A stretch of DNA of 64,000 nucleotides from Kribbella albertanoniae. Lineage in GTDB: Bacteria; Actinomycetota; Actinomycetes; Propionibacteriales; Kribbellaceae. A model generated the notes under the pieces. That model was given only the letters and a program-made list of their open reading frames with translations, made no database searches and had not been told where the DNA came from. The stretch spans positions 1 through 64,000 of the forward strand of contig NZ_SMKA01000001.1 in NCBI RefSeq assembly GCF_004348455.1, written 5' to 3'. The position numbers were made by a program, and so were the translations under genes. This document shows positions 1-64,000 of the stretch, one piece after another; within the stretch, counting starts at the first letter, position 1, and each line of letters starts with the position of its first letter.

Positions 1-12
1 CCCGGTATCCGA

Positions 13-43
13 TTCGAACTCACCCCCCACCTCCCGCTACACT
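13..43 (+). promoter_or_regulatory. possible promoter of the tRNA-Thr gene
   Basis: A -10-like TACACT lies at 38-43 with a weak -35-like TTCGAA at 13-18, a 19-base spacer. Transcription from here would start about a dozen bases before the mature tRNA. The match is loose and the call rests on position. Confidence 0.35.
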
Positions 44-61
44 CTTCCCTCGGTACCACCC

Positions 62-137
62 GCCGCCTTAGCTCAGTCGGCAGAGCGTCTCACTCGTAAT
101 GAGAAGGTCGTCGGTTCGATTCCGACAGGCGGCTCCA
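62..137 (+). tRNA. tRNA-Thr (anticodon CGT), CCA encoded
   Basis: The acceptor arm GCCGCCT (62-68) pairs with AGGCGGC (127-133). It is followed by discriminator T134 and an encoded CCA (135-137). The anticodon stem TCTCA/TGAGA encloses the loop CTCGTAA, so the anticodon is CGT and the tRNA reads ACG threonine codons. The T arm contains GGTTCGATTCC. All arms are intact. tRNA genes are common integration sites, and this one sits at the edge of a gene-poor, mobile-looking region; I found no integrase and no second copy of its 3' end in the window. Confidence 0.97.
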
Positions 138-139
138 CG

Positions 140-183
140 AAGGCCCCTCTGACCAGGCAAAACGCCCAAGTCAGAGGGGCCTT
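140..183 (+). terminator. terminator hairpin after the tRNA
   Basis: AAGGCCCCTCTGAC (140-153) is perfectly complementary to GTCAGAGGGGCCTT (170-183), giving a 14-bp GC-rich stem with a 16-base loop. It begins two bases after the CCA end of the tRNA, so it is very probably its transcription terminator. Confidence 0.85.
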
Positions 184-1480
184 CCTCGTGTCTCGGATCT
201 GCCAGGTACACGCAAAAGTACACAAAGCCGTTTGAGGCCCGCATGTACCGGCGGCACCAGTAGGCAGGGCCGGCGGTGCGAGAGACCCGGGTAGCCCTCG
301 ATCTGCACGCGCGAGCCCGCCTTGGACCCAACCGGGCGTAGGTGCCCGAGGAGGGCGGCATTTGGTGCCAGCAGTAGTGACCGCGGTCGGCGCCCGCACC
401 TGCGAGCTGCGTGTGGATGGCTGCCACTCGGGCTTCCTCGACTCGCGGGTCTGGGCTTGGCGGCTACTTACGGCGATCATCGACGGTTGGGGAGGATGGC
501 GGCTGGTCGGCGTCACCGTTGCCAACTCCGCGTGCTTGTACCTCCCATACTGCCGGCGAGCGGCAGGGTAGATGCCGGCAGGTGGTCAAGCGGACGAGCT
601 CGGCGTACTTGCACCCACTGCCGTCGCCGTCAGCGGCGTCAGAACTTTCCGCAGATGATGACGGTGGTAGCGGCCGGCCCCATGATGAGGCAAGTCCGGG
701 CTGTGGCTGGACCCTGATCAGCCCCGGAGCAGACCCGCGTTCCGTTCGTGCAGGGGCCGATCGCGGTCTAATCGGCGTGTCAGCGAGGTTTCGACCTTGC
801 ACTTTCGTGGTCCCGATAGGGACCGTGGCTCTAAGCCGCCCACGCTGCGGCCACGAAGGAACCACATGGTGTCATAGAAGCGACCTGAATTAGCCCGGGG
901 CCCAGTTCGGGTCCGCTCATGGGCCCGTGCCTCACGCGGAAGATGCCTGGCGGGCGCGTGTGAGAGACCGAGTGAGGCCGTCTCCAGGGGCACCATTTGG
1001 GTCAGCTGGTTCGGAGGCCAGCAAGTTCCATGCGATTTCCTGGTTGGCGCAGGATGATAAGGAGTGGTCCTCCCGGCTGCAGGCGCGCCACGAAGAGCTA
1101 GGGCTGAGGCTGACCGTGACAGGGGATCAGCTGCCCGCACCTAGGGCGGTTGCCTGCTGTTGGACTGCGCCGTCCTGTCGGTGTGTGCCCACCTCATTGA
1201 GCACACACCGATGGCGCAGTCCAACAACTTCAGGCCAGCGAGGAGGAGAAACTCCTTGCCAGCGGCCCCGGACGAACCTTGAGATCGCCGACGGGGGGCC
1301 GCGGTGCTGGGAGGGGGAGTTTGTCCCAGGTGCTCCAGGTTAGTCCGGGACGTGATTCGGATCGACTGAATTGCACGTTGTTGCAGGTGCCAACATGAGA
1401 TCGAGATCGACTTCGTGTCTGGAGCAGCGAACATAGCTTTTGCACTCCTTCCGATGGTGATCTGTTGGCATCGGACGCGA
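184..1480. other. stretch with no supportable gene
   Basis: About 1.3 kb with many open frames but none that reads like a protein family or has a good ribosome site. The leftward frames that run into the tRNA (68-427, 73-525) are translations of tRNA sequence. The only structured element seen is the inverted repeat at 1159-1225. The stretch looks like decayed island DNA or attachment-site flank. Confidence 0.5.
1159..1225. repeat. long imperfect inverted repeat (structured RNA or element remnant)
   Basis: The outer arms GTTGGACTGCGCC (1159-1171) and GGCGCAGTCCAAC (1213-1225) match over 13 bp. The inner arms TCGGTGTGTGC (1178-1188) and GCACACACCGA (1201-1211) match over 11 bp. The arms are separated by a bulge of six bases on one side and one on the other, with a 12-base loop. 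Two nested perfect arms of this length are unlikely by chance. No gene adjoins it closely, so it is not an obvious terminator. Confidence 0.6.
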
Positions 1481-2521
1481 CTAGAGCAGCGAAAGCTGTT
1501 CGGTGTCAGGGAAGTCGAAGAACACCATCTGCTCGGCCGAAATCATGCCTGTATCGGTCAGCAACCGTGCCTCGCGAGCGTTGAGCGCGAAGACGACGAT
1601 CTGCCCGTATAGCCGATGCAGCGATGCCGGGCTGGGGCGAAGGGTCCTGAACAGACGGTTGCGCAAGTAGAGTTCGTCGAGCTCTCGCTGCTGTCGTTCG
1701 GCCTCCTGTCGCGCCTTCTAGGCCTCCTGCTGACGTTGTTTCCAAGCGTCCTGGCGTTGACGCACCACCTCATGTCAGGACTCGGCGTCGATGCTGGCAG
1801 CGCTGACCCCACAGTCCGCGGCGCCGCGCGTAGCGGCAGGGCCGACCTTGATCTGCCGGTACCGCGGGAACACGCTATGGAACACCAGCGACCCTTCCTG
1901 AACCCCGCGGACAAACTCGACCAACGTCAGGTGCGGAGGCATCCACCACCGTCCTGGCTGAAATCGAACTCAGCCACGCTGTCGATGACGACAAGACTGG
2001 ATTTCTTGGCGACGCGAATGGATGGCACGGTTCCGATCCACCCGGACCAGAGTGGGCTGACCCAGCACACCTCGACGTCGGCGGACTCGTAGCGGGCGGT
2101 CCGGTCGCGGATGTCGTCGTCAGCGATTGGCGAAAGCTGCGCCTCCCAAGCGATCCGGCGGACCCCATCCGGCGATGACGCGAGCACGTCGGCCCGCCGG
2201 GCGCCGACCGGACCGACCACCTCCAGCTCGGCCCGCCCGGCAGCCGGCCGCGCGGACGGCGGTGGCCATCGCGAGCTTCAGCTAGTAGTGCTTCTGAGAC
2301 TTGTTGAGCCGGGCACAGTCGGGCGGCCGACAAGGGTCGTGGGCGAAGTGTCGCAACCCGCGCCTAGACACACGGGCGTGCACGCAGGGGTCGCACTCTG
2401 GGCACCGCAGCGCGACACGCGGCCGCACCTTGTGCACCTGGTCCCAGGTCAGGCCGTAGCCGAGATCAGGCAAGGTCGCGTCGACGCGACCAGCGTCGGC
2501 ATGGATCGCGGAAAGGGTCAT
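1481..2521 (-). pseudogene. broken CoiA-like (competence protein CoiA family) gene
   Basis: Reading leftward from 2521, the first piece (to 2282) starts MTLSAIHADAGRVDATLPDL. It contains CPEC, VHARVSRRGLRHFAHDP and CARLNKSQKHY, the zinc-binding N-terminus of actinobacterial CoiA-like proteins, and ends at an in-frame TAG (2282-2284). After a shift near 2230 the reading continues in a second frame (about 1927-2230) with RRADVLASSPDG and WEAQLSPIADDDIRDRTARY, the nuclease-like core of that family. Near 1925 it shifts again (LVEFVRGVQEGSLVFHSVFP), and there are further stops before a coiled, RQRQDAW-type C-terminal part ending at 1481. At least two frameshifts and two or three stops mean it cannot make a full protein. 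CoiA-like proteins are thought to act on incoming DNA in natural competence; here it is a relic at the start of the island. Confidence 0.75.
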
Positions 2522-2641
2522 CCCCTGCCCGGTTAGCAGCGGGCTGCCGTCGGGGTGCCGATTGATTCAGGACAGACCTCCGAGGTCCAGCTCGTGCTGA
2601 GCGCGGGTAACGTCCTCCGACATTTCGCTGCCTGCGCTCAA

Positions 2642-2812
2642 TTAGCGACTTTTGTGCTCGTCGAGCACTGTGCTGCCGCCGTGCCACCACGTGCCGCACG
2701 TCGGGCACTTGATCTTCCAGTCGTCGGAGCCGGGGATTGGGATCATCTGCCCGACGTTTTCGCCACTCGACGGGCACCGGCCGTCCGTACTGCTGGGGGT
2801 CCCATTGCTCAT
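2642..2812 (-). CDS. small putative zinc-ribbon protein, function unknown
   Basis: A 56-residue frame (MSNGTPSSTDGRCP...DEHKSR). The upstream GAGGCGA supports the start at 2812 rather than the longer frame from 2914. It has a CPSSG then CPTCG arrangement with a nearby histidine (TWWHGG), which looks like a minimal zinc ribbon. It lies about 200 bases beyond the end of the pPIWI-RE operon on the same strand and could be co-transcribed. I do not recognise a named family. Confidence 0.5.
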   Translation of the reverse strand: MSNGTPSSTDGRCPSSGENVGQMIPIPGSDDWKIKCPTCGTWWHGGSTVLDEHKSR

Positions 2813-3020
2813 TGTTGTGTTCGCCTCTCGGTAGCAATGGCCAGGACTGTGTAGCGTAGCGATTGACCTCTTTCGAGGCAGCTTGAAGCCGCACCCCACA
2901 CCGTTCCACCGCAATGAGCCGGGGCGGCAGTCTGGACAATCTCTCGCAGTCGAGCAGGCCAGGGCTGGGGAGAGTGGCCATGGAGACTTCGAACCGTGGG
3001 TTGCCCAAACGAGTTTTCCC

Positions 3021-5837
3021 TCACGTCTCCTCGATGCCGGGCTCGATTACCAGCTCCGCTTCGTAGGCGATCGTTCGCCGGTACTGGGGATGATCCTCGT
3101 CCATCTGCTTGGCTGCGTGGAGAGGAACGGGATAGCGCGTGCGCGAGTCCCAGAACTGGGCCTGGTGGCACAGTTTGGCGGTCGTGATCGCGAGGGCCTC
3201 GGCCGAGACATCGTCAGCGCAGGTGAGCGGGTAGATCTCAGTTCCTTTCATGGAGTACCAGTTTTGCGGCATCTCTCCTTTGCGTCGATCCTCTTTGTTG
3301 TCTGAGGCCACAGAGCGTTTAGCGTCCCACCGGGTGTACTCGGCTCCCAGCCGGCCTGCCTTAGCGCCGTCATAGGAGCGTGGAACGGTCGGAAGGATCC
3401 ACACCGGACTGCCGAAATCCGTCGTGACCTCGTACAGCGTCGTTGCGGTGGCCTGGTCCTTCGGCGCGCTGTCCTCGGCCTTCGCAAGATGGGTACTCCC
3501 GACAGGCTGGGGCACCTCATCGGCGTCGATGTTGATGCGGATGATCGCCCGTGGTCGCTCATCGTGGTGCAGCGTGCTGCCCGGAAGCCAGTGGCGGCTG
3601 TTGCGCGCCTCGGGAGAGCTGCTCAGACGCCCGTTCTGGAGGCCGTCCCACATTCGCCTGGACGTCGACTCGTCCATAGTGACGACGTACGGGGTGCCAT
3701 GCAGCTCGTCGACCAGGTCGGCGAGGGCACCCTCGACGGACTCTGCTGCACCATCCCATCGCTGCCGATAGGTCCCTTTGTCGCCACGAATCTCCGGATA
3801 CGCACTGGCGTGGAAAGCCGGTTGCGCCAGGGAGTAGTGCTGCCAGTTCGGGTTGGTCGAACTCCAGCCGAGCATCGTCCAGGTGCCGCCGGTCTCCTTG
3901 GGGGGAACGAGGGCTGTCGCCGTGATCACTACCTTGGGTTGGCCGAACTCGCCCTTGCGCCGGTTCTGCTGCCTCACATGGATACCGACGTGCGCGATCT
4001 GATCGACGGCGTAGCCCGCCTTCTCCGGCTGGAGAGCGTTCGCGATGCGGTCGTCGAGGATGCCGAGCGAACGGTAGAGGTCGAGGAGGGCCTTCTCGGC
4101 TGGGTGGTCATCCTTGGCCGTGGGTTGGATGACGGTGCCTTGGTCGTCACGGCCTTTGAGGTACTGCGTTGACACCCCGAGCGGTGCCAGCAGCATTTTG
4201 GACTGCGGCTTGCCGTCGATATCGTCGGGGTTCACTCCGGTGTCGTCCACTAGCGGGATCTCGGTCTCGCACCAGGCGCCGACCAGGACACCAGCCTTTG
4301 GCTGAACAGCTGCCCCGAGATCGGCCAGCGCCTGCCGGCGGCCGTCGGGAAGTCCGGGCTCGAGGAAGCTGGCGGCATTGTGGAACACCGCAACGACCTT
4401 GTCGCCGTACAGGGGCAGTGGGTCGCCGTCGCGCGGGTCGAGGCCGTCCGGAGAAAGGCCGAACGACTTGCAGAAGGTATCGAGCATCCGCAGCCGGGTT
4501 TCGTCCCGGTACCACAGACACACGATTCGGAGTTGCGCGCGGCCGACAGCCTGGACAGAGGCGAGGATGGCCTCGGGGGCTGGGAACAGGGTGCCTCGCT
4601 GCTTGATCGGCCCAAGTGACTTCGGGTTCGGGTGTTGCTCGCGTTCGGCCTTGCGGCGCTCGTACTCGAGCTTCGAGATGTTCTCTGGGTCGGTCGGACG
4701 GTGCGGCATGGCCATCTTGACCTCGCGCATCTCCAATGGCCGCGCCTCGGCGGAGAATACTTTCGTGAAGTGCTGGTGCAGCAGCCGCAGGTGCTGCATG
4801 CCTGTTCCCGTACCAATGGGGAAGCGATAGTTCTTGGGCAGGACAGGCCACACCTGGCCGGGGTGTTCGGCAGGAAAGTGAGGCGGTTCCTTGCGCTCTC
4901 TTGCGGCGGCGAGGAGTTGCTGCTCCCGCTGTGACCGCTCGTGGATGGTACGCAGGATCGAAGAGTCCACCTGCAATCGTCCGAGAGCCTCGAGGGCCAG
5001 GCGATTGATGGTCCGGGCGCCACCGCGGCCGTTGAGAGCGAACTCCAGCAGAGGCCGGCCAAGCCCGGCCTGTTCGGCGAGAGCGGTCTTGGAGAAGACA
5101 AGCGACGAGGAGATACGCGTTACCCGTGAACTGAGTAGGAGGACCGGGTTGCCGATATTGGGCATCGTCTTCAGCTTCAGAGCTGTCCGGGACAGCGCGA
5201 AGCGGCCCCCTTGATCGTTCTCCCAGGGATCGTCAAGCGCAACCAGGCCGCCAGTGGTATCGGAGCGAAGCCGGATGTTCTTGCTGTCGGAGATCTCCCA
5301 GGGTTCGGCGGCGAGGTGCCGGGACAGCTCCCAGGCGATGGTGCGATACAGCCAGCCGGGCGCCGCTGGCTGGGCGTTGTCTGCCGGTTCGAGATAGTTG
5401 GAGAGCCGGTGGGCAACTTCTGGGGTGTCAGCGATCCGTTTGGCCAGCTCTGGTGGGGCGCCGAGTTCGATCGTGGCGCCGTCCTCGCCGAGGGCAAGGT
5501 GGTAGGTCAGTGTGAAGACGCGGCGGAGAAGTTTGTCGTCGATCGGGTGGAGCGAGGCGAGAAATCGCTCCGTCCGGCCAGGTCCGAGGTAGACGTACCC
5601 GCCGCCCGTCATGCTGAGTACTGTGGTCGCGATTGAGTACGGTACTTGGGCGTCGTCGTTGCGGTACTTCCTCTTGCACTGGGTGTCGAAGTCGTCCCAG
5701 AGCTTCCATGTCTCGTCGTCGAACTGCCGTACGTGGACGACGGAGTCGCCGACGAGTTCGGGTGTGCAGCGGAAGGCGAGGGTGTTCAGGTACTTGCCGG
5801 GGTCGCGGTCGTCGCTCGTCACTTCGTCTCGTCTCAT
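3021..5837 (-). CDS. pPIWI-RE protein (prokaryotic PIWI/Argonaute-like, RE family)
   Basis: 938 residues. The start at 5837 forms an ATGA overlap with the helicase stop; the open frame extends on to 6488, but that part lies inside the helicase gene. The protein matches the architecture I know for pPIWI-RE: a long N-terminal module of unknown fold, then an RNase H-like PIWI domain in the second half. The last ~130 residues include WILPTVPRSYDGAKAGR, NWYSMKGTEIYPL and a segment rich in His/Arg (LCHQAQFWDSRTRYPVPLHAAKQMD), resembling the C-terminal core of RNAseH_pPIWI_RE. I could not assign the signature Arg and Glu residues with certainty or say whether the site is catalytic. Together with its neighbours it forms the standard pPIWI-RE, DinG-like helicase and nuclease-like trio described from comparative genomics as a probable defence system against invading nucleic acid, possibly targeting RNA-DNA hybrids. 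Confidence 0.85.
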   Translation of the reverse strand: MRRDEVTSDDRDPGKYLNTLAFRCTPELVGDSVVHVRQFDDETWKLWDDFDTQCKRKYRNDDAQVPYSIATTVLSMTGGGYVYLGPGRTERFLASLHPIDDKLLRRVFTLTYHLALGEDGATIELGAPPELAKRIADTPEVAHRLSNYLEPADNAQPAAPGWLYRTIAWELSRHLAAEPWEISDSKNIRLRSDTTGGLVALDDPWENDQGGRFALSRTALKLKTMPNIGNPVLLLSSRVTRISSSLVFSKTALAEQAGLGRPLLEFALNGRGGARTINRLALEALGRLQVDSSILRTIHERSQREQQLLAAARERKEPPHFPAEHPGQVWPVLPKNYRFPIGTGTGMQHLRLLHQHFTKVFSAEARPLEMREVKMAMPHRPTDPENISKLEYERRKAEREQHPNPKSLGPIKQRGTLFPAPEAILASVQAVGRAQLRIVCLWYRDETRLRMLDTFCKSFGLSPDGLDPRDGDPLPLYGDKVVAVFHNAASFLEPGLPDGRRQALADLGAAVQPKAGVLVGAWCETEIPLVDDTGVNPDDIDGKPQSKMLLAPLGVSTQYLKGRDDQGTVIQPTAKDDHPAEKALLDLYRSLGILDDRIANALQPEKAGYAVDQIAHVGIHVRQQNRRKGEFGQPKVVITATALVPPKETGGTWTMLGWSSTNPNWQHYSLAQPAFHASAYPEIRGDKGTYRQRWDGAAESVEGALADLVDELHGTPYVVTMDESTSRRMWDGLQNGRLSSSPEARNSRHWLPGSTLHHDERPRAIIRINIDADEVPQPVGSTHLAKAEDSAPKDQATATTLYEVTTDFGSPVWILPTVPRSYDGAKAGRLGAEYTRWDAKRSVASDNKEDRRKGEMPQNWYSMKGTEIYPLTCADDVSAEALAITTAKLCHQAQFWDSRTRYPVPLHAAKQMDEDHPQYRRTIAYEAELVIEPGIEET

Positions 5838-8800
5838 CGGGTGCTGGTTTCGATTCCGGCGTAGGACAGGAAGGCGTTGAGTGCCTCGCCGTACAGGTCG
5901 TTCATCCGTTGGCGTACGTCGGGTGGCCACTGGGAGTGCATACGGCGGAGGACGGTTTCCAGGTCGGCACTCCAGGTGTCCTCGTGGAACGCGTAGTCGA
6001 CCAGATGCAGTACAGCCTCGGTGCCGCCGCGGCGGGCGCGGCCGGCGAGCTGGATGAGGTCGACGATCATGCCCGCGACGATCTCTTCTTGCAGGGACTT
6101 GTGCATCGCGGTGAACTGCGGGGCGGTCCGCAGGATCAGCGACAAGCGATCCCAAGCCGCTTCGCAGGCCCTCGCCAGCGCCTCTGACGGATCCGGGACA
6201 CCGCCGACCGGCAGCGCACCTACACCGGCGGCGTTGATGCTGCCGTACATCTCGGCCGAGTCCTCGAGCAGGGCGAGCGGGCGTACGCAGAGGTAGACCG
6301 AGCGGACCGCAGAGCGGGTGCCCTTGACGATGTTGAGTCCGCGGGCGATGAGCGACAGTGGAACGACGAGGATCTTGCCGTGCTGTGGGAAGTCCTCGAA
6401 CTCCTCGGCAGTCAGTCGCGTGGCTACGCTCTGTTTGGGTAGGTCCGGGTCGGCGCTGTGGCGATCCGGCTTCCGTACTGCGACGCACAGACCGCCGTCG
6501 AACCGTCCGGATCGGGAGATGCCGTGCGCGAGCCAGGCGCAGTGCTGGTAGGAGTTGGCGACGATTAGGACGTGTGCGCGGTCCGGATCGTCGACGGCGG
6601 TGCGTTCGAGTTCACGGTGGACATAGCGGTCATAAAGATTGCTGCCAAGTTCGATCAGGGCGTCCTTCTTCCGGCTGGGATGAGTGCCGGAGATTTTGAT
6701 CGGCTCGCCGAACATGGGGTGGTCCTCGCCGTAGTCGATGCGATGCTTGCGGGCCCGAATGGAGTTTGCCTGGGCGTCGGTCATCCACCAGCGAACTGGG
6801 GCGTGGATGTGCTCGCGGACGGCTTGGGGGAAGTAGGAGGTGGCAGACAGGCCCATGACCGGACGTTCGACGCCTGCCAGGACGAGCGAGACGATCCCGC
6901 CGAGCTCGGCAGTGAACGTGTGCGGATCGCCACCGATGGTCTGGGCGACGAGGGCAGCGTTCTTCTCGCGGTCGTCGAGCCCCGTGACCCGATATCCGGT
7001 GAGCGCGCGGCCCAGCATCCCGACGGGCTGTACCGCCGACATCGCGCTGGACTGGAGTCTCTCCACGATCTTCTGAGCGGAGCGCAGGCCGGACGAGCGA
7101 TGGCCGTGCGCCTTGTCCTGAAGCTCTGACAGTGCCTCGTCCAGTTCGAGCATCGCCGCCCGGATGACCAGCAGGTTGATGGCCTGTGCACGCTGATGCG
7201 GGTCCTTGACGACATCGGTGAGGACCTCGTGCAGTTCGACCTTGACGGCGTCCAGGAGATGCTCGCCTCGCGGTGCGACGAGCGCAGTGAGCGCTTCCCT
7301 GACCTCGGGCCACTCCGGTGCCGGCACCGTCGTCGGCCCGGCGAGTGGATCGTGCCGCTGGTAGCGCGGCGGCATCAGTGCGCTCAGCCGTTGGTTGAGA
7401 TCGGCAGGAATCTCGGACAGGTCGGCATCCTCCGTCTGTGGCCACAGGATCCGCAGCAGCGTGCGGTCGCGAGCGCGGGCCAGGTGCCAGCGGGTGCTGG
7501 TCTGATCCGGGACGCGGTCTTTCGCGCGTTCGTCCTCGGTGACGTTCAGGCTGAGGGCGCCTTGGCAGATGCTGAGCAGGAGGAACTCGGCCATCAGCCG
7601 GACGTGGCTGACCGCGGGCAGGAGGTCATGTTCGTCGTTGATGCGGAGCCGTTTGGTGTCGGTGTCCAGCTCCTGGGGTGCTGCTGACCAATGCCGGCGG
7701 GAGTGGAGCTTGATCTCGGTGGCGCACTTGTCGATGGCCCGGGACTGGAACTGGTCGATCTCGTCGACGACGACGGCGTGGCAGGTCCGCAGTGCGAACT
7801 CAGCGGCAGTCATGCCGCGTACCGGGCGGCCGTCCAGGTTCACGCCGATCTTGAGGTTGCTGAGCATGAAGGCGTAGTGGTTCATGATGACGACGTTGGC
7901 TTCGGCGGCCTCGTATACCGGGGTGTACTTGCCGCAGGTCGGAATCCAGGGACAGGCCGTGGAGCCCACACCCTGCTGGTGCAGCGACTGGCACGGTTCA
8001 CGGCCGGGCGGGTACTCCCCGGTCGCTTCGATGAAGGTTCGCAGGGCACAGCCGTACGCCAGCTGGTCAATGTCCCGTTCTCCCTGCACGCCCCATTCGC
8101 CTGGCGCCTCTGGTTCCTCGTCGATCAGGCCGGCGAGATCGATCGCGCGGTCATGCATGCCGGACGTCGACATCAGGTGGGCGCACGTCGGTTCGTGTTC
8201 GAGGAACTCGGTTTGATGGAGGTGGTGCAGATCCCCTCGGGCTTTCGAGGTCATCGCGAGGCAGGATTTGATGTCCGGGAGCACGATTGCGACCCGCAGG
8301 TCGCGGGTGGCGAACCATGCGGCCATGACGCGGACCAAGACACTCTTGCCCGTGCCTGTCGGTGCGTTGAAGATCTCCAGGCCGCCGGCTGTCAGGCGAA
8401 GCGCGTCAGCGGGGGAGACCGTATCTGCGGTCTTGAGCGCGTCGAAGAGGCCTGCGAGTGTGCGTCGCAGGTAGCGCTCAGTCTCCGGGTAGCGCTGGTC
8501 GATCCTGTCGGCGAGGTCGAGCAGTTCGGGTGTGGGGATACGCAGGTCGGCGAGGTAGGGAACGCTGGTGAGCTGTGGAAGATGGTCGTGGCTGAGCGCC
8601 TCGGTGAACTGCGGGTAGCTGGGGATGGTCAGCCGGCCGTGGACCTGGCCCTCGCCCTGGACGTAGATCTCTCCGGTCAGCCATGTTCCAGGTCCTGCGA
8701 ACTCGGGCGGCTTGGGCCGGGCACTCGGGCGCCGGAAACGCGCAGTCGCCCGGTCGACGTAGCCGAGCAGGTCACCGCCGAGCCGGGGTAGTGTGGCCTG

Positions 8801-9148
8801 TGCCGTGTAGGGGTTGTCGCCGACGACCTCGAACGGCGCAATCGCCGATCCGCCGTCTGCCTCTTGGGTGTTCAGTTGTGCGAGCAATGAACGTGCAGCT
8901 ACCGAGAACTTCCGGACGTCCGCAAGCTCGGGCGGCGCGATCGCGCACAGCATGGCGATCCGCTGCTTCTCCTGATGAGGCAACGCCCTCCATCGATCCC
9001 ACGCCTGGTACTTCCCGGAGAGCAGGAACGCTGCCTGAGTGAACGGGGCAGCCTGACGGATTTCCCCGTCGACCGCCAGCGGAAAATAGTGGGCCGCAAG
9101 GGCCAGAGACGACCAGATTGCGGTGTCCTTGATCGGGACGTCACTCAT
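5834..9148 (-). CDS. DinG/XPD-type superfamily 2 helicase of the pPIWI-RE system
   Basis: 1104 residues. Walker A is NAPTGTGKS (261-269) and the DEAH-type box is VVVDEID (about 460-465). Between them lie cysteines 367, 386, 399 and 405, placed like the iron-sulfur cluster ligands of XPD/DinG helicases, followed by NHYAFML, close to the NHAL motif of DinG. A motif VI-like QLAGRARRGG lies near the C-terminus. The first ~250 residues are a family-specific N-terminal region. In pPIWI-RE loci the helicase (pPIWI_RE_Z) is thought to unwind the target duplex or hybrid for the PIWI protein. The start overlaps the end of the upstream gene by 8 bases, and the stop overlaps the pPIWI-RE start, so the three are translationally coupled. 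Confidence 0.87.
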   Translation of the reverse strand: MSDVPIKDTAIWSSLALAAHYFPLAVDGEIRQAAPFTQAAFLLSGKYQAWDRWRALPHQEKQRIAMLCAIAPPELADVRKFSVAARSLLAQLNTQEADGGSAIAPFEVVGDNPYTAQATLPRLGGDLLGYVDRATARFRRPSARPKPPEFAGPGTWLTGEIYVQGEGQVHGRLTIPSYPQFTEALSHDHLPQLTSVPYLADLRIPTPELLDLADRIDQRYPETERYLRRTLAGLFDALKTADTVSPADALRLTAGGLEIFNAPTGTGKSVLVRVMAAWFATRDLRVAIVLPDIKSCLAMTSKARGDLHHLHQTEFLEHEPTCAHLMSTSGMHDRAIDLAGLIDEEPEAPGEWGVQGERDIDQLAYGCALRTFIEATGEYPPGREPCQSLHQQGVGSTACPWIPTCGKYTPVYEAAEANVVIMNHYAFMLSNLKIGVNLDGRPVRGMTAAEFALRTCHAVVVDEIDQFQSRAIDKCATEIKLHSRRHWSAAPQELDTDTKRLRINDEHDLLPAVSHVRLMAEFLLLSICQGALSLNVTEDERAKDRVPDQTSTRWHLARARDRTLLRILWPQTEDADLSEIPADLNQRLSALMPPRYQRHDPLAGPTTVPAPEWPEVREALTALVAPRGEHLLDAVKVELHEVLTDVVKDPHQRAQAINLLVIRAAMLELDEALSELQDKAHGHRSSGLRSAQKIVERLQSSAMSAVQPVGMLGRALTGYRVTGLDDREKNAALVAQTIGGDPHTFTAELGGIVSLVLAGVERPVMGLSATSYFPQAVREHIHAPVRWWMTDAQANSIRARKHRIDYGEDHPMFGEPIKISGTHPSRKKDALIELGSNLYDRYVHRELERTAVDDPDRAHVLIVANSYQHCAWLAHGISRSGRFDGGLCVAVRKPDRHSADPDLPKQSVATRLTAEEFEDFPQHGKILVVPLSLIARGLNIVKGTRSAVRSVYLCVRPLALLEDSAEMYGSINAAGVGALPVGGVPDPSEALARACEAAWDRLSLILRTAPQFTAMHKSLQEEIVAGMIVDLIQLAGRARRGGTEAVLHLVDYAFHEDTWSADLETVLRRMHSQWPPDVRQRMNDLYGEALNAFLSYAGIETSTR

Positions 9149-10385
9149 GCCAGCTCACCCCTGCCTCCTTGCAGACCAATTCGCCGAATTCGGAAGCCGT
9201 CGCAACCTTCATCCCGTACTTCGCGGCCACGCCCGACAGCAGCGGCAGGTGGCTGGCTCGATGATCGGGGACCACGAGCCAATCGGCGCCGCCACGGTCA
9301 CCTTCTTGGGCATCGATCAACTTCGCGAGGGTCCTCGCCGAGGTGTAGTCCTTGACGTCGACCTTGAACGACCACTTCCTGCCGCCCTTGGACTTGCCTT
9401 CGACCAGCAGGTCATAGGAATCGAGGGCCGGCCAGAGCACGACCATCAATCCTCGTCGGATCAGTTGCTCGTAGAGCGCGAGTTCGGGCAGACCAGGAAC
9501 CGTGGTGTACCGCCAGATCCCACGAGCCAGAGCTTTGAACCCCTCAACTGGCAGCGCCTCGGGGACCGTGCCGAGATCTGGATACAGGACCGTCTCGCGA
9601 CCCATGGGACGAGGCGGGGCGGGTTCCGGCAGCAGCACTGGCGCGCTCCCGGCGGCCGGCAGCCGGAAACGATACGAGGCACCCATTTCCGCATGTGGTC
9701 CGTGCCAGCAGCGGGCCTCTCCCACCTTGGTGCCGGCACTGCGCCGTACAACGATTCGCATCGGCCACTCGCAGACCGGACAGGGAAACCACCAACCCTG
9801 ATACAGAGAATCGAGCGAGATCTCCTGATAGAGCTCCATGAGCAGCGGCGGCAGGCGCAACTCGCACAGATCATCCACATGACCGGACGGGCGCCGGATC
9901 AGGTCAGTGCGGCCCGCCACGTACACGTCCTGATCGCCTTGCTTGCTCAGCAGCGCGAAAGCTGTCTCCTGATCGATCTCCGACTGCAAGTCGCGATCGC
10001 TCGCAACACCCGCGCGGCCGTCGAGCTTCCGCAGCGTGTGCAGCAGCATCTGCTGCTCGAACTCGAGATCGAAGGCGCCTTCGGTCAGTCGACCGTCCTG
10101 GTCGATGACTCTCAGTCCGCTCAAGTCCAGCGGGCTGATCCCCTCGGGCAGCAACGACACCAAGTCGCCCTTCAGAGCTCGTCGAAACTCGCCGAAGGAG
10201 AGCGGGCTGAGCGGGCCGCGTGCGGCTAGCAGGGTGCCATGGCATTCCATCAAGGTCGCGAGTCGCTGCTGCGGCTCGAGCGCAGGCGCGGTCATTGCCT
10301 TCGCTGCGCGCAAGGCAGCTCGGGTCACCAGGTAGCGGACGCGGTCATCGTCGACCGCCAGTGCGCTTTCCTCTATCGGAGTCAT
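9141..10385 (-). CDS. PD-(D/E)xK-like nuclease protein of the pPIWI-RE system
   Basis: 414 residues starting MTPIEESALA at 10385; the frame is open upstream to 10754, but that extension is low-complexity Arg/Pro-rich sequence inside the regulator gene. Residues 202-226 contain CPVC and CWHG, a zinc ribbon. The C-terminal third has an acidic helix (ELALYEQ, 301-307), SYDLLVE with Asp325, and KVDVKDY with Asp343 and Lys345, a restriction-endonuclease-like D...DxK core. This matches the REase-associating-with-pPIWI-RE family, which supplies the presumed cutting activity. It overlaps the helicase start by 8 bases and follows the regulator after only 59 bases, so all four probably share one transcript. 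Confidence 0.83.
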   Translation of the reverse strand: MTPIEESALAVDDDRVRYLVTRAALRAAKAMTAPALEPQQRLATLMECHGTLLAARGPLSPLSFGEFRRALKGDLVSLLPEGISPLDLSGLRVIDQDGRLTEGAFDLEFEQQMLLHTLRKLDGRAGVASDRDLQSEIDQETAFALLSKQGDQDVYVAGRTDLIRRPSGHVDDLCELRLPPLLMELYQEISLDSLYQGWWFPCPVCEWPMRIVVRRSAGTKVGEARCWHGPHAEMGASYRFRLPAAGSAPVLLPEPAPPRPMGRETVLYPDLGTVPEALPVEGFKALARGIWRYTTVPGLPELALYEQLIRRGLMVVLWPALDSYDLLVEGKSKGGRKWSFKVDVKDYTSARTLAKLIDAQEGDRGGADWLVVPDHRASHLPLLSGVAAKYGMKVATASEFGELVCKEAGVSWHE

Positions 10386-10444
10386 CACGGCACGGAGCGT
10401 AAACGAGGGCGCCGACAGTTTTCGTCCGGCGACATCGGCGTTGG

Positions 10445-11776
10445 CTAGGACGACCCGCTCGGGTGGGCGCTGAGTCCCGCGGTGTCCACGTGCGGGTAGA
10501 GCTCCCGGTAGATATCGAGGTATTCCGCTAGGTGCCGTCGACCGAGTGGGGTCAGCCGCCAGCGATACTCGGAGACATGAGTGCCGCAGGGGGCAGGGAT
10601 TGGTGTCGCGTCCACCAGTCCACGGCTCGGGCGACCTCCGCGCTTGTTCCGGTAACCGACGCCGATGAAGAACAGAGCACGGCCCGCCAACGCGTCGCTG
10701 TGGAGACCCTCTGGTTCGGCTGCCGCGACACGCGCCAGCACCCCCCAAAGCCACTCGGACAACAGATGAGCGCCAGGTGCCCGCGGACGCGGTTCTCCGA
10801 GCCCCGCGCGAGCGGCAGCACGGCCGCGCCGGGTCAGCTGGACCAGCACCCGTTCGACCTCCCCGGCGCCGGGATGCTCGATCGAGTCCTCGATGATCAC
10901 CAACAGCCCGCGACGCTCCAGGGCGTGCACCGTCTGACCAGTACCCGGGTCATGGAGACCGCGCCGCCGGAGGCGTTCCTGCAGCCGGGTGTACCCGACG
11001 ACCGATGAAGCGGCCCTGAGAGCCAACGGAAGCTTTCGCCACTGAGCCGCCGGCGGCCCCGGTAGTCGTTGCACCCTACGCATCCACATCTCAGTCTCAG
11101 TCATGCGATCGTCTCGCATGATCTCCTCCAAGTAGGTCTGCTGACGCTCGTTCAGCGACTCCCAAACCGCCAAAGGTCCCTGTGAGACTGCAGGCGTAGC
11201 AGTGCTGCGCAGCACCGGCACGGGGTCGCCTGGCAGGGTACGCATCCAGGCGTCTAGCACCATCCGCACCGGCACCGCGTAGGCCTTCGCCAACGCCTCG
11301 AGCAGCCGCCCGGTCACCTCGGGATCTTGCCAGTGCTGTCCATCGACAGGGCGTCCGCTTTCGAGAGCGACGATCTGAGACTCGGAGACGCATAATTCGC
11401 GACCGACCGCCGAGGCCCGGAGGAGCTTGATGATCCCCTCGAGCGGCAGCCCCGCAGCGTGTCGCAGATCGCTCAGCGTCTCCTGTCCCTGCGGGACGCC
11501 GGCGAGCGCTTCCGCCTCGCACCCCAAAGCAGAGGCCAGCCTCTCCACACTCTCCAGGCTCAGCGGTACCGGCGCACGTCGATCATCCTCATATGAGGCG
11601 AGCACCCTCGACGAGATACCCGCCCGCTTAGCAAGCTCAGCCCGAGACAGCCCCGCTGCCGTACGGCGCGCCACCAGATGCGACGGCTCGATCGCGCGAA
11701 ACAGGGCTGCCACAGGTTCTATCGAAGTCGAAAAAGGACTGGAGAGCAAGAATGCCGCCGCTACCAAGCGCGGCAC
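10445..11776 (-). CDS. helix-turn-helix (XRE-type) regulator of the pPIWI-RE operon
   Basis: 443 residues from the ATG at 11776; a GTG 63 bases in (11713) is an alternative, and the ribosome site is weak for both. Residues 34-80 form a Cro/C1-type helix-turn-helix (LVARRTAAGLSRAELAKRAG, then SYEDDRRAPVPLSLESVERLA). A second helical DNA-binding-like segment follows, and the last ~150 residues resemble a winged-helix end (VLVQLTRRGRAAARAG...YRWRLTPLGRRHLAEYL). It is the first gene of the leftward operon. It faces a divergent helicase operon across 494 bases containing a perfect 26-bp palindrome, which makes it a candidate regulator of both defence operons. It could also be a structural system component. 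Confidence 0.75.
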   Translation of the reverse strand: MPRLVAAAFLLSSPFSTSIEPVAALFRAIEPSHLVARRTAAGLSRAELAKRAGISSRVLASYEDDRRAPVPLSLESVERLASALGCEAEALAGVPQGQETLSDLRHAAGLPLEGIIKLLRASAVGRELCVSESQIVALESGRPVDGQHWQDPEVTGRLLEALAKAYAVPVRMVLDAWMRTLPGDPVPVLRSTATPAVSQGPLAVWESLNERQQTYLEEIMRDDRMTETEMWMRRVQRLPGPPAAQWRKLPLALRAASSVVGYTRLQERLRRRGLHDPGTGQTVHALERRGLLVIIEDSIEHPGAGEVERVLVQLTRRGRAAARAGLGEPRPRAPGAHLLSEWLWGVLARVAAAEPEGLHSDALAGRALFFIGVGYRNKRGGRPSRGLVDATPIPAPCGTHVSEYRWRLTPLGRRHLAEYLDIYRELYPHVDTAGLSAHPSGSS

Positions 11777-12014
11777 CTGCCAGAGCGCGGTTCACAACGC
11801 CTGTGATGCGCACAGGCTAAGCCGGAAGTTGGGATTGCTGCGCGAGTAGCTGACAGGCTCACCGGGGCGATCGGCAGACGTCGATGCGGTGCTGAGTGCG
11901 TCACCGGAAGAGAGTTGTTGCATTGTCAGCAACCACCGATCGGTATGCCGACCTGGACTCCGCTTCCCGACGGGTGAGCGAACTCGGGCAATCAAGGTGA
12001 CAGGACCGAAAGGG

Positions 12015-12040
12015 CCCGTGGTCAGCATGCTGACCACGGG
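12015..12040. promoter_or_regulatory. perfect 26-bp palindrome between two divergent defence operons
   Basis: CCCGTGGTCAGCA (12015-12027) is followed directly by its exact reverse complement (12028-12040), with GCATGC at the centre and no loop. It lies 238 bases upstream of the pPIWI-RE operon regulator and 230 bases upstream of the SNF2 helicase, almost midway. A loop-free dyad between divergent genes looks more like an operator for a dimeric regulator than a terminator. Confidence 0.6.
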
Positions 12041-12270
12041 CGGTCAAACGTCCTCCTCGGCTGAATCCTGATCTGGACCACGTCAGCCGGCGGCCGGTGG
12101 GCAGCTGGAGGTGGCTGCAGTGAGATCATCGGCGAATGCCTTGCGTGAGATTCATGCGAGCGCTCTGGTACCGAACCAGCTCGCCGAGTCGAGTACCAGG
12201 ACTTTGGCAGGTTAGGTTTGGGGTCACAGCGTGCCCGGTTTCATGACCGCTTGGGAGGGCGAGGAAGCTC

Positions 12271-15200
12271 GTGTTTGAGAAGGGGCAGCGAGTTCGGGTC
12301 TCGGCAGTTGGCGTCCCTGACTTTGCCACTGTCCGGTTCGTCATCCCCGATGAGCAGCCCGGCGCCTTCGACCTGATCGTCGTGGACGACGATGGCCGCC
12401 GCCATGAGGTTCATCTGGCGGCTGGCGATACAGACACGGTCCGCGAGTTGGTCGACGACGGTGGAGCTGATTCTGCCCGGGTTCTGGCCGGCATGTGGAC
12501 ACGTTGGATGGATGCCGCTGCGACCAATGCCGAGTCAAGCGCGATGGCCTCGACTCCACTCAAACCGTATGCACATCAGACCACCGCTGTATATGGTGCG
12601 ATGCTGCCGCAGCCGTTGCTGCGGTTCCTCCTCGCGGATGAGCCGGGCACTGGCAAGACCATCATGGCGGGGCTTTACTTGCGGGAGATGCAGAGGCTCG
12701 GCCTCGTCAAGCGAGCGATCATCGTCTGTCCAGCGAACTTGGCCACCAAATGGGTCGACGATTTCCAACGACTTCTCGGCGGCGGTCTGCGCCAGCTGAC
12801 CTCGGCGACCGTGCGTGAGGACGCGCTCAACAGCAACGACCTCTGGGTAGTGAGTCTCGAGTTGGCCGCGGTGAACCCCGCTGTCCAGGAGGCCATCCGC
12901 CCCGACCGCGCAGGGTGGGATCTCGTTGTCTTCGATGAAGCGCACCGGCTCACGCCGACCGCGGCAGGTTTTCATCAGGTCGGTCGGCTGCTGGCCAAGA
13001 ACACCCCCCGCGCCCTGTTGATGACCGCGACTCCGCACCGGGGCAAGGAATGGCTGTTCCGGCACCTACTACACCTGGTGGACCCTGCCATCTACCCGGA
13101 CCCTGGCACTGATCCGAACATTGAGCTGAGTGCGCTGCGGCCTGGGCCGATCCACTTTCTGCGCCGCATGAAGGAGGACCTGGTCGATTACGACGGCCAG
13201 ACACGACTGTTCAAAGGCCGCACGGCTCACAACTACAGTGTCCCGCTATCGCAGGTCGAATACGGCTACTACCAGGCTGCCATCGACATGGTCGACCAGT
13301 ACTTCCCGACGCAGGCGCAACCCCTCGCCCGCATGGTCTACGGCAAGCGGGCCGCATCGAGTCTCTACTCCCTAGGTGAGACGCTGCGGCGCAGACATGC
13401 CCACATGGGAGAGATGAGTGAGGCCGAAGCCGCACTCATCGCAGACAGGGAAGGCCAAGGCGACGACAGTGAAATCGACGAGGCCAAGGTTGTTCACGTG
13501 GCGTCAACCGCGAGCCGAGCGGAGCGCACTGCAATAAAGGCGCTCCTCGACCAGATTGGTGCCACAGTAAACGACCCCAATTTGCAGCCGTCGAAGTGGA
13601 GCCGACTGACCGCCGATTGCCTCGACAGTCACGGGATCAACCCGGGCAACACTGAACAGGCAGTTATCTTCACCGAGTACGCCGATTCAGCCGAGTGGAT
13701 CGCCCGCAAGTTGCGGTCCCAGGGCTACACCGCCCGGCTGTATTCAGGGCGACAGAGCAAGGCCGATCGGGACGAAGTTCGCAAGGCCTTCATGCGAGGC
13801 GAGTTTCAGGTCATCGTCACCACCGACGCGGGCAACGAGGGCATCGACCTGCAGGCCGCGCACGTCCTGATCAACTACGACATCCCTTGGTCATTGGTCC
13901 GGCTTGAGCAACGCATGGGCCGTATCCATCGGGTCGGCCAGCACCGCGACGTCTTCCTCTATAACCTCGTCGCCACCGACACTCGCGAAGGGGAGACGCT
14001 GCTACGTCTTCTCGACAACTTCGTCACCGCCGCCAACGAGCTGCGCGGGCAGATGTTCGACAGCCTTTCGGCGGTCGCTGAGATTACTGGCGTCGACTAC
14101 GACAGATGGCTGTCCGACCTTTACGGCAACGACGAGGTCAAGAAGCAGAACGCGATCGACGCGGCGAAGGCGATCCAGTCGCACGAGCTCACCCGAGTGG
14201 CCCGCCAAGTGCGAGATACCGAGCGAAAGCTGGCCAGCCAAGTAGACGCAGTTGCCGCGCTCACTCTGCTGCAACGCGATCTGTTCGCCCGCATCAACCC
14301 CGCCATCGTCGAGGCTTACCTCGACAGACTCGCAGCCGCGAATTTCCTGCGTTCAGAACCCACTGCCGCAGGGGCTGGCTTCCGTCGCTTGGCGCTCACC
14401 AACGGAACGCTGCCGGCCAGCCTGGGCGGCGGACACGAGGTGCACATCGCCACGAGCGGCGATGCGCTGCGTGATGCGGCCGAGAATATCGACGTAGGGG
14501 ACACCATCACGCTCGGCCCCGGCGAACCAGGTTTCACCGACCTCATCAGGCTCGCCGACCGCAACCTCGCTGAAGATGTCTACCGGTCCGGAGCGGCTGA
14601 GGACCCGACCAGCCTCACCCCTTATGACCTTTACGCCTACGAGGCGACGATGACGGAGAGTGACGGGAAGCGCGCCAGCATTTGGGCGACCTTGATCAAG
14701 GTTGACGACAGCGGTACTGCACGCGCCGTGCGATGGGAGACTCTCGCCAACCTCGTCCCAACGTCTCTGTCCGGCACAGGGCCCCACCCAGCCCGACAAG
14801 ACAGCGCGATCCAAGCCGCCTCCGCGGTTGCACAGGAGACCGTTACGCAGCATCGCAGTGTTCGGACGGACTGGTTTGCTCAAGCGCGCAGGGACCTGAC
14901 CAACCTGCCTCTGAGCCTGACTGACAGCATCAAAGACCGCGACACCCGGCTCGCTCTCCGCAAACGACTCCAGACCCAGACGGCCGACCGGCTGGAAGAA
15001 CTCGAGCGCCTTGTCGACATCCAACTCACCGAACCGAAGCTCGTTGGAAGACTGCGCGTCCTTGCTGCCGCAGATCCCAGCGTCCAAGCTGAGATCGACG
15101 CCGAGATGGTCTCGATGAGGCACGTCCAGCAACTCCTGCAGGACGACGGCTGGACGGTGGAGGACGTGCATACCGAAGGCCGCGGTTATGACCTCGAAGC

Positions 15201-15477
15201 CCGCCGCAATAGCCAGGTTCGTCATATTGAGGTGAAGGGTGTGCTCGGCAGTGCAGCCAGTGACGGCATCCGTATGACTGGGAACGAGGTTCTCATCGCC
15301 ACACAGCACCGCAAGGAGTACTGGCTTTACGTCATAGACACATGTGCCGATGGGAAAGGCCGCTTTTTCGGCGCCTATGAAGACCCTGCAATTCTGTTTG
15401 CCAACGACATGATCGGGAACGCGGTCTTCCGTGTCCCCGGTAGCAGGCTAAAGAACGCTCCGGGGAGCAATGCATGA
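12271..15477 (+). CDS. SNF2-family helicase with C-terminal DUF3883-like domain
   Basis: 1068 residues from a GTG with GAGGAAG just upstream. Motifs in order: Walker A DEPGTGKT (123-130), DEAH (222-225), MTATPHRG, then the second RecA-like domain with FTEYADSAEW, TDAGNEGIDLQ and LEQRMGRIHRVGQ (motif VI). These mark an SNF2/RapA-like ATP-driven translocase. The last ~110 residues (GWTVEDVHTEGRGYDLEARR, HIEVKGVLG, GNEVLIATQHRKEYWLYV) match DUF3883, a PD-(D/E)xK-like fold with D...E-x-K residues also seen at the end of NOV-type proteins. It overlaps the next gene by ATGA. Helicases of this type partner DUF1156 methylases in BREX type III-like and related restriction loci, where they probably move along invading DNA. 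Confidence 0.88.
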   Translation: MFEKGQRVRVSAVGVPDFATVRFVIPDEQPGAFDLIVVDDDGRRHEVHLAAGDTDTVRELVDDGGADSARVLAGMWTRWMDAAATNAESSAMASTPLKPYAHQTTAVYGAMLPQPLLRFLLADEPGTGKTIMAGLYLREMQRLGLVKRAIIVCPANLATKWVDDFQRLLGGGLRQLTSATVREDALNSNDLWVVSLELAAVNPAVQEAIRPDRAGWDLVVFDEAHRLTPTAAGFHQVGRLLAKNTPRALLMTATPHRGKEWLFRHLLHLVDPAIYPDPGTDPNIELSALRPGPIHFLRRMKEDLVDYDGQTRLFKGRTAHNYSVPLSQVEYGYYQAAIDMVDQYFPTQAQPLARMVYGKRAASSLYSLGETLRRRHAHMGEMSEAEAALIADREGQGDDSEIDEAKVVHVASTASRAERTAIKALLDQIGATVNDPNLQPSKWSRLTADCLDSHGINPGNTEQAVIFTEYADSAEWIARKLRSQGYTARLYSGRQSKADRDEVRKAFMRGEFQVIVTTDAGNEGIDLQAAHVLINYDIPWSLVRLEQRMGRIHRVGQHRDVFLYNLVATDTREGETLLRLLDNFVTAANELRGQMFDSLSAVAEITGVDYDRWLSDLYGNDEVKKQNAIDAAKAIQSHELTRVARQVRDTERKLASQVDAVAALTLLQRDLFARINPAIVEAYLDRLAAANFLRSEPTAAGAGFRRLALTNGTLPASLGGGHEVHIATSGDALRDAAENIDVGDTITLGPGEPGFTDLIRLADRNLAEDVYRSGAAEDPTSLTPYDLYAYEATMTESDGKRASIWATLIKVDDSGTARAVRWETLANLVPTSLSGTGPHPARQDSAIQAASAVAQETVTQHRSVRTDWFAQARRDLTNLPLSLTDSIKDRDTRLALRKRLQTQTADRLEELERLVDIQLTEPKLVGRLRVLAAADPSVQAEIDAEMVSMRHVQQLLQDDGWTVEDVHTEGRGYDLEARRNSQVRHIEVKGVLGSAASDGIRMTGNEVLIATQHRKEYWLYVIDTCADGKGRFFGAYEDPAILFANDMIGNAVFRVPGSRLKNAPGSNA

Positions 15478-18221
15478 CCCGTATGATCGAGCGCTGGTTT
15501 CCGTGCGCCGAAGTCTCTGCCAACAGCCGTTCAGGCTGGGGCTCTGGCAACGCCGAAGTCGGCCTTATGACTTGGTTCGCCAAGCGGCCAACGGCACAAG
15601 CGAAAGCCGCCACAATCTGTTCGTTGCTGCCCTGGCCGGACAATGAGGCAGAACAGAAGCGATTGCAGGATCTGGTCCGACGAGCCATGACCGGCCGCTT
15701 CGCTGCCGCCAACGAGCTTCGCGCCGAGATCGAGAAGGCCAATCCAGAGGGAGTCGCCTTGCTCGACCCCTTCAGTGGCCGCGGGATGATCCCGCTAGAG
15801 GGCGCGCGGCTCGGCCTGGAAACTCACGCGATCGACTACAGCCACGTCGCTGTGCTCGCTAGTCGGCTTTTGGCCGACTATCCATGTCGCAACTGGGACA
15901 CCGAGCCTCCCCTTCCTTTCACGAGGCAAGCCGAGGAGCTGGTCGATGAGCGCCCTCGACTGGTCCAGGATGTCCAGACCTTTCTCGAAGAAGTTGGCCG
16001 GCGACACCACACGGTGATGAGCGCGGTTTACCCGACGATCGGGGGCAAGGAGCCATGGGGCTATGTGTGGGCCGTGACGCTGCCGTGTCAGGAGTGCAGC
16101 CGAGATTTCCCGTTGATTGGTCAGCTTGATCTTCGCAAGGCCAGCAAACGTAAAGGCCGCAAAGGTTCGCCGGTCTTCGACGACCCTGGGCAGTCGTACT
16201 ACATCGAAACCGATTCCGCCTCTGGCCTTTGGTCGGTTGTCGTTCACGACGGGGAGCCTCGGAAGTCACCCACCCGTCAGGTGCCGCCAGGCAAGAGCCG
16301 TTATGACAGCAACGGCCGGTTGGCGGTGTGCCCGTTCTGCGGCCATGGGCACGATCGTGAAGTTCAGATGCGGCTGTTGCGTTCTGGAGTAGGTGGCGAC
16401 GCACCACTGCTGGCTGCAGAGCTCGATGACCAGGTTGGGAAGCACTATCGAGCTCTTACGCCTGTCGAGCTCGAGGCGATCGCGCTGGCTGAGGATCAGC
16501 TTGCTTCGGAGGAGCCTTTCGGCCGCTTCCTCAGCGCGCGTCCGGATGAGCCGATTCCCGCCGGCAATACGTGGACCATCCAGGCAACGGTCTATGGAGC
16601 CGAACGATACGGCGATCTGATGAATACCCGGCAAAGTTTGTCGTTCGTCCGCCTGGCGCGTGTCATCTCGCAGCTGGGCAGCGAGCTGGTGGAGGCGGGA
16701 TGCTCAGACGACTACGTGCGGGCCTTGACTGGGTATGCCGCTGCGGGCATGGCACGCAAGCTTCGGCGGGCTACACGCGGCTGCACGCTCGACGTCAGCC
16801 GAGCTGGTGTCCATGACATCTTCGCGACTGAGTCGAGCCTCAACTTCTCCTTCGACTATTTCGAGGTCGGGCTTGCTGACGGCCCGGGCGGCTGGACATC
16901 GGTCTCCTCGGGATCGCTGTCTTCTCTGGCCGCGATCATTCCACCAGGAGGCACGGCTGCACCCTGCTCGGTCAGCCGTGGGACGGCAACCAGGCTCCAG
17001 TTCCCCGATCGGCAGATCAGTGCCGTAGTTACCGATCCACCCTATGACGCGATGATCGATTACAGCGATGCCAGCGACTTGTTCTACGTATGGCTGAAGC
17101 GGGCTCTCGTAAATTCGTGGCCTGAGTTCTCGATGACAGCGCATGAGCACGGGGTGCAGGAAAAGACCCACGAGATTATCGTGAAAAAGGGTGGCACCAG
17201 CAACAATGACCACCGAAATCGCGAACATTACGACACTCTGATTGCGGAGGCGTTCGGCGAGGCTCAGCGCGTGGTGCGCACTGACGGGGTTGTCACGATC
17301 GTCTTCGGGCACGGCGAACCTGAGGTTTGGAAAAGACTGCTGAGCGCAATTGAGAGTGCTGGCCTCGTTCTGACAGGTGCTTGGCCGGCCAAGACCGAAC
17401 CTGGCGGGAAAGCTGGTTTCGCCAATATCGTGACCACATTGGCAATGTCGTGTCGCCCAGCTCCCTTGGGGCGGCCAATGGGACGCAAGGGTGCGGTCGA
17501 AGCAGAAATCAAGGCTGAGGTCAGAGATCGCTACGCGGATTGGGAGCGGTGGGGTCTTGCGCCTGCCGATATGCTGATGGCTGCGGCTGGTCCTGCGATG
17601 GAGGTCGTCGGCCGGTACAGCGAGGTGCGCGACGCCAAAGGCGACGCCGTTGACATCTACACCTTCCTTCCACTGGCAAGGGCTGCAGTCCAAGAGGCCA
17701 TGGCCGTCAACATCGACCGGCAGCCACTGGAGACCTTTGATGCGCGGACACGTTTCGCGCTGTGGTGGATCCGCCTCTTTGGACGGCAGGGACAGCCGAA
17801 GTCCGAGTTGCGCTGGCAGGCGCTAGCTGCCGAGATGAAGGCCGAGGATATTCGAGACCTAGTGCCGGACGCGGACAAGGGTGTCCGTTTCGTACTGTCT
17901 CGTGCCTTCAAAACTCGCATCACTGAAGATTCGTCAGTCATCGATGTAGCACTGGCGTTAGCCGCTGCAGCCGACGAAGGACTCGCCGCTATGGGCGAAG
18001 TCCTCGCAGCGTCTGGTCGCACGGATGACGATGCTTACCTTTGGTCCGCGGTCAGATTCATGGCTGATCGTCTCCCCGACGCCGACCCTGACACCATGGC
18101 GTTCAGCCGGGTTATGCGCAGCCGAGCGGGGATCGCCAACGCTGCCGACTCGGTCGTGCTCGAGCATCAGCGGGAAGTCGGGCGGCAGAAGGTATCCGAA
18201 GACCAGTTGCGGTTGTTGTGA
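15474..18221 (+). CDS. DUF1156-type adenine-specific DNA methylase with zinc ribbon
   Basis: 915 residues. The N-terminus (ERWFPCAEVS...MTWFAKRPTAQA) matches the DUF1156 signature of ERWFP plus a W-A-R/K-RP motif. The methylase motifs are the SAM-binding DPFSGRG (98-104) and the catalytic DPPY (521-524), followed by DYSDASDLFYVWLKR. In between, CQEC and CPFCGHGH form an inserted zinc ribbon. Sequence near 600-660 (HYDTLIAEAFGEAQRVVRTDGVVTIVFGH) completes the Rossmann fold. Such COG1743-like enzymes are thought to mark host DNA at adenines and occur as PglXI in BREX type III. Its position between a helicase and an ATPase by ATGA coupling supports a modification role in an R-M-like defence system. 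Confidence 0.88.
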   Translation: MTRMIERWFPCAEVSANSRSGWGSGNAEVGLMTWFAKRPTAQAKAATICSLLPWPDNEAEQKRLQDLVRRAMTGRFAAANELRAEIEKANPEGVALLDPFSGRGMIPLEGARLGLETHAIDYSHVAVLASRLLADYPCRNWDTEPPLPFTRQAEELVDERPRLVQDVQTFLEEVGRRHHTVMSAVYPTIGGKEPWGYVWAVTLPCQECSRDFPLIGQLDLRKASKRKGRKGSPVFDDPGQSYYIETDSASGLWSVVVHDGEPRKSPTRQVPPGKSRYDSNGRLAVCPFCGHGHDREVQMRLLRSGVGGDAPLLAAELDDQVGKHYRALTPVELEAIALAEDQLASEEPFGRFLSARPDEPIPAGNTWTIQATVYGAERYGDLMNTRQSLSFVRLARVISQLGSELVEAGCSDDYVRALTGYAAAGMARKLRRATRGCTLDVSRAGVHDIFATESSLNFSFDYFEVGLADGPGGWTSVSSGSLSSLAAIIPPGGTAAPCSVSRGTATRLQFPDRQISAVVTDPPYDAMIDYSDASDLFYVWLKRALVNSWPEFSMTAHEHGVQEKTHEIIVKKGGTSNNDHRNREHYDTLIAEAFGEAQRVVRTDGVVTIVFGHGEPEVWKRLLSAIESAGLVLTGAWPAKTEPGGKAGFANIVTTLAMSCRPAPLGRPMGRKGAVEAEIKAEVRDRYADWERWGLAPADMLMAAAGPAMEVVGRYSEVRDAKGDAVDIYTFLPLARAAVQEAMAVNIDRQPLETFDARTRFALWWIRLFGRQGQPKSELRWQALAAEMKAEDIRDLVPDADKGVRFVLSRAFKTRITEDSSVIDVALALAAAADEGLAAMGEVLAASGRTDDDAYLWSAVRFMADRLPDADPDTMAFSRVMRSRAGIANAADSVVLEHQREVGRQKVSEDQLRLL

Positions 18222-18249
18222 CGAATCATGCTGAAAAGGGGATCTTGAC

Positions 18250-21228
18250 GTGGCAACCAGCGTGACGCCGTGGTGGAAGGCATTGAAACTTCGCCAGGAG
18301 ATCATCACTGCTTCCGGGCAAATCGACGATGTCCAGATGTCTCTGTTCCGGGCGGTCCACGTCAAAGGCGGCGACAGGCCTCCATATGCCGACGCCGCGT
18401 ACTACGGTGAAATCACTCACCCGACTGAACGGCTCACAGATCTGCTTGCTGAGATCGCGATTCGTATCGGCGGCGGTAGTGGTGACTATCTCAAGGCCCG
18501 TGCAGTCACCCGGCTTGACCAGGGTATGGGCGGCGGTAAGTCCCACGCCTGCATCGGTGCGTACCATCTCGCCGCGAATGCGCAGGCACTTCTTGCCACT
18601 GAGCTGGGCGAAAGAGTCACAGCCCGAGCGAAAGCAAAGATAGGCCACGATCTTCCAACTGATCTCGGCAAGCCCCATGTCGTCGTCCTGCCTTGCGACA
18701 ACATGACTCCAGGAGCTGGTGTCCAGGAACTGGACGGGCCAGCTAAGAGTCTCTACGAGCGCTTCCTCTGGCGGCTGTTCTCCAAGGACTACGCACTCTA
18801 TGAGCGCTATCAGCCTTACTGGAGTGACAAGAACAAGATCGGTGAGGCGATCAAGGCCGTCAACCATCCCGTCCTCATCATCGTCGACGAAGTGCTCGAC
18901 TACATTGGCAACGGCCTCGATGGTGCCAAGAAGCCAGATCTCGCAGCCCAGGACATCGCCTTCCTCCGCGCACTGCTCGACGTGGTCAATGACATCCCGC
19001 ACGTTGCATTGCTGATGGTGATGATTGCTTCAGACCGCGACAAAACTGCCCTGTCTGAAGCTGCCCGTGCCCGCCGTGACGACCTCAACAGTCTGTTGGA
19101 GCGCAACGGCACGCCGGCCACCGTTACTGAAGTCGGCGACTTTGCTGACATCTTGCGGCGCCGCCTGTTCGACGCTGAACCCGCCAGCGAGGTGCTCGCA
19201 GCAACCGCCGCGCTCTACGCGTCCGTGCTCGACGACAAGAGTTGGTCGAAAAACGTCTGGGATGCGACCGGATCCGACTGGCGGCGAGACTGGAAAGCTG
19301 AGGTCGCTGCCTGTTACCCCTTCCACCCGATGCTCATGAACATTGCCAAGGAAGAGTGGAGCCAGGTCACCGGATTCCAACGAGTCAGATCCACCATCCG
19401 GATCTTTGCCGCGACGGTCTATGCACTACAGCAGCGAGGCAAGGCGGGGCAGTGGGTTCCAGCGCTGGTAGGACCTGGCGATCTGCCGCTGTCCGACAGC
19501 GCCGTGCGCGAAGCTATGCTGGGAAGCGGCTTGGTCGAGGACGAGCGAACGATCGCCAACTACCGCAGCCTGGCAGAGATCGAGGTCGTCAACCACGACG
19601 GCACTGCGGGTGCAGCGCGTCGCCAAGACCTCGCCCGTGAATCGCTCAACTGGACCGACAGCAACCCACGGGCCGCGGAACGAGCAGCAACGTTCATCTT
19701 TCTCGCTAGCATCGTCGGAACCCTGCGCCCAGGGCGAGGGCGCGGTGCTAGCGCTCCTGAGGTGAAAGCAGCAACGAGCGTCCCTGACGCGAGCTACACC
19801 CTTACCGACGCCGACAGCGTCCTCGAAGATCTGGTCAATCCCGAGCGTGGGATGGGCGCTGTTGAGACGATCCCAGGTCAGGGCAACAACAAACCCGCTC
19901 GCTATTTTCTCTCCACGCGATTGACTTACCGGATGTTGGTCACCAATATCAAGCGCACGATCACCGAAGCCGAACGAGATGACGTACTCACCGAGTTCGC
20001 TCAGCGCCTATCCAGTAGCGGCCCTTTCCGGGAGCTAAAGTTCATCAAGGCCGAGATCGACCGAAGCGCGGCAGATGTCCTCACCACCGCTGGTCTCGAT
20101 ACCGCCTACACGACTCGGCTTGTTGTGCTCGACCCAGCTCAGTACAGCCTGCTCAACGGCATGGAAGAGGCGACGGTCGAGGCCCTCACAGTCGCCATGG
20201 GGCTAGGCAAAGGCGTTCAGCAGTTGCCAGTCCAATGGGCCAGCAGCGCTGTCTACGCGGTAGTCACTACTCAGCGACGGGCCCACGCCAGAAGCCTGGC
20301 CGTTGAATATCTCGCTCGGCATAAAGCGCTAGTGGCCCCAGAGATCCAGAACGATGCTGAGCTCAAATCCACCGGCACCAAGGACCTCGCTGCAGCCAAA
20401 CAGCAATTGGAGCGGGCGATCAAGCGGGCCTATCAGCACGCTGTCTTCCTCGCCCAACCTGATCCTGATGGCGAGCGGCACCTCGACCAGATCACGTTCG
20501 ACGACGACAACCTATCTGCACTCGACGGAACTAGCGTGTGGAAAGGCCTCGCCAGTCGCGACAAAGTCTTTGACACCGGTCAGTTCGGGCCCAAGGCACT
20601 CCTCCACAACCTTCGAGACCAGGATTACGGCAAGTCGCTGTCAGACATCCGGGCTGCTTTCTACAGTGCTCCGCGGCTCCCCCTGCTCTACGGCGGCGAC
20701 CCAGACCTGCAACACGCAATCTATGACGCAGTCGTCGAAGGCTCGCTGAGCATCGTCGACGGAAATGGCGTCAGTGTTGCCGTGACCGCTGCAGGCCAGG
20801 TGAATCTGACGAGCACAGGGCTTCGCCTCAGCAAGCCAACACCGCAAGTCTGCCCGGACTGCGGACAGCCCGATCATGACGGCATGTGCGTGACCGACGA
20901 CACAACTGGAGCTGAGACCGGCTCGACCACGCCCCAGGACACGGGAGCGACAGCCTCTAAAGATGGGACCACACCGGTGGCTCCCACCGACGTGAACGAG
21001 ACAGCAGAGAAGCAAGTTGCGTTCTCTTTCACCAACAGCTTACTCGGGAATCCCGATAGCGCAGATGCCTTCGCCGCCTTGTTCAAGGCGCTCTACATAT
21101 CCCTCGATGAGCAACAAGTGAGCTATTTACAAGGAACGCTCCAGCTCGTCCTCGATGCCTCGGCCGCCGAATCGGTTAAGCAGCGACTCGGCGAACTCGG
21201 AATCACCGGCACATACAAAGACATGTGA
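18250..21228 (+). CDS. DUF499-type AAA-like ATPase
   Basis: 992 residues from a GTG 28 bases after the methylase stop. A glycine-rich Walker A variant QGMGGGKSH (91-99) and Walker B VLIIVDEVLDYIG (about 207-219) fit the DUF499 (COG1483) ATPases, which are large P-loop proteins linked to DUF1156 methylases. The sequence NIKRTITEAERDDVL and a long helical middle are typical. Near residues 867-879 CPDCGQPDHDGMC forms a small zinc-like site, then a Thr/Ser-rich linker and a short C-terminal helical domain. It plays the part that BrxC/PglY plays in BREX, but no PglZ phosphatase or BrxA/B gene is present here. It ends the rightward operon. Confidence 0.85.
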   Translation: MATSVTPWWKALKLRQEIITASGQIDDVQMSLFRAVHVKGGDRPPYADAAYYGEITHPTERLTDLLAEIAIRIGGGSGDYLKARAVTRLDQGMGGGKSHACIGAYHLAANAQALLATELGERVTARAKAKIGHDLPTDLGKPHVVVLPCDNMTPGAGVQELDGPAKSLYERFLWRLFSKDYALYERYQPYWSDKNKIGEAIKAVNHPVLIIVDEVLDYIGNGLDGAKKPDLAAQDIAFLRALLDVVNDIPHVALLMVMIASDRDKTALSEAARARRDDLNSLLERNGTPATVTEVGDFADILRRRLFDAEPASEVLAATAALYASVLDDKSWSKNVWDATGSDWRRDWKAEVAACYPFHPMLMNIAKEEWSQVTGFQRVRSTIRIFAATVYALQQRGKAGQWVPALVGPGDLPLSDSAVREAMLGSGLVEDERTIANYRSLAEIEVVNHDGTAGAARRQDLARESLNWTDSNPRAAERAATFIFLASIVGTLRPGRGRGASAPEVKAATSVPDASYTLTDADSVLEDLVNPERGMGAVETIPGQGNNKPARYFLSTRLTYRMLVTNIKRTITEAERDDVLTEFAQRLSSSGPFRELKFIKAEIDRSAADVLTTAGLDTAYTTRLVVLDPAQYSLLNGMEEATVEALTVAMGLGKGVQQLPVQWASSAVYAVVTTQRRAHARSLAVEYLARHKALVAPEIQNDAELKSTGTKDLAAAKQQLERAIKRAYQHAVFLAQPDPDGERHLDQITFDDDNLSALDGTSVWKGLASRDKVFDTGQFGPKALLHNLRDQDYGKSLSDIRAAFYSAPRLPLLYGGDPDLQHAIYDAVVEGSLSIVDGNGVSVAVTAAGQVNLTSTGLRLSKPTPQVCPDCGQPDHDGMCVTDDTTGAETGSTTPQDTGATASKDGTTPVAPTDVNETAEKQVAFSFTNSLLGNPDSADAFAALFKALYISLDEQQVSYLQGTLQLVLDASAAESVKQRLGELGITGTYKDM

Positions 21229-21364
21229 GCGCAGTTGAGGTGCGAACCAAGCCAACGGTTGGCTGGGCAAGGGCAGGCGCCCGGACCAATGCTAAGCACC
21301 AGCTGGCAACTGGCAACGATTCGGGGACACACTCAGCTTCCGCCGGCCCAGAGGCATCGCCTAG

Positions 21365-21997
21365 TCAGGTCGGGCTGAAGTCGAGAAGTAGTTGGTCCAG
21401 GATTCTGACCGTCGCAGTCGGATCGGTGCTGTGGTGGACGGTCCGGATGCCCAGCAGCCCTGCAGGTGGCAAGTTCGCGGCGACATCGTCTACGTACACA
21501 CACTGCGATCCGGGCAGCTCCAGGGCCGCGAGCGCACGCTCATAGATCAGTGAAGACGGTTTCCGTACCCCCTCCAGCTCCGAAACGACCACCGCGTCGA
21601 AGAAGTCTGTCCACAGGCCTCGATCGGCGTACGGGTTGTAGGGCGCGAGCCCGAAGCTGTTGCTGAGCAACGCGATCTTGATGCCTGCCGCGCGAGCGCG
21701 GTTTGCTGCTGCGACGATCTGTGGCTCGGGGCGCAGGTTGGCCAGTGCGCGCCGCATCAGGTCCGTGGGGTCGACACCGAGAATACCGCCGACGACCTGG
21801 TTCCAGTCCTCCTGCGTGGCCTGGCCGACTTCCAACGCCGCGTAGACCGCGACACCGTCAGGGTGCCTTTCCAGCGCCGCGAAGTATGCACCCGGTGCCA
21901 GCCCTTCAGCTCGCTCGAATGCCTGGCCGTTCAAGCGCATCTGAGTGGTCAGAACGCCCCCGAAATCAAGAATCAGGCCACGATATGAATCGGCCAC
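21365..21997 (-). CDS. HAD-superfamily hydrolase
   Basis: 210 residues from a GTG with GGGGAGGG upstream. Motif I is LDFGGVLT (nucleophile Asp near residue 11, with Gly where the second acidic residue usually sits, as in many DFGGV members). Motif II is LLSNSFG, the motif III lysine lies in RKPSSLIYERAL, and motif IV is CVYVDDVAANL. Probably a small-molecule phosphatase or haloacid-dehalogenase-like enzyme; the substrate is not indicated. The start overlaps the end of the upstream 99-residue gene by 25 bases, which implies coupling. Confidence 0.85.
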   Translation of the reverse strand: MADSYRGLILDFGGVLTTQMRLNGQAFERAEGLAPGAYFAALERHPDGVAVYAALEVGQATQEDWNQVVGGILGVDPTDLMRRALANLRPEPQIVAAANRARAAGIKIALLSNSFGLAPYNPYADRGLWTDFFDAVVVSELEGVRKPSSLIYERALAALELPGSQCVYVDDVAANLPPAGLLGIRTVHHSTDPTATVRILDQLLLDFSPT

Positions 21998-22272
21998 GGT
22001 GCCCTCCCCTTACCTGCCAACTTGGCTTCTGCGCAAAAGATGAGCCATTGTGGCTCGTTGGCCAGCACCGAGCGCTCGAAGGCTTTCCCAACAACACCGC
22101 CCAGGGGAATGCGATCTCCGGCTACATCTGCTGGCACAATAAGGGCTCTCATCCCAAAAGACAGTTCGCTAACGATCCCAGGATCCGCCGCCCACTTACC
22201 TACCCAACATTGCTTGACGAGGCACTCGTATCTCTCCAGCCACCTGACGTAGGTAGGATCGTCCCATGGCAC
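21973..22272 (-). CDS. conserved-looking hypothetical protein upstream of the HAD gene
   Basis: 99 residues (MPWDDPTYVRWLERYECLVK...). It has ordinary composition with several Trp, and overlaps the HAD gene by 25 bases. Its third-position GC is lower than in neighbouring core genes. Its ATG (22270-22272) overlaps the lsr2 ATG on the other strand by 7 bases, leaving no shared promoter space, so either its true start is further in (for example Met43) or one of the two is leaderless or transcribed through. No family recognised. Confidence 0.5.
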   Translation of the reverse strand: MPWDDPTYVRWLERYECLVKQCWVGKWAADPGIVSELSFGMRALIVPADVAGDRIPLGGVVGKAFERSVLANEPQWLIFCAEAKLAGKGRAPWPIHIVA

Positions 22273-22598
22273 AACGCGTTGAAGTGCACCTTACCGACGA
22301 CACCGACGGTACCAACATCCCCACTGGCAAAGGTGAGACCCTGACCTTCGCCCTCGACGGTCAGCTCTACGAGATCGACCTGACGAACAAGAACGCGGAG
22401 GCGCTTCGGAAGGCGCTTTCGCCGTACGTCGGCGCTGGCCGGCGCGTAACGACTTCCCGTGGCGCGAAGGTCAAGCACACTAAAGTCGGGCCGGACGCGA
22501 AGACTGTCAAGGAATGGGCGCGGGCCAATGGGTACGAGGTTAACGACCGCGGGCGTATCCCGGACGACATCCGCGCGGCGTTCGACGCGGCGAACTAG
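22266..22598 (+). CDS. lsr2: Lsr2 family nucleoid-associated protein / xenogeneic silencer
   Basis: 110 residues. The N-terminal dimerisation domain is MAQRVEVHLTDDTDG...LTFALDGQLYEIDL, then a linker. The C-terminal DNA-binding domain KEWARANGYEVNDRGRIPDDIRAAF carries the RGR AT-hook-like motif. Lsr2 coats AT-rich foreign DNA in actinobacteria and silences it. The gene is intact, although an IS630-family element is inserted exactly in its stop codon. It is presumably an extra, island-borne copy; a chromosomal one may exist elsewhere. Confidence 0.93.
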   Translation: MAQRVEVHLTDDTDGTNIPTGKGETLTFALDGQLYEIDLTNKNAEALRKALSPYVGAGRRVTTSRGAKVKHTKVGPDAKTVKEWARANGYEVNDRGRIPDDIRAAFDAAN

Positions 22599-23668
22599 TG
22601 CCCCGCGTCTGAGGTCTTCTGACGGTTGGCTTTCTTGAGGATCTGGTCGGCGGTCTTGGTCCAGACGAAGGGGTGTGATCGGTCGTTCCAACCGGTGATG
22701 AAGCGTCGGATCTTGGTGTTGAGGTCGTGCACGGATCGGAAGGTTCCGCGGTGGATGGCTTGGCGTTCGATGATGGAGAACCACACTTCGACCAGGTCCA
22801 TCCAGGATGCGTGAGTGGGTGTGAAGTGAACGCTCACGCGGGGGTTGTCGGCCAGCCAGGCCTTGATCTTGGGGTGTTTGTGGGCCGCGTAGTTGTCCAT
22901 CACCAGGTGCAGTTCGCGGCCGGGGTGGGCGCGGGCGACCTGCTTGAGGAAGGCCAGGAACTCTTGGTGGCGGTGCCTTGGTTTGCAGGCCGCGGTGACC
23001 TGGCCGGTGGCGATCTCCAGCGCGGCGAACAGGGTCGTGGTGCCGTGGCGGACGTAGTCGTGAGAACGGCGTTCTGCCAAGCCCGGCTGTAATGGCAGGA
23101 TCGGAGCGGTGCGATCCAGTGCCTGGATCTGCGACTTCTCGTCCACACACAACACGATCGCGTTGTCGGGCGGCGCCAGGTACAGCCCGACCACGTCGGT
23201 CACCTTGGCCACCAGTTCGGGATCGGTGGAGAACCGGAACGACTCCGACCGCCACGGCTGCACCCCGAACTCACGCCACGCCCGCGCGACCGTGGCGTCC
23301 CCGATCCGCAGATGCCGCCCCAGCAGCCGAGACGACCAATGCGTCACCCCGTACTTCTTCGGTGGCGGCGTCAACGTCGCCACCACGATGCCCCGATGGT
23401 CGACCGTGCGCGGCCGGCCCGCACGTGGCTCGTCGTCCAGCCCTGCAAGCCCCCGCTCGCAGTAGCGGTCGCGCCAGCCGATCACCGTCGGCCGCGACAC
23501 ACCAACCAGCTCCGCGATCTTAGTGTTCGACATCCCTTGCGAGGCCAGCAACACGATCCGGGCCCGCTGCGCCAGGCCGGCCCGCACACTCGACGCCCGC
23601 GTCAACGCGACCAAGCCTTCCTCATCACCCTCACGCAACACCAACGCAGCAGCAGGACGATTCGCCAT
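22595..23668 (-). CDS. IS630-family transposase
   Basis: 357 residues. The N-terminal helix-turn-helix is GMSNTKIAELVGVSRPTVIGWRDRYCERG with a winged second part. The DDE catalytic domain has Asp in VLCVDEKSQ, Asp in LHLVMDNYAAHKH and Glu in WMDLVEVWFSIIERQ. It has full family length with no frameshift. Its TAG stop uses the TA target duplication, so the stop codons of this gene and of lsr2 (opposite strand) share the same TA dinucleotide. Confidence 0.95.
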   Translation of the reverse strand: MANRPAAALVLREGDEEGLVALTRASSVRAGLAQRARIVLLASQGMSNTKIAELVGVSRPTVIGWRDRYCERGLAGLDDEPRAGRPRTVDHRGIVVATLTPPPKKYGVTHWSSRLLGRHLRIGDATVARAWREFGVQPWRSESFRFSTDPELVAKVTDVVGLYLAPPDNAIVLCVDEKSQIQALDRTAPILPLQPGLAERRSHDYVRHGTTTLFAALEIATGQVTAACKPRHRHQEFLAFLKQVARAHPGRELHLVMDNYAAHKHPKIKAWLADNPRVSVHFTPTHASWMDLVEVWFSIIERQAIHRGTFRSVHDLNTKIRRFITGWNDRSHPFVWTKTADQILKKANRQKTSDAGH

Positions 23669-23718
23669 ACCTCATCATCCCAACCACAAACCGTAAACCA
23701 ACTAACGACGCGCGGCTC
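22598..23718 (-). mobile_element. intact IS630-family insertion sequence
   Basis: About 1.12 kb flanked by TA on both sides (22596-22597 and 23719-23720), the usual IS630 target duplication. The left end GTGCCCCGCGTC and the right end read inward GAGCCGCGCGTC match at 10 of 12 positions, forming terminal inverted repeats. Removing the element and one TA joins GCGAAC-TA-GTCTGG, which restores the lsr2 stop as TAG. One full transposase gene is inside. The reading frame is undamaged, so the insertion looks recent. Confidence 0.85.
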
Positions 23719-23720
23719 TA

Positions 23721-24185
23721 GTCTGGTCTGGGGGACGTGGTCGCCCGGAAGATGATCAAGGTGGGCGAGCTTGTCAGTCGCCTTCTCGCAGCGCGATAGC
23801 GAGACGCGGTCGAGCTGCGTACCCTCCGGCTCCAATTTGCATGAAGCTGCAACCCCGGCGTTGATCGTTTCCAAAGGCCGGCTGGGTATCGGGGGTCCGA
23901 CTGTGGGTCAGCCCGTCCCCTTGTCGACTGCATGCAGGAGCCAACCGATTGTCTTGCGCCTGTGCTGCTCGACGCTGACAGGTTCGCGCTTCTGTCGCCG
24001 ACGACTTGGGGATCAGGCTGAGCGGCTCGAAGGGAAAGCTAAGGGGACCTCGTCTGGGGTTGCTGAAAGTGTCGGTTCTGTGTCCTAACGTAAGATTGCT
24101 TACGGCGGGTGTTGTGCCGTTGGTGATTTGCCTAGCTGGTCGGTGCCGGGGTCATCCTGGATGAGGAGTGCAAGAGGAGGCGGAG
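23721..24185. other. intergenic stretch upstream of the XRE gene
   Basis: No supportable gene. The only element seen is the dyad CGTAAG-ATTG-CTTACG at 24089-24104. Confidence 0.5.
24089..24104. promoter_or_regulatory. 16-bp dyad upstream of the XRE regulator
   Basis: CGTAAG and CTTACG flank a 4-base centre, 82 bases before the preferred start of the downstream helix-turn-helix gene. It is AT-richer than its surroundings. Position and symmetry suggest an operator, perhaps for autoregulation. Confidence 0.45.
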
Positions 24186-25466
24186 GTGGCGCAGTTTCCT
24201 CGTCCTCTGTCTCCGCAAGCCTCAGTGCGCGATGCGTTTGGAGCGGCTGTCCGTGATCTGCGTGTACGACGGCATCTGTCTCAGGCGGACCTGGGCTCGC
24301 TGGTATTCGTCAGCAAGGATCAGATCGGCAAGATTGAAAAGGCCCAGCGCTGGCCGACCGCTGAACTGATCGCGGACCTTGACCGCGAACTCGGCGCTGC
24401 TGGACTCCTTCAGGCGTTCGAGCCGGGTCTTCGCTCGCAGCGTCGCATCGCTCAACCTCCTCTGCGACGAGTCGAGACCACGCTCGAACGAGCAGCGCTC
24501 GACTGGCTGACCACCTCGACAGGTGAGGTCCGCATCCTGGGGTCCAGGGATGACGAAGCGGTCGACGAGGAGGACGTCGCGGCGGTTGTTCAGCAGCTCG
24601 CTCGATTCCGAGAGCTCGACCATCAGCATGGCGCCGGCCGGACTCATCAGTTGGTCTCGGGCTACGTGGCTGTCGACCTCGAGCATCTGTTGACACGGGT
24701 GCCAGTTGATGAGGCGACAGCGACGAAGCTGTATGCGACCGCGGCGGGCTTTTGGGAGCTCGTCGGCTATCAGGCGATTGACCTCGGCCGTGATGACCAT
24801 GCCCGCGACTGCTATTTGCGGGCTCTGGAACTCACGACAGCAGCTGGGGATCGGCTCTATGGCGGCTACCTTCTGGCGGTGAGCAGCGCTCATCTCGCGC
24901 TCCACGGAGGCGATGTCGATCAGGCGCTGCGCATGGCTCGAACGGGCCTCCACGGAACCTCTGATATCGCAGATCCCACCGCGCGTTCTGCGTTCGAGGC
25001 GGTGCTGGCGAGAGGGGAGGCCCGTCGCGGTGACGAGAAGGCGGCCACGAAAGCTTTGCTGCGTGCTGAGACCCAATTGGCGTCCGCCGCTCCGGGCAAT
25101 GCGCCTGCGTGGATCGGATACTTCACTCCGGCATACCTGGCCGACGAGATGGCGCATTGTTTTCATGACCTCGGCCATCAGGTCCTTGCTCAGGAGCAGG
25201 CCGGTGAAGCCTTGAGTCAGATTGCGTCAGGCCACGTTAGGCGACTTGCGATCGACACGGCGTTGATGGCTTCGTCATTGGCGAGAGCGGGTGATCCGGA
25301 GCAAGCATGCGTTGTCGGCCGCGAGGCGGTCGATCTGGCTGCACAGACATCGTCCGCGCGGAGTCGGCATCGGATCGACGGGCTACGTCAGGATCTTGTG
25401 CCGTACTCCGATCTGAAACCGGTTGTTGAATTCGGGGACTACGTACGCTTTGCGCTTTCTGACTGA
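24186..25466 (+). CDS. XRE-family helix-turn-helix regulator with helical-repeat C-terminus
   Basis: 426 residues. I chose GTG 24186 because AGGAGG lies five bases before it; the upstream GTG at 24168 has a badly spaced site. Residues ~14-65 form the helix-turn-helix (AVRDLRVRRHLSQADLGSLVFVSKDQIGKIEKAQRWPT). The remainder is rich in Ala/Leu helices typical of the TPR-like sensor regions of actinomycete regulators. Its last 28 bases overlap the end of the convergent peptidase gene. Its proximity to the lanthipeptide genes makes cluster control possible but unproven. Confidence 0.8.
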   Translation: MAQFPRPLSPQASVRDAFGAAVRDLRVRRHLSQADLGSLVFVSKDQIGKIEKAQRWPTAELIADLDRELGAAGLLQAFEPGLRSQRRIAQPPLRRVETTLERAALDWLTTSTGEVRILGSRDDEAVDEEDVAAVVQQLARFRELDHQHGAGRTHQLVSGYVAVDLEHLLTRVPVDEATATKLYATAAGFWELVGYQAIDLGRDDHARDCYLRALELTTAAGDRLYGGYLLAVSSAHLALHGGDVDQALRMARTGLHGTSDIADPTARSAFEAVLARGEARRGDEKAATKALLRAETQLASAAPGNAPAWIGYFTPAYLADEMAHCFHDLGHQVLAQEQAGEALSQIASGHVRRLAIDTALMASSLARAGDPEQACVVGREAVDLAAQTSSARSRHRIDGLRQDLVPYSDLKPVVEFGDYVRFALSD

Positions 25467-27175
25467 CCGAGCATTCGGCGGAAGAACGACAGTTCCGCGT
25501 CGAGCACCTTCGCGGTTAAGTCCGGCGCGCTGAGTGTGTGGCTCGACGTGTTCAGGATCAGTAACTCGTGGTCAGCTCCTTGAGCATCCAGGCGTGCGGC
25601 TAGTTCGAGCGTGTCCTGGGCTGGGGTGATCGGATCGTGAAGCCCGTGCACGAGTAGGGCCGGGCGCTCGATATCGACAGCGCTGACGGCGATCGCGCCA
25701 TCCGCCAAGGCGGACGCGTGGGCGCGCTGAAATCGTGGCACGGTGGCTTCCCAGGTCCGCGGGTCGATGATGGGCGACCTGGCGGCGGCTGCCCGGAATG
25801 GTCCGCTGCTGGTGGCGGCGCGAAGGGCTGTGTAGCCGCCGGCGCTGGATCCGCAGATGAAGATCTCGGTGGCGGAAGTGAGGCCAACCGCGATGAGGTG
25901 CCGAGCTACCGTCACACAGTCCGCCACGTCGTACGTTCCCCACCGGCCGTAGAGGCTGCGTCGGAACTTCCTGCCGTGGCCGGTGCTTCCCCTGTAGTCG
26001 ACGTCTGCGACGGCGAAGCCGTGGCGAGTGAAGAAGTCGGTCTGTGGGTCACGCCGAAGAGAGATCTCGTCCGTAGGCCCGGGATGTGCACGGACGATGA
26101 TCGGGGCTTTCCAAGTGCCTGCGGCATCGGCCGGTGGATGCAGCAGGAAGTCGATGCCGGCGACCGAGAGTCGCTCGGGCTGATCGCTCTTGTTCTGTGG
26201 AGGCTCTTGCCCGGCGATGACTGAGTACGATCCATCCCTTTCGACGAGTACGACGGATGGCGCAGTGGTTGGGGTCGCGGCGATCATGGCGATGGTGTTG
26301 TTCACAGAGCAGAGATAGGGCTTGATTGCGGTGTAAGGCAGATCGACGTTGTCAGAACGCCCATCCTCATGGATGAGTACAAGGCGGTCCTGGAGGTCTT
26401 GGCGGACGCGAACTGCTACGGCCCCGTCCTCCAAGAACGCATAGCTTCGGTAGCCGAGCTCCCATGGTGCGGCCGCACAGTCAGCAGCCATCGGCGCGAC
26501 GGCAGATGTACGGTCGCCGTCCCACCTGTACAGATTGAGCCAACCCGTTCGATCGGACACGAAGTAGAGATCCCCATCCGGACCCCACTGGGGTTCTACG
26601 ACCGATTCAGAGAGCCCGCCGGCTACAAGCACTGGAGTTCCCAGGGAACTGCCCGGATGACTGCCGTACTGAGCCACCCAGAGTTCGGTGCTGTCCCAGG
26701 GCATCTGATCGGCGTCCCAGCTCAACCAGGCCAGGTAGCCGTTCCTGGGCTGAGGTGAAGCGAGGAAGCTCGAGGACTTCCAGAGTTCGCGCACGTGCCC
26801 AGTTGATGTGTCGACCTCGACCAGACGGTCCCCGCTTGTTGTCTCGCAGAGAGCGAGAACGGCCTCACCCGAGACGACCAGATCACCGAATCGATCGGCA
26901 GACGCCTCGGTCAACGGCGTCGCCTCCGCGGGACTGAGCCGGTGGATCCGGCCGTCCCGCGACGAGATGCCCCACACCCCGTCGGCGGACACTGCCACCG
27001 ATCCACCGCCGTAGGCATGGGTGTCGTTACCCACTGCGAAGCCCTGCGGTGCGGCGAAGGCGACCCCGTCTCTGGCGGTCCACTTGACGAGTTGGTCGCC
27101 CGCTCCGCTCGACTGGATCCAGAACAGAGAGCCGGCGTGCGAAAACAGGCCATCGTACGCCGCAGGAATCGCCAC
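25439..27175 (-). CDS. S9 family prolyl-oligopeptidase-like peptidase
   Basis: 578 residues from a GTG. The N-terminal ~340 residues resemble a beta-propeller gate with WD/dipeptidyl-peptidase-type repeats (WGPDGDLYFVSDRTGWLNLYR). The C-terminal alpha/beta hydrolase has the nucleophile elbow GSSAGG, the acid in HGLHDPITP and His in NTSSHTLS. There is no signal peptide, so it is cytoplasmic. A prolyl oligopeptidase (FlaP) trims a class III lanthipeptide leader in Kribbella; here the FxLD cluster starts 1.5 kb away on the other strand, so a maturation role is possible but inferred only from location. Confidence 0.85.
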   Translation of the reverse strand: MAIPAAYDGLFSHAGSLFWIQSSGAGDQLVKWTARDGVAFAAPQGFAVGNDTHAYGGGSVAVSADGVWGISSRDGRIHRLSPAEATPLTEASADRFGDLVVSGEAVLALCETTSGDRLVEVDTSTGHVRELWKSSSFLASPQPRNGYLAWLSWDADQMPWDSTELWVAQYGSHPGSSLGTPVLVAGGLSESVVEPQWGPDGDLYFVSDRTGWLNLYRWDGDRTSAVAPMAADCAAAPWELGYRSYAFLEDGAVAVRVRQDLQDRLVLIHEDGRSDNVDLPYTAIKPYLCSVNNTIAMIAATPTTAPSVVLVERDGSYSVIAGQEPPQNKSDQPERLSVAGIDFLLHPPADAAGTWKAPIIVRAHPGPTDEISLRRDPQTDFFTRHGFAVADVDYRGSTGHGRKFRRSLYGRWGTYDVADCVTVARHLIAVGLTSATEIFICGSSAGGYTALRAATSSGPFRAAAARSPIIDPRTWEATVPRFQRAHASALADGAIAVSAVDIERPALLVHGLHDPITPAQDTLELAARLDAQGADHELLILNTSSHTLSAPDLTAKVLDAELSFFRRMLGQSESAKRT

Positions 27176-27235
27176 GCTCCGATGCTATCGAAATCGCCTT
27201 GCGCAGCAGCTACCAACTCGTAACTGAGGATCGCT

Positions 27236-27266
27236 GCCATGCGGACAGCCTGACTGTCCGCATGGC
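27236..27266. promoter_or_regulatory. perfect 13-bp inverted repeat in a divergent promoter region
   Basis: GCCATGCGGACAG (27236-27248) and CTGTCCGCATGGC (27254-27266) surround a 5-base centre. It lies 60 bases upstream of the peptidase start and 125 bases upstream of the divergent small gene, so it reads as an operator or 5' leader hairpin rather than a terminator. Confidence 0.5.
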
Positions 27267-27390
27267 ATGTATCGACTCGTGCGCGCTGCATCTCCAGACT
27301 CAAACAGGTAGCAGCACGTAACGACGGGCCACCATCAGTCAGCCGCTTGATCGGCCGATGGGCCGTATTGCGATAGGAGCGAGGCATCAG

Positions 27391-27813
27391 ATGGCGCGCG
27401 ATTCGGAAACCCCGCAGAGACCTCTTGCGCTCTGTGGGACTAGAGGTTTGTCCGCTGCTCCTCGCGTGTTCGTACTCGATCGGCATCGTGACTTGTCGGG
27501 TGTGTCCGGTACAGGTGTTGTTGCCGAAGGCGTCGAATGGAGCGATGGGTCGGTCGCGTTGCGGTGGTCGGGCGAGAATCCGACCACGGTGGCGTTCGAG
27601 ACCGGCATGGTCGGTGTCGAGGCGGTTCACGGTCACGGTGGCGCAACCGAGGTGCGGTTCCTCGATGAGATGCGGCGGGGTCGTGTGCCGTCAGATTTCG
27701 AGTACCCGCTCTCCACGGGGAAGCGGGCCCCTGCAGCGAGCTGCGATGGCTTGTGCTGCGGGTGCGGCGGGGCGTGGCCGTGCACGCGGTGCCCAGACGC
27801 CTTGGATTCCTGA
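27391..27813 (+). CDS. small conserved actinobacterial protein of unknown function
   Basis: 140 residues; AGGAGCGAGG sits just upstream of the ATG at 27391. The core FVLDRHRDLSGVSGTGVVAEGVEWSDGSVALRW then VEAVHGHGGATEVRFLDE resembles a small protein common in actinomycetes, often near regulators and phage-like genes. Its function is unknown to me. The C-terminal Cys-rich tail (CDGLCCGCGGAWPCTRCPD) is unusual and could bind metal, or may be a low-quality extension. Confidence 0.65.
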   Translation: MARDSETPQRPLALCGTRGLSAAPRVFVLDRHRDLSGVSGTGVVAEGVEWSDGSVALRWSGENPTTVAFETGMVGVEAVHGHGGATEVRFLDEMRRGRVPSDFEYPLSTGKRAPAASCDGLCCGCGGAWPCTRCPDALDS

Positions 27814-28673
27814 GCCATCAACCTGGACGGAGATCTTCATGCAACGGGTTCACTGCTACTACGGGCAGCACGTCGTAGTCACCGCGAAAAGTCGCGCCGA
27901 AACGATGGCCAGGTTTGTTGCCTCTGCACAGCGGCCTGGCCTCGAGCCGGCTGCGGGCGGGATCGCCCTGGTAACCGTCCCGCTGTCTTTGATCATGGAC
28001 CGGCGACGTACCGGGTCTCCCTCTAAAGCCGGTGAGCGGGCGCGCAGCCATTGGGCTGCTCCCCGCTCGCCGTTCCACCCCGAGGGCCCAATGCGCGGTT
28101 CTCGGTCGGCTCCGCTGCTCTCGTCGTCTCCGGGCGCGCTTGGGCGAGGGCAGCGCGATCCAGTTTCCCTAAGCGGTGAGGCGGGTGCGGCGACCCCTGC
28201 GGCGAGCATGACCGGAGCGCAGGACGGCGCTACGACCGTGCTGGTCCTCGAAGCTACATCCGTCTCACCTTGGAAGCCTCGGGCATCGACCGCCCCGGAG
28301 CGGGTGCTCCGCCAGCGGCTGGTTTCGACCGGTGGCACACCTTTCGCGGGTGTCTGGTTTGTTGGCGGAAGTTCGGGGTCTGTTGATCATCGGTGGCGCG
28401 GAGGCCGCTCTCGCCCAGGTGGCGTGGGCCGGAGCTACGGCAACGCGCGCCCGGACACTACCGCGGCTCTGAGCGAACCGGCGATCGGTAATGGTGTCTC
28501 GGGTACGGAGTTGATGACACCGACTCGAACCGTTGTGGCCGCCGAGCGGTCCGAGGTCCAGGCGCCGCGGGCTGACCGACGTATCCGTCAGCCTGGTTGC
28601 CCGAAGCGTTACCGGTTCCTGTCCATTCAGTAGTCAACCGCACGAAGCCCACTAGTACCCCGAAAGGATCATT
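27814..28673. other. stretch without a supportable gene before the FxLD cluster
   Basis: A frame beginning at 27839 has a plausible GGAGA site, but its protein is Ser/Pro/Arg-rich with no family features. A hairpin with arms GGTGAGCGGG..GCAGCC and GGCTGC..CCCGCTCGCC (28031-28071, one mismatch, ATTG loop) could be a terminator. The promoter of the cluster probably lies near its right end. Confidence 0.45.
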
Positions 28674-29963
28674 GTGACCGATCGTGAAGGCCCGCCCGGC
28701 CCCGTTCATGACCAGGAAGATGTGACTACACTCCGTGACATGAATGTCGCTGATGTTGACCTAGCTACCTCTGCCGAGTCACCGCGCGCCGCCCTGGTCG
28801 CCCAACTGCGTGAGCAGGGTTCGTTGCGCACCGATCGCGTGACGGCCGCTTTCCTCGCTGTCCCGCGGCATCTGTTCCTTCCCGGTGTCTCGCTGACGAG
28901 GGCTTACGAAAACGACTCGGTGGTCACGAAACGCAATGAGCACGGTGTCTCGATCAGTTCGGTCTCGCAGCCGGGGATCGTGGCGATGATGCTGGAGCAG
29001 GCCGAGGTCGAGCCCGGGCACCGGGTGCTGGAGATCGGCTCGGGTGGTTACAATGCCGCGTTGCTGACCGAGTTGGTCGGACCGGACGGTGCTGTGACCT
29101 CGATCGACATCGACGCGGATGTCATCGACCGGGCACACGCCGGTTTGGCGGCGTCGGGATACACCAGCGTGAACGCCTTCCGTGCTGATGGCGAGTTCGG
29201 GGCCAAGGACGATGCCCCGTTCGATCGGATCATCGTGACCGTGGGTGCCTGGGATGTCCCTCCGGCGTGGGTGGAGCAGTTGGCCGAAGACGGCCGGATT
29301 GTCGTCCCGGTCCGGATGCGTGGCCTGACCCGATCGGTGGTTTTCGAGCGCGACGGCGACCAGTTGGTGAGCCGATCGGTTGAGGTCTGCGGGTTCGTCG
29401 CGATGCAGGGCGCCGGCGAGCACGACGAGCGGCTGGTGCTGCTGCACGGCAAGGAGATCGGGCTGCGCTTCGACGATGAACCGCCGGGTGATGTCGACTT
29501 GCTGAACGGTGTCCTTGCGTCGCCGCGGACCGAGGTCTGGTCGGGTGTGACGGTCGGCAACACCGAACCGTTCGACACCCTCCAGGTGTGGCTGGCGACC
29601 ACCGTGCCGGGGTTTTGCTGGCTCGCCGTCGATCCCGAACTCGACACAGACATCGTCAAGCCGGCCAACCGGATGGCCAGCCCTGCCGTGGTCGACGGCG
29701 CAACGTTCGCCTACCTCACTATCCGGAAGGCATCGTCAGAGCCGGGCACCTCGGTATATGAGTTCGGGGTGCACAGCCACGGCCCTGACGCCGAGACGGT
29801 TGCCGCGCGGTTCAACGAGCAAGTCCAGGTCTGGGACCGCAGCCACCGTGGCGGAAAGGGCCCCAGGGTCACAGCCACGCCTGTTGGCGCGCCAGACGAG
29901 CCGCAGCCGGGCGGTTCGGTGATCCGCAAGAAGCACGTCACCCTCACAGTCTCCTGGACCTGA
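28674..29963 (+). CDS. PCMT-like methyltransferase of the FxLD lanthipeptide system
   Basis: 429 residues from a GTG preceded by GAAAGGAT. The first ~230 residues are a protein-L-isoaspartate O-methyltransferase fold: AVPRHLFLPG, YENDSVVTKRNEHGVSISSVSQPGIVAMML and the SAM-binding VLEIGSGGYNAALL with a later SIDIDADV. The remaining ~190 residues are the FxLD-system-specific C-terminal part. PCMT-type enzymes in other lanthipeptide systems act on aspartates in the peptide and give isoaspartate or aspartimide. The precursor 70 bases downstream has Asp36-Asp37 at the start of its core. First gene of the biosynthetic operon. Confidence 0.9.
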   Translation: MTDREGPPGPVHDQEDVTTLRDMNVADVDLATSAESPRAALVAQLREQGSLRTDRVTAAFLAVPRHLFLPGVSLTRAYENDSVVTKRNEHGVSISSVSQPGIVAMMLEQAEVEPGHRVLEIGSGGYNAALLTELVGPDGAVTSIDIDADVIDRAHAGLAASGYTSVNAFRADGEFGAKDDAPFDRIIVTVGAWDVPPAWVEQLAEDGRIVVPVRMRGLTRSVVFERDGDQLVSRSVEVCGFVAMQGAGEHDERLVLLHGKEIGLRFDDEPPGDVDLLNGVLASPRTEVWSGVTVGNTEPFDTLQVWLATTVPGFCWLAVDPELDTDIVKPANRMASPAVVDGATFAYLTIRKASSEPGTSVYEFGVHSHGPDAETVAARFNEQVQVWDRSHRGGKGPRVTATPVGAPDEPQPGGSVIRKKHVTLTVSWT

Positions 29964-30033
29964 CAGCGGCACCGTCCGCTCACGGGATCTGGGCTTCGGG
30001 AATCAACCACCACAACAGTTAGAAAGGCCAACC

Positions 30034-30204
30034 ATGACCGTCACCACGCTCGACACCACTGCCCTCGACGACGAGTTCGACCTGGAGATGCGCGTCTTCG
30101 AGTCCGGCGAGCCGATCGCCGCGCTGCTGCGCAACACCGACGACAACTGCGGCTCCACCTGCGTGGGCACCGCGTGCCCGACCAACGTCGCCAACCCGTC
30201 CTGA
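30034..30204 (+). CDS. FxLD family lanthipeptide precursor
   Basis: A 56-residue peptide, too short for most gene callers. The leader has the defining FDLEMRVFESGEP box (FxLD at residues 15-18 in variant form FDLE), and the core is TDDNCGSTCVGTACPTNVANPS, with three Cys (39, 43, 48) and several Ser/Thr for dehydration and ring closure. GAAAGG precedes the ATG. It is flanked by the FxLD methyltransferase and LanB, exactly as expected for the family. The final product is unknown; up to three (methyl)lanthionine rings are possible. Confidence 0.93.
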   Translation: MTVTTLDTTALDDEFDLEMRVFESGEPIAALLRNTDDNCGSTCVGTACPTNVANPS

Positions 30205-30216
30205 TCTAGGGCCAAT

Positions 30217-30252
30217 CGGGTGTGCCGGATGCAGTCTCGTCCGGCACACCCG
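30217..30252 (+). terminator. hairpin between precursor and lanB (probable attenuating terminator)
   Basis: CGGGTGTGCCGGA (30217-30229) and TCCGGCACACCCG (30240-30252) form a perfect 13-bp stem with a 10-base loop, 12 bases after the precursor stop. There is no U run. In RiPP operons such a hairpin typically lets the precursor be made in excess over its enzymes. Confidence 0.75.
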
Positions 30253-30289
30253 ACCACCGTGAGGACCCTGACCCGGGGAGGTCTTGACC

Positions 30290-33200
30290 GTGAAAGCACC
30301 GCGATCGCTCTACCGGCACAGCGGCATCATGTTGCTGAGGGCCACCACCTGCGACCCCGATCTCAAGCTCCCCGCCTGGCCGGCAGGCGTGCTGGACAGC
30401 GATGCCGAGTCGTGGAGCCACTGGCTGGCCGACCTGTGGGACATCACTGAGTTCCGCGACGCGGTGACGATCTCCACCCCGGACTTAGCACGGCAACTCG
30501 GTCAGATCCTCAATGTGGAAGGGCCAACAGCCCGTCAGTTGCACCGTATCGTCTTGTCGGTCGCGGCCTACCTCTTACGGTGGCAAGGACGCGCAACCCC
30601 GTTCGGTCTGTTCGCAGGGGTCGCGCTATCGCGGATCGATCCGGATGGTTCAGTCCGCTGGAGCGATCGGCAGTCCATCCAGACCAGCCCAGACGCGCAC
30701 TGGCTCGCCGCGGTCATCGACCGCCTGGACCACGATCCAGCCCTGCTGGAACAGCTACCGGTGATGGTGAACAATGCCAGCTTCCTGCGTGGCGACCGGA
30801 TCGTCACGCCTGGCCAGCCCAGCAGCATCGCACCGAACGAACTCGCGCCACTGGAGGTCTCAGTCCGCGCCACCGGGCCAGTCCGGGCCGCGATGGCCAA
30901 GACCCGCCGCCCGATCCGCTACAGCGACCTGGTCGTTGGACTGAGTGCTGAATTCCCGACCGCGACCGAGGCACGTATCCGGGCCCTGCTGGGAGAACTC
31001 CTGGCCAGCCACGTGTTGCTGACGAGTCTGTGGCCGCCGATGACCAGCACCGACCCGCTAGGCCACGTCCTGGTCCAGCTCGAGGGGGCAGGAAGCGGCG
31101 AGCTGCCGTCCGTGCTTGCGATCGAGCGCGAACTGCGCAGCGTCCACGCAGAACTGGCCCCGCGCAGGCACAGCGCGATCGACCCAAGGTTGCCTGAACG
31201 CATGAAGGCGGTCGCGGACACGGCCGGGCAGCCGCTGGTTGTCACCAGCGGTCTTGATATCGACATCGCCGTACCCGGCACAGTGCTTCGTGAGGCTGAG
31301 ATTGCTGCAACGACTCTGGTGCGATTGACGCCGTTTCCGTTCGGACAGCCAGCATGGAAGGCGTACCACGCCCGGTTCCTCGACCGCTTCGGTGTCGGCG
31401 CCGTGGTGCCACTGCGCAACCTCGTGCAGGATGCTGGCCTGGGTGTGCCGGCCGGCTACCTGGGCTCGGGTCGAAAACAGGGCCCCGCGCCGTTTACTCC
31501 TCGCGATGAAACGCTGCTGGGCCTGGTGCAGACCGCGATCATGGCCGGCAACGACGAGATCGAGCTGACCGAAGCGACGATCGCCTCGCTCACCGTGGGT
31601 GACACTGCCGAGATGCTCATCCCGCCCGCTACAGAACTGTCCTTCCAGATCCACGCCGAATCCACCGAACACATCAAGCGCGGCGACTTCCAGATCGCGG
31701 TGATCGCCGCGCCGCGCACGTCGAGCAGCATGATCGGCCGCTTCGCTGGCCTGCTTGCTCCAAGCGACCGTGATCAGCTTGCCAAGACACTGGCGTCACG
31801 ACCGACAGCGACCCCTGATGCGGTCCTCGCCCAGTTGTCGTTTCCTCCGCGAGGGCGGCGCAGCGAGAACGTCATCCGCGTACCAGAGTTGCTGCCGAGG
31901 CTGATCTCGCTGTCCGAACACCGCGCCCCTGCTGACGATCTGATCTCGCTCGATGATCTGGCGGTCACCGCTGATGCTCGCCAGATTCGCCTGGTCTCAC
32001 AGTCCACCGGGCAAACGGTGGAACCGGTGGTCTTGCATGCGTTGGAAGCCAGCGTGCAAACACCGCCCTTGGCACGCTTCCTCGCTGAGATCGCGACTGC
32101 GCGTTCCGCGGTCTACGGGCCGTTCAACTGGGGCGCTGCCGGCCAGCTGCCCTACCTCCCGCAACTGCGCCACGGACGGACGATCCTGTCGGCCGCGCGG
32201 TGGCTGGTGACGGCTACGGATCTGCCGGCCGCAACTGTCGCGGCGACGGTTTGGGACGAGGCGTTCGCTGCGTGGCGGCACCGGTTCGGTGTGCCCAGCG
32301 CGGTGGTGATGTGCCACAGCGACCTGCGGTTGCCGATCGACCTCGACCAGCCGGTTCATCGCGAGCTTCTCCGAGCCCGACTCGACCGGGGCGGACGTAT
32401 CGAGCTGCGCGAAGCCCCAACAGTCAACGATCACGGATGGTGTGGTGGCCGTCCCCACGAACTCGTCGTTCAACTGCACGCCGACCCGCCACCGCCGAAC
32501 CGCAGCACTCCAGAGCGTTCGGTCCGGGCAGTTCCGATCGATGCCGGTCATCTGCCCGGCAGATCGAGCTGGCTCGCAGTGCATGTTCACGGGCATCAAG
32601 ATCGCCAGGACGAGATCTTGACCGATCATCTGTCGAAGCTGTTCGACGATTGGGACAGTGGACCTCCAATGTGGTGGTTCCGTCGCTACCGGGACCTGGC
32701 AAAACCGGAGGCGGACCGCTATCTGCGCCTCTATATCTCAACGCCCGGCCCCGGCCAGCACTCGCAGGCAGCGGCGCGGCTGAACGGCTGGGCCAACCGA
32801 CTGCGAGCCAGCGGACTCGTCCCTCACATCGACCTGACCACCTATCACCCGGAGACGGGACGATACGGATTCGGCGCTGCGATGGCAGCTGCCGAAGCCG
32901 TGTTTGCCGCGGACTCGATCGCTGCTGTCGCACAGATTCACACCTCAATCCGGAGCAATGTCGAGCGCCAAGCACTGACTGTCGCGGGCCTGGTCGATCT
33001 CACGATCTCCTTCGACGGGTCAATGGCCGGCGGAATGCGGCGATTGATCGACGAGCTGCCACACGAACACGTCACGCTGGATCAGCGCCTCCGCGACACC
33101 GCGATGAGCCTGGCCGATCCGAGCGATGACTGGGCGGCGCTGCGATCAATCCCCGGTGGCGAACGGGTTCTTGACACCTGGAGACAGCGGCGTGCAGCGC

Positions 33201-33367
33201 TTACTGAGTACCGCCATCAGTTGACCGCCGCCAAGGATGCGCCGCCGGTGCTCAGATCGTTGCTCCACATGCATCACGTCAGGACCCTCGGTGTCGACCC
33301 GAAACAAGAAACGATAGGTCGGCGTCTCACCCGCTCGGTTGCACTGCGATGGGCAGCCACCTCATGA
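30290..33367 (+). CDS. class I lanthipeptide dehydratase LanB
   Basis: 1025 residues. The GTG at 30290 has GGGGAGG eight bases upstream; the TTG at 30284 is too close to that site. It has full-length LanB architecture: an N-terminal glutamyl-tRNA-dependent glutamylation domain (LLRWQGRATPFGLFAGVALS near residue 100, RLTPFPFGQPAWKAYHARFLDRFG near 350) and a C-terminal elimination domain (SWLAVHVHGHQDRQDEILTDHLSKLF...WWFRRYRDLAKPEADRYLRLYI, from about 760). It would convert Ser/Thr in the core to dehydroamino acids. The stop overlaps the next gene by ATGA. Confidence 0.92.
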   Translation: MKAPRSLYRHSGIMLLRATTCDPDLKLPAWPAGVLDSDAESWSHWLADLWDITEFRDAVTISTPDLARQLGQILNVEGPTARQLHRIVLSVAAYLLRWQGRATPFGLFAGVALSRIDPDGSVRWSDRQSIQTSPDAHWLAAVIDRLDHDPALLEQLPVMVNNASFLRGDRIVTPGQPSSIAPNELAPLEVSVRATGPVRAAMAKTRRPIRYSDLVVGLSAEFPTATEARIRALLGELLASHVLLTSLWPPMTSTDPLGHVLVQLEGAGSGELPSVLAIERELRSVHAELAPRRHSAIDPRLPERMKAVADTAGQPLVVTSGLDIDIAVPGTVLREAEIAATTLVRLTPFPFGQPAWKAYHARFLDRFGVGAVVPLRNLVQDAGLGVPAGYLGSGRKQGPAPFTPRDETLLGLVQTAIMAGNDEIELTEATIASLTVGDTAEMLIPPATELSFQIHAESTEHIKRGDFQIAVIAAPRTSSSMIGRFAGLLAPSDRDQLAKTLASRPTATPDAVLAQLSFPPRGRRSENVIRVPELLPRLISLSEHRAPADDLISLDDLAVTADARQIRLVSQSTGQTVEPVVLHALEASVQTPPLARFLAEIATARSAVYGPFNWGAAGQLPYLPQLRHGRTILSAARWLVTATDLPAATVAATVWDEAFAAWRHRFGVPSAVVMCHSDLRLPIDLDQPVHRELLRARLDRGGRIELREAPTVNDHGWCGGRPHELVVQLHADPPPPNRSTPERSVRAVPIDAGHLPGRSSWLAVHVHGHQDRQDEILTDHLSKLFDDWDSGPPMWWFRRYRDLAKPEADRYLRLYISTPGPGQHSQAAARLNGWANRLRASGLVPHIDLTTYHPETGRYGFGAAMAAAEAVFAADSIAAVAQIHTSIRSNVERQALTVAGLVDLTISFDGSMAGGMRRLIDELPHEHVTLDQRLRDTAMSLADPSDDWAALRSIPGGERVLDTWRQRRAALTEYRHQLTAAKDAPPVLRSLLHMHHVRTLGVDPKQETIGRRLTRSVALRWAATS

Positions 33368-34578
33368 GGACCGCTTTAGCCGACGCCGCAACGGTGATCG
33401 CCGACCAACTCACTCAGCCTCGGCAGTTCGCGCCAGGTGAGCGGTGGCGGGCGCAGTCACTGGCCAAGGACGCCGCAGGGATCGCGCTCCTGCACATCGA
33501 ACGCGCGCATCAGGGCCACGGGGACTGGGCAACAGCCCACACCTGGCTGAAGGCAGCAACCGCGGCAGACATCAGCGCCGCCGACGACGCGGGCCTCTAC
33601 TTCGGCGCACCGGCAGTCGCCTTCGCACTGCACACCGCGAGCGGCACCGGGCGATACTCCAAGGCACTAGCCGGCCTCGACACCTACGTCACCGCCCTGA
33701 CTCATCGTCGTCTCGACCGCGCCGAAGCACGCATGACTCGCGCCGAGGTGCCCAGCCTCGGCGAATTCGACCTCATCTACGGCCTGACCGGCATCGGCGC
33801 CTACCTGCTGCGCCGTGCCCCCGGCGGCGACGCCCTCCAGCGAACGCTCAGCTACCTCGTTCGCCTCACCGAGCCCATCGACGTCGACGGGACGATGCTG
33901 CCCGGCTGGTGGACATTCCATGACCCGTCGTTCAAGGAGTCAGCTGCCTTCCCTGGTGGTCACGGCAACCTCGGTCTGGCTCACGGCATCGCAGGGCCCT
34001 TGGCGCTGCTCTCGCTGGCGCTCCGAGCCGGCATCGTGGTCAACGGTCAGGTCGACGCCATCGAGCGGATCTGTGCATGGCTGGACACGTGGCGCCAACA
34101 CGACCGCGAAGGTTCCTGGTGGCCGCAATGGGTCAGCCGCGACGAACACCAAACACAACGGACGACACAGGAAGGACCGCTTCGGCCGTCGTGGTGCTAC
34201 GGCACACCCGGACTGGCGAGAGCACAGCAACTCGCCGCCATCGCCACCGACGATCCGGCCCGCAAACAGATGGCTGAGCAAGCACTGATCGCCTGCCTCG
34301 CTGACCAGACCCAGGTCGACCGGATCATCGACACCTCGCTCTGCCACGGCTGGGCCGGGCTCCTCCAAACCGCCTGGCGAACGGCCATCGACTCAGGCAA
34401 CCCCGCGTTCGACACCCTCCTCCAGCACCTTGCAGCTCAGCTAATTGCCCGCGGCCTGCCAGGTCACGGTGACGGGCAGGGGTTCCTCGAAGGCGATGCA
34501 GGACTGGCGCTCGCCCTACACACGGCCAGCGGCAGACCGACGGCCAGCGGATGGGACAGCTGCCTGCTCATCAACTGA
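33364..34578 (+). CDS. lanthionine synthetase cyclase LanC-like protein
   Basis: 404 residues from ATG 33364 (ATGA with lanB); an upstream GTG/ATG at 33349 is possible. The LanC toroid motifs are present: GGHGNLGLAHGIAG (GxHGxxG type), SWCYGTPG with the first zinc cysteine, and SLCHGWAG with the second zinc cysteine and histidine. It catalyses addition of Cys thiols to the dehydrated residues. It is shorter than stand-alone NisC by only a little and looks active. Confidence 0.92.
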   Translation: MRTALADAATVIADQLTQPRQFAPGERWRAQSLAKDAAGIALLHIERAHQGHGDWATAHTWLKAATAADISAADDAGLYFGAPAVAFALHTASGTGRYSKALAGLDTYVTALTHRRLDRAEARMTRAEVPSLGEFDLIYGLTGIGAYLLRRAPGGDALQRTLSYLVRLTEPIDVDGTMLPGWWTFHDPSFKESAAFPGGHGNLGLAHGIAGPLALLSLALRAGIVVNGQVDAIERICAWLDTWRQHDREGSWWPQWVSRDEHQTQRTTQEGPLRPSWCYGTPGLARAQQLAAIATDDPARKQMAEQALIACLADQTQVDRIIDTSLCHGWAGLLQTAWRTAIDSGNPAFDTLLQHLAAQLIARGLPGHGDGQGFLEGDAGLALALHTASGRPTASGWDSCLLIN

Positions 34579-34625
34579 CGCACGCAGTCCACCCACACAC
34601 CAACCGACATGGAGACCGGCCCCCA

Positions 34626-35621
34626 ATGATTCTCACTACGTCACTGCCCGACATCGAACACGGAGTGCTGGACGTTCTGGCTGGCCGGCCACTCTCGCAG
34701 GCCGCAAGTCATCGGGGCATACCGGCCGCGGAGCTCGCCGAGGCCGTCGAGTGCTACCGAACCGCTGGACGCGCCGCCCTGGAGCCGCACACACGAGTGG
34801 GCTGGCAGCAGGTCAACCTCGAATTCGCTGACTGGAACTCCATCGAACAAGAACCAGCAGCCCGGCTACGAGCAGCCCTGGAACGTGCCCAGGCAGCAGG
34901 CGCGATCGCGTCATGGTGGTTCATTCGCAAGGCACCCTGCTGGAGGCTACGAATCCACCCAGGCAGCACCACAACCCCGCAAGCAGCAATGCAGCACATC
35001 GACCGCCCGATCCGCGACCTTACGGTCTCAGGACATATCACCAGATCCTGGACGAGCATCTACGAACCCGAGACCGCAGCATTCGGCGGACACCGAGGGA
35101 TGCGGATCGCACACAACCTCTTTTACGCCGACAGTCACGCCATCCTGAACTACCTCACCACGACAACCAGCACTACCGAGCACCCTGTCGGGCGGCGCGA
35201 ACTGTCAACCGTCTTGTGCAGCGCCCTCATGCGCGGAGCCGGGCAGGACTGGTTCGAGCAAGGCGACATCTGGAGCCAAATCGCGGAACTCCGCCCCGTA
35301 CCGTCAGGCACATCCCTCGAGCGTCTGCCCGAGCTGACCGCAAACTTGCGGCATCTCATGACAATCGACACCAGACCGACAAGCGCCCTGATCACCGGCA
35401 GCACCCCATTGGCTTTTGCCTCAGCCTGGATCGAGGCCTTCAGCCGAGCCGGCGCCGCACTCGCCGCGACACCACTCACCAGAGGTGTCCGCGAGACCAT
35501 TGCCCACCACATCATCTTCCACTGGAACCGCATAGGTCTGTCCGCGACAACACAAAGCATCCTCACACGAGCGGCCAAGGCCGCGGTCTTTCCGCCCGGT
35601 ACCCAAAGCGTCGACACATGA
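34626..35621 (+). CDS. stand-alone thiopeptide-type bacteriocin biosynthesis domain protein
   Basis: 331 residues from ATG 34626; the frame is open 75 bases upstream, but that part overlaps lanC. The sequence WQQVNLEFADWNSIEQEPAARLRAALE...WWFIRKAPCWRLRIHPG and SWTSIYEPETAAFGG match the thiopep_ocin/SpaB C-terminal family, the glutamate-elimination fold. LanB here already carries such a domain, so this is a second copy on a separate chain, as seen in several FxLD loci. It may assist elimination or modify the N-terminus. Confidence 0.82.
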   Translation: MILTTSLPDIEHGVLDVLAGRPLSQAASHRGIPAAELAEAVECYRTAGRAALEPHTRVGWQQVNLEFADWNSIEQEPAARLRAALERAQAAGAIASWWFIRKAPCWRLRIHPGSTTTPQAAMQHIDRPIRDLTVSGHITRSWTSIYEPETAAFGGHRGMRIAHNLFYADSHAILNYLTTTTSTTEHPVGRRELSTVLCSALMRGAGQDWFEQGDIWSQIAELRPVPSGTSLERLPELTANLRHLMTIDTRPTSALITGSTPLAFASAWIEAFSRAGAALAATPLTRGVRETIAHHIIFHWNRIGLSATTQSILTRAAKAAVFPPGTQSVDT

Positions 35622-36098
35622 CAGTCAACGAGCGCGGGCGAAATTAGAATTCGGCGAAACCAGTGCAGTGGATGACAGCCATCGAAAGGCCGACAAGCTA
35701 CTGCCGGACCTGCCACGCACCTGACCGGCTTGCCGTCCTGCGGCCGATCCAGCTGAAGGGGCGCGTCGGTTGCGGGCAGGCCGCCGGACATATGTCTAGG
35801 AGTCGATGCCAGCAATCTCGCCAGCATTCGTCTGGCCGCTGGACCGTGAGCGGGGAGCGGTGGGTCTGTTTGGGAATCGGGGCTGATCGGAGCCTTAGTT
35901 GGGTGACATCCTGAAGGTGATGACAGCGGAACTAGATCGTTGTCGGGAGAGATGCCCGAGACCGCAGCGCCGAAGTCATGTGAGGCTGACGCGGCGGAGG
36001 AGTCTCTCGCAGGTTCGCGATCCAGCGGCGAAATCTGCAGAGTTGCTGCTGCCTGTAAGAAGTCCGGGACGATCGGCCATATACGGGGTGTGGAACCG
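35622..36098. other. intergenic stretch with no gene seen
   Basis: 477 bases between the lanthipeptide genes and the sigma factor. The frame leading into the sigma factor is open back to 35940, but the extension has no family features and no ribosome site. No clear terminator. Confidence 0.5.
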
Positions 36099-36683
36099 AT
36101 GAGCGAGCCAGGACCGGTCGACCTTGAGAGGTTGTACCGGGAGCACTACCGCGCGGTGCTGCGGTACGTCGTACGGCGTACCGGTGACCGGGCGGACGCG
36201 GACGACGTCGTTGCGGATGTGTTTCTGGTTGCGTGGCAGCGCCGTGCTGAGCTGCCGGCGGCGCACGCGTTGCCGTGGCTGTACCGGGTGGCTGCGAACG
36301 TGCTGTCGGACGTGCGCCGTTCTGAGGAGCGGGCGGGGCGGGCCTATGAGCGCGTCGGCAGCGACTTGGCGACCTGGGTTGAGCCGGTGCCGGGGGATCG
36401 CCTGATGGCGTTGGAGGCCGCGGGTGCGCTGCTCGAGCCTCTGAGTCCGAAGGACCGGGAGGTACTGATGCTGCACGCCTGGGAAGGTCTGCGGGGCAAG
36501 GACCTGGCCACTGCGCTGGGTTGCTCGGTCACGTCGGCGTCGGTACGTCTGCACCGGGCGCGACACCGGGCCCAACGGCACCTGACCGCCGCAGGCGCTC
36601 TGGACGCTGAGCCCGGGGCCCGGCGGAGCGGTTCCACGGTCGTTACCAGTGGCAAGTCCAGGACGCAGGGAGAGAGCTCATGA
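36099..36683 (+). CDS. ECF-like RNA polymerase sigma-70 factor
   Basis: 194 residues from ATG 36099, where the family begins. Region 2: LYREHYRAVLRYVVRRTGDRADADDVVADVFLVAWQRR...LPWLYRVAANVLSDVRR. Region 4: LSPKDREVLMLHAWEGLRGKDLATALGCSVTSASVRLHRARHRAQ. No region 1 or 3, so an extracytoplasmic-function type. It overlaps the next gene by ATGA, the usual arrangement in which the partner acts as a membrane sensor or anti-sigma-like protein. Confidence 0.92.
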   Translation: MSEPGPVDLERLYREHYRAVLRYVVRRTGDRADADDVVADVFLVAWQRRAELPAAHALPWLYRVAANVLSDVRRSEERAGRAYERVGSDLATWVEPVPGDRLMALEAAGALLEPLSPKDREVLMLHAWEGLRGKDLATALGCSVTSASVRLHRARHRAQRHLTAAGALDAEPGARRSGSTVVTSGKSRTQGESS

Positions 36684-37735
36684 AGAACGACATCACTGAT
36701 CTGCTGCGGCAGGGTGACCCCGCGGTCGGGATCGACGACGGACCACTCGGCGGGCATGAGCTCGCCGGGCTGGAGCGGGTGCAGAGACGGATCGCAGCCG
36801 AGGGACAGGTCGCTGGCGCGACATCAACCACGAAGGCGCAGGTGCGCCGGTGGCCGAGACGGCGTACGGTCCTGGTCGCTGCCGCGGCCGCGGTCGTGGT
36901 GGGTGCCGGTGTTGTGGTGGTGGATCCGTTCGGCTCGGCGCCGGCGGCGACGGCGACGCTGCCGTTGCTCGGCGCGGCTGAGACTGCGGCGGGGCGCCCG
37001 GCCAAGGCCGAGCTGCTGGCGCTGGCCGCGGTCGCGGTCAGAGACACGATGCTGCCGGGGAATACCGGTCCGCTGCACGTCGTGCGGACGCGGGCGTGGA
37101 ATCTGGAAACCCGGGTCGACGGCCCGGACACCAACAACTCGGTCGTGCTGCCGCAGGAGATCACGCTGCAGTGGAACTCCGCGGACCTGTCGGGCCAGCA
37201 GACGGTGGCGACGGGCCAGCCGGTGATGGTGGCCGGGCAGAGCGAGGAGGCGTGGCGTGAGGCCAGTCAGCAGCGAACAGAAAACCGTCCCGACAACGAG
37301 ACGTCTTGGCCCGCCGGTTCCTACCAGCCTGCGTTCAAATACCCGCTCGAGGCAGCCACACTGCCCGCGATGCTCAACACGGCTTTCCCGACCGAGATCG
37401 ACGGGACCGGGAAGATGACGATGGGGATCACGGCCCTGTACGGGGAGTCGACGCCACCGCCGGCAGTTCGGGCTGCGGTGCTGCGCACGCTGGCCGGTCG
37501 CGGTGACGTGGTGGCGCTGGGCCGGATGTCCGACCGGGCGGGGCGGCCCGGGCTCGGGTTCGCCGTGGACACGACCTACACCGGCTGGCCCCGGCGGCAC
37601 GTGCTGATCTTCAACCCGTCGACGGGCACGTTGCTGGCCGAGGAGGACGTGCTGACGGGAAAGCCAGGAGCGTTGGATCTGCCGTTCCCGTCGGTGATCG
37701 GCTACCGGTTGTTCAGCCCGCCCACAAGCCGGTAA
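36680..37735 (+). CDS. CU044_5270 family membrane protein
   Basis: 351 residues. A cytoplasmic N-terminal ~60 residues (DPAVGIDD...) precede one transmembrane helix (VLVAAAAAVVVGAGVVVV, about 65-82) and a large extracellular domain ending DLPFPSVIGYRLF. This is the layout of the CU044_5270 family, commonly coupled to sigma factors. Probably regulates the sigma factor or responds to envelope conditions; the mechanism is unknown. Confidence 0.85.
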   Translation: MKNDITDLLRQGDPAVGIDDGPLGGHELAGLERVQRRIAAEGQVAGATSTTKAQVRRWPRRRTVLVAAAAAVVVGAGVVVVDPFGSAPAATATLPLLGAAETAAGRPAKAELLALAAVAVRDTMLPGNTGPLHVVRTRAWNLETRVDGPDTNNSVVLPQEITLQWNSADLSGQQTVATGQPVMVAGQSEEAWREASQQRTENRPDNETSWPAGSYQPAFKYPLEAATLPAMLNTAFPTEIDGTGKMTMGITALYGESTPPPAVRAAVLRTLAGRGDVVALGRMSDRAGRPGLGFAVDTTYTGWPRRHVLIFNPSTGTLLAEEDVLTGKPGALDLPFPSVIGYRLFSPPTSR

Positions 37736-37742
37736 GACGATG

Positions 37743-37787
37743 GGGGCCGCTCTGGATCCGCCTGCAGTGCGGATCCAGAGCGGCCCC
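37743..37787. terminator. bidirectional terminator with a 19-bp perfect stem
   Basis: The arms 37743-37761 and 37769-37787 are perfectly complementary (GGGGCCGCTCTGGATCCGC and its complement), with a 7-base loop, between the convergent CU044_5270 and inhibitor genes. It suits both strands. Confidence 0.92.
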
Positions 37788-37813
37788 TGGTGACAGGTGC
37801 TACCGGTCAGTGG

Positions 37814-38515
37814 TCAGAAGGTGAACCAGGACGACAGCTTGCCCTTGTAGCTGGCGTCAAGGACGGAACTCTTGGAGTTCTCCTGCTCGACCCACATGTA
37901 GCCGCTGTAGTTGGCGCCGTCGCAGGCCTGGACCCTGGTGTTGGTGTCGGTGTTCACCCAGCTGTAGGTCGAGTTCTCGAACCCCCACTGCTGAGCCGTG
38001 CTCTTCGTGGTGGCGCCGGTGAACTGCAGACGCCGACCAGCGAACTTCTCAGCGGTGTAAAAGCAATAGTAGTCCTTCGCGGTGATCCCGGACGGGCATC
38101 CTTCGACGGTCTGGGCGCCGAACTGGGACTCAACCGAAGTGATGCCGGCGCGCTTGAGCGCGTCCGGGCGGATGTTGGTCCCGAGGCCGTCCGGGGCGGT
38201 GGTCTGGCCGGGGCTGGGCCACACGACGGTGGTGCCGTTCTCGGGGACGTAGATGGCGTTGTCGCTGACCTGGATCCCGGTCGGCTGCAGCTTCAGCAGC
38301 TCGGCCATCTCCTGGGCCACCGACGACGCTGTGGCGACGTCCACGCTCTGACCGGTGTCATAGCCCGCCCACACTTGGGGCTGGCCGGTGGCGGCGGCGG
38401 GGGAGTGGTCGGTCAGGGGCTGGGCGGTGGCCGGTACGGCGGCCGAGAGGATGCCGGTCGCGAGGACGGTCGCGAGGACGGCGGCGCGGACGCGCCGGGT
38501 GAGCTTGTGGTGCAT
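37814..38515 (-). CDS. secreted peptidase-inhibitor family I36-like protein
   Basis: 233 residues from ATG 38515, with AAGGAG ten bases upstream. A Sec signal peptide (MHHKLTRRVRAAVLATVLATG...) has probable cleavage after ATA near residue 32. The C-terminal ~75 residues (YYCFYTAEKFAGRRLQFTG...QQWGFENSTYSWVNTD...GYMWVEQ) are a beta/gamma-crystallin-like I36 domain. Exported; may inhibit metalloproteases or be structural. The open frame upstream to 38851 is Pro/Arg-rich and not part of it. Confidence 0.85.
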   Translation of the reverse strand: MHHKLTRRVRAAVLATVLATGILSAAVPATAQPLTDHSPAAATGQPQVWAGYDTGQSVDVATASSVAQEMAELLKLQPTGIQVSDNAIYVPENGTTVVWPSPGQTTAPDGLGTNIRPDALKRAGITSVESQFGAQTVEGCPSGITAKDYYCFYTAEKFAGRRLQFTGATTKSTAQQWGFENSTYSWVNTDTNTRVQACDGANYSGYMWVEQENSKSSVLDASYKGKLSSWFTF

Positions 38516-38655
38516 GGGCGGTGTTCTCCTTCGGGTCAGGGCCTCACTTGGCCCAGGGCCCGGCCGCGCGGGCATGCGCGGCCGGGAGATTGTGGGCTCC
38601 TGCTGCTCGGCGAGCGGCGTGGTGCGCCACGGGCGGCGCCGAGCTGGGAGCGGGG

Positions 38656-39366
38656 TTAGGGCGGTGCCGGGCGGGGACCAGCTCGCACGAGATGAAGCGG
38701 CGGTGGTGGCGCGTGCCGCCGGCCCCGCAGGTACTCGGGTAGGCCGCGAGGCCGCCGGGTCGCGTCGGGCTGCGGGAATCCGGGCGCGAGGGTTTGTAGG
38801 AGGCCTTGAGCCTGCTCGTGTATGACGGCGTCGCCGCGCTCGAGCGCGCACATGGCGAGCTCAGCGATGATCGCGATCGACTCGCGGGCCCGCTCACCGG
38901 GCTGGTGCATGACCCGGCCTGCGGTGTGGCGAGCGGCGAGTGCGTGGAAGGTGGCTTCGCGGATCAGCTGGACCGTCAACGGGCCGACATTCGGCAGCTC
39001 GAGCAGCACGGCGTTGGTGACTGAGGCGACCTCTTCGGCGGTGTGGAAGCCTGCCCTCTTCAGGACGTTGAACGATCGGGCCTGGAGTGCTTCGTGGAGG
39101 TCTTCGAGCGGGATCTGGTCCAGGGGATGCTGACCGTGCTGGCTGGCGAGGACGGCGCGGATCGTCGCCAGGCCTTCCGGGCCGATCTGCCGTACGTCGA
39201 GCAGGTCGGCGTCGCTGGCCGCGACCAGTTCGGTAACGGTCGCGACGCCGGCACGCTCAAGGATGCCTGTGAGCCGGGTCGGCAGCGGCGGCTGGAGTCC
39301 GCAGAGCGGGCTGGGCGCGATGTCGCGGCCGCTGAAGAGTGGGGGCGTACCGGGTTGGCTCGTCAT
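38656..39366 (-). CDS. protein with RNA-polymerase-alpha C-terminal-domain-like (HhH) repeats
   Basis: 236 residues from ATG 39366, overlapping the upstream methyltransferase by ATGA. Two copies of an alpha-CTD-like helix-hairpin motif are visible: RLTGILERAGVATVTELVAASDADLLDVRQIGPEGLATI and FNVLKRAGFHTAEEVASVTNAVLLELPNVGPLTVQLI. These bind DNA or act as protein contacts. It lacks the polymerase assembly domain, so it is not RpoA. The last ~50 residues are Pro/Arg-rich. Function unknown. Confidence 0.7.
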   Translation of the reverse strand: MTSQPGTPPLFSGRDIAPSPLCGLQPPLPTRLTGILERAGVATVTELVAASDADLLDVRQIGPEGLATIRAVLASQHGQHPLDQIPLEDLHEALQARSFNVLKRAGFHTAEEVASVTNAVLLELPNVGPLTVQLIREATFHALAARHTAGRVMHQPGERARESIAIIAELAMCALERGDAVIHEQAQGLLQTLAPGFPQPDATRRPRGLPEYLRGRRHAPPPPLHLVRAGPRPAPP

Positions 39367-40343
39367 TGGGGGCCTGGTTTCTGCCCGATGCCGCCGGCCA
39401 TGAGGTTGCGGGCGGCGTTGTAGGCGCTGTAGGGATACCTCTTGTCGTCGTCGTCCTTGGTGGGCCAGTCGCGGCACGCGACGACGCCGTTTTCCAGGAG
39501 GTGTTGTCCCGGGAACAGGGCCCGGATCTCGTCGAGCGAGCGAAACCGAACGACGGGACCCATGCCTTCGCAGAACCCTTGCTCGGCCTGTAGCGCGTCC
39601 TGGACCAGCTCGGGATCCTCCGGGATGTGCAGGTCGCTGATCACCGTGCAGGAGCCTGCCGCTGCGGCGGCGACGTAGGCCTTCATCACCTTGGCCACCG
39701 CGGCCACCTCGCCGCAGTGCTGATGCAGGGTCGCGGTCTGCAGGATCGCGATGGGCTGTGACCAGTCCAGGAATGCCTGCACTGTTTCGTCTCTGAGCAG
39801 CCCTTTCGGGTTGAAGATGTTGCCGGCGATCACCTCGGTGTTGTCGTTGGTGGCGAGCAGGGCCCGGGCGTGGGCGACGACCATCGGGTCGTGGTCGACG
39901 TAGAGCACTTTTGCGTCGGGGTTGATCGATTGCACGACGTCGTGGATCGGGTTCGGGGTCGGGATCCCGACCCCGCAGTCGAGGAACTGGGTGATGCCGA
40001 CCTCATGCACGAGGTAGGTGCAGGCGCGCTCGCGGAACTCTTGGTTCTCGGTAATCACCGTGCTGAAGCCGGGTGAGAATTTGAGGACGGTGGCGATGAC
40101 CTCGCGGTCGGCGGCGAAGTTGTTCTTGCCTCCGGTCAGACCGTCCCAGACCCGTGCAGGATTCGGACTCCGCTCGTCGAACTCCACGGGTCGGGCACCG
40201 GCATAGCCGGGCGGGAGACACCAGCTCCGAGAGGAGACAACCGCGGCCGACCCGCTGCTGAGGTGCTGAAGCCGCTGGTGCTGATCGTCACCGACGCCGG
40301 TCTGGTCATCCGCCGCGGCCGGTGCGATGTGTTTCGTGTTCAT
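39363..40343 (-). CDS. SAM-dependent methyltransferase, DUF574/PF04672 type
   Basis: 326 residues from ATG 40343. The signature PNPARVWDGLTGGKNNFAADREV precedes an atypical SAM site GITQFLDCGVGIPTPNP and KVLYVDHDPMVVAHARALL. It ends FRSLDEIRALFPGQHLLENGVVACRDW. This large actinobacterial family has no settled substrate. It is a paralogue of the gene upstream and is coupled to the alpha-CTD-like gene. Confidence 0.88.
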   Translation of the reverse strand: MNTKHIAPAAADDQTGVGDDQHQRLQHLSSGSAAVVSSRSWCLPPGYAGARPVEFDERSPNPARVWDGLTGGKNNFAADREVIATVLKFSPGFSTVITENQEFRERACTYLVHEVGITQFLDCGVGIPTPNPIHDVVQSINPDAKVLYVDHDPMVVAHARALLATNDNTEVIAGNIFNPKGLLRDETVQAFLDWSQPIAILQTATLHQHCGEVAAVAKVMKAYVAAAAAGSCTVISDLHIPEDPELVQDALQAEQGFCEGMGPVVRFRSLDEIRALFPGQHLLENGVVACRDWPTKDDDDKRYPYSAYNAARNLMAGGIGQKPGPQ

Positions 40344-40486
40344 CTGTGGGGCGGTTGTTCCTGTCCGATGCTGGCGCGCTCGAGGAGGCTGGCGATTCGG
40401 GCGGACAGCTGTGGATCGAAAGCGTCGGGCGGTGTCGCCGCGATGTAGTCCCCCGGGGCGCAGAGGAGCGGTGCCGGGATGGTTCC

Positions 40487-41329
40487 TCATCGCTGACCTG
40501 GCTTGCGTCCGATGCCGCCGACGATGAGGTCGCGGAAGACGTTGTCGGACTTCTCGGGCGGTTGATTGGGCCAGTGGCGGCACGCGACGATGCCGGGGTT
40601 GAGGAGTTCCTGGCCGGGGAAGAGGGCGGCGATCTCGTCCGGTGCTCGGAACCAGCCGGTACTGAGACCGGCGAGAAAGATCTTCTCGATGTCGCGCGCG
40701 ACCCTGTGGCCGCCGGGCTGGTCGGGGTCGACGAGGTGGCTGATCACCGTGCAGGAGCCGGCTGCAACCGCGTCGATGTAGGTCTGCATCACCTCGGTCA
40801 GCTCGGCGGCTTCGCCCGGGTGGTGGTGCAGGGTGGCGGTGTGGATGATCGCGACCGGTTGCGACCAGTCGAAGAACGTCTTCACGATGTCGTTCTCGAG
40901 CAGCGTGGTCGGATCGAAGATGTCGGCCGCGACGACTTCGGTGTTGTCGTTGGTCTGCAGCAGCGCCCTGGCGTGGGCAAGGACTATCGAGTCGTTGTCG
41001 ATGTACAGCACCTTCGCGTCAGGCCGGACGGCCTGGACCACTGCGTGCAGGGGGTTCGAGATCGGGAGACCGGCCCCGCAGTCTAGGAATTGGGTGATGC
41101 CCAGTTCACCGGCCAGGTAGGCGCCGGCCCGGATCAGGAACTGCTGGTTGTCGACGGCAACCATGCTGAACTCGGGTGCGAGATCCCGGATGGCGGCCAC
41201 GACCTCACGGTCGGACGCGTAGTTGTTCTTGCCGCCGAGCAGGCAGTCCCAGACCCGTGCACTGGCAGGGACGCCGATGTTGAAGCCGACGTCGGCCGTG
41301 TCTGGGTGCGGGTCGTGCTGGCTGCTCAC
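40487..41329 (-). CDS. SAM-dependent methyltransferase, DUF574/PF04672 type (second copy)
   Basis: 280 residues from GTG 41329 (GAGAGG upstream); the open frame extends to 41986 without family features. ASARVWDCLLGGKNNYASDREVVAA, ITQFLDCGAGLPISNPLHAVVQ and LYIDNDSIVLAHARALLQTNDNTEVVAAD parallel the downstream copy closely, pointing to an old tandem duplication. The gap between the two genes is 143 bases. The truncated third relative at 56.3 kb shows this family has spread locally. Confidence 0.9.
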   Translation of the reverse strand: MSSQHDPHPDTADVGFNIGVPASARVWDCLLGGKNNYASDREVVAAIRDLAPEFSMVAVDNQQFLIRAGAYLAGELGITQFLDCGAGLPISNPLHAVVQAVRPDAKVLYIDNDSIVLAHARALLQTNDNTEVVAADIFDPTTLLENDIVKTFFDWSQPVAIIHTATLHHHPGEAAELTEVMQTYIDAVAAGSCTVISHLVDPDQPGGHRVARDIEKIFLAGLSTGWFRAPDEIAALFPGQELLNPGIVACRHWPNQPPEKSDNVFRDLIVGGIGRKPGQR

Positions 41330-42054
41330 AGTGGCAAGGGCCTCTCGGGCTGCGCGGCTGGAGTGGGGAGGGTGGGCCCGGTGGGTGATCGTGCGGCGAC
41401 CACCCACCGGGCGATGCGGGATCCTCGGCGGTTCCTGGGAGGGGTATCGACCTGCCGACGGGGGAGTGGCGGATCGACGGCCGCCGGGATCCCGGTCTGG
41501 GGTGGTGCTGGAGACAAGGGTGTCGGTGTCATGAACCGAGCCCGCAGTGAGGGGAGGTCGGCCTCGTCTCCGGCACCAGCTGGTGGGGAACTCGCTTCGG
41601 CGAGCTGGTGTTCGACCCGGCCGGCGGCATCGTCCTGGGGGGACGACCGGTGTTAGTCGTCCTCGTCGCGCCAGCGGCGGAACTGGTCGTTGAGCCGGGC
41701 GAACCAGCGGTGCGCCCAAGTCCTCGTTGAGGCCAGTCGCCGGGTGAGCCACTCCATGGGGTCTCGCCCAGCCCGGTGCCGTCAGGGGCAAGGCCCCTGT
41801 CGAGCCGGGGGACAGCCGCAGCTGACGTGCCGTCAATCGCATGGCTGACCTCCCCCAGAAGTTCCCGCAGCGCCACGCGATTGCCACGCAGCTGAGCCCG
41901 GTCGTCTCACCCAGTGATGATGAATGTGCAACCAGTAAGCACCGTCGGGGCGTGCCTGGGGATGGCCAAATCGGGACATTCGGCACTTACTGATGGTGGC
42001 CAAAAGTGGGCGGCCCACTACCGAGCGGTGTGAGTTGGCGTCTACGGTTGGGCC
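41330..42054. other. divergent intergenic region
   Basis: 725 bases with no supportable gene between the methyltransferase operon and the regulator. The palindrome at 42005-42019 is the only element seen. Confidence 0.5.
42005..42019. promoter_or_regulatory. 15-bp palindrome upstream of the XRE-like gene
   Basis: AGTGGGC (42005-42011), centre G, GCCCACT (42013-42019), 35 bases before the downstream start. It may be the regulator's own operator. Confidence 0.45.
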
Positions 42055-43332
42055 ATGGCAAAGGACCCGGCCTCGCGCAACCTGGCGCTGAAGGCCTGGA
42101 TGGACGAGCACGAGGTCTCGGCGGGCGAGTTCGCCGAGATGCTGAACGAGGCGATGTACGCAGGCGGCCGGCAGGACGGTGATGTGACGCGGCGGACGGT
42201 GTTCCGGTGGCTGTCGGGGGAGCGCCGTTCACCGCAGACGGCACAGCTGAAGGCCTTGGAGACGGTGACCGGGAAGACGGCAGCCGAGCTGGGGTTCGTT
42301 CCTCGCCGAGTGCTGGTGCGGCCCATTCCGTCGCTGCAGGACGCACCGGTGCAGCGGCGCACGTTCCTGGCGGCCGCGTCGACGACGACGTTGGCGACAC
42401 TGGCCGCGACAAGTTCGACCGGGCGGCCGACGGTCGGTTTGCCGGACGTGACGCGGCTGCGGGGGCAGTTGAACGAGTTGTGGCTGCACGACGATCAGTT
42501 CGGCGGCGGATCGAGTCTGGAGCAGCGCGCGATCGCGCTGGCCGAGCGCACGCTGGGACTACAGCAAAACGGCGCAGCGACCCAGCGAGTCCGGGCGCGG
42601 CTGTACGCGCTGGCGGCAGCGTTCACGAGCGCGGCGATGTTCGCCGCCTTCGACGCCCGCCGCCTCACCGAAGCGCAGCACCACCTGGAGAAGGCGGTGA
42701 CGCTGGCGGGCCTGTCCGGCGATGCCCAGGTGCAGCACCAGCTCTGGCGCTACGCCTCGATGCTCGCGGTCCACAAGGGCCGCTACACCGACGCGATCGC
42801 CGCGGCCGAGGCGTGCGCGCAGACGAAGGTACACCGCGCGGATCCGTTCTTCGCCTCGATGACGCACAGCCGGATCGCGCTGGCCGCCTCGAACCTCGGC
42901 GACGGTGCCCGCGCTCTGCGCGCGCTCGAGCGCTCCGCCGAAGCACTTGAGCGGGCCGAGACCTCGATCCCGCGCCCGGCGTCGGTGAACTTCTACACCC
43001 TCGGAGAGCTCCACGGCCTGGCCGGCATCGTTCACTACCGGCTGGGGATCGCGGCGGAGTCCGAATCGCATATCCACCGCTGCCTGGCCGAGCTACGTGC
43101 CGACCAGCACCGCAACCGCTCCTACTACCGCGCCCAAGCCGCCTTGGCCCAGCTGGCGCAGGGCGACGTCGACCAGGCCCTGGCCACCGCTCAGAGCGTG
43201 GTTCCGTCCCCGACCGACCTGACGCCTGGTCGGGTGTCGCACCTGCTGGCGACGTTCACCTCCGCGCTCACCCAGAACGCGGCCAGCGGCACGGCCGTCC
43301 GTGACTGGCGCGACTTCGTCCGTGCGCTCTGA
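42055..43332 (+). CDS. helix-turn-helix protein with helical-repeat domain and RR-containing linker
   Basis: 425 residues. The N-terminal ~80 residues form a divergent helix-turn-helix (ALKAWMDEHEVSAGEFAEMLNEAMY...VTRRTVFRWLSGERRSPQTAQLKALETV). Then comes VQRRTFLAAASTTTLATLAA, which resembles a twin-arginine segment but lies internally (residues ~100-120). The rest is Ala-rich helical repeat (TPR-like). Members of this actinomycete family act as pleiotropic regulators. The GNAT gene follows after 40 bases. Confidence 0.75.
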   Translation: MAKDPASRNLALKAWMDEHEVSAGEFAEMLNEAMYAGGRQDGDVTRRTVFRWLSGERRSPQTAQLKALETVTGKTAAELGFVPRRVLVRPIPSLQDAPVQRRTFLAAASTTTLATLAATSSTGRPTVGLPDVTRLRGQLNELWLHDDQFGGGSSLEQRAIALAERTLGLQQNGAATQRVRARLYALAAAFTSAAMFAAFDARRLTEAQHHLEKAVTLAGLSGDAQVQHQLWRYASMLAVHKGRYTDAIAAAEACAQTKVHRADPFFASMTHSRIALAASNLGDGARALRALERSAEALERAETSIPRPASVNFYTLGELHGLAGIVHYRLGIAAESESHIHRCLAELRADQHRNRSYYRAQAALAQLAQGDVDQALATAQSVVPSPTDLTPGRVSHLLATFTSALTQNAASGTAVRDWRDFVRAL

Positions 43333-43372
43333 CCGACCTCGCTGTTCCGCCACCTTCCCCCTGAGGAGCATT

Positions 43373-43918
43373 GTGTCCGCCGAGATCCAGCTTGTCCGCT
43401 ACGGCGCCGATCAGCTCGCCGCCATCCGTCCGACGCTGGTCAGCCTGTACGCCGAGGTCTACGAGACCGAAGCGGCCACTGACCCGTTCTTCTCGATTGA
43501 GCGGTACGAAGGACGCCTCACCGGGCACTCGTCACGGCCGAGCTGGGAAGCCGTCGTCGCCTTCGACGGCGGCGAGGCCGCCGGCTACGCCTACGCCGCC
43601 GCCCTCCCACCGACCACGCGCTGGTGGGACCACATGCTCAATCCACTGCCGCCCGCCGACACCGTGGAGGACGGGCAACGGACCCTAGCGCTGTTCGAGC
43701 TAATGGTCCGCAAACCCTGGCGCGGCACCGGCCTGTCGACCCGGATCCACGAAACCCTCCTCGAAGGCCGCCCCGAAGAGCGGGTGACGCTACTCGTCGA
43801 ACCCGGACACCCCAAGGTGAAGGCCCTGTACGAGTCGTGGGGCTACACCAACATCGGCGACCAACAGCCCTTCCCCGACGCGCCCATCTACGCCACCATG
43901 CTGCGGCCCCTCCACTGA
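43373..43918 (+). CDS. GNAT-family acetyltransferase
   Basis: 181 residues from a GTG with GAGGAG seven bases upstream; the longer frame from 43301 overlaps the previous gene. GNAT features: AVVAFDGGEAAGYAYAA (beta strands 2-4), LMVRKPWRGTGLSTRIHETLL (the acetyl-CoA R/Q-x-x-G-x-G/A loop as RGTGL) and VEPGHPKVKALYESWGYTNIG. The substrate is unknown. Probably co-transcribed with the regulator upstream. Confidence 0.87.
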   Translation: MSAEIQLVRYGADQLAAIRPTLVSLYAEVYETEAATDPFFSIERYEGRLTGHSSRPSWEAVVAFDGGEAAGYAYAAALPPTTRWWDHMLNPLPPADTVEDGQRTLALFELMVRKPWRGTGLSTRIHETLLEGRPEERVTLLVEPGHPKVKALYESWGYTNIGDQQPFPDAPIYATMLRPLH

Positions 43919-43950
43919 GTCGACGCCTCGGGCTGGCTGTACTGGGTCGG

Positions 43951-44541
43951 TCAGAGCAGTTGCATCACGGCCTGCAGCAGCGCCGCGGCGACCTCCTCCG
44001 GCGTACCGTCGGCCGGCTGGCTGCGCAGCGTCCACCCGGACTCGTACAGCTCGTACAGCACGGCGTCGTAGACTGCGTGCTGCGCGATGAACGCAGCCGC
44101 TGGGTGTGGCTGGTCGCCGCGGACTGCGGCGCGGGCCTGACAGATGCTGGAGTCGGCGAGCAGCGCGACCGTGAGATCGGGGACGAGCGCGTCACGGTTC
44201 AGGGTGCGCAGGAAGTCCGGCGCGGCCCCGGCGAGCTCGTGCAGCGCGAACGCGCTGGGCAGGTAACTGTCGTAGACAACCACCGCCCCGCGCTCCAGGG
44301 CTGGAGTCACGACGTGGTTCAACTGTCGGTAGCGGTCGCCGGCAGACAGGCACGCCAGGATCTGACCGTCGTGCCGACCCATCGGCTCGTGCCTGAGGAC
44401 GTCGCCGATCGGTGATGCGCTGGGTTCGCCGGCCATCACGACCTCGAGCTCCAAGCGGCGAAGACCCGCCGCGAGCAGCGCGCAGGCGGTGGTCTTGCCG
44501 ACCGCGGTCGGGCCATCGACGACGATAAGGGTGCCGCTCAC
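43951..44541 (-). CDS. thymidylate-kinase-like P-loop protein
   Basis: 196 residues. Walker A is GPTAVGKTT (10-18); a DRYRQL motif near residue 69 and YDSYLPSAFALHELAG near 88 follow the dTMP kinase layout, with a degenerate lid. It overlaps the upstream helical protein by ATGA and ends 33 bases before the convergent GNAT stop. This dTMP-kinase-like plus helical-protein pair recurs in actinomycetes; it may phosphorylate a nucleotide or another small molecule. Last gene of the coupled operon. Confidence 0.8.
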   Translation of the reverse strand: MSGTLIVVDGPTAVGKTTACALLAAGLRRLELEVVMAGEPSASPIGDVLRHEPMGRHDGQILACLSAGDRYRQLNHVVTPALERGAVVVYDSYLPSAFALHELAGAAPDFLRTLNRDALVPDLTVALLADSSICQARAAVRGDQPHPAAAFIAQHAVYDAVLYELYESGWTLRSQPADGTPEEVAAALLQAVMQLL

Positions 44542-45701
44542 TCGGCACCCGCCCTGGGTCGGCCGGTTCCAGCTGTACGAGCCCCGTCCGGTGGCCTTTG
44601 CGTTGACTGCACAGACCGGCCTCCCGCGGCTGCGAGGTTGCGGATGGTGGTGGCTTCGCTGTGACGGACGACGTCGAGCAGTTTCCTGAGCTGCGATCGG
44701 CTAATCGAGTGGTCCAGGCCCGCTGACGCGACGGCGGCCCGGAGCCGTGCTCGCAGGGTGGCCGACAGGTCGCCGGCGATCGGGTGCGACAAGACGTCGC
44801 GAGCCGCGTACGCGTCGCCGGTGAGTGCGGGATCGCTGTTCAGCGCCTGAACCAACGACGCCGTCTCGCTGGCCGGGCTGAGGTCGGCAGCAGTGAGGAT
44901 GAGCCGGGTGCGGAACACAACAAGATCCGCCGCCGGGGCGGCGCGTTCGAGTTCGGCCGGGCTGAACAGCGGCTTGGTGCTGACCGGATCGCAGAGGCGG
45001 CCGAGGGCCCGGCGGACGAGGTGTTCCCAGCGTTCGGCCGGCTTGGCGGTGGCCAGGAGTTCGCGGGCGGTAGCGGTGTCGCCGCGCAGGTGGTGGGCGA
45101 TGACGGCGATCTGGCGGCCGTCGAGGAGCCGGCCGCCGATGCCCCGATGCAGCTCAACGGCGGTGAGTGCTTCATTCCAGCGCCCGGCGGTGGTGAGCGC
45201 GCGGGTTCCATCAGCCGACAGCACGGTCCACAGCCACCGGACGATCTCCGGCCGGGCAGCTGGGGTAAGGAGTTCGTCGAAGTCGATCGTGTGGCCTGCG
45301 ACGTCGACCTGGTCGTCATGCTGGGCTGCGGTGAGCAGGCCGGTCAGGAGCTGGTGGCCCTGCTCAGCCTTCCCTGCGCGGATCTCCAGGCGTGCAAGGT
45401 TGACGATGGGCTCAAGCGCCCGCCGGGCGTCGCCCGCGTCGAGCGGCTGGACCTGGCGATACAAGCGCAGTTGTTGCAGGCAGCAGGCCCGGGCAAGGTC
45501 GACTAGGCCGGCGTCGCTGGCGATGATCGCTGCCTGATGATGCACCGTCGCGGCCAGCGTCAACGCTTCGGCTCCGGTGGTGCGCCGGGCCCGGCGAACG
45601 GTGGCGACGAGCTGGTCGATCCGCCCGCTCAGAGATCGGCAGGCCGATCGCGGGTGCGCGACCAGCGGAAACCACCTCAGCGCGGCGGAGATGTTGATCA
45701 T
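44538..45701 (-). CDS. helical-repeat (TPR-like) protein coupled to the kinase
   Basis: 387 residues from ATG 45701, with GGTGGAGGG upstream and an ATGA overlap with the preceding small membrane protein. It is Ala/Leu-rich helices throughout (EALTLAATVHHQAAIIASDAGLVDLARACCLQQLRLYRQ, then RAGKAEQGHQLLTGLL), similar to TPR/ARM-type scaffolds. No catalytic motif. The last ~30 residues are low-complexity. Probably an adaptor for the kinase. Confidence 0.75.
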   Translation of the reverse strand: MINISAALRWFPLVAHPRSACRSLSGRIDQLVATVRRARRTTGAEALTLAATVHHQAAIIASDAGLVDLARACCLQQLRLYRQVQPLDAGDARRALEPIVNLARLEIRAGKAEQGHQLLTGLLTAAQHDDQVDVAGHTIDFDELLTPAARPEIVRWLWTVLSADGTRALTTAGRWNEALTAVELHRGIGGRLLDGRQIAVIAHHLRGDTATARELLATAKPAERWEHLVRRALGRLCDPVSTKPLFSPAELERAAPAADLVVFRTRLILTAADLSPASETASLVQALNSDPALTGDAYAARDVLSHPIAGDLSATLRARLRAAVASAGLDHSISRSQLRKLLDVVRHSEATTIRNLAAAGGRSVQSTQRPPDGARTAGTGRPRAGAE

Positions 45702-45889
45702 CCCTCCACCACCGTCTCCATCAGAACTGGCCACCCGCCCTCAGCGGACGGTGCACCGCAGTTGACAGGTAGCTCATGAGCCGTCGACGGCCGGTGACCG
45801 GTGAGGCCGAAGGCGATACCGAACGCGATCGAGGCGAGCACAAGACACAGATCGAGGACCAGCAGGTCGCCACCTGGCACCGGCGTCAT
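45698..45889 (-). CDS. small single-pass membrane protein
   Basis: 63 residues. One hydrophobic segment, LLVLDLCLVLASIAFGIAFGL (about 9-29), then a hydrophilic tail. ATGA overlaps at both its start (with the 195-residue gene) and its end (with the helical protein) argue strongly that it is translated. No family recognised. Confidence 0.7.
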   Translation of the reverse strand: MTPVPGGDLLVLDLCLVLASIAFGIAFGLTGHRPSTAHELPVNCGAPSAEGGWPVLMETVVEG

Positions 45890-46473
45890 CGAATCCCCAC
45901 CACAGCACGGCACCGGGCGATGACGCCGCGGACCAAGGCCCTGATCCGGCGCGCATCGCCGGGGACGACGTCGACGAAGACCAGCTCCCGGATCCGTCCA
46001 GTCTCACCATGTCCGGGTTCGACGCTGCCAAGTTGTTTGCCGCCGGCCACGGCGACCTCGATGTCGCATAGGAGCTCGATCGCGAGCGCGACCGTCTGGC
46101 CTCTGCCCAGCCGGTAGTGCCGTTCGAGCCGCAGCAGAACCTGGTGGGTGTCGTCAGCCAGCCACACCGCCACCCTGCGACTCGGCGTACCGCCGCACGA
46201 GGTCGCTATCTCGCGGGCCATCGCCTCGAGATCGAGGCCACGGACCCGCGAACGCTGAAACCACCTGCGGCCGACGATGACCGGCCGGTTGCCGCCGGCC
46301 ACCTCGCCGGTGAGGACCGCGAGTACGGCCAGCGCTCGCCTGACGGCCTCCGTCGCCGAGACTGCTCCCCGGTTCGCGGATCGCTGCAGATCCGCCACCG
46401 TGGCCTCGGGCAGGGCTTCGTCGAGGCGATGCAGCGAGTACAGGCCGGGGCTGAGGGGGGCGAGCGTTATCAC
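45886..46473 (-). CDS. unknown protein in the coupled operon
   Basis: 195 residues from a GTG. Charged, with an alanine-rich helix (AVRRALAVLAVLTGEVAGG), a segment DTHQVLLRLERHYRLGRGQTVALAIELLCDIEVAVAGG and C-terminal EPGHGETGRIRELVFVDVVPGDARRIRALVRG. No family recognised and no membrane segment. Its end overlaps the next start by ATGA; its upstream neighbour is 278 bases away across a hairpin. Confidence 0.6.
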   Translation of the reverse strand: MITLAPLSPGLYSLHRLDEALPEATVADLQRSANRGAVSATEAVRRALAVLAVLTGEVAGGNRPVIVGRRWFQRSRVRGLDLEAMAREIATSCGGTPSRRVAVWLADDTHQVLLRLERHYRLGRGQTVALAIELLCDIEVAVAGGKQLGSVEPGHGETGRIRELVFVDVVPGDARRIRALVRGVIARCRAVVGIR

Positions 46474-46508
46474 TGGAATCGGTCTTCCGGAAGTAGTGGG
46501 GTTGCGGC

Positions 46509-46544
46509 GGGCGGCCGCCGATGCAGGAGTCGAGACGGCCGCCC
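46509..46544. terminator. hairpin inside the minus-strand operon
   Basis: GGGCGGCCG (46509-46517) and CGGCCGCCC (46536-46544) form a 9-bp GC stem with an 18-base loop, in the only sizeable gap of the operon (46474-46751). It could lower expression of the second half, or mark two transcripts. Confidence 0.4.
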
Positions 46545-46751
46545 ACCGGTTGGGGCGAAGTCCCCGGCGCTCGGGGTGAGGCGCCTCGAGCCAGCCGGAC
46601 GCAGGGGCGTCCGGAGGGGCGGGTCGAGGGCCGGGGACTTCGGTCAGGAGGGGGTGGGACCCGTACAGCGGCAGCCGGTGAGGAGACCGGCCGCCGGCGG
46701 TCGGCTCGGATGAGGAGTTCCGGAGCCGGGTGCCGGGGCCCCACCCCCGGA

Positions 46752-47153
46752 TCAGGGGAACACCTCGGTCACATCGGTTCCTTGCCGCTGCAGGTACTGG
46801 CGGCGGGTCTCAGCCGTGGTCCGGCCTTCGAGGTCGATCGCGGCCGGGTCGAGGTGTGCGAGCGTGGTCACGAGCACCGGGCTCGGGGCGGCGGTCTCGA
46901 TCCTGTTCCGCAACGCCTGGAACCCACCACCCCCACCGTCCGGCTCGTCGACGTAGGTTGCGATGAGGCTGAGCTGGTGCCGCTCTGCGTACTCCCGGAT
47001 CCGCGCCAGGTGAGCGTCGAGCTCGGCGCGCCTCATCTTCGTGGCGTCGACGTAACCCAAGGTCCAGGCACTCGGCCTGCCCTCCGCCTGGAGGAGTGCT
47101 CGCACGGCGTCGCTGCTGCCCGAAACGGCAGCCCCGGTCCATTCGGTGGTCAC
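46752..47153 (-). CDS. serine-recombinase-NTD-like protein without catalytic serine (copy 3)
   Basis: 133 residues from GTG 47153 (GTGA overlap). LGYVDATKMRRAELDAHLARIREYAERHQLSLIATYVDEPDGGGGGFQALRNRIE follows the resolvase N-terminal pattern GY-x-R-x-S...AQL..LREYAER.GLEL..-YVDE closely, but the R-x-S catalytic pair reads DAT. It has no DNA-binding tail. Probably a non-catalytic fold reused for binding. Two related genes lie directly upstream. Confidence 0.7.
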   Translation of the reverse strand: MTTEWTGAAVSGSSDAVRALLQAEGRPSAWTLGYVDATKMRRAELDAHLARIREYAERHQLSLIATYVDEPDGGGGGFQALRNRIETAAPSPVLVTTLAHLDPAAIDLEGRTTAETRRQYLQRQGTDVTEVFP

Positions 47154-47686
47154 GTCGGCCCATCCGCTGTCGGCCGCACGGTTGCGCCCGTGCCGGCTTC
47201 GATCTGCGCGCGACGGGTCTCGGTTGTCGCGGGTCCGGCGGGCGAGTCGACGTGGTCGAGGTGCGGCACGAGCACGAACTGCGGGTGGAAGCGTTCGATG
47301 CTGATCATCAGCGCACGAAACTGCGATCCACCACAGCCTGGATGGTCGACATAGATGTTGCCCAGGCCCAATCGGTGCTTGGCGGCGTACTCCGCGATCT
47401 CCGCACGAGCCTTCGACACCGCGTCCGCGGCATCAGCCTCGTCTGCCTGCTCGACGTCGGCCGCCTCGGCCTGTTCGGCGTCTGCACCGTCCGGACTCCG
47501 CTGACCAGCGGGCCGGGCCAGTCTGGCCGCGTCGATGTAGCCGATGACGAGCGGGCTCGGGTGGCTACCCCACTCGGTCTCGGCCTCCATCAGGTGTCCT
47601 TTCAGGGCCAGTCCTGCATCGATGACGTGTTTGATCATCGGCAGCAGTGCCGGCCCGCGGCGCGGCGCCGCGGTGACCGGCGTCAT
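47150..47686 (-). CDS. serine-recombinase-NTD-like protein without catalytic serine (copy 2)
   Basis: 178 residues from ATG 47686, chosen because it gives an ATGA overlap. The resolvase-like core is PLVIGYIDAARL...ARAEIAEYAAKHRLGLGNIYVDHPGCGGSQFRALMISIERFHPQFVLVPHLDHVD; an Asp/Glu/Ala-rich insert (DGADAEQAEAADVEQADEAD) separates the first strand from the first helix. No catalytic serine. An N-terminal helix of ~40 residues is specific to this copy. Confidence 0.65.
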   Translation of the reverse strand: MTPVTAAPRRGPALLPMIKHVIDAGLALKGHLMEAETEWGSHPSPLVIGYIDAARLARPAGQRSPDGADAEQAEAADVEQADEADAADAVSKARAEIAEYAAKHRLGLGNIYVDHPGCGGSQFRALMISIERFHPQFVLVPHLDHVDSPAGPATTETRRAQIEAGTGATVRPTADGPT

Positions 47687-48024
47687 CGCGCGCACCTGCC
47701 ATCGACGCGTACCAGCAACGGCACGGGCACCACCGGCACTCCGGCGTCGTCCAGGAGCTTGGCGTAGTGCTTGGGCAGCTCGGTGCCGGCGAGGACGGCG
47801 ACGGTCGGCACGGGATCGCTGCTGATGACCTTGTCGTGCAGAGCGCTGATCCGCGCTGTTCCGGTCTCGAGCGTCTCGACGAACTGTTCGGCGAGGTTGA
47901 ACCCCTCGGCCTGGGCGAAATCGGCCAGGTGCTGTCGCAGTTCGTGAGCGGTGTCCGCCGTGGCCGCCGGGTGCTTGATCGTGACGTACCCGAGCAGAGT
48001 CGGGCGAGTGAGATCGACCGTCAT
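47683..48024 (-). CDS. serine-recombinase-NTD-like protein without catalytic serine (copy 1)
   Basis: 113 residues, coupled by ATGA at both ends. LLGYVTIKHPAATADTAHELRQHLADFAQAEGFNLAEQFVETLETGTARISALHDKV resembles the same fold as the two following genes but more distantly, and again without the Ser. The C-terminal DDAGVPVVPVPLLVRVDG is a short strand-rich end. Confidence 0.6.
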   Translation of the reverse strand: MTVDLTRPTLLGYVTIKHPAATADTAHELRQHLADFAQAEGFNLAEQFVETLETGTARISALHDKVISSDPVPTVAVLAGTELPKHYAKLLDDAGVPVVPVPLLVRVDGRCAR

Positions 48025-48221
48025 CCCTTGTCTCCTGCCTGCGGGGCTACCGCAGTCGTTCCGACCAATTGGTTGGTGACACGCAATCCGGCGAATCGGC
48101 TGCGCATCGCGCTCTCGTACCGCGCGGCCAGCGCCGGCTCAGCGGTGTACATGGCGATGATGTGCTGGCCGAACCAGACCCGAACTGTCCGACGGCCACC
48201 AAGAGCTGAGGACGAGGTCAC
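48021..48221 (-). CDS. small unknown protein in the coupled operon
   Basis: 66 residues from GTG 48221, with GCGAAGGA just upstream. RTVRVWFGQHIIAMYTAEPALAARYESAMRSRFAGLRVTNQLVG. GTGA overlap with the tiny gene before it and ATGA overlap with the next. The longer frame to 48590 crosses the promoter region and is not used. Function unknown. Confidence 0.65.
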   Translation of the reverse strand: MTSSSALGGRRTVRVWFGQHIIAMYTAEPALAARYESAMRSRFAGLRVTNQLVGTTAVAPQAGDKG

Positions 48222-48313
48222 CAGTCCTTCGCCTCCTGCACCTGATCGCGGAAGAACCCGATACCGGCGGCTGCGGCAAGCAGCCAGAGCAGGAGGTATA
48301 CGGCCTGGTACAT
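48218..48313 (-). CDS. 31-residue membrane peptide, first gene of the coupled operon
   Basis: MYQAVYLLLWLLAAAAGIGF then FRDQVQEAKDW. A single hydrophobic helix with a short charged tail, below usual length cut-offs. GGGGAGA precedes its ATG, and its TGA overlaps the next GTG. It lies 96 bases from the palindrome at 48410-48434, so it is probably the leader gene of the transcript. Confidence 0.6.
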   Translation of the reverse strand: MYQAVYLLLWLLAAAAGIGFFRDQVQEAKDW

Positions 48314-48409
48314 GGTGTCTCCCCGTAGCGCATCGGTCAGTGGGTGCTTGAGCTGTTGCTCTAGGTGACCGATTCTGGAGAGATTCCGCCAGGAAGATCG
48401 AGGGTTCTG

Positions 48410-48434
48410 CTGTTGACAAATAGTTTGTCAACAG
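48410..48434. promoter_or_regulatory. perfect 25-bp palindrome between operon and regulator
   Basis: CTGTTGACAAA (48410-48420), spacer TAG, TTTGTCAACAG (48424-48434). It is strikingly AT-rich for the window, and each arm contains a TTGACA that could serve as a -35 box for the strand it reads on. It lies in the region between the divergent minus-strand operon and the XRE gene at 48508, so it is very likely a dimer-binding operator controlling both. Confidence 0.75.
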
Positions 48435-48507
48435 CCAGATCGTGCGATCATGAATCACCTGTAGTGACCTGGTGGTGACGAAATTCGTGCCTTCGAGGGG
48501 AGAAGCT

Positions 48508-49917
48508 GTGAGGAAGACGGGGAAGGGTTCAGGCTCACTGGAGTCGGCCCAGCAGTTCTTCGGTGCCGAGCTGCGGCACTGGCGAACCACCCGCGGTCTT
48601 TCGCTGCGCCAACTCGCGGAACTTACGCACGAGTCGTACGCCTTGATCTACAGGGTCGAGAAAGCCGAGCGATCTCCGTCAGCCGATCTGGCAGTTCGCG
48701 CTGACGCTGTCCTGAACACCGATGGTGCCTTGAAGAGGAGCTGGTCGCGCGTCGAGCAGGCCAAAGCTGCGGCCAAGAAGGCTCCAGAACCGATTGCTTC
48801 CACGCTGGGCTTGGGGTGGGACTCGTCGACCGCCTCGACCGTGGGCACCGTGGCGGGCCTTTGGCGGGCGGACCTGAGTGGCGTCGAACCAGTCGTGGGA
48901 GCTGCCTGGACACCTGAAGCAGCCCTGGACCCGGCCCGGCGCTGGCTGTCGCATGACGACGATCTCGACACCTCGCACCGCGGCGGCCGGAGGATCGGGC
49001 GCAGCGAGGTCGAGGTGATGTGGTCGATGTGCCGAGCCTTCGCGGATGCTGATCACCATCTCGGTGGCGGATATGCCCGCTCGACGCTGATCCAGTTCGT
49101 GAACCAGACCGTCTTGCCGCTGCTTGCAGGCACCTACGACGCGGAGACCGGCCGACAGTTGCTTACCGCGGCCGCCCGGTTGTCCGACCTCGGCGGCTTC
49201 ATGTGTTTCGACTCCGCTCGCCAGGGCCTTGGCCAGCGCTACTACATCCAGGCACTACGTCTCGCCTCGGCCGCCGGTGACCGGGCGCTCGGCGCGCACA
49301 TCCTGGCCGACATGTCTCTGCAGGCTCACGACCTTGGGCGACCACGAGAGGCGCTCGCGCTTGCCGAGGCCGGGCACCGCACCGCCCGCGACTGTGGTTC
49401 GCCGTCGACGGCAGCACGGTGCAGCGCGCTGCAGGCCAGAGCCCACGCGCTGGCCGGCGATCGGCCCGCGACAGCTGCTGCGATGACGACGGCCGAGCAC
49501 GAACTCAACACGGCCCAGCCGGACGATGAGCCGTTCTGGATCCGGTTCTTCACCCCCGAGCAGCTCGCCGCGGAGTTTATGTACGCAGCGCATGACCTCG
49601 GTCAATCAGCAGAAGTCCAAGAGCACGCACCCACCGTGCTGGCCAGTTCTGCGGCGATGCAGCGCCGTGAGGTCTTGGCCGCGTCGACGCTGGCGTCGTC
49701 CTATCTGCCCGGGACCCGCAGCAAGTTCAGCACCGTTGATGTGGAGCGCGCTTGCGACATCCTCACCAAGGCGCTGCCTTCGGCAGCTGGTCTCACCAGC
49801 GCTCGAGGGCTGACCTCGATCAACTCCGTGCGGCGTCAGCTCGCGCCGTATCACTCGCTGCCGGCTGTGCAGGAGGTCGAGCAGACGTTCGCGGAGTTCG
49901 CCACCGCCGGCAGCTAG
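48508..49917 (+). CDS. XRE-family regulator with helical-repeat C-terminus (copy A)
   Basis: 469 residues from GTG 48508 (GGGGAGAAGCT upstream). The frame is open to 48472, but that start has no such site. The helix-turn-helix near residues 15-70 is FFGAELRHWRTTRGLSLRQLAELTHESYALIYRVEKAERSPSADLAVRADA. The middle has RGGRRIGRSEVEVMWSMCRAFADADHHLGGGYARS, and long helical repeats follow. This block is shared with the paralogue at 50922-52334. It faces the small-gene operon across the 25-bp palindrome and is its likely regulator. Confidence 0.85.
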   Translation: MRKTGKGSGSLESAQQFFGAELRHWRTTRGLSLRQLAELTHESYALIYRVEKAERSPSADLAVRADAVLNTDGALKRSWSRVEQAKAAAKKAPEPIASTLGLGWDSSTASTVGTVAGLWRADLSGVEPVVGAAWTPEAALDPARRWLSHDDDLDTSHRGGRRIGRSEVEVMWSMCRAFADADHHLGGGYARSTLIQFVNQTVLPLLAGTYDAETGRQLLTAAARLSDLGGFMCFDSARQGLGQRYYIQALRLASAAGDRALGAHILADMSLQAHDLGRPREALALAEAGHRTARDCGSPSTAARCSALQARAHALAGDRPATAAAMTTAEHELNTAQPDDEPFWIRFFTPEQLAAEFMYAAHDLGQSAEVQEHAPTVLASSAAMQRREVLAASTLASSYLPGTRSKFSTVDVERACDILTKALPSAAGLTSARGLTSINSVRRQLAPYHSLPAVQEVEQTFAEFATAGS

Positions 49918-49918
49918 A

Positions 49919-50827
49919 GTGCCGCTCGTGCGCACCGACCTTGACCGAATCCTGCACACGGCTTGCCGCCGCCGGAACATCGATGCCACCGGCGCCGAGC
50001 TGATCCATCACTACAGCAACGCCGTGTATCTACTCCCGGCCGCCGAAGCGATCGCCCGGATCAACACCGGTGGTGAGAGTGCCGGCAGGCTGGAGACGAC
50101 CCAAGTCATCACCTCTTGGCTCGTCGATCACCAGAACTTCGCAGCGACAGCACCACTGCCGGGATCCGAGCTCGTGCAGACGGATTCTTCGACTGTGGTG
50201 ACGTTCTGGACCTACTATCGCCAACCCGACCCAGCCCCGGAGCTCACCTCCGCGCATCTGGGTGGGCTACTCCACGCCCTCCACCACATCGCGGCACCGC
50301 CGGTGGAGGTTCCGGCCTGGCAACCGCTGGAATCTTTGCAGCACGCGCTCGCCGACCCGGTCGCGCAGAACGCGCTGTCACCGGATGAGCGAGGCTGGTT
50401 GAAGAGCCGGATCCAGGATCTTGAAGAGGAACTGGCAGGCCTGGACTGGCCGCTCGGATACGGCCTGATCCACGGCGACGCCTGGGCCGGCAATCTGCTG
50501 TGGGCGTCCCATCACGATCCCCGTGTCGCCATGCTGTGTGACTGGGACCGGGTCAGTCACGGACCCCGGGAAGTCGATCTGATCCCGACTTGGCACGCTG
50601 CCCTCCGCTACGGCCGCGACGAGGCGTGGATCCAGGGTTTCGTGAATCGCTACGGCTACGACCTGCGTGACGGCGTCGGCTACGAGGCGCTCCTGGCCAT
50701 GCGAGACCTCGCTCAACTTCCGGGACCGATGCGCCGCACATCGAGCCCTGCTTATGCAGCAGTGCTCCGCCAACGGTTCGACGCGATCCGCGCAAATCAC
50801 AGCCCGGGCACCTGGGTCACGCTCTAA
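49919..50827 (+). CDS. aminoglycoside-phosphotransferase-like kinase
   Basis: 302 residues, starting one base after the regulator stop. The catalytic loop GLIHGDAWAGNLLW (HGD, with Asn) and the metal-binding LCDWDRVSHGPREVDL (D-W-D) mark the APH/choline-kinase fold. The N-terminal lobe is short and divergent. Possibly phosphorylates a small molecule rather than an antibiotic. It is sandwiched between two paralogous regulators. Confidence 0.87.
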   Translation: MPLVRTDLDRILHTACRRRNIDATGAELIHHYSNAVYLLPAAEAIARINTGGESAGRLETTQVITSWLVDHQNFAATAPLPGSELVQTDSSTVVTFWTYYRQPDPAPELTSAHLGGLLHALHHIAAPPVEVPAWQPLESLQHALADPVAQNALSPDERGWLKSRIQDLEEELAGLDWPLGYGLIHGDAWAGNLLWASHHDPRVAMLCDWDRVSHGPREVDLIPTWHAALRYGRDEAWIQGFVNRYGYDLRDGVGYEALLAMRDLAQLPGPMRRTSSPAYAAVLRQRFDAIRANHSPGTWVTL

Positions 50828-50921
50828 GCTCGATCCGTGGACGCGGAGCATGAGCGCTCCCATGCGCGAAGGGCCGCACCGCGGCCAGCCGCCATCGATG
50901 CTCTGGATACGGGGAGAAATT

Positions 50922-52334
50922 GTGCCTGACCTGCCGCAAGAGCTATGGCCACCGGCGCGTGGCCGGCAGATTTTCGGGACCGAGTTGCGACGCTGGCGCC
51001 AGACCCGCGATCTGTCTCTTCGCCAATTGGCTCCGCTGACGCATCATTCCTACTCGCTGCTCAGCCGGGTGGAGAAAGGCGAACGCACACCGTCGGCCGA
51101 CTTGGCCAGACACGCCGACTCGGCCCTGGATACCGGCGGAGCTCTGCTCCGGCTCTGGAATCTGTCCAGCACCAGCCAGCCGCGATCCAGTCGCTCAGCT
51201 GCTGGCCACCAGCTGACGCCCGTCGGCTGGACGGTCGATACGCTGACCGCGCTCTCCGACCTGCGAAAGGGAGACGTGGACATCGAGCGTCGATCGGTAC
51301 TCCGTGCGGCCGGCTACTCAATCGCCGCACTCGCCCTGCCCGGGCATTCGTGGTGGGACGCGATGGTCCTACGCGGCGCCGGCCGCTCCAGTCGCGGTGG
51401 CCGGCGTATTAGTGCCGGCGACCTGGAGGCGATCCGGGAGACGGTCGACATGTTCACCCGCATCGACCAGCGTCGCGGCGGTGGCCATGCTCGGAGTGCG
51501 GTCGTGCAATACCTGACCTCCGATGTCGCCGGAGCTCTGACGGCCACTCACGCCAGTGACGAGATCCGCCGGGGATTGTTCTCGACCGCCGGTGAGCTGG
51601 CCTATCTCAGTGGATGGATGGCGTTCGACAACGCCGAACATGTGGCTGCCCAGCGGCATTTCACCGTTGCGGTCCAGCTTGCCGCCGAAGCCGACGACCC
51701 GCCGCTGGCCGGCCACATCCTGCGCGCGATGGCCCACCAGGCCGTCGATCTCGGTCACCACCGGCAAGCCGCCGAGCTGGCCAAGGCCTCGCTGGCGGGA
51801 CCACGCTCGCGGCTCGCGACCCACCGCGAGCGCGCACTCCTCGAAGTGGTTCACGCCAAAGCCTTGGCCGGCAACGGGCAGAAGGCTGCAGCCTCGCGAG
51901 CACTGCTCCGGGCCGAAGACCAGCTCGCGGCCGCTGGCCCCGGTGACGAGGAACCCGGCAGGATGTTCTTCTTCGGCGAGGCCAGCCTCGCCCACGAGAC
52001 CGCCTGCACTCTCCGCGATCTCGGCGATCTACCGGCCGCCACGGCGCAGTTCCACCAGAGCGTGCGCACACGCAAAGCCACGACGTTCACCCGCACCCAC
52101 GCCGTGACGCTCGGCTATCTCGGCCAGATCCAAGCACGCCAAGGCGCGGCCGAAGAAGCCTGCGCAACCTGGTCAACGGCGCTCGACGCAATGGACGGAG
52201 TCACGTCAGCTCGCACCCGGCAAACCGCCGTCGACATGCGCCCGGTTCTCGCGACGTTTCGCTCCCGCGGCGTTCAGGCCGCCCACGAAGTTGACCAGCG
52301 CGCAGCCAACTACCTCGCCGCCGCAACACACTGA
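50922..52334 (+). CDS. XRE-family regulator with helical-repeat C-terminus (copy B)
   Basis: 470 residues from GTG 50922 with GGGGAGAAA upstream; the open frame to 50667 overlaps the kinase and is not used. Its helix-turn-helix IFGTELRRWRQTRDLSLRQLAPLTHHSYSLLSRVEKGERTPSADLARHAD aligns with copy A almost residue by residue, and RGGRRISAGDLEAIRETVDMFTRIDQRRGGGHARS matches its central box. A local duplication with the kinase between them. Confidence 0.85.
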   Translation: MPDLPQELWPPARGRQIFGTELRRWRQTRDLSLRQLAPLTHHSYSLLSRVEKGERTPSADLARHADSALDTGGALLRLWNLSSTSQPRSSRSAAGHQLTPVGWTVDTLTALSDLRKGDVDIERRSVLRAAGYSIAALALPGHSWWDAMVLRGAGRSSRGGRRISAGDLEAIRETVDMFTRIDQRRGGGHARSAVVQYLTSDVAGALTATHASDEIRRGLFSTAGELAYLSGWMAFDNAEHVAAQRHFTVAVQLAAEADDPPLAGHILRAMAHQAVDLGHHRQAAELAKASLAGPRSRLATHRERALLEVVHAKALAGNGQKAAASRALLRAEDQLAAAGPGDEEPGRMFFFGEASLAHETACTLRDLGDLPAATAQFHQSVRTRKATTFTRTHAVTLGYLGQIQARQGAAEEACATWSTALDAMDGVTSARTRQTAVDMRPVLATFRSRGVQAAHEVDQRAANYLAAATH

Positions 52335-52369
52335 CACCCCCGGCTCCGAACCAAAGGACCCTTCACGAG

Positions 52370-52867
52370 ATGACCAGCAACGCCATCACGCTCGAGCCGC
52401 TCGCACAGGTCATCGGCGGCCGCACACAACCCACGGACGACTACTGGGGCGGCACCCAGGCGATTCTCCGCATCGACGGAAAACGCTTCGACGAACAAGC
52501 TCTCATCGGACTCGATGCCTTCTCACACCTCGAGGTCGTCTTCTTCTTCCACCTCACGGACCGCACCGATCTGCCTCTGGCCGCTCGCAGCGCCAGAGAC
52601 AACCCCGACTGGCCAAAAGTTGGACCCTTCGGGCACCGCAACATGCGCCGGCTCAACTGGCTCGGCGTCTCCCGCTGTCGCCTGATCGGCATTGAAGGAC
52701 TCGACCTGCACGTCGAAGACCTCGACGCCGTCGACGGAACACCGGTCCTTGACATCAAGCCTTGGTTCCACGAGTTCGGTCCCCGCAGCGAAACTCATCA
52801 ACCCGCCTGGACAACCGAAATGCTCGCCGACTACTACGCCCCCGACAAACCCGAAGATCCCCGGTGA
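52370..52867 (+). CDS. trmO: TsaA/TrmO-like tRNA methyltransferase
   Basis: 165 residues. ALIGLDAFSHLEVVFFFHL, GPFGHRNMRRLNWLGVSRCRLIGIEGLDLHVEDLDAVDGTPVLDIKPW is the TsaA-type beta-barrel with the DGTPVLDIKPW signature. The family methylates tRNA N6-threonylcarbamoyladenosine in Escherichia coli; some bacterial members may have other roles. The start has a ribosome site CACGAGATG. It follows copy B after 35 bases. Confidence 0.85.
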   Translation: MTSNAITLEPLAQVIGGRTQPTDDYWGGTQAILRIDGKRFDEQALIGLDAFSHLEVVFFFHLTDRTDLPLAARSARDNPDWPKVGPFGHRNMRRLNWLGVSRCRLIGIEGLDLHVEDLDAVDGTPVLDIKPWFHEFGPRSETHQPAWTTEMLADYYAPDKPEDPR

Positions 52868-52886
52868 TACCGCGGCTCCTAGCCGG

Positions 52887-54206
52887 TCAGTCGAGTTCAG
52901 AGACAGGGGCGGCGACGACCCGGTTGCGGCCGGAGCGCTTCGCGGCGTAAGTGGCAGCGTCGGCGGCGAGAAGGAGGTCGTCGAGCGCGAGTCCGGCGTC
53001 CGGATACGTGGCGGTACCGATCGAGCAGGTCAGCTGATCTAGCGGGACGTGGCCGCGGCCGGTGGTGACGGTCACGACGACGGTCTCGATCCGGCGGCGA
53101 ATCCGTTCTGCGGCCGCGGTGGTCTCGGCCGGCCCGGTGCCGGGCAGAAGCACGGCGAACTCTTCGCCGCCGAGTCGGCCGATGAGGTCGTCTGTGCGGA
53201 GTTCGTCGCGCAGTTCGCGCGCGACGGCTTTGAGGACCTGGTCGCCAGCGAGGTGTCCGTGGGTGTCGTTGACGGTCTTGAAGTGGTCGAGGTCGAGGTA
53301 GAGCACGCCGAGGGGGCTGGGGGTGCGTTCGGCCCGGACGAGTTCTTTGCTGGCGATCTCGTGCCAGAACACGGCGTTCGCGAGGCCGGTGAGGGGATCG
53401 GTGCGGGCTGCGAACTGGAACTGGCCGACAAGCAGGGCACGGTGGAGTCCGAGGATGGTGATGACGAGGGTGACGGTCAGCCAGGGCTGGTAGACCAGCA
53501 GGACGGCGGCGGTGATGCCGAGTCCGATGGCACCGGCGACGATGAACTGGTCGGACAGCCGGCCGAGGGCTTTGCGGGCTGTGCTGTCCGGGTTGGACAG
53601 CAGAACGGCTCCGACGACCAGGGCGTAGTTGATGAACCAGTACGCCAGCGCGGCGACGGTCACAGCGATCAGCCCGATCAGGCCACCGGCGTACCCGGGG
53701 TGCGCCCCGGGGTTGATCGTGGCGACGCAGATCGTGGCGGCGGCTGAGGCCAGGACGACGGTGGAGGCGGAGAACACGACGCGGTGCGGTTTGCTGCGCC
53801 GCAGCCGGATCCAGGAATGCAGGTAGCTCAGCGCGATGATCGCGATCGCCAGCGGTAACGGTAGGACCAGGACGGCGGCGAAGACCCACATCGCCTTCAG
53901 GTTCACGTAGGTGGAGCCTTCGGCCGCGCTCCACCGCAGCCGCTCGATCTCACGTCCTGCCTCGATGTGAACCGCTGACCCTGCTGCCAGGACGGCGAAC
54001 CGGATCCAGTCACCGGAGGTGGTATCTGCTCCGGTGAGCGAGGCGGCCAGGACAGCGATCGCGAGCACGTCGACGACGAGCACGTAGCCCACCACGACCG
54101 ACGGCGCGGACCACAGCGCCCACTGCCGCGGCGACCGGGCAGCCGTGGTCGCATCGTTCTCGCGACGGCGCCTGCGCTTCGGTCTCCAATGGCGGATACT
54201 CGACAT
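52887..54206 (-). CDS. membrane-bound GGDEF diguanylate cyclase
   Basis: 439 residues from ATG 54206 (GGGGGAAA upstream). Several hydrophobic helices cover the first ~250 residues (VVVGYVLVVDVLAIAVLAASL, WVFAAVLVLPLPLAIAIIAL and others). The C-terminal GGDEF domain has TDPLTGLANAVFWHE, YLDLDHFKTVNDTHGHLAGDQVL and the active-site RLGGEEFAVLLPG. GGEEF is an active variant. No EAL domain. It makes c-di-GMP at the membrane. Confidence 0.93.
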   Translation of the reverse strand: MSSIRHWRPKRRRRRENDATTAARSPRQWALWSAPSVVVGYVLVVDVLAIAVLAASLTGADTTSGDWIRFAVLAAGSAVHIEAGREIERLRWSAAEGSTYVNLKAMWVFAAVLVLPLPLAIAIIALSYLHSWIRLRRSKPHRVVFSASTVVLASAAATICVATINPGAHPGYAGGLIGLIAVTVAALAYWFINYALVVGAVLLSNPDSTARKALGRLSDQFIVAGAIGLGITAAVLLVYQPWLTVTLVITILGLHRALLVGQFQFAARTDPLTGLANAVFWHEIASKELVRAERTPSPLGVLYLDLDHFKTVNDTHGHLAGDQVLKAVARELRDELRTDDLIGRLGGEEFAVLLPGTGPAETTAAAERIRRRIETVVVTVTTGRGHVPLDQLTCSIGTATYPDAGLALDDLLLAADAATYAAKRSGRNRVVAAPVSELD

Positions 54207-54372
54207 GAACGTTTCCCCCAACCCCACATTCGTCCTCACGGTCAGCGTAAACGCGATATTACGCAATGTCACTGCGTTGATCAGACCGGCGGGCGATCCG
54301 GATCACGGGAGGAGGTGCGTCGCGATGCGCAACAACGACTGGCCCTGATCGGCCTGACCGAACGCTTCGCCA

Positions 54373-55641
54373 TCACGCCCCCGGCCTTCCCGGTTGACCG
54401 GCACGCTCCGCGCGCTGGTAGCCGCGGGCGGCACCGGCTGCGAAGGCGACGCCGAGGACACCCGCAGCGGCCACGACCATGGCCGGCTGCCAACGATCGG
54501 CCGCAGCTCCGGCGGCCAGGACCCCGATCCCCTGAGAGACGATCAGCGCAGTGCGGGCCAGGCCGATGACTTGGCCCCGCTGCGCGTCAGGGATGTCCTG
54601 CACGAACGTGGCCTGAGCGGTGACCAGGTACGACGCGGACAGCCCGGACAATCCCCACAACGCCACCGTCGCCCACAGCCCCGGCGCGGCTACGCACGCG
54701 ATCAGTGGAACGCACGACCCGACCGCGAGCGGCCCAATCCATGCCAGTCGCCGCGCAGGGGCCAGCCGAGACGACAGCAAGATCCCCACCACCTGCCCGG
54801 CCGGATTGGCCGCGAACAAGACCCCGACCGCGAGCGGCCCGCCGCCGACGGCCGCGGCGTACGGGGCGGCGAGGCCTTCGACGGTGATGTAGAACCCTGG
54901 CACGCAGATCAGCGCGGTCAGGTACCGCAGCCTGCGGTCGTCCCAGACCAGCCGGGCTCCGGCCGACAGCGACCCCCACCAGCCCGGCCGCCCGCCCGGG
55001 TCGTCGCTGCCAGGCACTGGACGTTCCCTGATGCCGAGCTGCAGCAGGACCGCTGAGACCGCGAACGAGGCCGCGTTGAGGCCCAGAGCCTGGCTCGCGC
55101 CGAGCGCGGCGACGACGGTTCCGCCGGTGACGAACCCGGCGAGCTGGGCGGCCTGCCCGGTGATCGCCGAGACCCCTGTGGCTGCCTTGTAGCTGTCGCC
55201 GGTCATGAACGATGCCATCGAAGCCGTGCGAGCGGACTGGAAAGGGGCCGCGAGCAACTGCACCGCGACCAGCAGCACGCACAGGATCCACAACGGCGTC
55301 CCGGGGATCGCCATCAGCGCGACCAAGACTGCTCGGGCGGCGTCGCAGCTGACCATCACCCGGCGGCGAGGGAACCGGTCGGCCAGCCCGGACAGCAGCG
55401 GGCCGCTGACTACGTCGGGCAGCAGCGTCAGTGCGTAGGTGAGCGCCGACAAGCCGGCCGACCCGGTCCGGTCGAACACCAGCACCGCCAGCGCGACCCG
55501 GGCAAGCTGGTCCCCGATCACCGACCCGATCAGCGCCGCCCACAGCCACCGGAACTCCGCCACCGCGAACACCTCACGATAGGTCGCGGGCCTTTCAGAC
55601 GGGTCGGGAGGGCTGGAGCCGGGGCGGGGCATGCCGCTCAA
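54373..55641 (-). CDS. MFS transporter
   Basis: 422 residues with about 12 hydrophobic helices (FRWLWAALIGSVIGDQLARVALAVLVF at the start, LADRFPRRRVMVSCDAARA as the loop 2-3 motif, then later helices including LWGLSGLSASYLV). Resembles the MFS_3 efflux type. The substrate is unknown. No regulator next to it. Confidence 0.9.
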   Translation of the reverse strand: MSGMPRPGSSPPDPSERPATYREVFAVAEFRWLWAALIGSVIGDQLARVALAVLVFDRTGSAGLSALTYALTLLPDVVSGPLLSGLADRFPRRRVMVSCDAARAVLVALMAIPGTPLWILCVLLVAVQLLAAPFQSARTASMASFMTGDSYKAATGVSAITGQAAQLAGFVTGGTVVAALGASQALGLNAASFAVSAVLLQLGIRERPVPGSDDPGGRPGWWGSLSAGARLVWDDRRLRYLTALICVPGFYITVEGLAAPYAAAVGGGPLAVGVLFAANPAGQVVGILLSSRLAPARRLAWIGPLAVGSCVPLIACVAAPGLWATVALWGLSGLSASYLVTAQATFVQDIPDAQRGQVIGLARTALIVSQGIGVLAAGAAADRWQPAMVVAAAGVLGVAFAAGAARGYQRAERAGQPGRPGA

Positions 55642-55768
55642 GCTACCCAGCCCGTCGGCGCGGTCGCGCCCGGCGACGGTGAGCCGTTACCGGTTCGACA
55701 CCCAGCAATGTGAAACGCCACCGGTCCCGGGCGCGATACAGCTGGCAAGGGGGAGGGCCGGGGGACTT

Positions 55769-55966
55769 ATGAGGCGACATCATCAGCAAAGGCAGGGCTT
55801 GGGAGCGGAGGCCGCAGCGTTTGAGTTGGTGCGGCGTCTGCGCGGCCTGTGCACGATCATCTCCATGCCCCCGGCGGCCGCGTCCGAGGACGGTGACGAG
55901 CAACTGCTCAATTATCTGACCAGCTGCCGTCCCGGACCTGAACGTGGACGGTGTTGCTACCGGTAG
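55769..55966 (+). CDS. possible small protein, weak support
   Basis: 65 residues (MRRHHQQRQGLGAEAAAFELVRRLRGL...CRPGPERGRCCYR). GGGGGA lies just before the ATG. No family features and a low-complexity end. It may be a chance frame in the 421-base gap between 55642 and 56062, where nothing else is seen. Confidence 0.3.
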   Translation: MRRHHQQRQGLGAEAAAFELVRRLRGLCTIISMPPAAASEDGDEQLLNYLTSCRPGPERGRCCYR

Positions 55967-56062
55967 ACCGGTCTGCCCAGTCGTCCCCCGTGCGGCTGGG
56001 CAGGCCACCCGGCCGCCGGCAGGGGTTGGTGTTCAAGTGTTCATCGGGAGAACATCGTCTCC

Positions 56063-56269
56063 ATGAGTGTTGAGTTGTTGCGCCCCGGCCATGCGGCCGT
56101 GTTCCTGGACGATGAGCCCGAACTCGACCTGGCCGAAGGCATGCCTGTGGTGATCACTGCCGTACGTGACCAGGACAACGTCGACTTCCGCCTGACCGAC
56201 GGCCGAACGTTCACAACCACTGCGTCGTCGCTGGCCACCGCTCCCAGGGCCGCTATCCACCCCGCGTAG
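56063..56269 (+). CDS. small acidic hypothetical protein
   Basis: 68 residues: MSVELLRPGHAAVFLDDEPE...GMPVVITAVRDQDNVDFRLTDGRTFTTTASSLATAP. Strand-rich, like a small SH3-like barrel. It is followed by a truncated methyltransferase on the other strand. No family recognised; composition and codon use look real. Confidence 0.6.
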   Translation: MSVELLRPGHAAVFLDDEPELDLAEGMPVVITAVRDQDNVDFRLTDGRTFTTTASSLATAPRAAIHPA

Positions 56270-56314
56270 TGGACGCCAGCTAGCCCACTGACTGGGCGAC
56301 GGTACGGGGGAGTT

Positions 56315-56573
56315 TCAGGGTTTGCGGGCTCCGGCGGCGTACAGGATGTAGCTGGCGTCGGCGTGGCGGTCGGTGTCCTCGAACACTTCATCGCTGTCTG
56401 GTGCGTGCCACTGGTACAGCGGCACCAGCCCTGATCCGACGAGCTCGAGGCCGGGGAGCAGTGAGGTGATCTCGGCCGGGGTGCGGAAGGTCAGGGTCGA
56501 CCAGGACTCGTGGAAGCGTTTCTCGAGCGCGTCGGTGCACCGGGCGGCTTCGCTGCCGTCGCGGGGGTTGCAG
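56315..56573 (-). pseudogene. C-terminal fragment of a third DUF574/PF04672 methyltransferase
   Basis: FHESWSTLTFRTPAEITSLLPGLELVGSGLVPLYQWHAPDSDEVFEDTDRHADASYILYAAGARKP is the end of the family seen intact at 39363 and 40487 (compare FRAPDEIAALFPGQELLNPGIVAC and the closing G-x-x-RKP). The N-terminal ~190 residues, including the SAM site, are absent. The break is near 56573, where the divergent pseudogene starts; the exact edge is not visible. Confidence 0.75.
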
Positions 56574-56872
56574 ACGTGGCTGCCTCGCCGGAGTTCACCG
56601 CGCTTGTGGCCGCGGCCCGCGCCGCGATCAGCCAGGTGCTTGGCAGCGACGCGGTCCGCCCCGAAGGTGCCGGGCAGCGGCCGCACGCCAGCCTCGGCTA
56701 CGGCCTGACCAACGCCGACTCCGACCCGCTGATTGGTGACCTCAATGCCCTCGACCCGGCCGCGGTCACGTTCAGCGTCGACCAGGTCCATCTGCTGGCC
56801 GTCGACCAGGACCTTACCGCCGGCATCTACACCTGGCGACCACTGGCCACCATCGCGCTCGCTACCACCTGA
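56574..56872 (+). pseudogene. C-terminal half of a 2'-5' RNA ligase-like protein
   Basis: FTALVAAARAAISQVLGSDAVRPEGAGQRPHASLGYGLTNADSDPLIGDLNALDP...VDQVHLLAVDQDLTAGIYTWRPLATIAL. This is the second half of the two-His (HxTx) phosphodiesterase fold, with only the second motif (HASLGYG) present. The first motif and the N-terminal half are missing; the frame upstream of about 56574 does not continue the family. Confidence 0.6.
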
Positions 56873-56883
56873 TCGCCTACGCG

Positions 56884-58176
56884 TTAGCCCGTCTGGCGGC
56901 TTGTCCAGAAGGTGAGGGGGAGACCGGCGTAGAGGCGCAGGGGCTCGTAACGGGGCCGCGGATCGCCCAGGCCGGGCAGTCCGGCATCGGCCAGTACAGC
57001 GGCAAGCCGGGTGAGAGCGGGCCGGTGTTCAGGATGCTCGTAGACGTACGGCGGGTGGCTGGGGTGCCGGTTGCTGCTCGAGCCTTCCCCCGCGTTGTCA
57101 CCGAGACAGACGATCAGGTGTTGCTGGACGGGGGACAGGTCGGCGAACGCCCGAGGAGCCACTTGGGGCGTGGAGCCGAATGCGAGGATCACCGCCTCAG
57201 CGGCCAGGTCGGCAACCAGGCTGACGTCGACCTTGCGCAGACAGTCGCCCAGCGCGGTGACGATGTCATCGGTCAGGTCATCGAGCTCCTCGCGGCCGGC
57301 CAAGGCCAGCAGCATCTGGGCTGTGTACCACTCCAATGGGCCGCCCACGCGGTGATGCAGGGGATAGTTGTCGTCGGCAGCGAACTGGGCGAGGACGGCG
57401 ACCACTCGGCGTGCCTCGTCGTCACCGGGGCCCACAGCAGACCCCGCAGGCCCAGTTTCGGGGTGCCGGGTGGTGTGGGTAGTGATGATCCGGGCCGAGG
57501 CGATCGCGGCCGTCCACCGCACGATCTGGCTGGGTGCGTCCAGCTGCCAGTGAACAGCAGCGGCACAGCTCCGATCACCGATCAGTGCCAAGGTGAGCAA
57601 GATGGCGGCACAGACCGTGGGATCGGGCTCAGCCTCCAGAGCGGCGACAAGTGCGGGCCCGCTGGTCGCGGCCTGGCCGGGGAACCATTTCAAGAGGCGC
57701 GCGGCCCGGGCCCGCACCGCGGCGTCTGGGTCACCCAGCAGGGCTGTCAGGCCGGGCAGTTCTGCGCGGACGGCCTCGTAAGATCGCGGCCAGCTGCTAC
57801 GAGTTGCATCGGCCGCGGCCTCCGCCCGGGCGGTCGTGGTGTCGGTTCCGACCCGCAGATCTTCGTGGCGCCCGTCGTGACCGACGGCCAGCTGCTGCAG
57901 GATCTGAAGCGCACACAAGCGGGACTCAGGCGCGGCCGCTGCGATGGCGATCCGGGCCAGAAACGGCACCGTGTGCGGCCCTGCGTTGTCGTCCCCGCCA
58001 GGCCAGCGCAGATACCGGTCCCACAAGAGCGTGAACGCCCACTCGCGCTCGCGCTGGCCGGCGTCGGCCAGGTCCTGTAGCAAGCGGGGAACGTCGTCCG
58101 CGTGTCCCTCCAGGTGCCGCAACCTGCCCCAGTCGATGTCATCGATCCCGCGCAGCAAATCGTCGCTGGTCACCAT
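56884..58176 (-). CDS. HEAT-repeat-like protein
   Basis: 430 residues from ATG 58176 (GGGAGAG upstream). Successive helical repeats such as LLGDPDAAVRARAARLLKWFPGQA, EAEPDPTVCAAILLTLALIGDRSCAAAVHWQLDAPSQIVRWTAAIASARI. No catalytic motif. The C-terminal PRYEPLRLYAGLPLTFW is conserved-looking. Likely a protein-binding scaffold; function unknown. Confidence 0.8.
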   Translation of the reverse strand: MVTSDDLLRGIDDIDWGRLRHLEGHADDVPRLLQDLADAGQREREWAFTLLWDRYLRWPGGDDNAGPHTVPFLARIAIAAAAPESRLCALQILQQLAVGHDGRHEDLRVGTDTTTARAEAAADATRSSWPRSYEAVRAELPGLTALLGDPDAAVRARAARLLKWFPGQAATSGPALVAALEAEPDPTVCAAILLTLALIGDRSCAAAVHWQLDAPSQIVRWTAAIASARIITTHTTRHPETGPAGSAVGPGDDEARRVVAVLAQFAADDNYPLHHRVGGPLEWYTAQMLLALAGREELDDLTDDIVTALGDCLRKVDVSLVADLAAEAVILAFGSTPQVAPRAFADLSPVQQHLIVCLGDNAGEGSSSNRHPSHPPYVYEHPEHRPALTRLAAVLADAGLPGLGDPRPRYEPLRLYAGLPLTFWTSRQTG

Positions 58177-58246
58177 GGTCTGACTCTCCCACATCAGGCG
58201 GGCGATCACCGGCGATTGCCGTGAGAAGTGATCCGGTAGGGCGTTG

Positions 58247-58621
58247 TTAGCCGCGGCGGTTTCGGAGTTCTGCGGGTAGCCACTCGTCGCGGATCGCGAG
58301 GCCGGCTGTGGTCGGGAACCAGGCGGTGCCGTATGCGCTCCGGGACAGGTCGAGCCATCCCAGGCTGATGAACAGCTCGGTCCAGTTGTCGGGCAGGCCT
58401 CTGCGCGGATCACGGTCGTACCAGCCGACGAGCCGCACAGGTGGATCCAGCTTGGCGCCGGTGTGGGAGTCGTAACTGTTCAGCGTGCCGTGCAGCGTCG
58501 CCCACCCGCGCAGGTCGTCCAGGGTGGTTGCGATCGCGCGCCGTTGAGTCTCGGTGAAGTTGTCGATGATCGCGGTGACGTCGTGATCAGGTAGCCGGGC
58601 TGGTGCGGGCCGTTGCTCCAT
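58247..58621 (-). CDS. small hypothetical protein
   Basis: 124 residues from ATG 58621 (AAGGGAA upstream). A helical N-terminus (DVTAIIDNFTETQRRAIATTLDDLRGWATLHGTL), then DNWTELFISLGWLDLSRSAYGTAWFPTTAGLAIRDEWLP, which looks like a small winged-helix end. No named family recognised. Same direction as the HEAT-repeat gene, 70 bases apart. Confidence 0.6.
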   Translation of the reverse strand: MEQRPAPARLPDHDVTAIIDNFTETQRRAIATTLDDLRGWATLHGTLNSYDSHTGAKLDPPVRLVGWYDRDPRRGLPDNWTELFISLGWLDLSRSAYGTAWFPTTAGLAIRDEWLPAELRNRRG

Positions 58622-58727
58622 CGGGGCATTCCCTTCGTCGCTTTCGACGCTAGGCCCGTCGGGGAGCAGCCGTTGTGTACGCACGGGCAGGCGGGCGGCG
58701 GGCTTGTTGGGTACGAGCGGCCAGGGC

Positions 58728-59597
58728 TCAGGTACTCGGAGTTGGCTCGGTGGTGGTGATGGCGCCGGCGTCGATGGTTGCGTTGTGCTCGTCGTAGCCG
58801 AGCCCGCGCAGTGCTCGGGCGACGACGGCTTCCGCGATCACCGGGAGCGGCGATGGAGTGGTTTCGCTGGGATCGTGCTCGATCGACGAGGCGACGAGGG
58901 TCCGCATCAGTCCGGGCGGTGTCATGGCGGCGACGCTCGAGGCGGTGATGGTGACTTCGGCAACGAACTCCCGATCGCTGATCCGAGTGATTGCGGCCTC
59001 GGCAAGCTCACGCGGGTCGGTCGAAGCAGTGATGGGCGCGAAAACGCCCAGCAGGTCGAACAGTTGATCGGTGAAGTCGGTGACCGAGCCGAACCGGTGG
59101 CCGGTGGTGGGCGGTTGCTGCAACTGGATAGGGACACGAAAGGTGGTCACCTGGTCGTCCTTCGGGTAGGAGAGGTCGCTGCGGGTCCGGCTGAGCTTGG
59201 CGAGGATCTGGCGCGCCCCGGGGCCGGGGTTGTTGATGTCGGTGAGGCCGTGGGCTGCGGCTTCGGCGCCGGAGGTGAAGACCGGTACCGGGGAGGTGTA
59301 GCCGATGCTGGCCTGGTAGGTGGTGGCGTCGATTCGGTCTTGGGCAAGGGCATAGCGCAGCGCGAGGAGGTTGTCGCCGTCATGGCAGCCCGCCCACCCG
59401 GCGCAGATCCGTACAGACGGGTGGTCGGGGCCAGTCTGGTGGCACAGGAACAGTTTGCTGGGTTGTGCCGGGGTGTCGACGTCGTAGCGCGGCAGCTTCT
59501 CGTACTCTTCGCGGTCCCACAGCCCTGAGAAGACGTCTTGGCGGTAGGGGCAACTTTCGCACGGTCGCGGTGCGGGCGGCTGGGTCGTCGGCGGCAC
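58728..59597 (-). CDS. DUF6283-like cysteine-rich protein
   Basis: 289 residues from GTG 59597; the start is uncertain because no good ribosome site is seen and the frame is open to 59981. RPCESCPYRQDVFSGLWDREEYEKLPRYDVDTPAQPSKLFLCHQ...CAGWAGCHD has paired Cys and His that fit a metal-binding DUF6283-type domain (first ~75 residues). The rest is unknown; it diverges from the isochorismatase gene, 88 bases away. Function unknown. Confidence 0.75.
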   Translation of the reverse strand: MPPTTQPPAPRPCESCPYRQDVFSGLWDREEYEKLPRYDVDTPAQPSKLFLCHQTGPDHPSVRICAGWAGCHDGDNLLALRYALAQDRIDATTYQASIGYTSPVPVFTSGAEAAAHGLTDINNPGPGARQILAKLSRTRSDLSYPKDDQVTTFRVPIQLQQPPTTGHRFGSVTDFTDQLFDLLGVFAPITASTDPRELAEAAITRISDREFVAEVTITASSVAAMTPPGLMRTLVASSIEHDPSETTPSPLPVIAEAVVARALRGLGYDEHNATIDAGAITTTEPTPST

Positions 59598-59685
59598 CGC
59601 CCAAGTATGCAGCCTGCCGTGACCCGGTGCTGCCTTGCCCGTGCGGGCACCGCGTGCCGGGGTGCTGGCCGGGACCTGAGATCCT

Positions 59686-60252
59686 GTGTGGGTGGCTGGG
59701 GACGGTGCGGTGCTGATCGTGGTCGACGTGCAGAAAGGTTTCGTGTCGCCGAGCTCGGAGCGCGTCGTACCGCGGGTTGTCGACCTGCTCACCCGGTGGC
59801 GAGCGGCGGGTCGGCCGTACGTACTGACGAGGTTCGTGAACCAGTCGGGGTCGTTGTTCGAGCAGTTGATGGGCTGGACCCGTGTCGCGAACTCTCCAGA
59901 GACCGATCTTGTGCCGGAGTTGGGTGAGTTCGTTGATGGTGCGGCGGCGGTGATCGACAAGCGGGGGTACTCGTTCTTCATGGCCGAAGGCCGGCTTCTG
60001 CTGCAGTCGCGGGGTTGGAGCGAGTTCGTGATCGCAGGGATCGCGACCGATGCCTGCGTGCTGAAGACCGCCGTCGACGCCTTCGAGGCCGGGTCGATCC
60101 CGTGGGTGGTGAGCGACGCGTGTGCGAGCGAGGCCTCGGAGGAGGCTCACGCGGCCGGACTGCAGGTGCTGGGCCGGTTGATTGGGCGTCGCCAGCTGCT
60201 CACGACCGACAAGCTATTCGATCGGTTTCCATCGCTGGCGGAGGACCGGTGA
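59686..60252 (+). CDS. isochorismatase-like cysteine hydrolase
   Basis: 188 residues from a GTG. The triad is Asp in LIVVDVQKGF (near residue 13), Lys in VIDKRGYSFF and Cys in GIATDACVLKTAVDAFEAG. It has the three-layer Rossmann-like fold of nicotinamidase/isochorismatase relatives. The substrate is not predictable. Coupled by GTGA to the next gene. Confidence 0.9.
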   Translation: MWVAGDGAVLIVVDVQKGFVSPSSERVVPRVVDLLTRWRAAGRPYVLTRFVNQSGSLFEQLMGWTRVANSPETDLVPELGEFVDGAAAVIDKRGYSFFMAEGRLLLQSRGWSEFVIAGIATDACVLKTAVDAFEAGSIPWVVSDACASEASEEAHAAGLQVLGRLIGRRQLLTTDKLFDRFPSLAEDR

Positions 60253-60878
60253 CCAGGATGCCGCGGCCTTCGCCACATGAACTTGGCGACGAGCCTCCGT
60301 GGCTGGAGGACCCGCAGGACTGGTTTTGGTGCTCGTCGTGCGAGCACGGTCTGTACTGGGACGAGCGCTACCACGGTGAGCTGTTGAGGTGCGTCAATCA
60401 GCAGTGTTTCGCGGCGGAGTTCGCTGTTCCGATCTGGGCGGCACAGAAAAATCGTGACGACCTGTTCGACGAGGCCGCAAACCCGGAGGGCTGGCCGAGG
60501 CCGGTCATGGAGAGCCGGCCGGTGCCGTACCTGGTGCCGGTGACGGCAGGCCGGCCGTGGTGGCGCGCGACAGATGGTGAGCGGTTGCTGCGCTGCCAGA
60601 ACCAGTGGTGGTGCCAGGTCTGCGGCCTGCCGTTGCCGTCGGCCGCGTGGGTGCTGGTTGATGCCGGCGGCGACGTGAGCAGCGATGCCGCTATGCACGA
60701 ACGGTGCCTGCGGCTCGCGGCCGGGACGTGCCCTCACCTGCTGGACGTGGGTGTGGGGTATCGAGCAGTGCAGGTCCGGCTCGATGATCTGCTGGGAGAC
60801 GGCCGGCCGCTGCAGTTGGGCGACGCCTGGACGCCGAAACGCTGGACCCTCAGGGATGCGTCTGGAGGGATCGGGTGA
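60249..60878 (+). CDS. hypothetical protein with two cysteine clusters
   Basis: 209 residues from GTG 60249 (GTGA overlap with the hydrolase stop); ATG 60258 is an alternative. CSSCEHGLYWDERYHGELLRCVNQQC (about 30-55) and CQNQWWCQVCGLPLP (about 117-131) look like zinc ribbons. MHERCLRLAAGTCPHL may complete a third site. No family recognised. Confidence 0.65.
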   Translation: MTRMPRPSPHELGDEPPWLEDPQDWFWCSSCEHGLYWDERYHGELLRCVNQQCFAAEFAVPIWAAQKNRDDLFDEAANPEGWPRPVMESRPVPYLVPVTAGRPWWRATDGERLLRCQNQWWCQVCGLPLPSAAWVLVDAGGDVSSDAAMHERCLRLAAGTCPHLLDVGVGYRAVQVRLDDLLGDGRPLQLGDAWTPKRWTLRDASGGIG

Positions 60879-61166
60879 TCAGGATGGTGGCTCTGTCTCG
60901 CGTTCGTGCTCGTTGGGATCGGCGTGTGCCCTTGTGCGGTCGCGGGCGAGCACACCTGACACCGGACTGATCGGTAGGGGAAGCCAGACTCGCTCTCGCC
61001 CGACCTGGCCGCGCTTGAGGCCGTGGGGTGGCGCGAGTAGCGCCTCGCTCTGGCGTCGACGGTTCGTGCCAGCCGGCTGTCAAGGAGGTACGGGCAATTG
61101 GAAGGTTCGCGGAACCACCTCGCTGCGGCGGGCGCGAAACGAGGCTGTTGGAACCTGGTCCGGGCC

Positions 61167-61733
61167 TCAGGAGTTCAGTGCTAGACGTGGTTTCGGCCCA
61201 GTGGCCGCGCGGTGGTAGCGGCCGCCGCCGTCGCCGCGGCACTGGGGGCACCACGGCTGCAGCCGTGAGTGGCGAGAGAGCGACAGAAAGATCCACATGG
61301 CGGGCGTGGCGAACAGGAGCGTTTTGACCTGCTTGGAGATCAGGCCTGTGTGACGAGCAAGGATAACCAGCGCGATGGCCGAGGCCGTGATCACGAGGCA
61401 GCCCAGAGGGCGAGCTCGGATCCGATGGACCGTCGTTAGGTTGCGGCGGTATTGCTCGGCTCGGGCGGATCCGTCGAGTGACATCTCGGCGATACAGCGC
61501 TCACACAGCGGGCCGCGGGCATGCAGGATCAGTGCGAGGCCGGCGTACAGGACGGTCGTGGTCCAGCTGAGATCGAGCCTATAGGCGAGGCCGCTGGGGA
61601 GTGCGACGAGCTTGTCGGCTGCTGTGTCGGTGAGCTGAGCGGCGTACGCGGTGAGGAGGATCCGGTAGGCGTGGTGGCCTATCCAAGAACGGACGAAGAA
61701 CGCGTAATGCACGGGTTTGGAATCCGCGATCAC
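61167..61733 (-). CDS. putative membrane protein
   Basis: 188 residues from a GTG. Hydrophobic segments at about 57-73 (WTTTVLYAGLALILHARG), 108-125 (LGCLVITASAIALVILAR) and 135-155 (TLLFATPAMWIFLSLS). Cysteine pairs LCERC and PWCPQC sit on the same side in the predicted topology and could bind metal. Function unknown. The 288 bases between it and the previous gene hold nothing visible. Confidence 0.6.
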   Translation of the reverse strand: MIADSKPVHYAFFVRSWIGHHAYRILLTAYAAQLTDTAADKLVALPSGLAYRLDLSWTTTVLYAGLALILHARGPLCERCIAEMSLDGSARAEQYRRNLTTVHRIRARPLGCLVITASAIALVILARHTGLISKQVKTLLFATPAMWIFLSLSRHSRLQPWCPQCRGDGGGRYHRAATGPKPRLALNS

Positions 61734-62109
61734 GTCATCGAACTGGTCCGCGAAGCGCCTTGCTCGGGCCGAGCAATGAGCCGGTAGCGGCCGATCTCCT
61801 CCGGGTCCTCACCGGTGAGCCGCTGCACCATTCTGGGCCCTCCCTTGGACTCTCGCGGCATCGAACTGTGCCTGGGCACTCGGATGCAGGCTGCCAGGTT
61901 CAGTGCCACTCGCTGCAATTTCAGCGGTCGGTCCGCTGAGCGCATCTTCGTGTGGAGGACTCCAGGACGACGCCGCTATCGTGCTGCCTTCCGCAATGGA
62001 ACCGCGCGGTGCTCGATGCCGTCGAACGCGACACGCATCGCTTGTTCGTGAACATGTGGTCTGCGCGGGGTACTGACATCGCCGTGCTTCAGGATCGAAA
62101 GAAGTAGAG
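61734..62109. other. intergenic stretch with no gene seen
   Basis: About 375 bases between the two membrane protein genes. Frames here have no ribosome site or family features. Confidence 0.5.
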
Positions 62110-63501
62110 ATGAGCGAACCTTCCAGGATGACCGGCATCCAGAAGCACTACCTGGCTGTACTTTCGTCCGTGGTCGGCGAGGACGGGATGATCGGAGCGT
62201 ACGGACGCGCAGCAGTTAGCCATGTGCTGAAGGGAGCCCCCGAGCATTGCTGGCTTTTCGCCGCGACCGCTCGCCTGAGTTACAGCGAGGCGGAGATGCT
62301 CATCGCTGAGCTGCGATCTCAGATCTATACCTCCAGTGCTGCGGGCGAGACACCGCCGTTCGTCCCACACGACCTGGAGGCCGTTCGCCGGGGACTCGCT
62401 CTCGGATGGTGGGATCCGGATCCGGACGTGCCTACGCACCTCCGCGACCAGTCGGATCGACTGAGCTGGTGGAGTGCCGCCGTCAATTCGAAGCAGACGG
62501 AATTGCCTGAACTCGTGGCAGTTTGCCAGGGACATGCTCTCGGGTGGTGGCACCCGGATCCGGACGTGGCTACAAATCTCCGCGACCAGTCGGATCGACT
62601 GAGCTGGTGGAGTGCCGCCATCAACTCGAAGCAAGCGGATTCGCCTGAACTCGTGCCTCTGGATGACTGGCGGCTCGCCCAACGCCTAGCCATGATCGAC
62701 GGTGAGGTTGGGCAAGACGAGCTGACGGCGCTGGGATCGCTCGGCTGGGTCTCCTTCGCGGATCCGATGCGGGAACTCGCGGGGTTGTTGCGTGTGCCTT
62801 ATCGGCCCCGTCCCCACTGGTGGAGCGTCTACCTCGTACTTTCGCTGCTCCCGGCGGGTGTGCTGATCGTGCTCAGCCTCCTCACAACAGGAGTTCTGCA
62901 GGGGGTTCTGTTGACCCTGGCAGGTGCGATGGCTGGCATTCAGCTCGCGGCTCCATACGTGAAAGCCGTCAGGTTCGTAGCAACCCAACTCGGTGGTCTC
63001 GCCGAATCGGAACGCAAGGTATGGCGCAGCCTCGCGACCTACTCCAGATTTGTGTTCGGCCACGAGCGTTATGTTGGATCAGCTCCCATCGGCCATAGGC
63101 ACGTCGCGCTCCCTCTTGAGCGTGCTCGATACCGGCGCCGATTCAGGCAGTGGACCAAGTACTTCCGACCGATGAGCAGTCGCGTCCTCGTGCGCGGCCG
63201 GCTACCTGGCATGGTTGCCGTTCTGAGCCCGTCACCTCGGCTCATACCGCAGAGCCTCTGGAACGCCCGGCAGAGACGCGTACTCCGACTGGTAGGCCGT
63301 GATCTCATCCGAGCAAGTGGCAACCGCAACGAGGACGCGTGCGTCCGAACTCTTGCCGACCAACTCGGACTGCCTTACGCGGCCCCAAGGGTGCGGAGAC
63401 GCTACCTTACGGACATGACGCCTACCGGTGCCAGCGAGTCGATTCGCCAGGTTGGCGAGGTACTGCGCAAGCGACGTGGGAACGCGGCGCCCAGCCGCTA
63501 G
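62110..63501 (+). CDS. membrane protein with an internal tandem repeat
   Basis: 463 residues from an ATG (AAAGAAGTAGAG upstream). A first ~95-residue domain, then two copies of a 46-residue unit (ALGWWDPDPDVPTHLRDQSD... and ALGWWHPDPDVATNLRDQSD...), then two hydrophobic helices (about 238-285: VYLVLSLLPAGVLIVLSLLTTGVL, VLLTLAGAMAGIQLAA) and a basic C-terminal region. Cytoplasmic domains on both sides with a hairpin in the membrane is likely. No family recognised. Confidence 0.7.
   Translation: MSEPSRMTGIQKHYLAVLSSVVGEDGMIGAYGRAAVSHVLKGAPEHCWLFAATARLSYSEAEMLIAELRSQIYTSSAAGETPPFVPHDLEAVRRGLALGWWDPDPDVPTHLRDQSDRLSWWSAAVNSKQTELPELVAVCQGHALGWWHPDPDVATNLRDQSDRLSWWSAAINSKQADSPELVPLDDWRLAQRLAMIDGEVGQDELTALGSLGWVSFADPMRELAGLLRVPYRPRPHWWSVYLVLSLLPAGVLIVLSLLTTGVLQGVLLTLAGAMAGIQLAAPYVKAVRFVATQLGGLAESERKVWRSLATYSRFVFGHERYVGSAPIGHRHVALPLERARYRRRFRQWTKYFRPMSSRVLVRGRLPGMVAVLSPSPRLIPQSLWNARQRRVLRLVGRDLIRASGNRNEDACVRTLADQLGLPYAAPRVRRRYLTDMTPTGASESIRQVGEVLRKRRGNAAPSR
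62398..62655 (+). repeat. 138-bp tandem duplication inside the coding sequence
   Basis: Unit 1 starts at 62398 and unit 2 at 62536, a spacing of exactly 138 bases (46 codons), so the frame is kept. A run of about 42 bases starting at 62440 and 62578 is identical. Third-position differences elsewhere are few, so the duplication is recent. Confidence 0.9.
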
Positions 63502-63703
63502 AGATCCGGCGCGGCATTGTGTGACACCGAATTGGAGGCCAAGGAACGCACGGCGAGACTGACCTCGGTACTGCCGACTGGAATGGGTCATCTGCGTCGA
63601 CCACCAGCGGCAACGCCTGCTGTTCTGGGCTTTCCACACCGTCGTCTTGATCCCGGACAAGGCGCGAGAAGGTCAGCGGAGTTCCTGAGCGCCGACGGCG
63701 AAG

Positions 63704-63967
63704 CTACTGCTCGTTGTCCATGATCAAGGGCGTGAATCCCCCGAGCGCCTGGGGCGACAAACACGTCGTGCATACCGGCAGACCCTCCTCGACACACGCC
63801 AGCAGGTCGTCGCGGCCGTGCCCGGTGTGCCAATCGCCCGTAGCTTGATCTCGAGCGGGCGTCACACCACAGTAGGGGACCAGGTCGCTTCGGCGCCGGT
63901 ACAGGTGATGTACAACATCGGTGGGCATGGGGCACATGGTGCCATCCCGAATGGCTGGTCCGCTCAC
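63704..63967 (-). CDS. small possible zinc-binding protein at the window edge
   Basis: 87 residues from GTG 63967; ATG 63937 or 63928 may be the true start. VVHHLYRRRSDLVPYCGV...HTGHGRDDLLACVEEGLPVCTTCLSP has a His/Cys spacing (YCG, HTGH, ACVEEGLPVCTTC) that suggests metal binding. No family recognised. Confidence 0.5.
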   Translation of the reverse strand: MSGPAIRDGTMCPMPTDVVHHLYRRRSDLVPYCGVTPARDQATGDWHTGHGRDDLLACVEEGLPVCTTCLSPQALGGFTPLIMDNEQ

Positions 63968-64000
63968 CTGGAGACAGTCCCTGGCGGTCAGCCGCCTGTG

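Follow-up and report, generated by a model that had tools for sequence, protein, structure and literature searches.

A nine-gene Kribbella operon with a conserved structured element between a putative leader cassette and genes linked to FxLD lanthipeptide loci

The window analyzed here, 64,000 nucleotides of Kribbella albertanoniae DNA (contig NZ_SMKA01000001.1, positions 1 to 64,000), contains nine minus-strand genes, p1 to p9, which in the frame list run from 48313 leftward to 43951 and lie opposite an NsdA-family XRE gene (Table 1). Their products have 31, 66, 113, 178, 133, 195, 63, 387, and 196 aa, respectively; with alternative starts, p4 would have 181 aa and p8 398 aa. Within the two blocks (p1-p5 and p6-p9), neighboring genes overlap by 4 bases at each of the seven junctions, GTGA at p1/p2, p4/p5, and p8/p9 and ATGA at p2/p3, p3/p4, p6/p7, and p7/p8, and the operon's sole gap is the 278 nt between p5 and p6, confirming the layout proposed in an initial annotation. 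None of the nine frames is broken, and those retained by the gene caller have third-position G+C typical of coding sequence. Relatives of p2 to p8 in Kribbella genomes support these as real frames; relatives at Kribbella loci are weak for p1 (E 0.08 and 1.6e-3) and p7 (E 3.9e-4), whose frames are otherwise supported by position and a hydrophobic stretch. Two features had escaped the initial annotation: the conserved, structured nature of the gap and the sharing of genes with lanthipeptide operons.

Table 1. Features of the operon, its divergent neighbors, and a separate FxLD locus in the window
Feature	Coordinates	Strand	Basis
FxLD core, separate from the operon	28674..35621	+	NCBIfam matches: precursor, methyltransferase, LanB C-terminus, stand-alone domain
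FxLD methyltransferase	28674-29963	+	NCBIfam
FxLD precursor	30034-30204	+	NCBIfam; 14 kb from operon, opposite strand
LanB	30284-33367	+	NCBIfam match, LanB C-terminus
LanC	33349-34578	+	Homology to plasmid FxLD operons
Thiopeptide-type protein	34551-35621	+	NCBIfam match, stand-alone domain
p9, thymidylate-kinase-like protein	43951..44541	-	Pfam PF02223
p8, homologue of gene following FxLD lanthipeptide core genes	44538..45701	-	36-38% identity, nearly full length
p7, 63-aa membrane protein, in place of lanthipeptide core	45698..45889	-	Weak relative in G028
p6, 195 aa	45886..46473	-	Both halves like the 121-aa gene before the FxLD precursor, K. catacumbae
Structured element (gap)	46474..46751	-	Folding z-score, conservation, compensatory changes
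p5, recombinase-fold protein without serine	46752..47153	-	AlphaFold2, Foldseek
p4, recombinase-fold protein without serine	47150..47686	-	Homologues in G028, K. catacumbae, G035
p3, recombinase-fold protein lacking the serine, of the type found after p2	47683..48024	-	Alignment
p2, 66-aa microprotein, Kribbella-repeated family	48021..48221	-	Genome searches
p1, 31-aa membrane peptide	48218..48313	-	Frame; weak relatives ahead of p2 in L152, L155
Perfect palindrome between XRE and p1, presumed operator	48409..48435	.	Arms 12, spacer 3
XRE regulator, NsdA family, divergent from operon	48472..49917	+	NCBIfam NF053720, 279.9 bits (cutoff 75)
APH-type phosphotransferase gene adjoining XRE	49919..50827	+	Pfam PF01636, 53.3 bits (cutoff 23.2)

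NsdA-family XRE regulators are known with partners of the DUF397 type. The window XRE is a member of this family and likewise has small partner genes, whereas its partners are p1, p2, and recombinase-fold proteins; it falls below the cutoff of the NsdA equivalog itself (122 versus 830) and, among PADLOC profiles, matches HTH components such as capH. PMC12243394 describes NsdA of S. rimosus as a negative regulator of rimocidin biosynthesis. The XRE-APH pair is retained in Kribbella genome G028, at 62-63% and 61% identity. The palindrome facing XRE, GCTGTTGACAAATAGTTTGTCAACAGC, is perfect, as first noted, and is 27 bp long rather than 25 bp (12-nt arms and a 3-nt spacer). Mononucleotide shuffling of its 181-bp region never reached it in 200 trials, and the whole window has four perfect palindromes with arms of ≥10 and spacers of ≤5; G028 has one at the matching place, with arms of 10 and a spacer of 3. 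A clear palindrome was present in only 4 of the 14 regions tested, which counts against the explanation that we favor below.

Judged from sequence, p1 to p5 form a cassette built from families that recur in Kribbella. Relatives of p2 occur in all 38 Kribbella genomes, 5 to 12 in each, and are absent from the 196 genomes searched elsewhere in the class; the recombinase-fold family of p3 to p5 also has matches in all 38. Among the matches listed, a recombinase-fold gene follows p2 on the same strand in 15 of 150 cases (0.02 expected) and never precedes it, and two loci, L152 and L155, carry p1-p2 with one recombinase-fold gene. At the serine recombinase motif position, the alignment has GYVDAT in p5, GYIDAA in p4, and GYVTIK in p3, with no catalytic serine in any of them. 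The AlphaFold2 model of p5 (pLDDT 76) finds serine recombinases as its best Foldseek matches (probability 1.00, TM to query up to 0.58, best E 2.9e-3), none at E ≤ 0.001 and the top 11 at E 0.003-0.015; p3 and p4 are assigned to the fold by alignment. The earlier description of three resolvase-NTD-like proteins lacking the catalytic serine thus agrees with alignment throughout, and with predicted fold for p5 only. While p5 shares its predicted fold with serine-recombinase catalytic domains (IS607 TnpA, TP901-1 integrase, and resolvases), p3 to p5 differ from these in lacking serine at the motif and in being short chains without a DNA-binding domain; the best match of the recombinase-fold proteins in a PDB sequence search reached only E 0.2. 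Across 296 genomes of the class, the recombinase-fold profile matched 10, including the window's own, mostly weakly; several matches have XRE neighbors and one lies by an FxLD operon with p8 (L051), and around the matches in these 10 genomes no clear p1-p5-type cassette was seen. A p4/p5 profile scan of genome contigs gave one locus, in K. catacumbae, and a plasmid collection gave no match for p4, p5, or p6.

The structured element begins at the stop codon of p5 and has two domains, at about 46650-46748 (domain 1) and 46552-46642 (domain 2). It is strongly folded (z = −8.3; only −2.4 and −2.6 in two relatives), with a three-way junction and invariant unpaired letters such as a CCCCUG loop. Alignable copies, with compensatory changes, occupy the same place after p5 homologues in three other Kribbella species. 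In the resulting four-row alignment, which was fitted to the structure, 7 of 33 pairs are altered on both sides, compared to an average of 2.2 in shuffles (1 of 500 as high) and 0 to 2 in slid controls; 8 of 33 domain-1 pairs are broken in one of three sequences. Wobble cells number 7 G-U versus 2 A-C, which favors an RNA of the operon strand. Only four copies were found; three trained the RNA model, and the copy in G035 is the sole independent find. Against 394 genomes of the class, this model yielded, beyond the window, three matches of 28-32 bits (E 0.007-0.036), which we take as chance; within Kribbella, one match at E 0.44 was not counted. Two loci covering one place had E 0.66. No Rfam 15 family matches the element at its gathering score. 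Our literature search turned up no description of the operon, of its RNA, or of Kribbella recombinase-fold proteins lacking the serine. That the RNA gates p6 at the level of translation is unsupported: predicted access to the p6 start stayed the same when the first stem was blocked (0.43 versus 0.44), so no translational switch is predicted.

The genes behind the element vary: they are FxLD lanthipeptide genes in G028 and K. catacumbae, DUF6879/XRE genes in G035 (L170, where a p1-like gene, p2, p4, p5, and the element precede them), and p6 to p9 in the window. Both FxLD cases show the order p4-p5-element-p6'-FxLD-LanB-LanC-methyltransferase-p8 remnant, with p4, p5, the element, and p6' ahead of the precursor and p8 truncated. 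Each half of p6 resembles p6', the 121-aa gene before the precursor in K. catacumbae (N-terminal half, 58 against a 500-shuffle maximum of 59; C-terminal half, 89 against 49), and on this comparison p6 looks like a doubled form of that gene; because its self-similarity is no higher than that of shuffles (29 versus 28.5), the duplication rests on each half matching p6'. Among the 38 Kribbella genomes, p6 matched its own, its C-terminal half matched G028 and G026, and its N-terminal half weakly matched G034, G012, and G025. Neither p6 nor its Kribbella relatives match Pfam; p6 has no PDB sequence match, a weak match to TraY (E 0.038) that would hint at a ribbon-helix-helix regulator, and an unusable fold model (pLDDT 37.7), and p7 has no NCBIfam match.

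By its neighborhoods, p8 is a companion of FxLD methyltransferase operons. Among those listed, 48 of 60 p8 matches lie ≤12 kb from an FxLD methyltransferase; the remaining 12 are the window (15.8 kb), two places in G422 (megabases away), and nine on contigs with none listed. Searched against 97 relatives, p8 was found in its own genome, G028, and G026, and weakly in G024 and G065. In the five plasmid operons examined, out of 10 plasmid records with a p8 match, it comes after the core of an FxLD family lanthipeptide operon with PIMT-type methyltransferase (NCBIfam TIGR04363, TIGR04364). We also sampled 60 FxLD loci, one per genome and hand-picked for flanking sequence, from at least 150 methyltransferase places: 25 have a p8-type companion, which is therefore not a universal FxLD feature, and relatives of p2 to p6 occur in none and of p9 in one. 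The sampled loci do not have p1, p2, p3, or p9 as members; conversely, the window operon contains no FxLD precursor, LanB, LanC, or FxLD methyltransferase, the core being missing between p6 and p8. A RiPP-like role, guessed at in the initial annotation, thus gains support from sequence and neighborhood for p6 and p8.

The last gene, p9, scores 65 bits with its Pfam family (cutoff 27) and 74.9 bits with the dTMP kinase equivalog (cutoff 83.25). Its search matched all 38 Kribbella genomes, with nearly every match lying in a long frame (660-790 aa) that we interpret as the usual kinase. A shorter p9-like frame occurs in G027, next to an XRE-APH pair (L163). Relatives with 33-41% identity accompany a radical SAM gene in three opened plasmid operons (of 21 records). 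These Streptomyces plasmid "radical SAM - dTMP kinase-like" operons have a kinase like p9; unlike the window operon, they carry no p1-p8 relative (tblastn, E 0.05) save a marginal p3 match (E 0.016). The separate FxLD core, about 8 kb from the operon, is a possible partner in trans; its LanB is no closer to Kribbella FxLD cores (38%) than to Streptomyces ones (36-40%).

We favor, with about even confidence, the reading that the nine genes are a composite operon: a leader cassette, an RNA element that gates exchangeable cargo, and an XRE switch. Against it stand the low number of element copies and an alignment fitted to the structure, the modest z-scores of the relatives, the broken domain-1 pairs, the unchanged predicted access to the p6 start, and a LanB in the nearby FxLD core that is no closer to its Kribbella counterparts. 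The arrangement that can be read from the DNA is an XRE-APH pair beside the p1-p5 cassette, then the conserved element, then genes that vary by species. XRE would bind the palindrome and thereby switch transcription in both directions. As an operon-strand RNA, the element may determine what share of transcription, or of intact message, continues beyond the cassette into the following genes; this action is probably coupled to p5 translation, since a ribosome terminating on p5 would occlude the 5' arm of the first stem. The inactive recombinase-fold proteins may work in binding or assembly, possibly on the element, and p6 to p9 may take part in lanthipeptide-related maturation or regulation, perhaps supplying it in trans to the FxLD core that lies some 8 kb off.

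Alternatively, the operon could be a relic: a Kribbella FxLD operon from which the precursor and modification genes have disappeared between p6 and p8, with the rest now drifting. The absent core, with flanks colinear with G028 and K. catacumbae, fits this, and the truncation of p8 in those two genomes shows that decay occurs in this family of loci; we nonetheless consider it unlikely, given nine intact frames, tight overlaps, coding-like third-position G+C in the frames kept by the caller, an enlarged p6, and p7 and p9 gained rather than lost. Quite speculative is a more specific form of the composite reading, in which a genus-specific exchangeable cassette encodes inactive recombinase-fold proteins that bind the conserved three-way-junction RNA located at the end of the message encoding them, thereby deciding expression of the cargo (lanthipeptide, DUF6879/XRE, or other) under the XRE switch.

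An ordinary strong terminator, or a hairpin for message stability, that merely separates two expression levels is a doubtful reading of the element: very stable stems in a G+C-rich genome and the lack of a predicted translational effect on p6 would suit one, but the invariant unpaired letters, the three-way junction, and the constant placement at the p5 stop exceed what a terminator needs, and domain 2 is not followed by a T run. That the hairpins act as DNA, as a recombination or insertion site where cargo is exchanged with the recombinase-fold proteins as accessories, we regard as very improbable; the cargo does switch directly after the element and p5 has a predicted recombinase fold, but p3, p4, and p5 lack the catalytic serine, the wobble pairs favor one RNA strand, and no mobile-element gene was recognized from p9 to XRE. 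Least credible is the initial proposal, drawn from the dense translational coupling, of nine subunits in fixed ratio in one complex for signaling or defense: subsets occur apart (p1-p2 with a recombinase-fold gene, the cassette with other cargo, p8 by FxLD genes, p9 on plasmids), leaving it unsupported; searches with p2, p6, p8, p9, and the recombinase-fold profile found no second genome with the same nine genes, and no other Kribbella genome showed even p8 and p9 together, so by the initial annotation's own yardstick the set is not a conserved unit; and when p2 to p9 and XRE were scanned with PADLOC, p2 to p8 had no match at E ≤ 1 and p9 one weak match, to the candidate family PDC-M51B (26 bits), which speaks against the guessed defense role.

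On the composite reading, nine unlabeled genes resolve into parts that can be tested: a control cassette of Kribbella, a structured RNA that shows compensatory changes and lies outside Rfam 15, and FxLD-tied cargo. According to a survey (PMC7268733), actinobacteria account for the four largest class I precursor families, which had no characterized member in 2020 and have an O-methyltransferase alongside; one such enzyme had been shown to act on the conserved Asp. We infer that these families are of the FxLD/TIGR04364 type. If the RNA does gate the cargo, it would open a way into silent lanthipeptide genes, and the recombinase-fold proteins without serine that abound in Kribbella would gain a function; and if those proteins bind RNA, they would represent a new kind of protein-RNA gate derived from the serine-recombinase fold.

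The operon, in a 9.7-Mb assembly, consists of nine minus-strand genes (p1 to p9, numbered leftward from 48313) in two blocks, with ATGA or GTGA overlaps at all seven junctions inside the blocks and a single 278-nt gap between them. These frames, overlaps and gap bear out the initial annotation, which described nine coupled small genes facing an XRE regulator; its further interpretation of the products as one complex was not borne out. The palindrome that it placed between XRE and the operon is present and perfect, but spans 27 bp rather than 25. XRE scores as an NsdA-family member (279.9 bits against a cut-off of 75) and is followed directly by an APH-type phosphotransferase gene. In S. rimosus, NsdA is reported to regulate rimocidin biosynthesis negatively (PMC12243394). 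The p9 product is thymidylate-kinase-like; p1 to p8 matched no family above cut-off. PADLOC, run on p2 to p9, did not match the operon as a defence system, and our literature search found nothing on this operon or its RNA.

Features of the p1-p9 locus and of other loci in the window
Feature	Position	Strand	Content
pPIWI_RE defence module	3021-10754	-	pPIWI protein with RNase H domain, DinG-type helicase, associated REase
Hma-type defence system	12271-21228	+	helicase, DNA methylase and ATPase genes; best PADLOC matches HmaA, HmaB, HmaC
Complete FxLD core	28674-35621	+	strand opposite p1-p9
Look-alike gene pair	39363-41986	-	two adjoining genes
Scanned member of pair	39363-40583	-	S-adenosyl methyltransferase, Pfam PF04672
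p1-p9 operon	43951-48313	-	nine genes
p6-p9 block	46473-43951	-	
Structured element	46474-46751		gap between p5 and p6
Domain 2 of element	about 46552-46642		
Domain 1 of element	about 46650-46748		
p1-p5 block	48313-46752	-	
Palindrome	48409-48435		27 bp, between XRE and operon
Small membrane protein	61167-61733	-	two CxxC motifs

The front of the operon is a Kribbella cassette. p2 gave 5 to 12 matches per genome in all 38 Kribbella genomes and none in 196 other genomes of the class. Among the 150 p2 matches listed, a same-strand gene related to p3-p5 (the recombinase-fold family) stood after p2 at 15, with 0.02 expected, and before it at none. Such a gene was found in 7 of 23 p2-bearing stretches (which include the overlapping pair L021 and L025), and relatives of the window's XRE and/or APH genes in 9; orientation of the XRE-APH pair to p2 varies, being divergent in some stretches and same-strand in others. 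p1-like short hydrophobic peptides precede p2 or p4 in several stretches, and the genes after the cassette differ: in K. catacumbae they encode a MurA-like enzyme, a dCTP-deaminase-like protein and a glycosyltransferase, and in another Kribbella genome, G035, DUF6879 and HTH/DUF5753 proteins. The K. catacumbae stretch, from the XRE-APH pair through the p1-p2-recombinase-fold cassette to the glycosyltransferase (L152:1653-10070), is possibly a biosynthetic cluster. A kinase frame resembling p9 also occurs in Kribbella G027, where it is divergent from an XRE-APH pair (L163:4690-7361).

p4 and p5 are homologous, with p3 more distantly related, and the family profile matched at 139 places, spread over all 38 Kribbella genomes. 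An AlphaFold2 model of p5, built with proteins from the window and K. catacumbae, had a mean pLDDT of 76 (core near 90). The best 11 Foldseek matches in the PDB had probability 1.00, TM to query of 0.47 to 0.58 and E of 0.003 to 0.015, none ≤0.001; in eight the title names a serine recombinase, an integrase or a resolvase, and in the other three (3lhk) it reads "putative DNA binding protein." At the position of GYxRxS, which we take to be the serine-recombinase motif, p5, p4 and p3 read GYVDAT, GYIDAA and GYVTIK, so the catalytic serine is absent; both the motif residues and the predicted p5 fold agree with the earlier description of resolvase-like proteins lacking this residue. Without that serine, the operon does not encode a working recombinase. 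Its proteins of this fold probably act by binding, and the idea that the RNA of the element is what they bind is a guess. In one stretch from outside Kribbella (L051:5744-9356), a protein that matches the profile weakly (E 2e-4) and looks recombinase-like lies near p8 and an FxLD operon.

The rear of the operon is linked to FxLD lanthipeptide loci. p8 matched ten plasmid records, and in all five opened a relative (36 to 38% identity) directly follows the FxLD core genes. Three other plasmid operons, from Streptomyces (L022, L023 and L024), consist of a radical SAM gene and a dTMP-kinase-like gene, followed by a NUDIX gene in two and an endonuclease/exonuclease/phosphatase gene in one. Across 394 genomes of the class, the FxLD methyltransferase occurred in 82 (E 1e-60) and p8 in 45 (E 1e-10), with 48 of 60 p8 places ≤12 kb from a listed methyltransferase. 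In a sample of 60 FxLD loci, each from a different genome, p8 was present in 25, a p9-like gene in one (L089), and p2 through p7 in none. The Kribbella genomes G028 and K. catacumbae carry, on one strand, p4, p5, p6' (121 aa in K. catacumbae), an FxLD precursor, LanB, LanC, FxLD methyltransferase and a truncated p8. In the window p8 is intact, p7 occupies the place where the core would stand, and p6 resembles a doubled p6', clearly in its C half and at the edge of shuffles in its N half; one weak match is behind p6 as a ribbon-helix-helix protein. The RiPP role guessed initially thus gains in part, from p8 beside FxLD cores and from p6, but the operon has that system's companion genes only and lacks the precursor and core enzymes that would make it an FxLD operon. 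According to a survey (PMC7268733), the four largest families of class I lanthipeptide precursors come from actinobacteria, had no characterised member and are accompanied by an O-methyltransferase.

The complete FxLD core elsewhere in the window is not simply the displaced core of this operon, because its LanB is no closer to Kribbella LanBs (38%) than to those of Streptomyces and Embleya (36 to 40%). No p8 gene adjoins it, and the genome has a second FxLD methyltransferase (G000:C77:20384-21562). A protein similar to the CxxC membrane protein, which had no Pfam match, directly precedes p4 in G028 (L019, about 16160-16875, minus strand, by eye); upstream in L019 is one resembling the look-alike pair (by eye).

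The most interesting part of the locus is the gap. Its folding energy is -164.4 kcal/mol, where shuffled sequences give -124.6 ± 4.8 (z, -8.3); alignable sequence occupies the matching place in G028 and K. catacumbae, with weaker z (-2.4 and -2.6). In the three-sequence alignment, both-side changes occur in 6 of 33 pairs in each domain, with eight domain 1 pairs broken in one sequence. A covariance model of domain 2, searched against 38 Kribbella genomes, added G035 as a fourth copy (62 bits, E 2e-9); its remaining strong matches were the three sequences used to build it. With four sequences, in an alignment fitted to the structure, pairing holds in 96.9% of cells, and both sides have changed at 7 of 33 pairs (shuffles: mean 2.2, 7 reached in 1 of 500; slid controls: 0 to 2); wobble cells (G-U 7, A-C 2) favor the operon strand. 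The element model added only weak matches class-wide and none in the 60 FxLD loci; Rfam gave no match at gathering score and none plausible below it. The element begins at the p5 stop codon in all four loci; in G035, domain 2 itself starts there, so that copy seems to lack domain 1.

To the composition, homology, placement, covariation and predicted p5 fold established here, we add a proposed working in which XRE would control the operon through the palindrome, its presumed operator, and the RNA of the element would control the genes behind it. Blocking the first stem, which mimics a ribosome on the p5 stop codon, left predicted access to the p6 start unchanged (0.43 versus 0.44), making a translational switch less likely; by this modeling, the element would more likely control transcription read-through or message processing.
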